From an uncultured Gammaproteobacteria bacterium (GTDB lineage: Bacteria > Pseudomonadota > Gammaproteobacteria > PS1 > Pseudothioglobaceae): DNA of 32,404 bases. Shown here in pieces: positions 1 to 32,404 of this stretch. The first letter of the stretch is position 1. Each line of letters opens with the position of its first letter. The stretch lies in contig CABXNH010000010.1 of NCBI GenBank assembly GCA_902513495.1, positions 1 to 32,404 on the forward strand, given 5' to 3'. Made by a program: the position numbers and the translations under genes. The notes under the pieces were generated by a model, which saw only the letters and a program-made list of their open reading frames with translations, did not search any database and was not told the DNA's origin.

Positions 1-2
1 CA

Positions 3-464
3 CCATTCTTTTTGATGCAGGATGTTGCTAAATTAATGATTCGGGATGGAATTGAAGGCGCAATAATCAATATCGGATCGACATCAGCAATGACCGGTCA
101 ACCGTTTATTGCACCCTATTCAGCATCTAAAGGTGCGCTGTCGACACTGACACGCAACTCTAGCTATGCTTTATTGCGAAACCGTATCAGAGTCAATCAA
201 TTGAACCCTGGATGGATGGCAACTGACGGTGAGGATCGAATCCAACGAGAATACCATGGTGCTGATAGTGATTGGTTGGAAAAAGCTGCAACTATGCAAC
301 CTTTTGGACGCCTTATCGACCCCAAAGAAGTTGCCCAATCAGTTGTATTTTTGGCCTCGAATGACAGTGGAATGATGACCGGTGCCGTCATTCATTATGA
401 TCAATCCGTTTGGGGAGGATATTCGTTTGCTCCACCTACTCCAGATACACCACTAACCGAGTAA
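3..464 (+). CDS. SDR-family oxidoreductase, 3' part only (cut by window edge)
   Basis: This is the C-terminal 153 residues of a short-chain dehydrogenase/reductase. The reading frame is open to the window edge (codons from base 3), so the apparent TTG/ATG near base 12-15 is internal. The visible part holds the catalytic Ser region (NIGSTS), the YxxxK pair as YSASK near bases 117-131, the motif RIRVNQLNPGW after it, and the usual SDR C-terminal pattern GRLIDPKEVAQSVVFLAS ... GMMTGAVI. The N-terminal Rossmann glycine motif lies outside the window. SDRs of this close type often sit in inositol or sugar-acid loci, oxidising a ring or sugar hydroxyl with NAD(P), so a role with the downstream inositol-type genes is plausible but not shown. 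The base composition is more AT-rich than the block that follows. The family call is secure; the substrate is unknown. Confidence 0.85.
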   Translation, partial: PFFLMQDVAKLMIRDGIEGAIINIGSTSAMTGQPFIAPYSASKGALSTLTRNSSYALLRNRIRVNQLNPGWMATDGEDRIQREYHGADSDWLEKAATMQPFGRLIDPKEVAQSVVFLASNDSGMMTGAVIHYDQSVWGGYSFAPPTPDTPLTE

Positions 465-477
465 AAAGGAGGGGTTT

Positions 478-783
478 ATGAAAACACTGAAAGGCCTCCA
501 GCTTGGTGATGGACTGGACGAGGCGACTGAGATGGGCTCGCTGATCAACGCAGAGCGTCTCAATCAGATTGACGGCATCGTGCAAGAGGCCTTGCAACAC
601 GGTGCAAAGCTGGAAACCGGCAGGCAACGGGCCGCTGAATTCAGCGCCGGCCATTTTTCTGAACCGACCGTCCTGACGAAGGTCAACGATGACATGGCGA
701 TCGCATCGATTGAAAATGCAATTAACTACCTCAACCAAACGATTGATCTTTCTTTGATCGTGAACAGGGATGCCCTGAAATGA
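478..783 (+). pseudogene. Aldehyde dehydrogenase fragment (about 100 residues)
   Basis: The 101-residue product matches only an inner segment of the NAD(P)-dependent aldehyde dehydrogenase superfamily, whose full proteins are about 480-500 residues. Recognisable pieces are LGDGLDEATEMGSLIN, a following helix with QIDGIVQEAL, and EPTVLTKVNDDMAIA, which in complete enzymes precedes the EEIFGP motif. That motif, the catalytic Cys and the cofactor-binding half are absent. After DMAIA the sequence departs from the family, so a second deletion or decay is likely there. A strong Shine-Dalgarno sequence (AGGAGG at 467-472, five bases before the ATG) precedes it, so a short product may still be made. 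Its end overlaps the start of the next gene as ATGA. It could be a remnant of a methylmalonate/malonate-semialdehyde dehydrogenase (mmsA/iolA), but the fragment is too short to say. Confidence 0.75.
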
Positions 784-1928
784 CTGAAAAACCCAAACTC
801 TCCATCGGCCTGATTGGCTCGGGCTTCATGGGCAGAGCCCATGTCTTCGGTTTTGCAACGGCCCAGAAAGCTTTTGACCTGCCGATACAAATCGACCTGC
901 ACACCATAGCCGATATCACCGACGAGGCGGCTGCGAAGGCCGCGAGAGATTTCGGCTTCCGCCACGCAACCTCGGACTGGCGCGAGATGCTGGAAAACCC
1001 GGAAATTGAGATGATCGATATTACCGCGCCAAATGCGCTCCACAAGGAAATGGCCCTTAAATCGATTGCCGCAGGAAAGCATGTCTATTGCGAAAAACCA
1101 CTGGCCCCGCTTGCCTCTGATGCACACGAAATGGCTGAGGCCGCCGAGTCTGCGGGGGTCAAAACCCAGGTTGGCTTCAACTATCTTTGTAATCCGATGG
1201 TCGGACTCGCAAGAGAAATGATCGAAGCTGGTGAGTTGGGCGAAATTCGCGGTTATCGGGGGCTTCATGCCGAAGATTACATGACCGACGCACTCAGCCC
1301 GGCCACCTTCCGCCATGATCCGGCAGGTGGCGGTGCACTCGCCGATCTGGGCAGCCATGCACTGGCGACAGCGGAGTTCTTGCTCGGACCCATCACTGAG
1401 GTGATGGGTGATTGCGTAACAGTCATCGCCCAACGCCCCGACGGTAAGGGGGGTCGACAGAAAATCGAAGTGGATGACATCGGCCGTGCATTCCTGCGGT
1501 TCGGTAACGGAGTAACCGGATCGATCGAGGGTAACTGGATCTCTACAGGCCACAAGATGCAGCATGATTTCGAGGTCTACGGATCCAAAGGTGCACTCTA
1601 TTTCAACCAGGAACACTTTAACGAGCTGCAGTTCTACTCAACCGAAGATGCTTCTGGCCGATGCGGTTTCCGCCGGATCGAGGCCGCTCCCGAACACCCC
1701 CCCTATGGCAATTTCTGCGTTGCGCCAGGGCATCAGATCGGGTTTAACGATCTCAAGGCGATCGAAGTGGCGGGATTCGTGAGCGCCATTGCCGGAAGTG
1801 GTCGGGAGATGTTTTCGTTCCGCAAGGGTTTGCGTATTCAGCACCTTGTGGAATCCATACAGAAATCGGCGTGTCAGAAGCAATGGGTCAGTACTGAGTC
1901 TTACCTACAGACAGGGCTTATGAAATGA
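780..1928 (+). CDS. Gfo/Idh/MocA-family NAD(P)-dependent oxidoreductase (first copy)
   Basis: This intact 382-residue protein has the family layout: an N-terminal Rossmann fold with GLIGSGFMGRAH at residues 9-20, the conserved CEKPLA motif near residue 101, and a C-terminal alpha/beta substrate domain with HDPAGGGALADLGSHAL. Family members oxidise ring hydroxyls of inositols and sugars (IolG, IolX, IolW and relatives). It belongs to the same close subfamily as the second copy at 6660 (shared spacing, PPYG/PPYD and APGHQIGF/NAGHSLGY motifs near the C-terminus) but its DNA is far more GC-rich, so the two were probably acquired separately. Start chosen at 780 because it overlaps the upstream stop as ATGA. 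The likely substrate is an inositol isomer or inosose, inferred from the neighbours; the exact substrate cannot be read from sequence. Confidence 0.88.
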   Translation: MTEKPKLSIGLIGSGFMGRAHVFGFATAQKAFDLPIQIDLHTIADITDEAAAKAARDFGFRHATSDWREMLENPEIEMIDITAPNALHKEMALKSIAAGKHVYCEKPLAPLASDAHEMAEAAESAGVKTQVGFNYLCNPMVGLAREMIEAGELGEIRGYRGLHAEDYMTDALSPATFRHDPAGGGALADLGSHALATAEFLLGPITEVMGDCVTVIAQRPDGKGGRQKIEVDDIGRAFLRFGNGVTGSIEGNWISTGHKMQHDFEVYGSKGALYFNQEHFNELQFYSTEDASGRCGFRRIEAAPEHPPYGNFCVAPGHQIGFNDLKAIEVAGFVSAIAGSGREMFSFRKGLRIQHLVESIQKSACQKQWVSTESYLQTGLMK

Positions 1929-2035
1929 GCGAGACGAGAGACTAATGCCTTAGAAAGGTGCATCGCGCTACCTGAATCAGTGCCCACTTCAACAACTCAC
2001 TGAGGACTTTTTTAACACCAACTACGAGATCGAAA

Positions 2036-2260
2036 ATGACCACAAAAAACCCGCCAGATGACAACGAAAGCCTGATCCAGTTGATCCACGACCGTTACGA
2101 TGAGATGAGTCGGACCCATCAGCAGATTGCGCTTTACCTGACGCAGAACCCCAACGATGTCGCGGTCCACTCAGTCAATTCGATTAGGTCTTTAGGGGCA
2201 ACAATGAGCCTTGTTCAGGCTATATGTATATCCATTGGATACCATCAACAAGGAAATTAA
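2036..2260 (+). pseudogene. Truncated RpiR-family transcriptional regulator
   Basis: The first 50 or so residues match the start of RpiR-type regulators: LIQLIHDRYDEMSRTHQQIA and YLTQNPNDVAVHSVNSI form the first helices of the helix-turn-helix domain. After about residue 51 (near base 2187) the match and the high GC both stop, and the frame runs through unrelated AT-rich bases to a stop just before iolB. The recognition helix and the whole SIS sugar-phosphate domain (about 180-200 residues) are missing, so it cannot work as a normal repressor. In several Alphaproteobacteria an RpiR-type IolR precedes the inositol operon, so this is probably the remains of such a local regulator. If so, the operon downstream has lost its linked control gene. 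Confidence 0.75.
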
Positions 2261-2262
2261 AT

Positions 2263-3060
2263 ATGTCTCTTTTATCTCGTCCCAAATTAAGTTCAGATGG
2301 TTGTTATCAAAACATTACACCAAAATCAGCCAATTGGAAATATGTCGGATTTCAAGCACATGAACTGGCACCTCAACAAACTTTGAATTGGATTGATCCA
2401 GATAAAGAATCATGCTTGGTAATCTTATCTGGCAAGGCTGATATTAGAGTAGATAAGCAGACTTTTCATGGTCTTGGCGATAGAATGAGTGTATTTGAAG
2501 ATAAAAAACCGCATGCAGTATATGCACCCAATAACAGTCAAGTATCTATCAAAGCGATAACCAAACTCGAGCTGGCAATAGCAACTGCCCCTGGCTTTGG
2601 AAATTATCCTGCCAGACACATTAAGCCTGAAGAAATGACCAATGAGGTTCGAGGAGAAGGCAGCAACACAAGATCTATTTGCAACATATTGCCGGAACAA
2701 GACAAAGCTGATAGTTTGCTGGTTGTCGAAGTTAAAACTCCGGCTGGAAACTGGTCAAGTTATCCACCACACAAGCATGATTCAGATAACATTCCGGTTG
2801 AGACATATTTAGAAGAAACATATTATCATCGAATTAATCCACCTCAAGGGTTTGCCTTTCAGAGAGTCTATACCGATGATCTATCCATTGACGAGACGAT
2901 GGCAGTGGAAGACAAATGTGTTGTTCTTGTTCCAAAAGGATACCATCCGGTTGGCGTTCCTCATGGGTATGATTCATATTATTTGAATGTAATGGCAGGC
3001 CCTAAAAGACAATGGATTTTTAAAAACCACCCTGACCATGAATGGATGTTAGATAAATAA
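2263..3060 (+). CDS. iolB: 5-deoxy-glucuronate isomerase IolB (first copy)
   Basis: IolB turns 5-deoxy-D-glucuronate into 5-dehydro-2-deoxy-D-gluconate in myo-inositol breakdown; it is a cytosolic bicupin related to KduI. The 265-residue product fits the family length of about 270. The C-terminal cupin keeps the expected metal ligands: YPPHKHDSDN, then LEETYYHR, then KGYHPVGVPHGYD. The N-terminal cupin ends with VYAPNN. Start placed at 2263, with AAGGAA at 2250-2255 just ahead; an upstream in-frame ATG at 2224 has no ribosome site. The stop overlaps the next start as TAATG, so translation is coupled to iolC. A second, diverged IolB lies at 8780 in the same operon. Confidence 0.92.
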   Translation: MSLLSRPKLSSDGCYQNITPKSANWKYVGFQAHELAPQQTLNWIDPDKESCLVILSGKADIRVDKQTFHGLGDRMSVFEDKKPHAVYAPNNSQVSIKAITKLELAIATAPGFGNYPARHIKPEEMTNEVRGEGSNTRSICNILPEQDKADSLLVVEVKTPAGNWSSYPPHKHDSDNIPVETYLEETYYHRINPPQGFAFQRVYTDDLSIDETMAVEDKCVVLVPKGYHPVGVPHGYDSYYLNVMAGPKRQWIFKNHPDHEWMLDK

Positions 3061-4976
3061 TGAAATCAATTGATATTATTTGTTTAGGAAGAGCGGCTGT
3101 AGATTTTTATGGTCAACAGATTGGATCCACATTGGAAAATATGGGGAGTTTTGCCAAATATCTGGGAGGCTCTTCTGCAAATATTGCATATGGCTGCTCT
3201 AAGCTTGGCCTAAGTTCAGCAATGCTTACTAGGGTTGGAAACGAGCATATGGGTCGTTTTGTTCGTAATGAACTTGAAAGTGTTGGTGTAGATACATCTC
3301 ATGTAATTACTGATAGTGAACGATTAACTGGATTAGTTGTTTTAGGGATTCAAGATAAAGAAACCTTTCCTCTCATCTTTTATCGTAAAGACTGTGCTGA
3401 TATGGCAATCAGTGAAAAGGATTTTACAAAAGAGTTTATTGCGAGCAGTAAAGCATTACTCATTACAGGAACACATTTTTCCTCCGATAATACTTATCAG
3501 GCAAGTATGAAAGCAATAGAGTATGCAAAGTCCTCTGATACTCAGGTCATTGTTGACATTGATTATCGGCCAGTGCTTTGGGGGTTAACAGAGTTAGGTG
3601 ATGGAGAATCTCGATTTGTTGCAAGTGATGATGTAAGTCAGCATCTGCAAACAATTCTTCCACATTGTGATGTTGTTGTTGGGACTGAAGAAGAGATTCA
3701 CATTGCTGGAGGTAGTGAAGACACTATCACCGCATTGAGCAAGATACGACAGCTTAGTAATTCAATTATTGTTTTAAAGTTAGGTCCTTTAGGGTGCACA
3801 GTCATTACTAGTGATATTCCTAATAGCACAGATGATTTCAATGTAATCAAAGGTAATCAGGTTGACATTCTGAATGTATTGGGTGCTGGCGATGCTTTTA
3901 TGTCAGGTTTTTTAAGAGGTTATCTTAGGGGTGAGAGTCTTGAAAAAAGTGCCAACTATGCTAACGCATCTGGTGCATTAGTCGTATCTCGTCATGGCTG
4001 TGCTCCAGCAATCCCTGGTGAGCATGAGTTGTTATATTACTTAGAAAATGCAGTTGACATTCCCGACCCAAGTACAGATTTAACGCTAAACCATCTTCAT
4101 AGAGTCAGCTTCAGAAACAAAGAAGAGCCAGAAATTTTTGGTTTTGCTTTTGATCACCGAAAACAACTTAGTGATCTTGCAGTCAAGTATGGCGAAGATT
4201 TAAGTCAAATCATAAAACTTAAAAAACTATTTATTAGATCAATAATAAATACTATTGATAAATTTAAAATTCCTCAAAAAAGTATCGGAGTTTTAATTGA
4301 CGACACTTATGGTGAGGATGCACTCAATTCTATTGCTGAAAAATCATGGTGGATTGGAAGACCTGTTGAGCTTCCAAGTTCAAGACCCCTAAAGTTTGAA
4401 GGCGACCAGTCTATTGGTTCGAAGATACAGTCATGGCCACTATCACACGTTGTTAAGTGTTTATTTTTCTATCATCCAAATGATTCAGTCGAACTGAAAC
4501 TTAAGCAAGAGCAAAAAATAAAAGAGCTATATTTTGCATGTATTCAAAGCGGACACCAATTATTGCTAGAGGTAATTCCGCCTTCAAAATATGAAGAGGA
4601 TGAAGCGACAATACCAACAATCTTGAAAAGATTTTATGAAATAGAAATTAAGCCAGACTGGTGGAAGCTTCCAGCACTTAAAGAAAAGTCGTGGCAGCAA
4701 GTAAGTGATGTAATAAATACTCATGATTCGCATTGCCAGGGTGTATTATTATTGGGTCTTTCTGCTCCAATCGATATTGTTAGAGAGTCTTTTGCTGTAG
4801 CAGCAAAGTATCCTATCTGTAAAGGTTTTACAGTGGGCAGAACTATTTTTTATGATCCTGCAAAACAGTGGATGCAGCATAATATAAGTGATCAAGAGTT
4901 GGTTGATTCTGTAACTACTACTTACATTGAATTGATTCAATCTTGGAAAAAATATAGAGAGGGAATTCAAAAATGA
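3060..4976 (+). CDS. iolC: 5-dehydro-2-deoxygluconokinase fused to DUF2090 domain (IolC-DUF2090)
   Basis: The 638-residue protein has two parts. Residues 1 to about 335 are a PfkB/ribokinase-fold sugar kinase with GGSSANIAYG near residue 38 and the catalytic GAGDAF near residue 275; it phosphorylates 5-dehydro-2-deoxygluconate. Residues from about 345 to the end are a DUF2090 domain, beginning around GFAFDHRKQL and ending with GFTVGRTIFYDPAKQWM. Such fusions are common in Proteobacteria, and the DUF2090 part, which resembles TIM-barrel aldolases, has been proposed to supply the aldolase step where iolJ is missing. Here a separate class II aldolase is also present at 9619. The gene overlaps iolB upstream (TAATG) and the iolD stub downstream (ATGA). 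Confidence 0.93.
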   Translation: MKSIDIICLGRAAVDFYGQQIGSTLENMGSFAKYLGGSSANIAYGCSKLGLSSAMLTRVGNEHMGRFVRNELESVGVDTSHVITDSERLTGLVVLGIQDKETFPLIFYRKDCADMAISEKDFTKEFIASSKALLITGTHFSSDNTYQASMKAIEYAKSSDTQVIVDIDYRPVLWGLTELGDGESRFVASDDVSQHLQTILPHCDVVVGTEEEIHIAGGSEDTITALSKIRQLSNSIIVLKLGPLGCTVITSDIPNSTDDFNVIKGNQVDILNVLGAGDAFMSGFLRGYLRGESLEKSANYANASGALVVSRHGCAPAIPGEHELLYYLENAVDIPDPSTDLTLNHLHRVSFRNKEEPEIFGFAFDHRKQLSDLAVKYGEDLSQIIKLKKLFIRSIINTIDKFKIPQKSIGVLIDDTYGEDALNSIAEKSWWIGRPVELPSSRPLKFEGDQSIGSKIQSWPLSHVVKCLFFYHPNDSVELKLKQEQKIKELYFACIQSGHQLLLEVIPPSKYEEDEATIPTILKRFYEIEIKPDWWKLPALKEKSWQQVSDVINTHDSHCQGVLLLGLSAPIDIVRESFAVAAKYPICKGFTVGRTIFYDPAKQWMQHNISDQELVDSVTTTYIELIQSWKKYREGIQK

Positions 4977-5050
4977 AAACTATTAAACTAACAATGACAC
5001 AGGCTCGTATAAGAAATCTAAAACAAAGCAACCTTACTAGTCATGACTAG
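4973..5050 (+). pseudogene. iolD: iolD remnant: first 25 codons only
   Basis: Directly overlapping the iolC stop (ATGA), an ORF starts MKTIKLTMTQARIRNLKQ and stops after 25 residues at TAG 5048-5050. The first 18 or so residues match the characteristic beginning of IolD, the thiamine-diphosphate enzyme 3D-(3,5/4)-trihydroxycyclohexane-1,2-dione hydrolase, which normally reads M-K-T-I/V-R-L-T-M-A-Q-A-L and runs to about 610-640 residues. The rest of IolD is absent from the window, so a deletion has taken almost the whole gene. What remains is a leader-sized ORF lying between iolC and the next ORF, whose ATG (5043) overlaps its end by eight bases. The match is short, but its position exactly after iolC, where iolD usually lies, makes the call fairly safe. 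Confidence 0.75.
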
Positions 5051-5729
5051 AGAAACAGTTAAATCTAGACAACAAGTTTATTTCAGTGAATCTGATATAG
5101 ATTATGATGACTTAACTGAAATATGTTCTCAAAAAACACTTCAAGAGGATTATTCTCTTGCAGATTCAGTTTCAAATAATGTTGTCATTTATGATGCGAA
5201 TCACTTGAAGTCATTTATTGTTAATGAATTAAAAGAAAGAATATTAAAAACAGAGTTGCATCAGGTTTTAGAAAATGGACCAGGGGTTTTTGTTGTTCGA
5301 AATCTTTATGAAGGCGAAGTAATAGATCAGAGCAATACTATTTTTTTTAATCCTGCTGTATTTCATGCTGCTGGCGCAAACACTACTAATGACTTTCATA
5401 GGATTGGTAATCTTTTTCAAATTTCATCGCCCTTTGGCAAGCCTATTGAGAGCATAGATTATATTAAAATTATCAATCATATTTACCCATCCTTGCTAGA
5501 GCATTTAAATAAAAAAAACCTTTCAGAAAAGCTTATTGATAATGTTCTTATATGTGCAACTGATGGATACGCCTTTCCCACAAACTTAGATCACGATAAC
5601 AACTCTGATTCTAAGCTACAAGGAATGAGCATGTATGAACTTACAAAACAATCACTTCTAGACTCTCTGAGTCTAGAGAAATTTAGCTTAAAGCTCTCTG
5701 AGCTCCAGCATATGAGGCTTGCTAGTTAA
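5043..5729 (+). pseudogene. Internally deleted phytanoyl-CoA dioxygenase (PhyH)-like protein
   Basis: The 228-residue ORF reads as the two ends of a PhyH-type Fe(II)/2-oxoglutarate dioxygenase joined together. The N-terminal part (to about residue 97) includes ENGPGVFVVRNLYEGEVID. It runs straight into FFNPAVFHAAGANTT ... HRIGNLFQISSPFGKP, which in the full proteins (about 380 residues as I recall them) is the distal His/Arg region near the C-terminus, followed by AFPTNLDHD. The central barrel carrying the HxD iron ligands, about 150 residues, is missing. The join lies near base 5335. The product is therefore unlikely to be an active dioxygenase. It has no clear ribosome site and may be translated by coupling with the iolD stub. 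The alignment is from memory of the family; a genuinely short variant cannot be ruled out. Confidence 0.55.
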
Positions 5730-5757
5730 AGTATTATGAACAATTTGGAGAAGGTAA

Positions 5758-6663
5758 ATGAGTGTGAAAATTGGTGTTAGTCCGATATCGTGGACTAATG
5801 ATGATATGCCCGAGTTGGGTCGTGATACGACTGTGGAACATTGCCTAAAAGAAGGTAGTCAGGCTGGGTATAGAGGCTTTGAGTTGGGGGGTAAATGGCC
5901 AAGGGAAGTATCCGTACTTGAGCCTTTATTTAGCAAATATGATATGGATGTTGTTTCAAGTTGGTTTTGTGGTGGTTTGCTTAAAGACACTATCGAAGGT
6001 GAAATAAAAAGAATTACGCCTCATATGCAACTTCTGAAGGATTTGGGTACTGATGTAATAGTTTATTGTGAAATGGACTCATGTGTTCATGGAGATATTA
6101 GCTCGCCTCTTTCAAAACGACCAATGCTTGATGAAGATCAATGGAAGGAATGGACTGAAAAGCTTGACCAGTTAGCTAAATATACTTTGTCGCATGGAAT
6201 GAAGCTTGCTTATCATCATCATATGGGAACAGTCGTTCAAATTGAAGAAGAGGTGGATAAATTAATGGCCATGACCAGTAGTGACCTTGGCTTAGTATTT
6301 GATACAGGTCATTTTATTTATGCAGGTGCAGACCCTCTAAGTGTTTATAAAAAACATAGTGACAGAGTTCTTCATATTCATTGTAAAGATGTCAGAGCAG
6401 AAATATTGAATGATGTTTTAGAGTCAGACTCAAGTTTTTTAAATGCCGTCTTGAGTGGAGTATATACAGTTCCTGGAGATGGCGTTTTTGACTTTCCAGG
6501 CTTATTTAAAATGGTGAGTGAGAATGGTTTTAAAGGATGGATTGTTGTTGAAGCAGAACAAGATCCAGCCAAAGCGCATCCTTTAACGTACGTCACAATG
6601 GGCTATAACAATATTAAGAGTTATTGTGAAAAATTTGGAATTGAAATAGAGGAAAAAAGATGA
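5758..6663 (+). CDS. iolE: Inosose dehydratase IolE
   Basis: IolE dehydrates 2-keto-myo-inositol to trihydroxycyclohexane-1,2-dione, the substrate of IolD. The 301-residue protein is a TIM-barrel of the xylose-isomerase-like/AP-endonuclease-2 type. It has the IolE opening GVSPISWTNDDMPELG, then GYRGFELGGKWPRE, the metal-site regions LVFDTGHFIYAGADP and HIHCKDV, and VPGDGVFDFPGLF near the end. A good Shine-Dalgarno sequence (GGAGAAGG) precedes the ATG. The stop overlaps the next dehydrogenase start as ATGA. The reading frame is intact and the key acidic residues are visible, so the gene appears functional even though its immediate upstream neighbours are decayed. Confidence 0.93.
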   Translation: MSVKIGVSPISWTNDDMPELGRDTTVEHCLKEGSQAGYRGFELGGKWPREVSVLEPLFSKYDMDVVSSWFCGGLLKDTIEGEIKRITPHMQLLKDLGTDVIVYCEMDSCVHGDISSPLSKRPMLDEDQWKEWTEKLDQLAKYTLSHGMKLAYHHHMGTVVQIEEEVDKLMAMTSSDLGLVFDTGHFIYAGADPLSVYKKHSDRVLHIHCKDVRAEILNDVLESDSSFLNAVLSGVYTVPGDGVFDFPGLFKMVSENGFKGWIVVEAEQDPAKAHPLTYVTMGYNNIKSYCEKFGIEIEEKR

Positions 6664-7787
6664 AAACAATTGGAGTAGGAGTTATAGGCACAGCTTTTAT
6701 GGGGAAGGCACATTCAATTGCATATGCCGCTGCTGGAAGTGTTTTTGGTGATGGATTAAAGCCCAAGCTTGAAATGATTTGTGACTACAATCCTGAAAGG
6801 GCTGAGGTCAAGAAAAAGGAAATGGGATTTTCAAGATGCACAAGTTCCTGGGAGGAGTTAGTAAATGACCCTAAAGTTGAACTTATTTCTGTTTGTGTTC
6901 CGAATTCATTACATAAAGAGATTTCAGTGGCCGCATTAAAACTTGGAAAGCATGTTTGGTGTGAAAAGCCAATGTCAACCAATTTGTCTGACTCTGAAGC
7001 GATGTTTGCAGCTGCTCAAAAGGCCTCAAGCTCTCAAACAATATTGGGCTATAACTACACCCAAAACCCAGCAGTTCAAAGCGCAAAAAAACTTATTGAT
7101 GAAGGCGTAATTGGACGTGTAATTGGATTTTATGGAAGCTATGATGTAGATAATGAAGCCGATCCAGAGAGACCTCATTCTTGGCGAATGAGCCGGGAAG
7201 CTTCTGGAACTGGATCGAACGCTGATGTCATGTGCCATTTGGTAAGTATGGCTCACTACATGACTGGTAGCGAAATTACTCGATTAGTGGGCGACTATGA
7301 CACAGTGCATAGAGAGCGATCAGACCCCAAAAATCCAGACCAAACATTGATTGTTGATAACGATGATGTTTGCACAGCGATGGCACATTTTAAAAGTGGA
7401 ATTAAGGGAACTCTAAGAGTGAGTCGAGTTGCTTGGGGAAGAAAGTGCGGATTGCGCTGGGAGATACATGGGTCACAAGGGATGATCTGTCATGATCAGG
7501 AGCGGTTAAATGAAATTAAACTCTATACTCGAAGTGAAGATCCTAGACAGGAGGGCTTCAAGACCATATTGAGTGGTCCTGCTCAGCCGCCGTATGATGC
7601 CTTTTTACCGAATGCAGGACATAGTCTCGGGTATATCGATGTCAAGGTGTGTGAACTCAAACAACTTCTAGATGCAATCGAAACAGGCAAGGCAGTATGG
7701 CCGAATTTTTCTGATGGTGTGAAGATTGAGAAAGTAATGGATGCTATCGATAGGTCTGCACTCTCTGGTCAATGGCTTGATGTCTAG
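6660..7787 (+). CDS. Gfo/Idh/MocA-family inositol-type dehydrogenase (second copy)
   Basis: This intact 375-residue NAD(P)-dependent oxidoreductase has GVIGTAFMGKAHSIAY at its Rossmann start and CEKPMS near residue 101. The substrate-domain region HSWRMSREASGTGSNADVM ends in a helix that carries the usual catalytic His (MCHLV). Its place between iolE and a sugar kinase indicates that it supplies the inosose substrate by oxidising an inositol isomer, or a related cyclitol or sugar acid. It is a close-subfamily relative of the protein at 780 but with AT-rich codons like its neighbours. Start overlaps iolE as ATGA; its end overlaps the following kinase start by eight bases. Substrate (myo-, scyllo- or chiro-inositol) is not decidable from sequence. 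Confidence 0.9.
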   Translation: MKTIGVGVIGTAFMGKAHSIAYAAAGSVFGDGLKPKLEMICDYNPERAEVKKKEMGFSRCTSSWEELVNDPKVELISVCVPNSLHKEISVAALKLGKHVWCEKPMSTNLSDSEAMFAAAQKASSSQTILGYNYTQNPAVQSAKKLIDEGVIGRVIGFYGSYDVDNEADPERPHSWRMSREASGTGSNADVMCHLVSMAHYMTGSEITRLVGDYDTVHRERSDPKNPDQTLIVDNDDVCTAMAHFKSGIKGTLRVSRVAWGRKCGLRWEIHGSQGMICHDQERLNEIKLYTRSEDPRQEGFKTILSGPAQPPYDAFLPNAGHSLGYIDVKVCELKQLLDAIETGKAVWPNFSDGVKIEKVMDAIDRSALSGQWLDV

Positions 7788-8799
7788 TAATCAAATTCAA
7801 AATCTAAGTTATGACGGGACGCGGGACTGGAGCGCTCTTGTTGTTGGTAGAGCAGGTCTTGACCTATATCCTCAGCCATCAGGCGTGAAAACGATGAGTG
7901 CTGAAACGTTTGCGAGTGATGTAGGAGGGTCTGGTGCTAATATAGCGATTGCTATGAAACGATCTGGAGGCAGTATTTCGCTTGTTTCTGCCCTCTCTGA
8001 AGACCCAGTTGGATCCTTTGTGAAGAATCGTCTTTTAGAAGAAGGAATTGACTTAGGTTTGATGCAAACTACAAATGGAGATGAGAGAACAAGTCTCGCA
8101 ATTGCTGAAGAGCGACCTCTCGACTGTGAGGTTGTAATTTATCGAAATAACCCAGCAGATCTTCAAGTTAATTGCAACGATAAAATCGAGTTGGCAATTT
8201 CTAAAAGTAGTAATTTAGTGGTAACTGGAACTAGTTTGATTGAGCCTAAGTCTCGAGATCAGGTGCTAGCAATGATGTTACATGCTAAGAATCATGACTG
8301 TAAAGTTTGGTTGGATTTGGACTATAGGGCTTGGAATTGGCCTGATAAAAAAAGCACACGATCAGCATATCAACAAGCTACAAAGTTAGCACATGTTATC
8401 GTTGGCAATGAAGAGGAATTTAAGATTCTTCATGATGATTTAGCATCCCAAGCCAAGGAATGTTCATTAAATAATCAACTAATGATAGTGAAGCGAGGAG
8501 AAAATGGCTGCACTTTATTTTCAGGTGAATTACGAATAGATACGGGTATTTATAAACTAGAGGTTATGAAGCCTTATGGTTCTGGAGATGCTTTTCTTGG
8601 AAATTTAATAATGGACTATATGTCTTCTGGAGACTGGAAAAAAGCAATCGAGGTTGGAAGTGCTGCGGCTGCCATTGTGGTGTCAAAGCAAGGCTGCGCA
8701 AGTGCAATGCCAACTCATCAAGAAATAAAGTCGTTACAAGATAGTATGTCGATTGAACCAAAACACAGCGGAGTTAAAAATGCATATCCCTCAACATGA
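7780..8799 (+). CDS. PfkB-family carbohydrate kinase, second IolC-like enzyme without DUF2090
   Basis: The 339-residue protein is a ribokinase-fold kinase with VVGRAGLDLYPQPSG near the start, GGSGANIAIAMKRSGG near residue 50 and a catalytic loop YGSGDAFLGNL near residue 265. It shares order and motifs with the kinase half of IolC at 3060 (including LDLDYRAWNWP against DIDYRPVLWG), so the likely substrate is a 5-dehydro-2-deoxygluconate-type sugar acid. The loop reads GSGD where most family members have GAGD; the catalytic Asp is kept. Start placed at ATG 7780, which overlaps the upstream stop; an earlier in-frame ATG at 7741 lies deep in the previous gene. It overlaps the IolB-like gene downstream by 20 bases. 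Confidence 0.85.
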   Translation: MSSNQIQNLSYDGTRDWSALVVGRAGLDLYPQPSGVKTMSAETFASDVGGSGANIAIAMKRSGGSISLVSALSEDPVGSFVKNRLLEEGIDLGLMQTTNGDERTSLAIAEERPLDCEVVIYRNNPADLQVNCNDKIELAISKSSNLVVTGTSLIEPKSRDQVLAMMLHAKNHDCKVWLDLDYRAWNWPDKKSTRSAYQQATKLAHVIVGNEEEFKILHDDLASQAKECSLNNQLMIVKRGENGCTLFSGELRIDTGIYKLEVMKPYGSGDAFLGNLIMDYMSSGDWKKAIEVGSAAAAIVVSKQGCASAMPTHQEIKSLQDSMSIEPKHSGVKNAYPST

Positions 8800-9619
8800 C
8801 AATAATAATCAGCCTATTGTAGATTGTAATAATGAGGTAGTACCCTTATGCTACTTTAACATCGTAAAGCTTTCGGCTGGAGAGGAGTTTAGCTACCAAC
8901 TAGATGAATACGAAACATGTATCGTTCCTGCAACTGGAACCATAGATGTTGAGGTTGATGGCCAAAGCTTTAAAGGCGTTGGCAAGCGAAACTATATTTG
9001 GGAGAGTGACCCTGAAGGGGTTTATGTCCCTGTGAACTCAAAAGCTAGATTGATTTGCCAAGATGGAAAGACTGAGGTATTTATCTCTGGCGCCAAACAC
9101 AATGAAACGTATGAAGCATTTGTTATTAGGCAAAAAGATATTGATAAAGTTCAATATGGCTCTGATGATACTAAGACTCATCGAAAAATTAAGCATATCT
9201 TAGGCAAGGATCCAGCTGGAAAAGTTGGTAAGTTATTAGTAAGCGAATTATTTACCGTTGGAGAAGGAGGCTGGTCAGGATTTCCGCCTCATAAGCATGA
9301 AACAGATATGCTTCCAGAGGAGAGTAAACACAATGAAGTTTACAATTTCAGATTCAATCCTGCTAATGGCTTTGGTGCTCAATTTTTAACTCCAGATGGA
9401 GAGGATTTTGGCCCTGTATATCATGTACGTGACGGCTCCACATTTATCTTTGATAAGGGTTATCATCCTTGTGTCGCAGCACCAGGCTTTGAAATGTATT
9501 ACTTTACTATATTGGCTGGGGAGACTCAAAGGCCACTGCATATGAATTATCAAAAAGACTATGCATATCAGCTAGAAACTATTCCTGGCATGCAAGATAT
9601 GCTTAATAAATTTAAATAA
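8780..9619 (+). CDS. IolB-like bicupin isomerase (second copy)
   Basis: This is a 279-residue bicupin of the KduI/IolB family, clearly diverged from IolB at 2263. It keeps the C-terminal cupin metal-site pattern: FPPHKHETDMLPE, then HNEVYNFRFNPANG, then DKGYHPCVAAPGFEMYY. The first cupin has CIVPATGTIDVEVDGQ and VYVPVNS. Start placed at 8780, with GCGGAG seven to twelve bases before it; an in-frame ATG at 8753 is less likely because it lies further inside the kinase gene. The gene ends TAATG with the aldolase, so kinase, isomerase and aldolase are translationally coupled. It probably isomerises 5-deoxyglucuronate or a stereoisomer of it; which one is inference. Confidence 0.87.
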   Translation: MHIPQHDNNNQPIVDCNNEVVPLCYFNIVKLSAGEEFSYQLDEYETCIVPATGTIDVEVDGQSFKGVGKRNYIWESDPEGVYVPVNSKARLICQDGKTEVFISGAKHNETYEAFVIRQKDIDKVQYGSDDTKTHRKIKHILGKDPAGKVGKLLVSELFTVGEGGWSGFPPHKHETDMLPEESKHNEVYNFRFNPANGFGAQFLTPDGEDFGPVYHVRDGSTFIFDKGYHPCVAAPGFEMYYFTILAGETQRPLHMNYQKDYAYQLETIPGMQDMLNKFK

Positions 9620-10449
9620 TGATTTCAAACCTTAAAGATATTCTTCTGCCAGCAAGTAAACAAGGTTATGCGGTCGCATGCTTTAATGTTTTTGGCTTTG
9701 AGGACTCAAAGGCAGTTTTAGAAGCTGCTGAGGCTAGAAATGCGTCTGTTATTCTTTCAATCAATCTTGATATGCGTGAGTTTATGAGTATGGAACAAAT
9801 TATTGGTATGCTAAGACCGATGGCAGAGAGCTCTAAAGCGCCGGTTTGCCTGCATCTTGATCACACATACAAGGTTGATGTGGTGAAACAGGCAATAGAT
9901 ACTGGATTTACTTCCGTCATGTTTGATGGTTCTCAATTACCAATTTCTGAAAATATTGCTCACATCCGAGATGTTGTATCTTATGCACATCCTAAAGGAG
10001 TTTCGGTTGAGGCTGAAGTAGGCTCTGTACCCTATGCAACAGGAAGGGATCATATCAAGTCAGCACTAACTGAAGTTTCTGATGCTTTAGCTATGGAGAA
10101 ACAGGGAGGTCCTGATGCACTTGCAATTTCAATTGGTAATGTTCATCGTCTAGAGAATGGATCTGTAGAAATTAATTTAGAGCGCTTTAAAGAGCTTGAA
10201 GAGGTATTAACTATTCCATTAGTTATTCATGGCGCAAGTGGCTTAGAAGATAAGGATATCAAAATGTTATCGAAGCGACATGTCACTAAATTTAATGTTG
10301 GAACGGTTTTGAGAAAGCGCTTTGGAAGTTCTTTAAGAGCCACACTTGAGTCTAACCCGGAGCTATTTGACAGAATAACAATCATGCAAAAAGTGATTCC
10401 GGATCTAAAAGAGACAGCAACAAAGATTATTGATCTTCTTGGCCAGTAA
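9619..10449 (+). CDS. iolJ: Class II aldolase, IolJ-like (6-phospho-5-dehydro-2-deoxygluconate aldolase)
   Basis: The 276-residue protein belongs to the zinc-dependent class II fructose-bisphosphate aldolase family (FbaA/GatY/IolJ). Visible motifs are YAVACFNVFGFED near residue 14, LHLDHT with a catalytic Asp and a Zn-binding His, SVMFDGSQLP, VEAEVGSV, SIGNVHR with a Zn-binding His, VIHGASGL with the last Zn-binding His, and KFNVGT for phosphate binding. In the inositol pathway this enzyme splits the phosphorylated acid into dihydroxyacetone phosphate and malonate semialdehyde. Its coupling to a kinase and an IolB-like isomerase supports IolJ over a glycolytic or tagatose aldolase. It is the last gene of the operon. 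A weak hairpin covers its stop codon. Confidence 0.85.
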   Translation: MISNLKDILLPASKQGYAVACFNVFGFEDSKAVLEAAEARNASVILSINLDMREFMSMEQIIGMLRPMAESSKAPVCLHLDHTYKVDVVKQAIDTGFTSVMFDGSQLPISENIAHIRDVVSYAHPKGVSVEAEVGSVPYATGRDHIKSALTEVSDALAMEKQGGPDALAISIGNVHRLENGSVEINLERFKELEEVLTIPLVIHGASGLEDKDIKMLSKRHVTKFNVGTVLRKRFGSSLRATLESNPELFDRITIMQKVIPDLKETATKIIDLLGQ

Positions 10450-10470
10450 TACCAAGATCAACTCTCTTTT
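10430..10470 (+). terminator. Possible weak terminator at the end of the inositol-type operon
   Basis: TTGATCTT at 10430-10437 pairs perfectly with AAGATCAA at 10454-10461, with a short inner GG/CC pair, a small bulge and a nine-base loop. CTCTCTTTT follows. It covers the iolJ stop codon and lies between convergent genes (iolJ and the DAHP synthase on the minus strand). The tail is not a clean T run, so activity is uncertain. Confidence 0.35.
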
Positions 10471-11515
10471 ACATTAATATTGTTTTTGAAAGACCTCTAA
10501 TTACTTCTTCTGTTTCTTTCCAGTCAATACATCCATCTGTTACAGATACACCGTATTGCATATCATTCTTATTTTCTAAGATTTTTTGTTTACCTGAGAA
10601 TAAGTTACTTTCAAGCATAACACCAAAAATTGATTTGTTGCCTGAAAGTAATTGGCTATTAATATCTTCAACAACTTTGCCTTGATTTCTATAGTCTTGA
10701 TTCGAGTTGTCATGAGAGCAGTCAATCATGATTCGTTCAGATAAACCATTTTCTTTGAGAAGTTTTTCGCAATTTGCGACAGCATCTTTATCATAGTTAG
10801 GCTGAGCACCGCCCCTAAGGATTATATGAGAAGATTTGTTCCCTTTTGCTTTGAATGTAGAGATCTGGCCCTGGTCATTGATGCCTAAAAAACTTTGTTT
10901 CGAAGAACAGGCTTTAATTGCATTAATTGCCATAGTTAGATTTCCATCGGTGCCATTTTTAAAGCCAACTGGCATCGAAAGTCCGCTTGACATTTCTCGA
11001 TGCGTTTGTGATTCAGTCGTTCTTGCACCAATCGCACACCAAGAAATTAAGTCAGCCAAATACTGGGGCGTAATCGGGTTAAGTGCCTCGGTCCCAGTGG
11101 GGATCCCCTCTTCTGCAAGCCATACTAGGAGTTCGCGTCCTTGACGAAGACCCTTTTCAACATCCAGAGAGTTGTCCATATCTGGGTCGCTAATTAAGCC
11201 TTTCCAGCCAACAGTCGTTCTTGGCTTTTCAAAATAGACCCTCATAATGATATAGATTGATTTTTCGACTTCCTTTTGAAGTGATTGCAACTTTAAAGCG
11301 TACTCTTTGGCTGCTTTAATATCATGAATAGAGCATGGTCCAACAATGACGATTAATCTTTCATCATTTCCTAAAAAAATGTCTTCAACTGTTTTTCGAC
11401 TCGATAAAATGTTCTTTTTACCTTGCTCGCTGACAGAGATGAGTTGTCTCAACTCAATAGGCGAGGTAATAACGGTTTCACTTTCAATATTTTTGTTGTG
11501 AATTTGATTACTCAT
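10469..11515 (-). CDS. aroG: 3-deoxy-7-phosphoheptulonate (DAHP) synthase, class I AroFGH type
   Basis: The enzyme condenses phosphoenolpyruvate and erythrose 4-phosphate to DAHP, the first step of aromatic amino acid synthesis, in the cytosol. The 348-residue length matches E. coli AroF/G/H (about 350). Motifs include IVIVGPCSIHD near residue 56, MRVYFEKPRTTVGWKGL, GTEALNPITPQYLADLISW, IGARTTESQTHRE, GFKNGTDGN, ILRGG and IDCSHDNSNQDYRNQ. Which feedback-sensitive isoform it is cannot be read from sequence, so the symbol is a family label. It is convergent with the operon ending at 10449 and divergent from the lipoprotein gene at 11591, with 75 bases between them to hold both promoters. Confidence 0.92.
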   Translation of the reverse strand: MSNQIHNKNIESETVITSPIELRQLISVSEQGKKNILSSRKTVEDIFLGNDERLIVIVGPCSIHDIKAAKEYALKLQSLQKEVEKSIYIIMRVYFEKPRTTVGWKGLISDPDMDNSLDVEKGLRQGRELLVWLAEEGIPTGTEALNPITPQYLADLISWCAIGARTTESQTHREMSSGLSMPVGFKNGTDGNLTMAINAIKACSSKQSFLGINDQGQISTFKAKGNKSSHIILRGGAQPNYDKDAVANCEKLLKENGLSERIMIDCSHDNSNQDYRNQGKVVEDINSQLLSGNKSIFGVMLESNLFSGKQKILENKNDMQYGVSVTDGCIDWKETEEVIRGLSKTILM

Positions 11516-11590
11516 GTAAATTTATTTTATTGTTGTGAGCGACGATTTAAACATAAATCTAAAGTTTGTTTTATAGAGTTTGTATCTTGT

Positions 11591-12427
11591 ATGAAATCAT
11601 TGATTAAAAAATCGCTACTATTTTCTCTAATTTTCCTTGTTGGATGTAGCACAACGACTTTTGTGTACAACCGAATTGATTTTTTATTGCCTTGGTATCT
11701 CGAGAGTTATGTGGACCTTAACCGAGAGCAAAAACAAGATTTAAAGGAGTTATTAATTCCATTTTTTAAATGGCATAGGGAGGAAGAGTTGCCTAATTAT
11801 TTAGCCATAATAGAGGATTTAGAGTTAACTCTTGATGCCTCAATTGAGTTTGAGAGTATTGCGGAAATAACTAATGATGTTGAAGAGTCCTGGTTTAGGC
11901 TAGAAGATAGAATGCTTTTATGGGCTATACCAATGACTAGAGATTTATCAGAACAACAAATAAACGGCTTTATTAAATCTATGCAAACTAAAACAGAGCA
12001 GAGTGAAAATGAATACTTAAGTCGTAATTTGCAGACCTATCAAAATGACAACTATAAGCGTCTTAGAAAAAATTTAAGGCGCTTTATGGGCAGTTTAAAT
12101 AAAGATCAGCTTGATCTCATAAGTGCAGCAAGCAAAAAAATGATTAGAGTCGACGGGCAATGGATTGATAACCGAAAAGCTCTCATTGAAAAACTTAAGG
12201 TCATTCTTGAGAGAGAAGATGGCTGGGAATTGACTCTTGAAAATATCACTCATAGAGATGATTTAGTAGCTCAGAATTATCGTAAAACTTATGCTCACAA
12301 TATTTCAGTAAGCCAAAACCTTCTTGTTGAGGTATTAAATTCGCGGACTGATAAGCAAGACCAGAAACTTCGCACTCAACTTGCAAAATATAAAACTGAT
12401 ATCAAAAACTTGATTAAGCAAAAATAA
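11591..12427 (+). CDS. DUF6279-like lipoprotein
   Basis: The 278-residue protein starts with two lysines, a hydrophobic stretch and a lipobox LVGC ending at about residue 18, so it should be exported and lipid-anchored. Next come FVYNRIDFLLPWYLESYVDL and the helical segment NREQKQDLKELL, which fit the DUF6279 family of proteobacterial lipoproteins (function unknown). The rest is predicted helix-rich and highly charged. Start chosen at 11591, because it puts the signal sequence at the N-terminus; a longer in-frame ORF back to 11423 would bury it and run into the DAHP synthase gene. Convergent with the next gene, with only three bases between the stops. Confidence 0.82.
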   Translation: MKSLIKKSLLFSLIFLVGCSTTTFVYNRIDFLLPWYLESYVDLNREQKQDLKELLIPFFKWHREEELPNYLAIIEDLELTLDASIEFESIAEITNDVEESWFRLEDRMLLWAIPMTRDLSEQQINGFIKSMQTKTEQSENEYLSRNLQTYQNDNYKRLRKNLRRFMGSLNKDQLDLISAASKKMIRVDGQWIDNRKALIEKLKVILEREDGWELTLENITHRDDLVAQNYRKTYAHNISVSQNLLVEVLNSRTDKQDQKLRTQLAKYKTDIKNLIKQK

Positions 12428-12430
12428 TGA

Positions 12431-13525
12431 CTACCAGCGCCTTTTCATTCTTCCTCTAAAGATGTCTGAACCCCAGTTTAAAAGTAGCCCAATAAAAGCT
12501 GCGCCAGAAAGCCAAAAGTAGGGAAGACTCCCAGCAGATTCAAATATTATTGCTCTGTAAGCCTTTCCAATTGAGTCAAAAGGGATCCAGGTTCCAACGA
12601 GCTCTAGCCACTCTGGTGCTGCCGTCAAAGGAATCATTGTTCCGCTCAATACCGATTGATAGAATACAGCTGGAAGGATTACAAGCATAGCGTAAAGTCC
12701 AATAATTGTAAAAATTCCTAGAAAAAGCCAACTCAAACAAACACTAACCAGCCACGGTACTAGCCAGAGCATAAAGAATAACCCCCATTGCTGAGTTGAA
12801 GTTGTCACAACGACTGCCAAAACCAAGCTGGAGGCCCCCATCGTCATTATTGGAATAACAGTTCTTACGTATGCTCTATTCAGAAGTGTTATCTGATTCG
12901 TTGCAAGAAAAAGCAGAACTGACCCAACCATTGCTGTCAGCCAGGTAACAAAATTCATTACAAAAGGAGACGGGATTGAAGCAAGGCTTTGTGCCTGATA
13001 AAGGTTTTCACTATCAATCATGATTGGCATTTTTGAGCTAGGCGGTTTATTTTTTATTTTGGCTAAACGTAGATTTGAAATAAAAGTAGAGAGCCCCATT
13101 TGGAACATTGACGGGAGCTGCTTACTGATCTGAGTTTCAGCAACCGTTAAATGATCTGAGCTTATCATCTTCACAGTTATGCTTTCTTCACCCAGGGCAA
13201 GCTCCGAGAAATCCTCTGGAAAAATGATGACTGATGAAACCCTACCCTCAGTGAGAGCCTCTTTTGCCGCATCACTGGTCCTAAATAATGCCACCCTGAA
13301 GGGTAATGACCTTGAGATGGTTTTTATTGCCTGCGTTGAAATTAGAGGTAACTCAACACTAGCATCTAAATTCACAATACCCAGTTTGAAATTCGATGAA
13401 ATTTTTTCGGGATCGTTCGGTGCTGTCAGGTTAAATAAAGAAAAAATTAATGCAATCGCGATTGGAACAACAACCGCTGCCCTAAATAATTTGCTTCGAC
13501 GAAAATCATTAAGTGAGGAGGGCAT
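12431..13525 (-). CDS. ABC-2/YhgE-like integral membrane protein
   Basis: The 364-residue product has one N-terminal membrane segment (near AVVVPIAIALIFSLFNL), a soluble outer domain of about 150 residues with GIVNLDASVELP and VSSVIIFPEDFSELALGE, then about five more membrane segments in the C-terminal half. This is the layout of the ABC-2 transporter permease/YhgE-Pip-like family. The motif FYQSVLSGTMIPLTAAPEW in the C-terminal part fits that group. No ATPase gene is next to it. The start is uncertain: ATG 13525 has no clear ribosome site, and a TTG at 13552 in the same frame would add nine residues. It lies 40 bases after the GMC oxidoreductase stop, in the same frame and direction, and may be cotranscribed. 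The cargo is unknown. Confidence 0.7.
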   Translation of the reverse strand: MPSSLNDFRRSKLFRAAVVVPIAIALIFSLFNLTAPNDPEKISSNFKLGIVNLDASVELPLISTQAIKTISRSLPFRVALFRTSDAAKEALTEGRVSSVIIFPEDFSELALGEESITVKMISSDHLTVAETQISKQLPSMFQMGLSTFISNLRLAKIKNKPPSSKMPIMIDSENLYQAQSLASIPSPFVMNFVTWLTAMVGSVLLFLATNQITLLNRAYVRTVIPIMTMGASSLVLAVVVTTSTQQWGLFFMLWLVPWLVSVCLSWLFLGIFTIIGLYAMLVILPAVFYQSVLSGTMIPLTAAPEWLELVGTWIPFDSIGKAYRAIIFESAGSLPYFWLSGAAFIGLLLNWGSDIFRGRMKRRW

Positions 13526-13565
13526 TAAACTGTACCAAAATAAATGAAACAATACATAAAATCGC

Positions 13566-15191
13566 CTATTTAGTCAAACTTGAATTGTTGTCATCAAGAA
13601 TCATTTCAGCTGCCTTTTCCGCAATCATCATTGTTGGTGCATTTGTATTTCCTGAAACAAGTTCGGGCATGATTGAGGCATCTACCACTCTTAATCCGGT
13701 GACTCCATGAACTCTGAGACGATCGTCAACAACGCTTTCTTTGTCATGCCCCATCTTGCAGGTGCCGACAGGGTGATAAATACTTTGAGAGTGATTTTTT
13801 GCAACCTCAAGCAAATCTTCATCGCTTGCATAAGAGGAGCCAGGAACAAATTCATCAAGGATGTGGTCTTTAATTGCATTCGCTTTGGCAATTTTCCTAG
13901 CAACCTTAATCGAATCAACCGCTACTTGCCTGTCAGACTCAGTTGCAAGGTAATTTGGAACAATTTTAGGCAAAGCTTGAGGGTCCGAGGATTTAATTAA
14001 TACCTTCCCTCTACTCTCTGGCCTTAGATTACAGACCGACATGGTAAAGGCTGAAAATGGATGGACACCGTCTCCAGGCTTGTCAGCACTGAGAGGCTGC
14101 ATATGAAATTGAATATTAGGTCTTGATCCATCGAGTGAGGTGTTGGTAAAAGCAAATACTTGGCTTGCACTGAGCGTTAATGGGCCAGTCCTAAAAAGCA
14201 TATACTGAAGACCAATCATGCCCTTTTTCCACCACGTGTTGAGTTCGTCGTTTAAGGTCCTTGTATTTGTTTTGTAAACCATTCTAACCTGGAGATGGTC
14301 CTGCAAATTTTTCCCAACCGAGGGATTGTTGTGAATTGTTTTGATGCCTAGTCCACTTAAGTGCTCCTCATCTCCAATACCTGAAAGCTGTAAAATTTGT
14401 GGTGAACTAATTGCTCCGGCCGAGAGAACAACCTCTTTATTGGCGTGAATAGTTTGACTGGATTTTCCCTTGCCTTGTATACAGTCAACACCGATAGCTT
14501 TTGACCCTTCAAAGACTACTTTACTTATTTGAGTGTTAGTGACAATCGTTAAATTTTTTCTTGCTCTAATTTTTCTATTTAAAAATGAACGGTATGAGCT
14601 TCGTCTAAAGCCTTTATGGGTAGTCTGTTGAAAATACCCAACTCCCTCTTGCTTCTCGCCATTGCAATCTGCATTGAAAGGTATCCCAATTTCCTCAGCC
14701 GCCTTGATAAACAGATCAGCAATTTTTCTTCTTAGTCTTAGGTTGGAGACTGTGAGTTCACCATCAACGCCGTGATATTCATTCTCACCATTCTCTTGGC
14801 ACTCAAACTTTTTAAAATAAGGCAGCACATCTTCATAAGACCACCCCTTATTACCTAACTTTTCCCAGTTATCATAGTCATGCCTATCTCCACGAATATA
14901 GAGAAGACCATTCAGGGCACTGGAGCCTCCAAGAACCTTTCCTCTTGGCCAGTCAATCCTTCTATCGTTAAGTCCTTTATCTTTTTCGAGCTGATACATC
15001 CAATCAAACTTGGGGTTGTTCATGGTTTTGAAATATCCAACCGGAACATGTAACCAGATATTGTCATCTCTGCGGCCAGCTTCTATTAATAGAACCTTAT
15101 TGTCAGAATTAGAGGAAAGCCTATTAGCGAGTAGACATCCAGCTGAACCTGCACCTACAACAATGTAGTCATATTCCTTAAGTGTTTTCAT
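13566..15191 (-). CDS. GMC-family FAD-dependent alcohol/choline dehydrogenase-like oxidoreductase
   Basis: The 541-residue protein has all standard GMC features: FAD-binding YIVVGAGSAGCLLANRL near residue 9, a GMC signature with WPRGKVLGGSSALNGLLYIR around residues 82-101, the second signature GAISSPQILQLSGIG near residue 271, and the C-terminal catalytic His in IYHPVGTCKMG followed by SGNTNAPTMMIAEKAA. Family members oxidise primary alcohols such as choline, long-chain or polyethylene-glycol-type alcohols, passing electrons to oxygen or a quinone. Length and motifs are close to choline dehydrogenase/AlkJ types, but no betaine aldehyde dehydrogenase or betaine transporter is nearby, so choline is not specially supported. 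It faces away from the TRAP operon at 15497 across a 305-base gap. Confidence 0.88.
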   Translation of the reverse strand: MKTLKEYDYIVVGAGSAGCLLANRLSSNSDNKVLLIEAGRRDDNIWLHVPVGYFKTMNNPKFDWMYQLEKDKGLNDRRIDWPRGKVLGGSSALNGLLYIRGDRHDYDNWEKLGNKGWSYEDVLPYFKKFECQENGENEYHGVDGELTVSNLRLRRKIADLFIKAAEEIGIPFNADCNGEKQEGVGYFQQTTHKGFRRSSYRSFLNRKIRARKNLTIVTNTQISKVVFEGSKAIGVDCIQGKGKSSQTIHANKEVVLSAGAISSPQILQLSGIGDEEHLSGLGIKTIHNNPSVGKNLQDHLQVRMVYKTNTRTLNDELNTWWKKGMIGLQYMLFRTGPLTLSASQVFAFTNTSLDGSRPNIQFHMQPLSADKPGDGVHPFSAFTMSVCNLRPESRGKVLIKSSDPQALPKIVPNYLATESDRQVAVDSIKVARKIAKANAIKDHILDEFVPGSSYASDEDLLEVAKNHSQSIYHPVGTCKMGHDKESVVDDRLRVHGVTGLRVVDASIMPELVSGNTNAPTMMIAEKAAEMILDDNNSSLTK

Positions 15192-15496
15192 TTGTGTAAT
15201 TTATTAATGATTAAACAATAAAGCATGAATTATTTTTTTTAAAAATGAGTAAAAAATAAGAATCCCAATTATAGGTAAAACTATGACTTATCTAGTTGTG
15301 ATTATAAATATATTAATAAATTTTTTTTCATAAATAAATTGAAACATATATATCAATTGATGTATACTGGTCGAAGTTAAATTCATAAGTCGTTGATTTA
15401 ATAATAAAGTTCTCTTAATTAAAAAAATTTGGGGTTCAATTGTTTTATATCTGCATTGTGTTTTTTTCTTTATGTTTAAAAAATTAGGAGATTTTT
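15192..15496. other. Intergenic promoter region between the GMC gene and the first TRAP operon
   Basis: This 305-base, strongly AT-rich gap separates divergent genes. I see no ORF in it. It holds a convincing sigma-70-like promoter for dctP at 15339-15368 with a palindrome in its spacer, and then about 120 bases of apparent untranslated leader ending in TTAGGAG, a good ribosome site seven bases before the dctP ATG. The promoter for the GMC gene must also lie here but I could not single it out. Confidence 0.7.
15339..15368 (+). promoter_or_regulatory. Sigma-70-like promoter with spacer palindrome, upstream of first dctP
   Basis: TTGAAA (15339-15344) and TATACT (15363-15368) are separated by 18 bases, a good match to a sigma-70 promoter on the plus strand. 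The spacer and -10 region contain a 20-base imperfect palindrome, TATATATCAATTGATGTATA at 15347-15366, with nine of ten base pairs matching and a perfect ATCAATTGAT core. A protein bound there would block RNA polymerase, so it is a candidate operator. The regulator is unknown; the GntR protein at 18785 is one option. Confidence 0.55.
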
Positions 15497-16591
15497 ATGT
15501 TTAAAAAAATAGTTAGTTTATTGACAGTTGCTGTCATTGCGTTTAGTTCAAGCGCTATGGCTGGTAATGTCAACTTAAAAGTACAATCTGTATTAAACTC
15601 TACTGGTAGTGAAGTTGGCTACGTAAGAGATTTTGCAGAAGATGTCGCTGCATTGACAGATGGCAGAGTAACAATTGAAGTTCTTCCGGGTGGTTCTGTT
15701 GTTCCTAACTCTGATCTTATTGATGCTGTAGACGCAGGTCTAATTGATGGTGGATTTGCATGGACTCACTACTGGTCTGGTAAGCACCCAGCAGCTATGC
15801 TGTTTGGTTCGCCAATTGCTGGTGCTGGTGTCGGCATTGATAACATCGCTTTTCTTTCATGGTTCCATAGTGCTGGTGGTAAAGAGCTCTATGAGCAGCT
15901 ATGGGATGAGATGGACCTCAATGTTCATGGTTTGATGCTTCAACCGGTTGGTCCAGAAGCACTAGGCTGGTTCAAAGAGCCAATTAACAGTATGGATGAC
16001 TTCCGTAAACTTAGATTCCGTGCTCCTCCAGGAATTCCAGGTCAGACCTATAAGGATATTGGTGTCGCAGCTGTAGCTATGGGTGGTGGAGATATTCTAC
16101 CAGCACTAGAAAAAGGCGTAATTGACGCTGCAGAGTGGTGCTGCCCAGAGCCTGACAGAGACTTTGGCTTCCAAAAAGTTCTTAAGTATTACTACTTGCA
16201 AGGACTTCACCAGAACGTTGTGAATGCTGATATGTATATCAACGGTGACAGATGGAATGAAATTTCTTCACGTGACCAAAGAGCGATTGAAGTTGCTGCA
16301 AGAGCGGCAAGACTTGACTCACTGTCTCACCGTATCTACAACAACGGTAAAGCTTTGGATGACTTGTTAAATAACCATGGTGTTCAGTTAATGGATACTC
16401 CAGATGACTACTTCTCTGAGTATATGGCTGCTGCGAATGCAACACTTGCCAAGAATGCTAATGATAATGCATTCTTTGCTAAAGTTTGGCAATCTCAAAA
16501 AGATTTCGCAAAGATTGCGGTACCTTTCTGGTCAGGTGCTCAAGCGTCTAACGCTAAACTAGGTCTGGCTTTTGCTGAGACTTTGAAGTAA
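15497..16591 (+). CDS. dctP: TRAP transporter substrate-binding protein DctP (first system)
   Basis: The 364-residue periplasmic receptor has a clear Sec signal peptide with a likely cut after AMA at residue 22. It shows the DctP/TakP pattern: VTIEVLPGGSVVPNSDLIDAV, GGFAWTHYWSGKHPAA, WFKEPINSMDDFRKLRFRAP with the conserved ligand-binding Arg, and ALEKGVIDAAEWC. The closest subgroup appears to be the TakP/mannitol-chloroaromatic type, which often binds small carboxylates, usually with membrane components of the kind that follow at 16797 and 17402. Ligand not predictable from sequence; a sulfonate or hydroxy acid would fit the neighbouring operon. The gene ends in a strong terminator before the permease genes, which should make the receptor more abundant than the permease. 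Confidence 0.92.
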   Translation: MFKKIVSLLTVAVIAFSSSAMAGNVNLKVQSVLNSTGSEVGYVRDFAEDVAALTDGRVTIEVLPGGSVVPNSDLIDAVDAGLIDGGFAWTHYWSGKHPAAMLFGSPIAGAGVGIDNIAFLSWFHSAGGKELYEQLWDEMDLNVHGLMLQPVGPEALGWFKEPINSMDDFRKLRFRAPPGIPGQTYKDIGVAAVAMGGGDILPALEKGVIDAAEWCCPEPDRDFGFQKVLKYYYLQGLHQNVVNADMYINGDRWNEISSRDQRAIEVAARAARLDSLSHRIYNNGKALDDLLNNHGVQLMDTPDDYFSEYMAAANATLAKNANDNAFFAKVWQSQKDFAKIAVPFWSGAQASNAKLGLAFAETLK

Positions 16592-16617
16592 AGATTCATC
16601 GCAAGACTTGAAAATAA

Positions 16618-16653
16618 AGTTGTCAATAGTGAATACTGTTGGCAACTTTTTTT
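16618..16653 (+). terminator. Rho-independent terminator between dctP and dctQM (first system)
   Basis: A 12-base-pair stem with two G-U pairs (16618-16629 with 16636-16647) closes a six-base loop and is followed by seven T residues. It lies 26 bases after the dctP stop. It probably ends most transcripts after dctP while some read through into the permease genes. Confidence 0.8.
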
Positions 16654-16663
16654 ATCTCAAGCC

Positions 16664-16712
16664 GGCTTTTCCTAGCTCTGGGTTCTCCTTTATCCCTGAG
16701 TTAGAAAAAGCC
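16664..16712. repeat. Long imperfect inverted repeat in the dctP-dctQ gap
   Basis: The 19-base arms 16664-16682 (GGCTTTTCCTAGCTCTGGG) and 16694-16712 (CCCTGAGTTAGAAAAAGCC) pair at 17 of 19 positions, counting one G-U pair, around an 11-base loop. It is the second hairpin in this gap, ten bases after the terminator. No T run follows on the plus strand, so it is not an ordinary plus-strand terminator. It may protect the 5' end of a dctQM transcript, be a protein site, or be a processing site. Confidence 0.55.
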
Positions 16713-16796
16713 TTAATTATTTAGGGTGTTATTTTTGAAACACTATAGTTTGTTACAATGGTGTAATTTTTTTTAGATTAATAACTAGGTGCATTT

Positions 16797-17405
16797 ATGT
16801 CAGAGGAAGAAGATATTGGTCAATTAGATATTACCGATGAAATGATCGCTGAGGGCAGATCATATACCGGAGTAATGCCGGACGATATGCCAAAGATGAT
16901 GGCGAGAACTATTCTAAGTATTGACCTCTTTAGTCTCAGGGTTGGCCAGATAGCCTGTTGGCTCACAGTGCCCGTATTTTTGTCCATGTTTATCGAGGTT
17001 ACTGGGAGACATTTTTTTGGTGCTCCAACGATGTGGGCATATGACATTAGCCGAATGGGTGCTGGAGCAATGTTCATGCTTGGGGCTGGTTATGCTCTCT
17101 CAAAAGGTGTTCATATTCGAGCTGACTTTATGTATCGCGATTGGTCAGTTAGGACTCAAGCAATCATTGACTTATCTTTGTATACCTTATTTTATTTTCC
17201 TGGAATTATAGGCGCAGCATGGGCGTGCTATAAGTATGCTTATAAGTCTTGGTCGATAATGGAAAGAGGTATGGATACTGCATGGATGCCGTATATGTAT
17301 CCAATCAAGTTTGCACTATTTATAGGATTTATTTTCCTATTAATTCAAGGCATTTCAGAGGTGCTGAAGTGCGTGTATGCAGTCAAAAATAGGAGATGGC
17401 CATGA
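16797..17405 (+). CDS. dctQ: TRAP transporter small permease DctQ (first system)
   Basis: This 202-residue protein has four predicted membrane segments (near IACWLTVPVFLSMFIEV, MGAGAMFMLGAGYALS, TLFYFPGIIGAAWACY and FALFIGFIFLLIQGI) and the DctQ signature region GYALSKGVHIRADFMYR. It is longer than many DctQ proteins because of an acidic, cytosolic N-terminal extension of about 45 residues beginning MSEEEDIGQLD. The small subunit links the receptor to the large permease in the inner membrane. The stop overlaps the dctM start as ATGA at 17402. Confidence 0.9.
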   Translation: MSEEEDIGQLDITDEMIAEGRSYTGVMPDDMPKMMARTILSIDLFSLRVGQIACWLTVPVFLSMFIEVTGRHFFGAPTMWAYDISRMGAGAMFMLGAGYALSKGVHIRADFMYRDWSVRTQAIIDLSLYTLFYFPGIIGAAWACYKYAYKSWSIMERGMDTAWMPYMYPIKFALFIGFIFLLIQGISEVLKCVYAVKNRRWP

Positions 17406-18718
17406 GTCCAGAAGTACTAGGCATTGTCCTAATTTTAACAATGCTGTTTGCCATATTTATTGGCTTTCCAATCTCATTTACGCTAATTTTCTTAGGGGTC
17501 TTCTTTGGCTACATAGGTTTTGGGGATCTTGTTTTTTATTTAATGACCTTCCAGTTTTCTGGGAGTATGCTTGAGCAAACCCTCGCAGCAATTCCGTTGT
17601 TCACCTTTATGGGCATCCTCATGGAGAAGGCCAACCTCATGGAGAGGTTATTCACATCTGTTCAGATGGCTCTTGCCAGAACCAAAGGATCTTTATTTGT
17701 TGCTGTCCTTTTTGTTGCAACAATTTTTGGAGCTGCAACCGGCATTGTGGGCGCGTCGGTTACGATTCTGGGGATTATGTCTGCGAAGACAATGAACAGA
17801 TCTGGCTATGATGTCCGTTTAGCAGCAGGAACTATTACTGCTGGCGGCACTCTTGGCATATTAATTCCGCCCAGTATTATGCTCGTTGTTATGGGTCCAA
17901 TACTGAATGTTCCAGTAACAGATTTGTTTGCAGCTGCAATTATGCCTGGCCTTATGTTGGCTGTTCTTTATACCGGCTATACCCTTATTAGATGTCATTT
18001 AAATCCTAATTTAGGCCCAGTCGTTCCAGAAGACTTGATTCCTGATTCGATGAGAGAGGTTTGGACAGAATTCTTTAAGGGATTGGTTCCACCAGTACTT
18101 TTAGTAGGCTCATCTCTAGGAAGTATATTGGCTGGCTTGGCAACGCCAACTGAAGGCGCTGCGATGGGAGCTGTCGGTTCAATAATCCTCACTCTAGCCT
18201 ACCGTAAGCTAACTTTTGAATCTTTTAAAAGTGCACTTCTAAAGACTTTAGAGATTACAACTTTAATTATGGTGTTGGTTTGTGCTTCTAACTTCTTTGG
18301 TTCAGTATTTTCAAGATTGGGTACGCCAACAATGATCACTGAATATTTGATGCTACTTGATCTTCCACCAATTGCAATCCTGCTAATCATTATGGCCTTT
18401 ATTTTCTTATTGGCTTGGCCATTAGAGTGGGTTCCAATTGTGCTTATCATTATTCCAATTGTCTTGCCTCTCATTGAACAACTAGGGTTTAACCTAACGT
18501 GGTTTGGAATACTCGTTGCTGTTAACCTTCAGACGGCATGGCTGTCGCCTCCGGTTGCCTTATCCGCCTACTTCCTCAAGGGAGTGGTGCCAGAATGGGA
18601 TTTAGCAGATATCTATAAAGGGATGATGCAATTTATGGCGATTCAGGTTGTTGGATTAGCGCTGATAATCATCTTCCCACAAATTGTACTCTGGTTGCCA
18701 ACTTACCTCTATGGCTAA
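17402..18718 (+). CDS. dctM: TRAP transporter large permease DctM (first system)
   Basis: The 438-residue, highly hydrophobic protein has about eleven to thirteen membrane segments and typical DctM motifs: FIGFPISFTLIFLG at the start, AIPLFTFMGILMEKANL, GIVGASVTILGIM, GGTLGILIPPSIMLVVMG and LATPTEGAAMGAVGS. It is the sodium-driven translocation subunit. Start set at ATG 17402, six bases after AGGAG and overlapping the dctQ stop; the in-frame ATG at 17396 would sit directly against the ribosome site. It converges with the GntR-ended operon on the other strand, with 66 bases between that hold only a weak hairpin. Confidence 0.92.
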   Translation: MSPEVLGIVLILTMLFAIFIGFPISFTLIFLGVFFGYIGFGDLVFYLMTFQFSGSMLEQTLAAIPLFTFMGILMEKANLMERLFTSVQMALARTKGSLFVAVLFVATIFGAATGIVGASVTILGIMSAKTMNRSGYDVRLAAGTITAGGTLGILIPPSIMLVVMGPILNVPVTDLFAAAIMPGLMLAVLYTGYTLIRCHLNPNLGPVVPEDLIPDSMREVWTEFFKGLVPPVLLVGSSLGSILAGLATPTEGAAMGAVGSIILTLAYRKLTFESFKSALLKTLEITTLIMVLVCASNFFGSVFSRLGTPTMITEYLMLLDLPPIAILLIIMAFIFLLAWPLEWVPIVLIIIPIVLPLIEQLGFNLTWFGILVAVNLQTAWLSPPVALSAYFLKGVVPEWDLADIYKGMMQFMAIQVVGLALIIIFPQIVLWLPTYLYG

Positions 18719-18784
18719 ATAGTACGGCAACTTCGAAACGATTTGATTGTCATGTAATTAAGGACTAATTACTTATAAGTAGAA

Positions 18785-19558
18785 TTAAAGCGCCTCACCG
18801 AAGGTACTATTTTGTGAGTGAATGTACTCGATGTCACTCGTATGAACGTATGATGTTCGAATCTCAATTGTCTCATTGTGATAGGTTTGGCCAATCCGAT
18901 CTATCTTAAGAATAGGTGAGCCTAAATCGATATCAAGTAGCTTAGATATTTTTTCGTTAGAAGAGATTGCCTTTAATTTCTCTGAGCAGTTAGTGATAAA
19001 GATATTAAATTTATTTTGATAGAGGTTGTAAATTGTGTTCGCTCTATTTTTAAAAATCTCTTCATTAAGTCCATGAAATTTATCCTGAGAGATAATAATT
19101 TTGTCAATGATATAGAATTTCTTGTTAAGACCTAGTTTGTTATATATTTTATGAATAGAGCTTCCAGCAGGAATATTCAAAGATTCTGCTTCAGATTTAG
19201 ATGCTTTCTTGGTCTCAAAGGAAATAAATTCGACGGTTGGACTTTCTTGTTTTTCAGTTCCATTTAAAGCAAAGTGAAAATACTCAAAAAGAAAACTATT
19301 GCTGTCGTGCTGAAAGACAAAAGTTCCTAAGCCTTGCTTGCGAATTAGAAAGCCTTCTTTTTCTAAGACACCTACCGCTTTTCTGATTGTCCCAATAGAG
19401 ACCTGAAAGAGTTCTACGAGTGTCTTTTCATTCGGAATGAGCTGTCCAGGCCTGAGCTCATCTCTGTAAAGGGAATTGAATAATTCATTACGAATTTGCA
19501 ACCAAAGAGGAGTTTTACTGTCTCTGTCAATTTCAAATTTCCGATCAGTAATACTCAT
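18785..19558 (-). CDS. GntR-family regulator with UTRA ligand domain (HutC type), last gene of the hps/suy operon
   Basis: The 257-residue protein has an N-terminal winged helix (PLWLQIRNELFNSLYRDELR, then IPNEKTLVELFQVSIGTIRK and LEKEGFLIRKQGLGTFV) and a UTRA domain from about residue 95 to the end, the HutC/FarR subfamily. Such proteins are usually repressors released by a pathway metabolite. It is the promoter-distal gene of the suyA-suyB-hpsN-SDR-ADH operon, 17 bases after the alcohol dehydrogenase, so it probably controls this operon, and perhaps one or both TRAP operons, through feedback. In Cupriavidus pinatubonensis a regulator HpsR accompanies the same pathway; whether it is homologous to this protein I cannot say. 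Confidence 0.87.
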   Translation of the reverse strand: MSITDRKFEIDRDSKTPLWLQIRNELFNSLYRDELRPGQLIPNEKTLVELFQVSIGTIRKAVGVLEKEGFLIRKQGLGTFVFQHDSNSFLFEYFHFALNGTEKQESPTVEFISFETKKASKSEAESLNIPAGSSIHKIYNKLGLNKKFYIIDKIIISQDKFHGLNEEIFKNRANTIYNLYQNKFNIFITNCSEKLKAISSNEKISKLLDIDLGSPILKIDRIGQTYHNETIEIRTSYVHTSDIEYIHSQNSTFGEAL

Positions 19559-19575
19559 ACTTGATGATTACATTA

Positions 19576-20586
19576 TTAAAAAGAAGGTTTTAAGATAACC
19601 TTGGCCGAGGCCATTGTACCATTGTGTAAACTTTGAAATGCTAAATTAGTGTCTGATAAAGGCATCTCTTCAATCCAAGATAAATCTCCAAAGTCACCGT
19701 TTTCAATCGACTTCAACGCAGACCTAAAATCTTCCATGTTGTAGGTGTAACATCCAACAAGCTTTATTTCTTGGAGGGTAATTTTTCGAATGTCAATATT
19801 GCTACTCCAGCTAAGCAGTCCAACATTAACCACTACGCCTCCTGCCCTGACAGAAGAAATGGATAGTGCATTTGTTTTCTCACTCCCGACACAATCAATT
19901 ACGACATCAAAAATGTCTTCCTTGACTGACTGAGTAATTGGGTTAATAGGATTAACGCCAACATGTTCTCTAACGCAAGAATGACGAGCCTCATTCGTTT
20001 CAAGGACAGTCATTTTGACGCCATGAGACTTCAGTAAAAGTGCAGCCAATAGACCAATAGCACCCGCGCCAACCACAAGTACATTGCACTCATTGATCGG
20101 TTTAAAGGAGCTCTCTATGGCAAGGTTAACGGCATGGACCACAGTGGCTGCAGGTTCAGTGAGCGCTACATGATTTGAGTTCATAGTATTGGGCGCATGA
20201 ACGAGGCACTGATTCGGTATTGTCATGTATTGAGCAAAAGCACCTTGCCTGCTCATCCCTATCATATCTCTATCACTACATAAGTTGTCTCTACCTTGGA
20301 GGCAGTATTCACACTTCCCGCATGTAATAAGTGGATTGCCGGTTACCTTTTGACCCTTATGGTCTCCCTCAACAATCTCACCACAAAACTCATGTCCCAG
20401 AATTAGTCCAGGATTTCTTCTTGGGTCTTTTCCATGAAAGGCATGCATATCGGAGCCACAAATACCTACCGACTCAATACGAAGTAGTACATCATCATCA
20501 CGGTCAATTTGGGTAGAGTGATAATCATTTATAAAAGTCATCTCATTGGGTGCGGTATAAACCACTGCTTCCATTTTATCAATCAT
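19576..20586 (-). CDS. Zinc-dependent alcohol dehydrogenase (MDR), probable DHPS 2-dehydrogenase
   Basis: This 336-residue medium-chain dehydrogenase has the catalytic zinc site GICGSDMHAFHG and LGHEFCGEIVEGD, the four-cysteine structural zinc loop CGKCEYCLQGRDNLC and the NAD site VLVVGAGAIGLLAALLL. It resembles sorbitol/threonine dehydrogenases and oxidises a secondary alcohol. In the DHPS operon its likely job is one half of the enantiomer exchange by two 2-dehydrogenases, as described for HpsO and HpsP in Cupriavidus pinatubonensis, with the SDR at 20583 as the other half. That role is inferred from position only. Start overlaps the SDR stop as ATGA, so translation is coupled. Confidence 0.82.
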   Translation of the reverse strand: MIDKMEAVVYTAPNEMTFINDYHSTQIDRDDDVLLRIESVGICGSDMHAFHGKDPRRNPGLILGHEFCGEIVEGDHKGQKVTGNPLITCGKCEYCLQGRDNLCSDRDMIGMSRQGAFAQYMTIPNQCLVHAPNTMNSNHVALTEPAATVVHAVNLAIESSFKPINECNVLVVGAGAIGLLAALLLKSHGVKMTVLETNEARHSCVREHVGVNPINPITQSVKEDIFDVVIDCVGSEKTNALSISSVRAGGVVVNVGLLSWSSNIDIRKITLQEIKLVGCYTYNMEDFRSALKSIENGDFGDLSWIEEMPLSDTNLAFQSLHNGTMASAKVILKPSF

Positions 20587-21344
20587 GCTGCTGAAAACCC
20601 TCCATCAAGAAATATAGTTTGACCAGTGACATACGAGTTAGCATTGCTACATAAAAAGACGCTAATTCCAAATATATCCTTTTCTTCTCCATTACGACCC
20701 ATCATCGTTTTATCAGCTAATGTTTTTAATTTACCCGGATCTTGGAACAATGACTCTGTTAAGTTAGTTCTAAAAAATCCAGGAGCAATGGCATTCACTA
20801 GTACGCCATCTTTAGAGTAAGCTTGAGCTAAAGCGCGTGTCAATTGCATGATTCCACCTTTACTTGCACCATATGGAATGCTGTTATCAAAAGCCCTAAG
20901 AGATTGAAGTGAGGCGATATTGATAATTCTTCCCCATTTATTTTTCTTCATTGAGTCTGCAACGAGTTGACTTAAGTGAAAGGGGGCTGTTAAGTTAATA
21001 TCGATTGTTTTTTGCCATTCATCAAGCGTAAGATCTTCAGCTGACGTTCTTAGGTTGATGCCAGCCGCATTAACTAAAATGTCAATTTGATTAGACTCCT
21101 CATGGATAAGAGTGACAATGTTTTCAAGGGCTTCACTTGAAGTGACATCCACTTGAATGAATCGTCCCTCAGAGCCCTGATCATTGAGCTCTTTGAGCGT
21201 TTCATCTGCATTATCTCGGCTACTAGCAATCCAGACAAATGCGCCTGCTTTTGCAAGCGCAAGTGCCATCATTTTTCCTAATCCGCTAGTACCACCAGTT
21301 ATCAGAGCAACTTTATTCTCAAGAGAAAAGTCTGATAAGCCCAT
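20583..21344 (-). CDS. SDR-family dehydrogenase, probable DHPS 2-dehydrogenase partner
   Basis: The 253-residue classical SDR has ALITGGTSGLGKMMALALA at the N-terminus, NAAGINLRTSAED with the NAG-type motif, the catalytic Ser in NIASLQSLRA, the YxxxK pair as YGASKGG, and a C-terminus VTGQTIFLDGGFSA. Sequence style is that of gluconate/2-deoxygluconate 3-dehydrogenases. Its gene lies three bases after hpsN and is coupled to the zinc alcohol dehydrogenase. Together they could invert DHPS through the 2-keto sulfonate, so that both enantiomers reach HpsN. The general function is safe; the substrate is inferred from context. Confidence 0.84.
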   Translation of the reverse strand: MGLSDFSLENKVALITGGTSGLGKMMALALAKAGAFVWIASSRDNADETLKELNDQGSEGRFIQVDVTSSEALENIVTLIHEESNQIDILVNAAGINLRTSAEDLTLDEWQKTIDINLTAPFHLSQLVADSMKKNKWGRIINIASLQSLRAFDNSIPYGASKGGIMQLTRALAQAYSKDGVLVNAIAPGFFRTNLTESLFQDPGKLKTLADKTMMGRNGEEKDIFGISVFLCSNANSYVTGQTIFLDGGFSAA

Positions 21345-21347
21345 GGT

Positions 21348-22661
<1,314 letters not shown>

Positions 22662-22680
22662 TTATCCAATTAAATTTAAT

Positions 22681-23850
22681 TTATGCGCTTTCATACAGAC
22701 GCGTTAATACAAACTCTTGATGACCCAGTATTTCTGCAGCAGTCATTCTTCCATTTGAGGTGTGTATAAGAGACTCAAGAAGCATATCGCCAGCTTGATC
22801 CATGTTGATATCACGCTTTAGTAAAGCAGTTACATCAACATCAACATGCTCTGACATTGTTCTGACTGTCCTCGGGTTTGCACAAATTTTGATAACCGGC
22901 AAGATTGGATTACCAATAATGTTTCCTTGGCCAGTAGGGAATAAGTGAGCAACATATCCAGAGGCTGCGCACAAGGTAACCATTTCTGCGGCAGCAGAAG
23001 AAGAATCCATAAACCACAAGCCTTTACTTGTCGGCATTTCAGCTTTATCTAGGACGCCATCAACGACACATTTTTTACCAATTTTTTGAATATTTCCAAG
23101 CGCCTTCTCTTCGATCGTTGTTAGGCCACCCTCAATATTACCTTTGGTCGGTTGTGAATCAGATAAGTCATCTGTTTTAAAACGCTCAATCATGTCCTGA
23201 TAGCGATTAAACATAAACATAAATTGATCAGCAACAGCGTCATTTGCACATCTTGCTTTAACCAAATGCTCGCCACCCGTAATCTCTGATGTTTCACCAA
23301 AAAGTAGGGTGCTTTCTTTTTCATAAAGTTTGTCAAATGCGTTTCCAACTGTAGGGTTTGATCCAAATCCTGAAGTAGTATCTGACTCACCACATTTCGT
23401 TGACACCCATATTTCACTGATATCACATGGCTCTCTTTGTAAGCCAGAAGCATAATGAACCATGTCGTATGCAGCTTTAGAGGCATCAGCAATTGTTTGG
23501 ATATCACCTTTCTTTTCAATCGAGAAGCCTTGAACTGGTTTACCAGTTGCAGCAATTCCATCAACAATTTTTTGAGTCCAGCCTGGCTCAATTCCTATAA
23601 CAACAACGGCAGCAACATTTGGGTTTGCACCTGTTCCAATCATCGTTCTAAAATGGAGGTCTAAATCCTCACCAAATTGCAGCCTACCATAAGGGTGAGG
23701 AAGTGCTATCGTTCCTTTAATATTATTACTAACAGCTTCACATGCAGCATTTGAAATATCGTCAACAGGGAGGATTACTACATAGTTGCGAATTCCAACT
23801 CTATTATTGTCACGTCTATAGCCGTAGATTTTTTGATCTAAATTTATCAT
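22681..23850 (-). CDS. suyB: (2R)-sulfolactate sulfo-lyase, large subunit SuyB
   Basis: SuyAB splits (R)-sulfolactate into pyruvate and sulfite. The 389-residue large subunit is a UxaA/altronate-dehydratase-family protein with [20 protein letters not shown] at the start, [39 protein letters not shown] and a Cys-bearing region [20 protein letters not shown] near residue 171. It is called SuyB because of its small SuyA partner and the hpsN neighbour; altronate dehydratase would be expected beside hexuronate genes. Start set at ATG 23850, which forms TAATG with the suyA stop and has AGAGGTGG just ahead; a GTG at 23856 is the only earlier option. Confidence 0.9.
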
Positions 23851-24131
23851 TACCACCTCTTTGTTTTAACGTTATGAACATGTAGATGGTCACCAACTGC
23901 AATCTTTGAAACTGTTCTGCCAATATCTACACCATATTTGATGACTGTATCATCTTCATTAAGATCCTTAATTGCAAGTTTATGACCAATAGGAATATCT
24001 TGATTGATCTTAATGTCGATTAGGACATCTTGATCCATTATCCATCCCGTTAGGGTGTCATTTGCTTTGAGACCTTCAACTGTAACAACGCCGACGGAAT
24101 CGTCTTCGTCATGAACTATAAATTGAATCAT
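23850..24131 (-). CDS. suyA: (2R)-sulfolactate sulfo-lyase, small subunit SuyA
   Basis: The 93-residue protein is a SAF-domain subunit, the N-terminal part of altronate dehydratases that is a separate chain in SuyAB. It shows [37 protein letters not shown] and the typical ending [10 protein letters not shown]. It is the first gene of the minus-strand DHPS operon, with a strong ribosome site (AGGAGT ahead of the ATG) and a promoter candidate at 24200-24229. The TAATG overlap with suyB keeps the two subunits at equal amounts. Confidence 0.92.
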
Positions 24132-24199
24132 GCCTACTCCTTACTAGATAATAAAAAAATCTGTGATTAAATTCTGAATTAAAATTTAATGAGAAGTAT

Positions 24200-24229
24200 A
24201 TTATATCATATATATGAATTTTTTTTCAT
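24200..24229 (-). promoter_or_regulatory. suyA: suyAB promoter candidate with palindrome in the spacer
   Basis: Read on the minus strand, ATGAAA (24229-24224) and a perfect TATAAT (24205-24200) are 18 bases apart, about 70 bases upstream of the suyA start. The spacer holds a perfect 12-base palindrome, TCATATATATGA (24206-24217), directly against the -10 box, a typical place for a repressor site. AT-rich DNA makes chance palindromes common, so the operator part is tentative. Confidence 0.45.
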
Positions 24230-24361
24230 TGAGATAGCGAAAAAAATTATAAATTATCGATATAAAATTTGTTTTATTTTAGAAATATGAAGGGGGTAAC
24301 GTTAGAAATAATAGAATTCAATTAATTAAATAATGATTTTATCAGTAGAGGTCAAAATGGA

Positions 24362-24392
24362 TTGACCAGCTAATTTTTTTTAGGAGTATACT
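24362..24392 (+). promoter_or_regulatory. dctP: Promoter candidate for second dctP
   Basis: TTGACC (24362-24367) and TATACT (24387-24392) are separated by 19 bases, slightly long but acceptable for sigma-70. The -10 lies inside AGTATACT, a perfect eight-base palindrome, and the first dctP promoter has the same TATACT preceded by G. The start codon is about 145 bases further on. Confidence 0.4.
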
Positions 24393-24537
24393 AGCGATTT
24401 ACTAAAGGGGAGTAGCAAGATCTTAATTTATCTCATTCTAGTTTTGAGATTTCAAAAAGATTATTTCAAATTTTTTCTTTAAAGCGGGATTTTTTATATA
24501 CCTTTTAGTTCTTTAAATATTAATTAGGAGATATAGA

Positions 24538-25611
24538 ATGATAAGAAACAAACTTATACTCATGGTAATGGCAGCAACGCTTGTTTTTACAGGCTCTAGC
24601 TCAATTGCTGCGGAGGAAAAAGTTATCAAGTGGAAACTGGCGATGACTTGGCCAGCTGGCTTACCGCCTTTCGCATGGACTGTTGAACGTTTTGCTTCAA
24701 ATGTAGAGGAAATGAGTGGTGGTCGAATGACAATTCGTGTTGATGATAAGAATAAACACAAGGCTGCTCTGGGCATACTTGATATGGTCGAAGCTGGTCA
24801 ATACGAGATGGGTCATTCAGCATCTTATTACTGGAAAGGTAAAGACATTAATACTATGCCATTTACAACCATGCCTTTCGGCATGACAACTTCTGAACAA
24901 GATGCTTGGTACTACTATGGTGGTGGTGAAGCACTTGCAAAAGAAGTATTTGACAAACATGGGGTTATTCAATTTCAAGGTGGCAGTACTGGTAATCAGA
25001 TGGGCGGATGGTTTCGTAAAGAAATCAATTCTGTTGATGACCTGAAAGGTCTAAAGATGCGAATTCCTGGGTTTGCTGGAGAAGTTATGGCTGAACTTGG
25101 TGTTGCGGTAACTAACCTGCCTGCGGGTGAGTTATATACTGCGCTAGAACGAGGAACTATTGATGCGCTAGAGTGGGTTGGTCCAGGTATGGATATTAAT
25201 ATGGGCTTTCATAAGGTTGCACCCTATTATTACACTGGCTGGCATGAGCCTGCAACTGACTTGCAGTTCTTAATTAACCAAGACGCATGGAATGAATTAC
25301 CAGCTGACTTACAGGCTATTGTTGAGGTGGCTATTGTTGACTCCAAGGCACGTATGTATTGGGAAAACTACGCCATGAGCGCGGAAGCTTGGTCTAAGAT
25401 GGGAGTAGATTACCCTAACATTAAAGTTAAGTCATTCCCGCCAGAAGTGATTGCTGAGATGAAGGCTGTAAATGCTCGACTCATAGCAGAAACTTCAGCT
25501 AAGGATCCACTGTTCAAAAAAATCATTGATTCTCAAACAGAATTTATGTCAAAGGCTAGAGAGTGGACAAAGATGTCAGATTATTTGTATCTGCAAGACA
25601 ATATCGAATAA
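24538..25611 (+). CDS. dctP: TRAP transporter substrate-binding protein DctP (second system)
   Basis: The 357-residue periplasmic receptor has a Sec signal peptide with a cut near residue 25 (after SSIAA). It shows the TakP-type pattern: KWKLAMTWPAGLPPFAWTV, GHSASYYWKGKD, GGWFRKEINSVDDLKGLKMR followed by IPGFAGEVMAELG with the conserved Arg, and ALERGTIDALEWVGPG. It differs a good deal from the first DctP, so the ligands are probably different. It is divergent from suyAB, in the position where a DHPS/sulfolactate transporter would be expected; in Cupriavidus pinatubonensis a TRAP transporter (HpsKLM) accompanies the same genes. That makes DHPS the best guess for its ligand. A strong terminator follows it. 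Confidence 0.92.
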   Translation: MIRNKLILMVMAATLVFTGSSSIAAEEKVIKWKLAMTWPAGLPPFAWTVERFASNVEEMSGGRMTIRVDDKNKHKAALGILDMVEAGQYEMGHSASYYWKGKDINTMPFTTMPFGMTTSEQDAWYYYGGGEALAKEVFDKHGVIQFQGGSTGNQMGGWFRKEINSVDDLKGLKMRIPGFAGEVMAELGVAVTNLPAGELYTALERGTIDALEWVGPGMDINMGFHKVAPYYYTGWHEPATDLQFLINQDAWNELPADLQAIVEVAIVDSKARMYWENYAMSAEAWSKMGVDYPNIKVKSFPPEVIAEMKAVNARLIAETSAKDPLFKKIIDSQTEFMSKAREWTKMSDYLYLQDNIE

Positions 25612-25633
25612 TTTAAATCTTATGTGTTTTATA

Positions 25634-25662
25634 ATGCCCGCAGTAAAAGCGGGCATTTTTTT
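25634..25662 (+). terminator. Strong rho-independent terminator between dctP and dctQM (second system)
   Basis: ATGCCCGC (25634-25641) pairs perfectly with GCGGGCAT (25649-25656) around a seven-base loop, and seven T residues follow. It lies 22 bases after the dctP stop and 19 bases before dctQ, so permease expression depends on read-through. It has the same place as the terminator in the first TRAP operon, with unrelated sequence. Confidence 0.9.
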
Positions 25663-25681
25663 ATTTTAAAAGGTTTTTTCT

Positions 25682-26197
25682 ATGCTTTGGATTGAATTAT
25701 TTTGCGATAAATGCGCTAAATATATAGGTGTGATTATTTCATTCCTACTTATTTTGATGATGATCAACGTCGCTTTTGATGCACTAAATCGCTACATAAT
25801 GAACTCTAACTCTGTTGCCCTACAGGAGATGGAGTGGCATTTGTTCTCTGTGATTATTTTACTGGGCCTTTCCTATACTCTCAGCGAAGAGGCGCATGTC
25901 CGGGTTGATATTTTATATGCAGGTTTTAGTAAAAAAAAGAAGGCAATTGTCAATATGATTGGCGTTATTCTTTTTGTTCTCCCTCTTAGTTTATTGATTG
26001 CATATGGTTCACTCGGCTTTGTTGAAAAATCATTTGTGTTTATGGAACAGAGTGGTGATCCAGGCGGCCTTCCCTATCGATATATTATTAAAGCATTAAT
26101 ACCAACATCATTTGTTATCTTGATTATTATGTCAATAGGTTATTTTGCTCGCAACTATAACCTTCTAAAGAGGCTTAATTCAGGGTCTGAGTCATGA
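25682..26197 (+). CDS. dctQ: TRAP transporter small permease DctQ (second system)
   Basis: The 171-residue protein has four predicted membrane segments (near YIGVIISFLLILMMINVAF, HLFSVIILLGLSYTLS, IVNMIGVILFVLPLSLLIAY and IPTSFVILIIMSIGYF). The family region LSYTLSEEAHVRVDILYAGF follows the second segment. The start is ten bases after AAAAGG. The stop overlaps the dctM start as ATGA at 26194. It lacks the acidic N-terminal extension seen in the first DctQ. Confidence 0.9.
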   Translation: MLWIELFCDKCAKYIGVIISFLLILMMINVAFDALNRYIMNSNSVALQEMEWHLFSVIILLGLSYTLSEEAHVRVDILYAGFSKKKKAIVNMIGVILFVLPLSLLIAYGSLGFVEKSFVFMEQSGDPGGLPYRYIIKALIPTSFVILIIMSIGYFARNYNLLKRLNSGSES

Positions 26198-27543
26198 TAG
26201 GCTTAATAATGTTTTTTACTGGACTAGCGATGCTGTTTATAGGCTTCCCAGTTGCATTTACTTTTGGCGCCGTTTCGGTATTTTTTGGTATGGCTGCTGG
26301 AATTATCGAGGCCTTTGGTGATGGTGAGTTGTTAGTTGATGGAATAGATAACGGTTTAATGATGTTTGCAATGATGCCTCATCGAATTTGGAGCATTATG
26401 ACCAATACTATATTAATGGCAATCCCTTTATTTATTCTCATGGGCCTAATTCTCCAAAAAACAAAATTAGCTGAACGATTATTAGAATCAATGGGTTTTT
26501 TGTTTGGAAAAATACGAGGCGGACTAGCTATCAGTACGGTACTCGTTGGATCTTTATTGGCAGCCTCAACAGGTGTAGTTGGTGCGAGTGTAGTAGCCAT
26601 GGGAGTCATTTCCTTGCCAGTAATGCTGAAATATAACTATTCAAAAAATTTATCTACTGGAACAATTTGCGCAGCAGGCACTTTAGGCCAAATTATTCCG
26701 CCATCCATTGTTCTTATTATTTTAGGTGATGTATTTAATGTTCCTGTAGGCGATTTATTTAAAGCTGCACTTTTTCCTGGGTTAGTTCTAGTTGCAGCCT
26801 ATGTTGTTTACATTCTAATTATTTGTTATATAAAGCCTGACATAGCGCCTTCAATTAATCTCAAAGCTCAGGAAGGAGAGAGTAAAAAGAGCCAAGTTTG
26901 GTCAGCTTTATTTTCAATTATTCCTCCACTATCCCTCATTATTATTGTTCTTGGCTCTATATTTGCAGGAATTGCAACTCCTACTGAATCATCTGCTATT
27001 GGCTGTGTTGGTGCAGTAATACTTTCACTCTTATACAGAAAGTTTTCCTTTTCAATGTTAATGGAGTCAGCTAAAGAGACGGTCAAAATAACCGCAATGG
27101 TTTTTGGTATTTTGATTGGTGCTACCGCATTTTCTATGGTTTTTACCTATACCGGTGGAGATATGTTGATAGAGGAGTTTATGCTCAGCTTGCCTGGAGA
27201 TAAATGGGGTTTTGTTATCATGGCAATGTTAGCCATCATGGTCTTAGGGTTTTTTATAGACTTTGTAGAGATTTCTTATATTATCGTTCCTATCCTGGTT
27301 CCAATTTCTGAGGTTTTAGGTATTAACCCAATCTGGTTTGCAATTCTTATCGCAATGAATTTACAGACTTCGTTTTTAACTCCGCCTTTTGGGTTTAGCT
27401 TGTTCTATTTAAAAGGAGTTGCACCAAGTAGTATTAAAACGACAGACATTTATAAAGGTGTTGTTCCATTTATCATGATACAAATTCTTGTGCTAGCTTC
27501 AATCGTCTTTTATCCAGAGTGGTATGGAACTTTTGAATACTAA
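26194..27543 (+). CDS. dctM: TRAP transporter large permease DctM (second system)
   Basis: The 449-residue polytopic protein carries DctM motifs: FIGFPVAFTFGAVSVFFGM, AIPLFILMGLILQKTKLAERL, STGVVGASVVAMGVISLPVM, AGTLGQIIPPSIVLIILGD, and GIATPTESSAIGCVGAV. About twelve membrane segments are visible. Together with DctP and DctQ it forms a sodium-coupled importer. It overlaps dctQ, and a hotdog-fold gene starts ten bases after its stop, perhaps on the same transcript. Confidence 0.92.
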   Translation: MIGLIMFFTGLAMLFIGFPVAFTFGAVSVFFGMAAGIIEAFGDGELLVDGIDNGLMMFAMMPHRIWSIMTNTILMAIPLFILMGLILQKTKLAERLLESMGFLFGKIRGGLAISTVLVGSLLAASTGVVGASVVAMGVISLPVMLKYNYSKNLSTGTICAAGTLGQIIPPSIVLIILGDVFNVPVGDLFKAALFPGLVLVAAYVVYILIICYIKPDIAPSINLKAQEGESKKSQVWSALFSIIPPLSLIIIVLGSIFAGIATPTESSAIGCVGAVILSLLYRKFSFSMLMESAKETVKITAMVFGILIGATAFSMVFTYTGGDMLIEEFMLSLPGDKWGFVIMAMLAIMVLGFFIDFVEISYIIVPILVPISEVLGINPIWFAILIAMNLQTSFLTPPFGFSLFYLKGVAPSSIKTTDIYKGVVPFIMIQILVLASIVFYPEWYGTFEY

Positions 27544-27553
27544 CTGATGCAAT

Positions 27554-28027
27554 ATGATTTCTAGAGTTAAAAATACAAATAGATTAATTCGCTTATTCGG
27601 ACTTACAAAGGTTCCAATGATTTGGTATTGTCGTCCTAAGGTTATTGAACATACAGATGAGAAGATAGAAATTAAAATTCCACTCAAGAGAAGAACAAAG
27701 AATCATTTGGGAAGCATGTATTTTGGGGTGTTAGCAGTTGGAGCAGATATTACTGGAGGGTTTCTGGCTATGGACCCCATCCAAGAAAGTGGTCGTAAAA
27801 TTGCGTTAATATTTAAAGACTTTAAGGCAGACTTTCTTAAAAGACCTGAGGGCGATGTCCATTTCATATGTAATGACGGGCTGGCAATTAAAGAGTTGGT
27901 TGATACAGTTGCCAATTCAACTGAAAGGCATAACTATAAATTAAATATTGAAGCTGTCGTTCCCTCTATCTCCTCTGAAGTTGTTGCAAAGTTTGAACTT
28001 ACACTCTCTTTAAAGGACAGAACTTAA
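27554..28027 (+). CDS. Hotdog-fold protein, DUF4442/PaaI-thioesterase-like
   Basis: The 157-residue protein reads like a single-domain hotdog-fold protein: VIEHTDEKIEIKIPLKRRTK, NHLGSMYFGVLAVGADITGG (the N-H-x-G-x-x-x-x-G-x-x helix start of this fold), then LIFKDFKADFLKRPEGDVHF and a final strand SSEVVAKFELTLSLKD. This matches DUF4442/PaaI-type proteins, some of which are acyl-CoA thioesterases. It follows dctM by ten bases, but nothing else links it to transport. There is no obvious ribosome site, so it may be translated by re-initiation. Substrate unknown. Confidence 0.7.
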   Translation: MISRVKNTNRLIRLFGLTKVPMIWYCRPKVIEHTDEKIEIKIPLKRRTKNHLGSMYFGVLAVGADITGGFLAMDPIQESGRKIALIFKDFKADFLKRPEGDVHFICNDGLAIKELVDTVANSTERHNYKLNIEAVVPSISSEVVAKFELTLSLKDRT

Positions 28028-28033
28028 AGACGC

Positions 28034-28245
28034 ATGAATCAAAATATAATCAATAAAGACCCTCAAAATAGTAATATCAAGCCAGCAATGTTTGAAGTAT
28101 CCAAAGTTAAACTTGCTCTCATAATCTTTATTCTTTGTATGTTATTTTTTCTAATTATTCAGCCAAATCTAATGAAATTTTTGTTACTTTCATCGCCCAT
28201 GTTGTGGGAATGTATGTAGTCAAATTTCATCATATAAAAATATAA
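28034..28245 (+). pseudogene. Small membrane protein, apparently frameshifted
   Basis: Starting from ATG 28034, six bases after the hotdog gene, the frame gives a polar N-terminus and a strong membrane segment (LALIIFILCMLFFLIIQPNL), then turns into LLLSSPMLWECM and stops at 28219. From about 28178, the alternative (-1) frame continues more convincingly as FVTFIAHVVGMYVVKFHHIK to a TAA at 28243-28245, giving a second hydrophobic segment and a basic tail. The shift point is the run AAATTTTTG at 28175-28183. This may be a real frameshift mutation, a programmed -1 shift or a sequencing error. The protein is not assigned to any family. Intact it would be about 70 residues with two membrane helices. 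Confidence 0.45.
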
Positions 28246-28267
28246 TAAAATCCTTATATTTCATATG
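28231..28267. repeat. AT-rich imperfect palindrome upstream of pckA
   Basis: CATATAAAAATATAA (28231-28245) is nearly the reverse complement of TTATATTTCATATG (28254-28267), with one extra A and a small mismatch. It lies 45 bases before the pckA start. It might be a regulator site for pckA or a weak transcript end for the genes before it, or only chance in AT-rich DNA. Confidence 0.25.
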
Positions 28268-28311
28268 AGTTATCTGTGATAATTTACTTTTGAAACAATA
28301 GGTCAAAACAG

Positions 28312-29853
28312 ATGATTTATATTGATTTAGCTCCTGCAGAGCTTATTAGTGAGTCATTGAATCGAAGTGAGGGTTCTCTCACCAACACAGGCGCCTTATT
28401 AATTGAGACAGGAAGTCGATCTGGAAGAAGTCCAAATGATCGTTTCATTGTGGATGAACCTTCTTCTTCCAAATCCATTGAATGGGGTGAGGTAAACAAA
28501 CCTTTTTCTGAAGAAAATTTCAACATTTTGTGGACTAAAGTTGAGAGTCACCTATCCAAAAATGATTCCTTTAGGTCTCACCTTCATGTCGGAGCACATT
28601 CTGAACACTATCTTCCGGTTGAGGTAAATACTGAGACTGCTTGGCAGGGTTTGTTTGGGCGAAATATGTTTATTAAGCCTGAAGCTTTTAACCCAAAGCA
28701 TAAAGATACTTGGACTATTCTGAATGCTGCCTCTTATGTGTGTGATCCTCAATCAGATGGCACAAACTCCGACGGTGTTGTCATTATTAATTTTGCTCAA
28801 AAAAAGGTTTTGCTAGCTGGAATGAGATATGCAGGTGAGATGAAAAAAGCAATGTTTTCAGTTCAAAACTTCTTACTTCCTGAAAAAGACGTCTTGCCAA
28901 TGCATTGCTCTGCAAATGTTGGTGAAAATGGAGATACAGCTTTATTTTTTGGTCTTTCAGGCACTGGAAAAACGACACTTTCAGCTGACCCTGAACGATA
29001 TTTGATTGGGGACGATGAGCATGGCTGGTCGAAAGGTTCAGTGTTTAACATTGAAGGTGGCTGTTACGCTAAAACAATTAACCTTTCCCAAAAGAATGAA
29101 CCTATTATCTGGGACGCTATCCATCACGGCGCCATTGTTGAAAATGTCAAAGTAGATCGTAACGGTTTAGCTGATTATAACGATACTTCTATTTCTGAAA
29201 ATGGCCGTTGTTCATATCCATTAGAGCATGTTGAAAAACGCGTTAAAGAAAATGCAGCAGGCGAACCAAAGGTTGTTATTTTCTTAACTTGTGATGTTTC
29301 TGGAGTATTACCGCCTGTATCTATTTTAAGTAAAGAGGCCGCAGCATATCACTTCCTTTCTGGTTACACGGCGAGAGTTGGTTCAACAGAATTAGGCGCA
29401 GAAGCTGGAATTAATCCTGCATTTTCGTCTTGCTTTGGAGCGCCATTCATGCCAAGGTCTCCAGGTAGTTATGCTAACCTACTCATTAAGCGTCTTGCAG
29501 AGTTTGATACCCAGGTTTACCTTGTTAATACAGGCTGGACTGGTGGTTCTGGTGCTCCTGAGGGTTCTGGATCGAGATTCCCAATCCCCGTTACTCGGGC
29601 TATAGTTTCGGCATGCCAGAGTGGTGATTTACTTGACTCCGAGGTCAGACATCTCGATGACTTAAATCTGGATATTCCACTATCCATTCCCGGCGTTGAA
29701 GATTCCTACCTTAATCCACGTGATACCTGGGAGAATAAGTCAGACTATGATAAAGAGTCATTAAAGCTTGCAAAGCTGTTTGCAGAAAACTTTAAAAAGT
29801 TTAATGTTGATGAGTCAATTATTGCTGCAGGACCTATAGCAGTTACTAAATAA
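28312..29853 (+). CDS. pckA: Phosphoenolpyruvate carboxykinase (ATP)
   Basis: The enzyme converts oxaloacetate and ATP to PEP and CO2 in gluconeogenesis. The 513-residue protein fits the ATP-type family (about 520-540). Motifs are [15 protein letters not shown] near residue 35, the P-loop [16 protein letters not shown] near residue 210, LIGDDEHGW with metal ligands, [25 protein letters not shown] and [13 protein letters not shown]. Start at 28312 has only a weak ribosome site (AGG). It stands alone after a 66-base gap. It fits a lifestyle on pyruvate-yielding compounds such as sulfolactate, which need gluconeogenesis for sugar supply; this link is inference. The stop overlaps a small minus-strand ORF by eight bases. 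Confidence 0.96.
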
Positions 29854-29923
29854 AATTCTGTATCAGTAAAACCGCAACTGCGATGACGATGGCAACAATG
29901 ACGACTGGTGGCGTGTTTTTCAT
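29846..29923 (-). CDS. Possible 25-residue single-helix membrane peptide
   Basis: An ORF too short for normal gene finding encodes a lysine near the start, two prolines, then an unbroken hydrophobic helix ([15 protein letters not shown]) and a short polar end QNFI. The composition is what is expected of a small membrane peptide and is unlike the surrounding AT-rich noise: the DNA here is rich in GC codons for Val and Ala. No clear ribosome site precedes the ATG. It overlaps the pckA end on the other strand. No family recognised. Confidence 0.4.
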
Positions 29924-30033
29924 AAAATGAATTATAAAGATTCTTTCTTTACTTTTTATGTAAATAACACTTTTTAGACAAAGATTTTCTATATTATTTT
30001 ATTGCTTAAAATATAAAAATATTAGAAGTAATA

Positions 30034-31233
30034 ATGACAATAAAAGCGTTTTCACGTCCTTTCACACAGCAAGAGTCTATTAGCCAAGAGGCTATTGATG
30101 CTGCTGTAGAAGTTCTTAAATCTGGCAGACTTCATCGATACAACACCGTTGAAGATGAGCTTTCAGAGGTTTCCCTGCTTGAGCAAGAGTACGCTAATTA
30201 TCAGGGATCTAAATACTGCTTAGCATGCGCTTCAGGTGGCTATGCTATGAGTGTTGCACTCAGAGCAGCAGGCCTCCAGTCTGGGGAAAGTGTTCTGACA
30301 AATACCTTTACTCTTGCGCCTGTTCCTGGTTCAATTTCTAATGCTGGCGGAAAGTCAATATTCATTGAGATTACAAAAGACCTTGTCTTAGATTTAGATG
30401 ATTTATCGAAGAAAGCTAACTCAAGTGGTGCGCGTTTTTTACTCATATCTCATATGCGAGGACACCTTGTTGATATGGATAAGTTGATGAAAATTGTCAA
30501 TGAAAATAATTTAATACTGATAGAAGATTGCGCTCACACCATGGGCGCTCAATGGGGAACACAAAAGAGCGGTAATTTTGGGCTTGCTGGGTGCTTTAGT
30601 ACTCAAACCTATAAGCATTTGAATTCTGGTGAGGGAGGACTCTTGACATCAAATGATGAAGAGTTTATGGCCCGCGCTATTATATATTCTGGTTCTTATA
30701 TGCTTTATGAAAGGCATGGCGCCTCTCCTAAAGCAGAAGTGTTTAAAAACATTAGGCTTGAAACTCCAAACTATTCAGGGCGTATGGATAATCTTAGAGC
30801 TTCAATTCTTAGACCACAACTACAAAATCTAGAAACTAATGTCGAGCGATGGAATGAACGCTATCAGTTAGTTGAGGATAAATTAAGACAAGCTAAAGGA
30901 ATTGAAATTCCAGTTCGCTTTAAAGAAGAGAGATACGTTGGAAGTTCAATCCAGTTCAGAATCCCAGGAATTTCAAACTCAGAAGCCAAAACATTTATCG
31001 TGAACAATAAAAAGCTGGGCGTTGAGTTGAAATGGTTTGGTAATGATGACCCAAATGGATTTACAAGTAATCACAAGAGTTGGAAATATGTCAGCTCTCA
31101 ACAACTAGAAAAATCAGATGAGATCCTGTCTTGTTTATTCGACTTGAGATTACCCTTAACGTTTTCTCTTGATGACTGTTCTCATCTGTCAGAGGTCATT
31201 ATTGAGTGCACGGATCGGCTTTTAAATCAATAG
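30034..31233 (+). CDS. DegT/DnrJ/EryC1/StrS-family PLP aminotransferase
   Basis: The 399-residue protein has the fold-type I layout of sugar and cyclitol aminotransferases: YANYQGSKYCLACASGGYAM near residue 53, TNTFTLAPVPGSISNAGG, the cofactor-binding Asp in LIEDCAHTMGAQWG, and the Schiff-base Lys in TQTYKHLNSGEGGLL near residue 195. Family members aminate keto sugars for surface glycans or antibiotics, or scyllo-inosose in aminocyclitol synthesis. The spacing QTYKHLNSGEGG is slightly unusual (a Thr-Tyr pair before Lys in place of the common Ser-x-Asn pattern). No glycan genes are next to it, so its substrate is open. It has its own 180-base upstream gap and is convergent with the flavoprotein gene. 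Confidence 0.85.
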   Translation: MTIKAFSRPFTQQESISQEAIDAAVEVLKSGRLHRYNTVEDELSEVSLLEQEYANYQGSKYCLACASGGYAMSVALRAAGLQSGESVLTNTFTLAPVPGSISNAGGKSIFIEITKDLVLDLDDLSKKANSSGARFLLISHMRGHLVDMDKLMKIVNENNLILIEDCAHTMGAQWGTQKSGNFGLAGCFSTQTYKHLNSGEGGLLTSNDEEFMARAIIYSGSYMLYERHGASPKAEVFKNIRLETPNYSGRMDNLRASILRPQLQNLETNVERWNERYQLVEDKLRQAKGIEIPVRFKEERYVGSSIQFRIPGISNSEAKTFIVNNKKLGVELKWFGNDDPNGFTSNHKSWKYVSSQQLEKSDEILSCLFDLRLPLTFSLDDCSHLSEVIIECTDRLLNQ

Positions 31234-31247
31234 TTATCGCCTTCCAT

Positions 31248-32404
31248 TTAAAGAGCCATGTTGCCTCCAGCAATCCATCCAGAGGTCCAAGCGCTTTGAA
31301 AATTGAATCCTCCAGTGATTCCATCAATATCCATAACCTCACCAGAAAAAAACAATCCAGAGCAAATCTTACTTTCCATAGTTTTAAGATTGATTTCTTT
31401 AAGGTTGACTCCGCCGCATTCTACGAACTCATCTTTAAAGCGGCTTTTCCCAAGAATGCCAAGTTCACAGCTAATCAAATTTTCTATAATTTGATTTAAT
31501 TCATTATTGCTAATTTCAGACCAATTTTTATCTTTTGAAATAGAGCATTTAACAAGAAGTTGAAGCCAGAATCTTTTGGTCAATGCTTTTGGATAGGCAT
31601 TTCCAATTGAAGTTTTAGTGTTATTGTTTTTTATCTCCTTTAGAAGGATTTCAGCATCATTATGATTCTCAATACTAAGCCAATTCACAATAATTTTAGC
31701 TTTATAGTCTGCATGCATCATTTCACGAGCAGCCCAAGCAGATAGCTTTATGAGAGCAGGACCACTCAAGCCCCAGTGAGTTATAAGGAGAGCTCCAGTT
31801 TGAATAAAAGGCTTTGCGTTTTTAATTTTAAGAGTCAAAGTCGCATTAACAAAAGAGGTGCCAGATAAGTTTTCTAAGATTGGGTCATCAATTTTGAATG
31901 TAAACAGAGATGGAGCAATTTCAGTTACTGAATGACCAAGTGATCTTGCAAGATCGTAACCTAACGGCTTGCTACCTGTTGCAATTAAAACTGAATCAGC
32001 AATGAATGACTCATCCTTATTGATAGATATAACCATCACTCCATCCTGGAGTTTTTGTATATCAGTAACTTTCTTTTTATTAAGTAATTTTACTTTGTGC
32101 TTAATTGTTTCTTTTATAAAGCAGTCAATAATCGTTTCAGAGCGATCCGTTATTGGAAACATGCGTCCGTCGCTCTCGTGCTTGAGATTGACACCTCTGT
32201 CTTTAAACCACTTGATGGTATCCGTTGCTTGAAATTTTTGAAAAGGAGAGAGAAGCTCTTTCTGGCCGCGTGGATAGTTTAGGCTGAAATCTTTGATATC
32301 AAAAAGATGATGAGTAACATTGCATCGACCGCCACCAGAAATTCTAACTTTTTTTAAAAAATTTGTTGTTGCTTCAAAGACACAAATATCTACATCAATA
32401 TTAT
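31248..32404 (-). CDS. YhiN/HI0933-family flavoprotein, N-terminus cut by window edge
   Basis: About 385 residues of a predicted FAD-binding oxidoreductase are present. The frame is open to the right edge; the ATG at 32162 is internal, because upstream residues include VRISGGGRCNVTHH, the hallmark of the HI0933/YhiN (BaiN-like) family, and FQKFQATDTIKWFKDRGV. Further on are DGRMFPITDRSE, VLIATGSKPLGYDLARSLGH, LITHWGLSGPALIKLSAW and, at the end, FFSGEVMDIDGITGGFNFQ followed by AWTSGWIAGG. Full-length relatives are about 390-400 residues, so only the first 15-20 residues, with the GxGxxG dinucleotide motif, are missing. Physiological role is not well defined for this family. Confidence 0.9.
   Translation of the reverse strand, partial: NIDVDICVFEATTNFLKKVRISGGGRCNVTHHLFDIKDFSLNYPRGQKELLSPFQKFQATDTIKWFKDRGVNLKHESDGRMFPITDRSETIIDCFIKETIKHKVKLLNKKKVTDIQKLQDGVMVISINKDESFIADSVLIATGSKPLGYDLARSLGHSVTEIAPSLFTFKIDDPILENLSGTSFVNATLTLKIKNAKPFIQTGALLITHWGLSGPALIKLSAWAAREMMHADYKAKIIVNWLSIENHNDAEILLKEIKNNNTKTSIGNAYPKALTKRFWLQLLVKCSISKDKNWSEISNNELNQIIENLISCELGILGKSRFKDEFVECGGVNLKEINLKTMESKICSGLFFSGEVMDIDGITGGFNFQSAWTSGWIAGGNMAL

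Follow-up and report, generated by a model that had tools for sequence, protein, structure and literature searches.

Among the closest described counterparts of the locus analyzed here is the proteobacterial myo-inositol pathway of Price et al. 2022 (PMC9007349), which comprises IolG, IolE, IolD, IolB and an IolC/DUF2090 protein. In that work DUF2090 was proposed, from mutant fitness data, to be the 2-deoxy-5-keto-gluconate-6-phosphate aldolase; a K/E pair with a published spacing of 38 residues is its proposed catalytic center. The same study implicated a class II IolJ-like protein of Phaeobacter inhibens (PGA1_c07220) in myo-inositol use, for which it is needed (PMC9007349). The Bacillus-type iol operon combines a separate kinase, IolC, with the class II aldolase IolJ. 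A relevant dehydrogenase is LgdA of Paracoccus laeviglucosivorans, a scyllo-inositol/L-glucose dehydrogenase with the catalytic residues K106, D191 and H195 and the substrate contacts Y135, Y163, E165, R178 and H318; it has a lower Km for scyllo-inositol than for myo-inositol, accepts myo-inositol and L-glucose as well, and probably oxidizes myo-inositol to L-epi-2-inosose (PMC5969746). The megaplasmid of Ruegeria sp. TM1040 carries a cluster arranged as LacI, Gfo-TIM-Gfo and iolD-iolC-IolB-aldolase-iolG, with ABC genes.

Operon layout in the window and in its relatives

The window (the whole stretch of 32,404 nucleotides that was analyzed, GCA_902513495.1 CABXNH010000010.1:1-32404) is part of contig C10 of the draft genome (1.2 Mb, 70% complete) of a marine SUP05-group bacterium. 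The genes of its operon all lie on the same strand and mostly overlap:

2036..2260, plus strand: rpiR remnant, a Paracoccus-like RpiR HTH start joined in frame to the end of a SUP05 rpiR
2263..3060, plus strand: iolB1, canonical 5-deoxyglucuronate isomerase (TIGR04378, 347 bits, cut-off 205)
3060..4976, plus strand: iolC-DUF2090 fusion, kinase and class I-type aldolase domain (NF047869, 839 bits, cut-off 600)
4973..5042, plus strand: iolD remnant, both ends present, about 1786 bp deleted
5043..5729, plus strand: phyH remnant, a 228-aa ORF, PhyH dioxygenase with its core deleted
5758..6663, plus strand: iolE, inosose dehydratase (TIGR04379, 400 bits, cut-off 290)
6660..7787, plus strand: gfoB, predicted LgdA-type (scyllo-)inositol dehydrogenase, from homology and key residues
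about 7780-8799, plus strand: kin2, second IolC-like PfkB kinase, unfused (TIGR04382, 276 bits, cut-off 300)
about 8780-9619, plus strand: iolB2, second bicupin of the IolB/KduI family (TIGR04378, 161 bits; PF04962, 249 bits)
9619-10449, plus strand: ald2, class II aldolase (PF01116)

Every gene named in the first-pass annotation was found, and in the layout it had described: iolB and the IolC-DUF2090 fusion form one end of the operon (2263-4976), the second kinase, the second IolB-like bicupin and the class II aldolase form the other (7780-10449), and iolE and a Gfo/Idh dehydrogenase sit between them. Strong purifying selection acts on all seven intact genes (dN/dS of 0.02-0.15 against relatives). 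The iolA-type gene (MMSDH) of this genome is located on contig C18.

The dual operon recurs in other genomes of the genus and on a Marivivens plasmid, where the two sets share one iolD. IolB2 is present, beside canonical genes, in 10 of the 29 genus genomes, and most of these carriers have IolB1 and IolB2 some 8.7 kb apart within one operon; in some draft genomes the operon is split or partly broken. The full order comprises an ABC transporter (three genes), iolG, rpiR, iolB1, iolC-DUF2090, iolD, phyH, iolE, gfoB, kin2, iolB2 and ald2, with iolA directly after ald2 in some relatives. Complete relatives possess a single IolD and a single IolE, and two genes each of the IolB and IolC types; their iolD codes for 618 aa (TIGR04377, 932 bits, cut-off 715), their rpiR is intact (273 aa) and their phyH is full-length (PF05721). 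Genomes in the family are mostly small, and both sets are kept in genomes of 1.5-1.7 Mb. One genome of the genus, a single contig of 1,714,148 bp with the dual operon, is probably Candidatus Thioglobus singularis PS1, a member of the SUP05 clade (PMC4616169). Recurrence in genus genomes, including this one, rules out the dual layout as an assembly artefact. A literature search found neither the dual operon nor inositol use by SUP05 described, an absence that is weak evidence.

The window copy itself has three junctions within 3.2 kb (2186, 5004 and 5340), and gene interiors have been removed at each. The transporter, iolG and most of rpiR are missing at the junction to Paracoccus-like DNA, so that only the last 25 or so SUP05 codons of rpiR are left and its SIS domain is gone. 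The sequence upstream of 2186 is foreign: the GC content of these 2.2 kb at the 5' end is 47-58% versus about 38%, the encoded Gfo/Idh protein is 72-77% identical to plasmid genes of Paracoccus, Rhizobium and Shinella, the gene order resembles an inositol cluster of Paracoccus alcaliphilus, and nothing matching the segment was found in the remaining 28 genomes of the genus. By comparison with the relatives, iolD has been reduced to its two ends (junction 5003-5005), and phyH has suffered an in-frame internal deletion of 492 bp between two copies of TATTTTT (junction 5339-5345), with the loss of two of the three Fe ligands of the Fe(II)/2OG site, H179 and D181 of the full-length protein. We searched the 70%-complete draft genome family by family, using profile cut-offs; IolD, absent from the window operon, gave no match over the cut-off, and the best score for IolG was 118 bits versus a cut-off of 355. 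With the transporter, iolG, iolD, the core of PhyH and the greater part of rpiR gone, the window copy as assembled cannot run from inositol, unless iolD is in the missing 30% or so of the genome. Of the two parallel branches proposed by the first-pass annotation, the two distinct isomerase-kinase-aldolase sets hold up, but a reading as two complete branches in the window does not, since the ring-opening gene iolD is deleted.

Given the strong purifying selection on the remaining genes, these losses are either recent, or the junctions are artefactual. That the operon is non-working in the window, being a relic or a contig artefact there, is a serious possibility that falls somewhat short of an even chance, and it is compatible with any of the readings of the second set discussed below. 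The close spacing of the three junctions, the unmatched foreign 5' end, the mosaic ancestry along the operon and the 70% completeness of the draft all point this way; the intactness and low dN/dS of the remaining genes speak against it, the in-frame phyH and rpiR junctions are compatible with real deletions, and the intact operon of the relatives implies that at least the dual layout is not artefactual.

Separation of the canonical and second sets

In profile searches IolB1, IolE and IolC-DUF2090 all exceed the curated cut-offs. They match the corresponding members of the pathway of Price et al. 2022 (PMC9007349), whose IolD and IolG are found over curated cut-offs in the relatives; compared with that pathway, the operon adds a second kinase, a second IolB-type isomerase and a class II aldolase, and the window copy is devoid of iolD and iolG. 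IolB1 clusters with IolB of Salmonella and Priestia (51-53% identity) in a tree with reference sequences, and the DUF2090 domain retains the K/E pair as K466/E504, with the spacing of 38 residues as published.

The window IolB2 scores below the TIGR04378 cut-off (161 versus 205 bits) and forms a separate clade, hence we assign it to the IolB/KduI family and not to IolB. The window kin2 is just below the TIGR04382 cut-off (276 versus 300 bits), which most of the alphaproteobacterial kin2 orthologs tested exceed (304-333 bits). Identity is 31% between IolB1 and IolB2 and 28% between IolC and kin2. Our trees are quick ones, with SH-aLRT support only and some long branches; they separate IolB2 from IolB1 (SH-aLRT 98), kin2 from the fused IolC (100), the cassette-linked IolD2 clade from canonical IolD (100), and ald2 from the class II aldolase of the Bacillus-type iol operon (100). 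Following the addition of characterized-type references IolB2 does not join Priestia IolB, and the Ilyobacter aldolase clusters with ald2; Ilyobacter IolB was left out as a relative of the second set, being too divergent. The idea of two branches put forward from the first reading thus survives, as kin2 and IolB2 do not cluster with ordinary IolC and IolB. A recent tandem duplication of iolB and iolC, for which the occurrence of the same families within one operon might speak, is ruled out by the separate deep clades and by the 28-31% identity, and we consider it exceedingly improbable.

With the Bacillus-type operon the second set has in common a separate kinase and a class II aldolase, but neither ald2 nor IolB2 falls into one clade with the respective Priestia protein (33% identity in each case), and kin2 shows 31% identity. 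The aldolase had been described as a class II enzyme of the IolJ type: its class is confirmed by PF01116, but its grouping with Bacillus IolJ is not.

Four residues are common to both bicupins, namely H183/H180, H185/H182, E198/E195 and H241/H238 (IolB1/IolB2), and H180, H182, E195 and H238 of IolB2 are its putative metal ligands. Close to this site the two groups differ consistently (Y180>F177, Y195>R192, Y201>N198 and H202>F199). kin2 retains the kinase GxGD motif, while H82, H176 and H204, presumably metal ligands, are conserved within the ald2 group.

The predicted LgdA-type dehydrogenase and the spread of the cassette

The closest solved homolog of gfoB is the scyllo-inositol dehydrogenase LgdA (5ya8; E 5e-98, 44% identity), which is likewise encoded within a putative inositol cluster. 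Seven of the eight key residues of LgdA are retained (the K-D-H triad, Y135, Y163, R178 and H318, LgdA numbering). The exception is E165, which is replaced by V in 13/13 gamma-type gfoB copies; most alphaproteobacterial copies carry Y163H instead. IolG does not have the LgdA residue pattern. This supports gfoB as a predicted inositol-type dehydrogenase distinct from IolG, and if its product belonged to the epi series, this would explain the need for separate late enzymes.

A contig scan revealed at least 561 IolB2 relatives; the locus counts use the best 80 of them. Among these best 80 loci, mostly from Proteobacteria, kin2-iolB2-ald2 are contiguous in 71, and nearby are found gfoB (59), iolE-like genes (60), iolD (51), phyH (14) and the IolC-DUF2090 fusion (11). 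Many of the carriers are marine, and IolB2 occurs in 35 of 100 genomes sampled from the family of Ruegeria sp. Ofav3-42. Judging from these sequences, the second set appears to be an old and mobile gene cassette, widespread in marine bacteria.

DUF2090 is also present in 18 of the 26 genomes reached via cassette loci and absent from the other 8. Labrenzia sp. THAF82 has both sets, Labrenzia sp. R4_2 only the second. Three isolates (G100, G104 and G105) lack DUF2090 and have a single gene each of the IolB, IolC, IolD and IolE-like types, which indicates that the cassette can be self-sufficient when it brings an IolD2 and an IolE-like protein along. The TM1040 cluster contains an orthologous cassette (IolB2 58% identical), but unlike the window operon it has its own IolD2 and IolE-like TIM barrel and lacks the DUF2090 fusion. 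The cassette is combined with canonical IolD in the probable PS1 genome, Marivivens JLT3646, Oceanospirillaceae (L056, L058) and others, and a Photobacterium locus has the order iolE-iolD-gfo-kin2-iolB2-ald2. In Ruegeria sp. Ofav3-42 canonical IolB1, IolE and IolD are present beside kin2, IolB2 and ald2; in this genome we found no IolC-type kinase other than kin2, nor any DUF2090, hence kin2 and ald2 probably act in the canonical route as well. For overlapping chemistry of the two sets, this gene content is the best argument.

Proposed pathway, alternatives and significance

We interpret the locus as a composite inositol operon, with a probability of roughly one half, in which the canonical proteobacterial set has been joined to a second lower-pathway cassette that would take up the flow from scyllo-inositol or a related cyclitol. 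The canonical set consists of IolB1, IolE and IolC-DUF2090, to which complete relatives add IolD, IolG, RpiR and an ABC transporter of the inositol type, and the cassette of the LgdA-type gfoB, kin2, IolB2 and the class II ald2, sometimes with the PhyH dioxygenase. In complete relatives such as the probable PS1 genome, gfoB would oxidize scyllo-inositol or a related cyclitol, dehydration and then ring opening would be carried out by the shared IolE and IolD, and the resulting deoxy-hexuronate would be isomerized by IolB2, phosphorylated by kin2 and cleaved by ald2 to DHAP and a semialdehyde, which IolA would oxidize. This scheme is built on gene content, conserved order, the deep separation of the sets, catalytic residues and purifying selection, from which we infer the substrate, the individual reactions of the second set and the sharing of IolE and IolD. 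The evidence leans towards scyllo-inositol or a related cyclitol as the starting point of the second branch; against a cyclitol branch it can be held that LgdA takes myo-inositol and L-glucose too and that the window copy has no iolD. Stereoisomers of inositol normally converge on scyllo-inosose before IolE, as in the established pathway of B. subtilis, so that a split by isomer alone gives no reason for a further set of IolB, kinase and aldolase unless it is the inosose itself that differs. We tentatively suggest that IolE2-IolD2-kin2-IolB2-ald2 with the LgdA-type dehydrogenase may form a cyclitol pathway of its own, widespread in marine proteobacteria and not described so far, that acts on a different inosose (for example from scyllo-, epi- or methylated inositols), and whose lower half SUP05 would plug into a canonical operon with shared IolD and IolE.

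It is possible, although we are inclined to doubt it, that the second set is isofunctional, i.e. another evolutionary solution (an unfused kinase together with a class II aldolase) to the same 5-deoxyglucuronate of myo-inositol breakdown, kept next to the IolC-DUF2090 fusion for dosage, for regulation or by chance. The coupling of kin2 and ald2 with canonical IolB1, IolE and IolD in Ofav3-42 and the role of the Phaeobacter IolJ-like aldolase in myo-inositol use (PMC9007349) fit such plain redundancy, as do genomes with the second set and IolG only (L125, L127 and the TM1040 locus) and the Photobacterium arrangement. If PGA1_c07220 is the ortholog of ald2, then the cassette supports growth on myo-inositol, and the case for an isomer split weakens. 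Redundancy is harder to reconcile with purifying selection on both sets in genomes as small as 1.5-1.7 Mb, with the retention of both in 18 of 26 isolates, with the systematic differences in the IolB site (e.g. Y180>F177, Y201>N198 and H202>F199), and with the LgdA-type dehydrogenase that the cassette carries as its own.

An unlikely variant is that the second set serves a modified inositol (O- or C-methylated, or another algal cyclitol), of which PhyH would remove or hydroxylate the substituent, leaving an altered acid to the IolB2 series. The full-length PhyH in the operon of the relatives, the presence of PhyH near the cassette in 14 of the best 80 loci, the loss of the polar E165 contact in all 13 gamma-type gfoB and the marine origin of many carriers would agree with this. 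However, PhyH is absent near most of these cassettes, in Ruegeria it lies in the canonical operon, it has only remote solved relatives, and a literature search on bacterial demethylation of methyl-inositols gave nothing relevant.

Irrespective of the substrate, two distinct conserved lower branches exist, and the window contains an incomplete copy. Annotation pipelines give the two sets identical inositol names, which may hide a distinct cyclitol route of abundant marine bacteria. Some organisms with the cassette are in culture (Ruegeria, Labrenzia, Marivivens and probably Ca. T. singularis PS1), and the question is therefore directly testable. The answer would show how a mobile lower-pathway cassette and a canonical operon are brought together in small marine genomes.

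Ancestry of the 5' end and of the operon

The window begins with a GC-rich, foreign segment (1-2186), in which we recognized the following features:

1-2186 (within), SDR fragment
1-2186 (within), aldehyde dehydrogenase fragment
1-2186 (within), Gfo/Idh gene, 72-77% identity to Paracoccus/Shinella/Rhizobium
1-2186 (within), RpiR start

The segment resembles a Paracoccus inositol cluster that lacks gene interiors, and originates from either a recent transfer or a chimeric contig. Along 2186-11500 the ancestry is mosaic: one relative, genome G006, matches at 97% identity over 2186-2600, a different one, G014, at 98% over 3060-3600, and at 9619-10449 G007 is the closest (87%), which suggests recombination between lineages or chimeric assembly.

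Related loci in other genomes

The canonical branch of the relative G023 (locus L033, 13511-15838) is damaged, with iolB1 shortened and iolC-DUF2090 in pieces, whereas its second set is intact; either the sequence contains errors or this branch has decayed independently. A member of a third IolB-like clade, with 40% identity to IolB2, was found in Rhizobium johnstonii pRL10 (L138, 9989-10822), in a cluster that also contains ABC transporter genes with an oligopeptide-type annotation and genes of the glycosyl hydrolase and mandelate racemase families.

Possible sulfonate cluster

A conserved gene cluster adjoining a TRAP transporter occupies 18785-24131:

18785-24131 (within), GntR regulator
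18785-24131 (within), alcohol dehydrogenase
18785-24131 (within), SDR
18785-24131 (within), HisD-like dehydrogenase, presumably HpsN-like
18785-24131 (within), small/large UxaA-type pair, similar to sulfolactate lyase SuyAB

A second TRAP transporter set, at 24538-27543 and flanked by the suyAB-like genes and ORF 27554-28027, is missing from the matching position in G007 and G012. The conserved cluster at 18785-24131 possibly functions in dihydroxypropanesulfonate degradation.

Follow-up and report, generated by a model that had tools for sequence, protein, structure and literature searches.

The window analysed here is the whole of contig C10 (32,404 nt) of an uncultured gammaproteobacterium, part of a 1.22 Mb assembly of 72 contigs that is 70% complete. 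It carries an iol operon in which a 25-codon ORF is located between iolC and the next gene, ORFX, a remnant of a PhyH-type dioxygenase gene (Table 1). The encoded peptide, MKTIKLTMTQARIRNLKQSNLTSHD, starts in an ATGA overlap with iolC and its stop codon overlaps the ORFX start by eight bases, both as described in an earlier sequence-only reading of this DNA. Downstream of iolE follows a second set of iol-like genes, and to the left of iolB lie, from the contig edge inward, a fragment of an SDR gene, a fusion ORF of ALDH and hydroxyacid dehydrogenase, an intact Gfo gene and a hybrid rpiR.

Table 1 Features at the left end of the window (positions in nt of the window)
Feature	Position	Strand	Remarks
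ALDH/hydroxyacid dehydrogenase fusion ORF	478..783	+	central part of an aldehyde dehydrogenase, fused in frame to the end of a hydroxyacid dehydrogenase
Gfo/Idh/MocA gene, alphaproteobacterial type	780..1928	+	intact; 77% identity to a gene on a Paracoccus plasmid; occupies the iolG-rpiR place of relatives
Hybrid rpiR ORF, 74 aa	2036..2260	+	~50 alphaproteobacterial-type residues, joint near 2184, then the last ~24 residues of the genus RpiR
iolB	2263..3060	+	intact; first part 95-97% identical to the G017/G018 lineage
iolC	3060..4976	+	intact; kinase fused to an aldolase-like DUF2090 domain
25-codon stub ORF	4973..5050	+	probable by-product of a frame-shifting deletion
iolD 5′ end kept	4973..5005	+	codons 1-11, MKTIKLTMTQA
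Deletion joint D1	5003..5005	+	1,789 bp missing; GCT common to both sides
iolD 3′ end kept (last 35 nt)	5006..5040	+	original stop TAG at 5038-5040; out of frame in the stub
PhyH-type dioxygenase gene remnant (ORFX)	5043..5729	+	228 aa; central 164 codons with HxD gone
Deletion joint D2	5339..5345	+	492 bp missing, in frame; 7-bp TATTTTT common to both sides
iolE	5758..6663	+	intact
Second set: Gfo/Idh/MocA dehydrogenase, IolC-like kinase, IolB-like isomerase, class II aldolase	6660..10449	+	all intact, syntenic with relatives

The place of the stub between iolC and the dioxygenase gene, its first 11 codons and the last codons with their stop are those of IolD, the 3D-(3,5/4)-trihydroxycyclohexane-1,2-dione hydrolase (TIGR04377), whereas the window is 1,789 bp short and frame-shifted. 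At the matching site all 11 relatives from the genus encode an IolD start that reads MKT[IV]RLTM[TSA]QA, with R as residue 5 where the window has K, a difference that we count in favor of a deletion scar. This comparison is based on the 11 relatives; the N-termini of six minus-strand loci from a further scan (L024, L027, L028, L030, L032 and L034) were left out. The IolD-like N-terminus postulated in the sequence-only reading is hence real, although it extends over 11 residues and not over about 18. Codons 12-25 correspond to the final codons of iolD in a shifted frame, the iolD frame at this site being YKKSKTKQPY-stop. Both iolD ends are present, the middle is gone and the frame is broken, as in a deletion pseudogene; the stub matches no family model and nothing of the ThDP enzyme is left. 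Four of the 11 relatives were aligned by nucleotide over both joints, and the gap at D1 measured exactly 1,789 bp against each of them, which likewise speaks for a deletion. A second genome scan returned 11 loci, in each of which an IolD frame of 619-632 aa directly precedes ORFX, and the earlier statement that iolD has been cut to a stub at its ancestral place is borne out.

ORFX resembles the PhyH (PF05721) dioxygenase located beside iolD in this marine, PS1/SUP05-related genus in both protein ends and in its place before iolE, whereas the window copy is devoid of the central codons. In the 11 relatives the gene sits between iolD and iolE with open frames of 393-410 aa. All four nucleotide alignments showed a gap of 492 bp at D2, a further point for the deletion scar. 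The residues H179-R180-D181, invariant in the 11 relatives and containing the HxD that we take to be the metal motif of a PhyH-type 2-oxoglutarate dioxygenase, fall inside the missing span and hence are lacking from the window ORFX. Its Pfam score for PhyH is 14.8 bits, compared with 87.9 for an intact relative. Neither this internal deletion nor the disturbed left flank had appeared in the earlier description.

In a search of 58 related genomes, ORFX was found in the window's own genome and in 11 others, all from one genus. IolD exceeded the curated cut-off of the family model TIGR04377 (715 bits) in 13 of the 58, namely the same 11 genus members and two genomes from other families; in a twelfth genus member, G024, iolD is truncated by the contig end. 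The 29 genus genomes include 12 with iolE, namely the 11 that carry ORFX and iolD together and the window's own, and the co-occurrence of ORFX, iolD and iolE was counted for the deletion scar. The order iolC - iolD - ORFX - iolE is constant in the 11 relatives, with iolB before iolC where the contig extends. Several loci of the second scan apparently come from the same assemblies as these relatives, so the two counts of 11 are not independent samples. In the assembly G009 (L043), iolB, iolC and iolE give fragmented matches, suggestive of frame shifts in that assembly. The D1 joint itself occurs in one of the 29 genus genomes, the window's own, and the lack of a second genome with it counts against the deletion scar. 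Outside these genomes, a single 19-base match to the joint was obtained in viral_contigs, in a sequence that is unrelated and carries neither iolC nor the dioxygenase gene, and was taken as chance.

The search for a full IolD or another ThDP hydrolase that had been proposed on first inspection yielded no full-length IolD over 715 bits in the window's own, 70% complete assembly. The best and only match, on another contig, scored 224.9 bits, within the range of second ThDP enzymes in relatives that also carry IolD. Within the 70% of the genome that is covered, a second IolD or other ThDP enzyme as a substitute was set aside, this one low-scoring match being its sole candidate.

Relatives have the order iolG - rpiR - iolB. 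In the window, iolG and most of rpiR give way to an alphaproteobacterial-like segment (1-2260) that is itself trimmed, and the GC content changes from 43-62% in this flank to 36% at iolB. The iolG gene exceeded its cut-off in 12 of the 29 genus genomes, the window's own not being among them. The segment follows the order ALDH - hydroxyacid dehydrogenase - Gfo - RpiR of an inositol-linked operon on the Paracoccus alcaliphilus plasmid p429813, whereas in the window the first two survive as fused remnants, no aldolase is left and RpiR is a hybrid. Since the complete Paracoccus series (ALDH - aldolase - hydroxyacid dehydrogenase - Gfo - RpiR) has an aldolase gene between the first two, the foreign piece has lost parts as well. 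The rpiR joint connects genes that would be consecutive were the foreign piece located beside the native operon, which we count for the deletion scar. In total, four joints in ~5 kb are clear, D1 and D2 included, and one is probable; the least certain of all is the first joint, near 485 in the ALDH piece, because few residues precede it. Among plasmids, no closer relative of the imported Gfo than the 77% match was found. Across 398 genomes of the phylum the best near-full-length match reached 72% (one match truncated by a contig end, 76%), the best in 297 genomes from a single order was likewise 72%, and no carrier was found in the viral sequences searched.

We further compared selection on the genes of the operon with that in relatives, dropping relatives with <85% coverage or <50% identity gene by gene and excluding an ABC-transporter row (median dN/dS 1.089, median dN 2.620) as a presumed bad alignment. 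Median dN/dS values of the window versus relatives were 0.093 for iolB, 0.078 for iolC and 0.066 for iolE, and in the second set 0.034 for Gfo and 0.140, 0.065 and 0.082 for the remaining genes. This range of 0.03-0.14 is close to the values among relatives, and relaxed selection on the neighboring iol genes was not seen in this comparison, suggesting that the loss of iolD is recent, or apparent only. For the 5′ part of the ORFX remnant the median was 0.304, the highest of 12 taxa and above the 0.195 among relatives, a modest, nominal elevation that was counted for the deletion scar. The 3′ part (0.128, fifth of 12) showed no relaxation and was counted against it.

We consider it most probable (roughly 0.57) that the stub is the scar of an iolD deletion inside a recombination-scarred contig end, and that this scar is real and recent. 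Part of an inositol-linked operon of alphaproteobacterial type would have taken the place of iolG and most of rpiR in the scarred stretch, from ~0.4 to 5.4 kb, and its genes would have been trimmed by several microhomology deletions that left the gene order unchanged. One of these, 1,789 bp long and between two short GCT repeats, would have produced the iolD stub, and another, of 492 bp between TATTTTT repeats, would have inactivated the neighboring dioxygenase. The joints as such are evident from the comparison with relatives, and we infer that illegitimate recombination within the cell produced them, perhaps in connection with the uptake of foreign DNA. They are direct, gene order is preserved and short repeats lie at D1 and D2, all of which favors deletion. 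A tentative but serious alternative is that the left 5.4 kb is a chimera from amplification or assembly and that the organism has a normal iolD. This would account for the location of every joint in the leftmost 5.4 kb of a single contig in a fragmented assembly, which counts against the deletion scar, as does the presence at this same end of foreign DNA together with stretches of 95-100% identity to two relatives, since a chimeric contig could also show both. The iol segment begins with 95-97% identity to G017/G018 (2.2-2.6 kb), rises to as much as 100% to G013 (2.8-3.6 kb) and continues at 79-91% to G013. The normal selection on the neighboring iol genes, the 72 contigs and 70% completeness, and the broken iolB, iolC and iolE frames of the G009 assembly fit a chimera, too. 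However, the D1 and D2 homologies of 3 and 7 bp are too short for a k-mer switch, and the alphaproteobacterial rpiR start continues in frame into the native rpiR end, which is improbable as a chance event if the molecules were unrelated. Furthermore, all joints are direct, whereas chimeras from multiple displacement amplification are mostly inverted, the count reported for one sample being 585,997 direct versus 6,363,739 inverted (PMC6515389). In the stretches compared, damage of this kind is also confined to the contig end. Among the 25 ORFs of G006 that match the window at at least 60% identity, ORFX was the only one with less than 90% of its length aligned, and the other 24 colinear window ORFs contain no internal deletion, which we count for the deletion scar. 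In 100 kb of contig C1 compared with 120 kb of G006, 85 of 85 ORFs of the window's genome aligned over 90%, as did 82 of 83 in the reverse direction (the exception lies at a stretch edge). These tests, on the window and on C1 alike, are blind to wholly deleted genes and to genes of <60% identity. Identity between C1 and G006 was mostly <92% (201 of 210 scored bins). In the window, 2201-3600 contains short stretches of 95-100% identity to two different relatives, whereas the rest is mostly 80-90% identical to the nearest.

Two readings would assign a function to what is left. The operon could now serve an IolD-independent substrate via the imported Gfo, the second kinase, isomerase and aldolase set and IolE, which would fit the full-length frames of the imported Gfo and of every gene in the two sets apart from iolD and the dioxygenase, the native ones being constrained. 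We regard this rewiring as very improbable, because the second set, traced in the 58 related genomes by near homologues of its Gfo and IolB-like genes, is found only alongside iolD, the window's own genome excepted, because the loss seems too recent to judge and because no other ring-opening enzyme for the IolE product is known here. A broader scenario, in which uptake of the alphaproteobacterial operon fragment in a natural marine population triggered the microhomology deletions of iolG, most of rpiR, iolD and the dioxygenase, and the spared, still-selected genes now serve an IolD-free substrate, appears very unlikely as a whole. Scarcely credible is the earlier idea that the stub is kept as a coupling leader whose ribosomes would re-initiate on the next ORF. 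The overlap of 8 nt between the stub stop and the next start and a purine-rich stretch, AGAGAGGG, before the stub start would agree with it, but the stub occurs in one of 29 genus genomes and is thus not conserved across relatives, its frame has been shifted by the deletion, and ORFX, the ORF to be served, has no catalytic core. In each of the 11 relatives the same shifted frame overruns the ORFX start, by 8-53 nt and in one by exactly 8, so the eight-base overlap needs no selection; relatives without any leader already have the iolD stop 2 nt before the ORFX start. The ATGA overlap, as read from the sequences, is an ordinary form of the iolC/iolD junction, present in six of 11 relatives. The two overlaps most probably represent the ancestral iolC/iolD junction and the nearest stop of the shifted frame. 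Such a neat overlap of short ORFs is no evidence for a coupling leader, and the 25-codon ORF looks like debris with no function of its own.

In the operon as assembled, ring opening by IolD is impossible, suggesting that the classical route of myo-inositol breakdown has probably been lost from this genome, and recently. The deletion scar resembles homology-facilitated illegitimate recombination, in which insertion is coupled with deletion, in the foreign piece adjoining host DNA, the kilobase-scale loss and the short joint homology (PMC3240628), whereas the window has several joints in one stretch. That process would be recognized by a foreign insert, a deletion and 3-10 bp of homology at the illegitimate joint; in the window we observed a foreign piece and short homologies and could assign no homologous anchor end. 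As background, mosaic outcomes are reported for B. subtilis transformation (PMC13344027). In the literature searched, we found nothing linking inositol with Thioglobus singularis or with Pseudothioglobus. If the joints are real, they record how a marine bacterium with a small genome freshly lost a pathway, and the breakpoints can still be read next to foreign operon DNA; if they are not, this contig end is unfit for claiming a loss of inositol use. Elsewhere in the window, the TRAP-transporter genes DctP, DctQ and DctM (24538-27543) are missing from the corresponding stretches of four relatives (L044, L046, L048 and L051).
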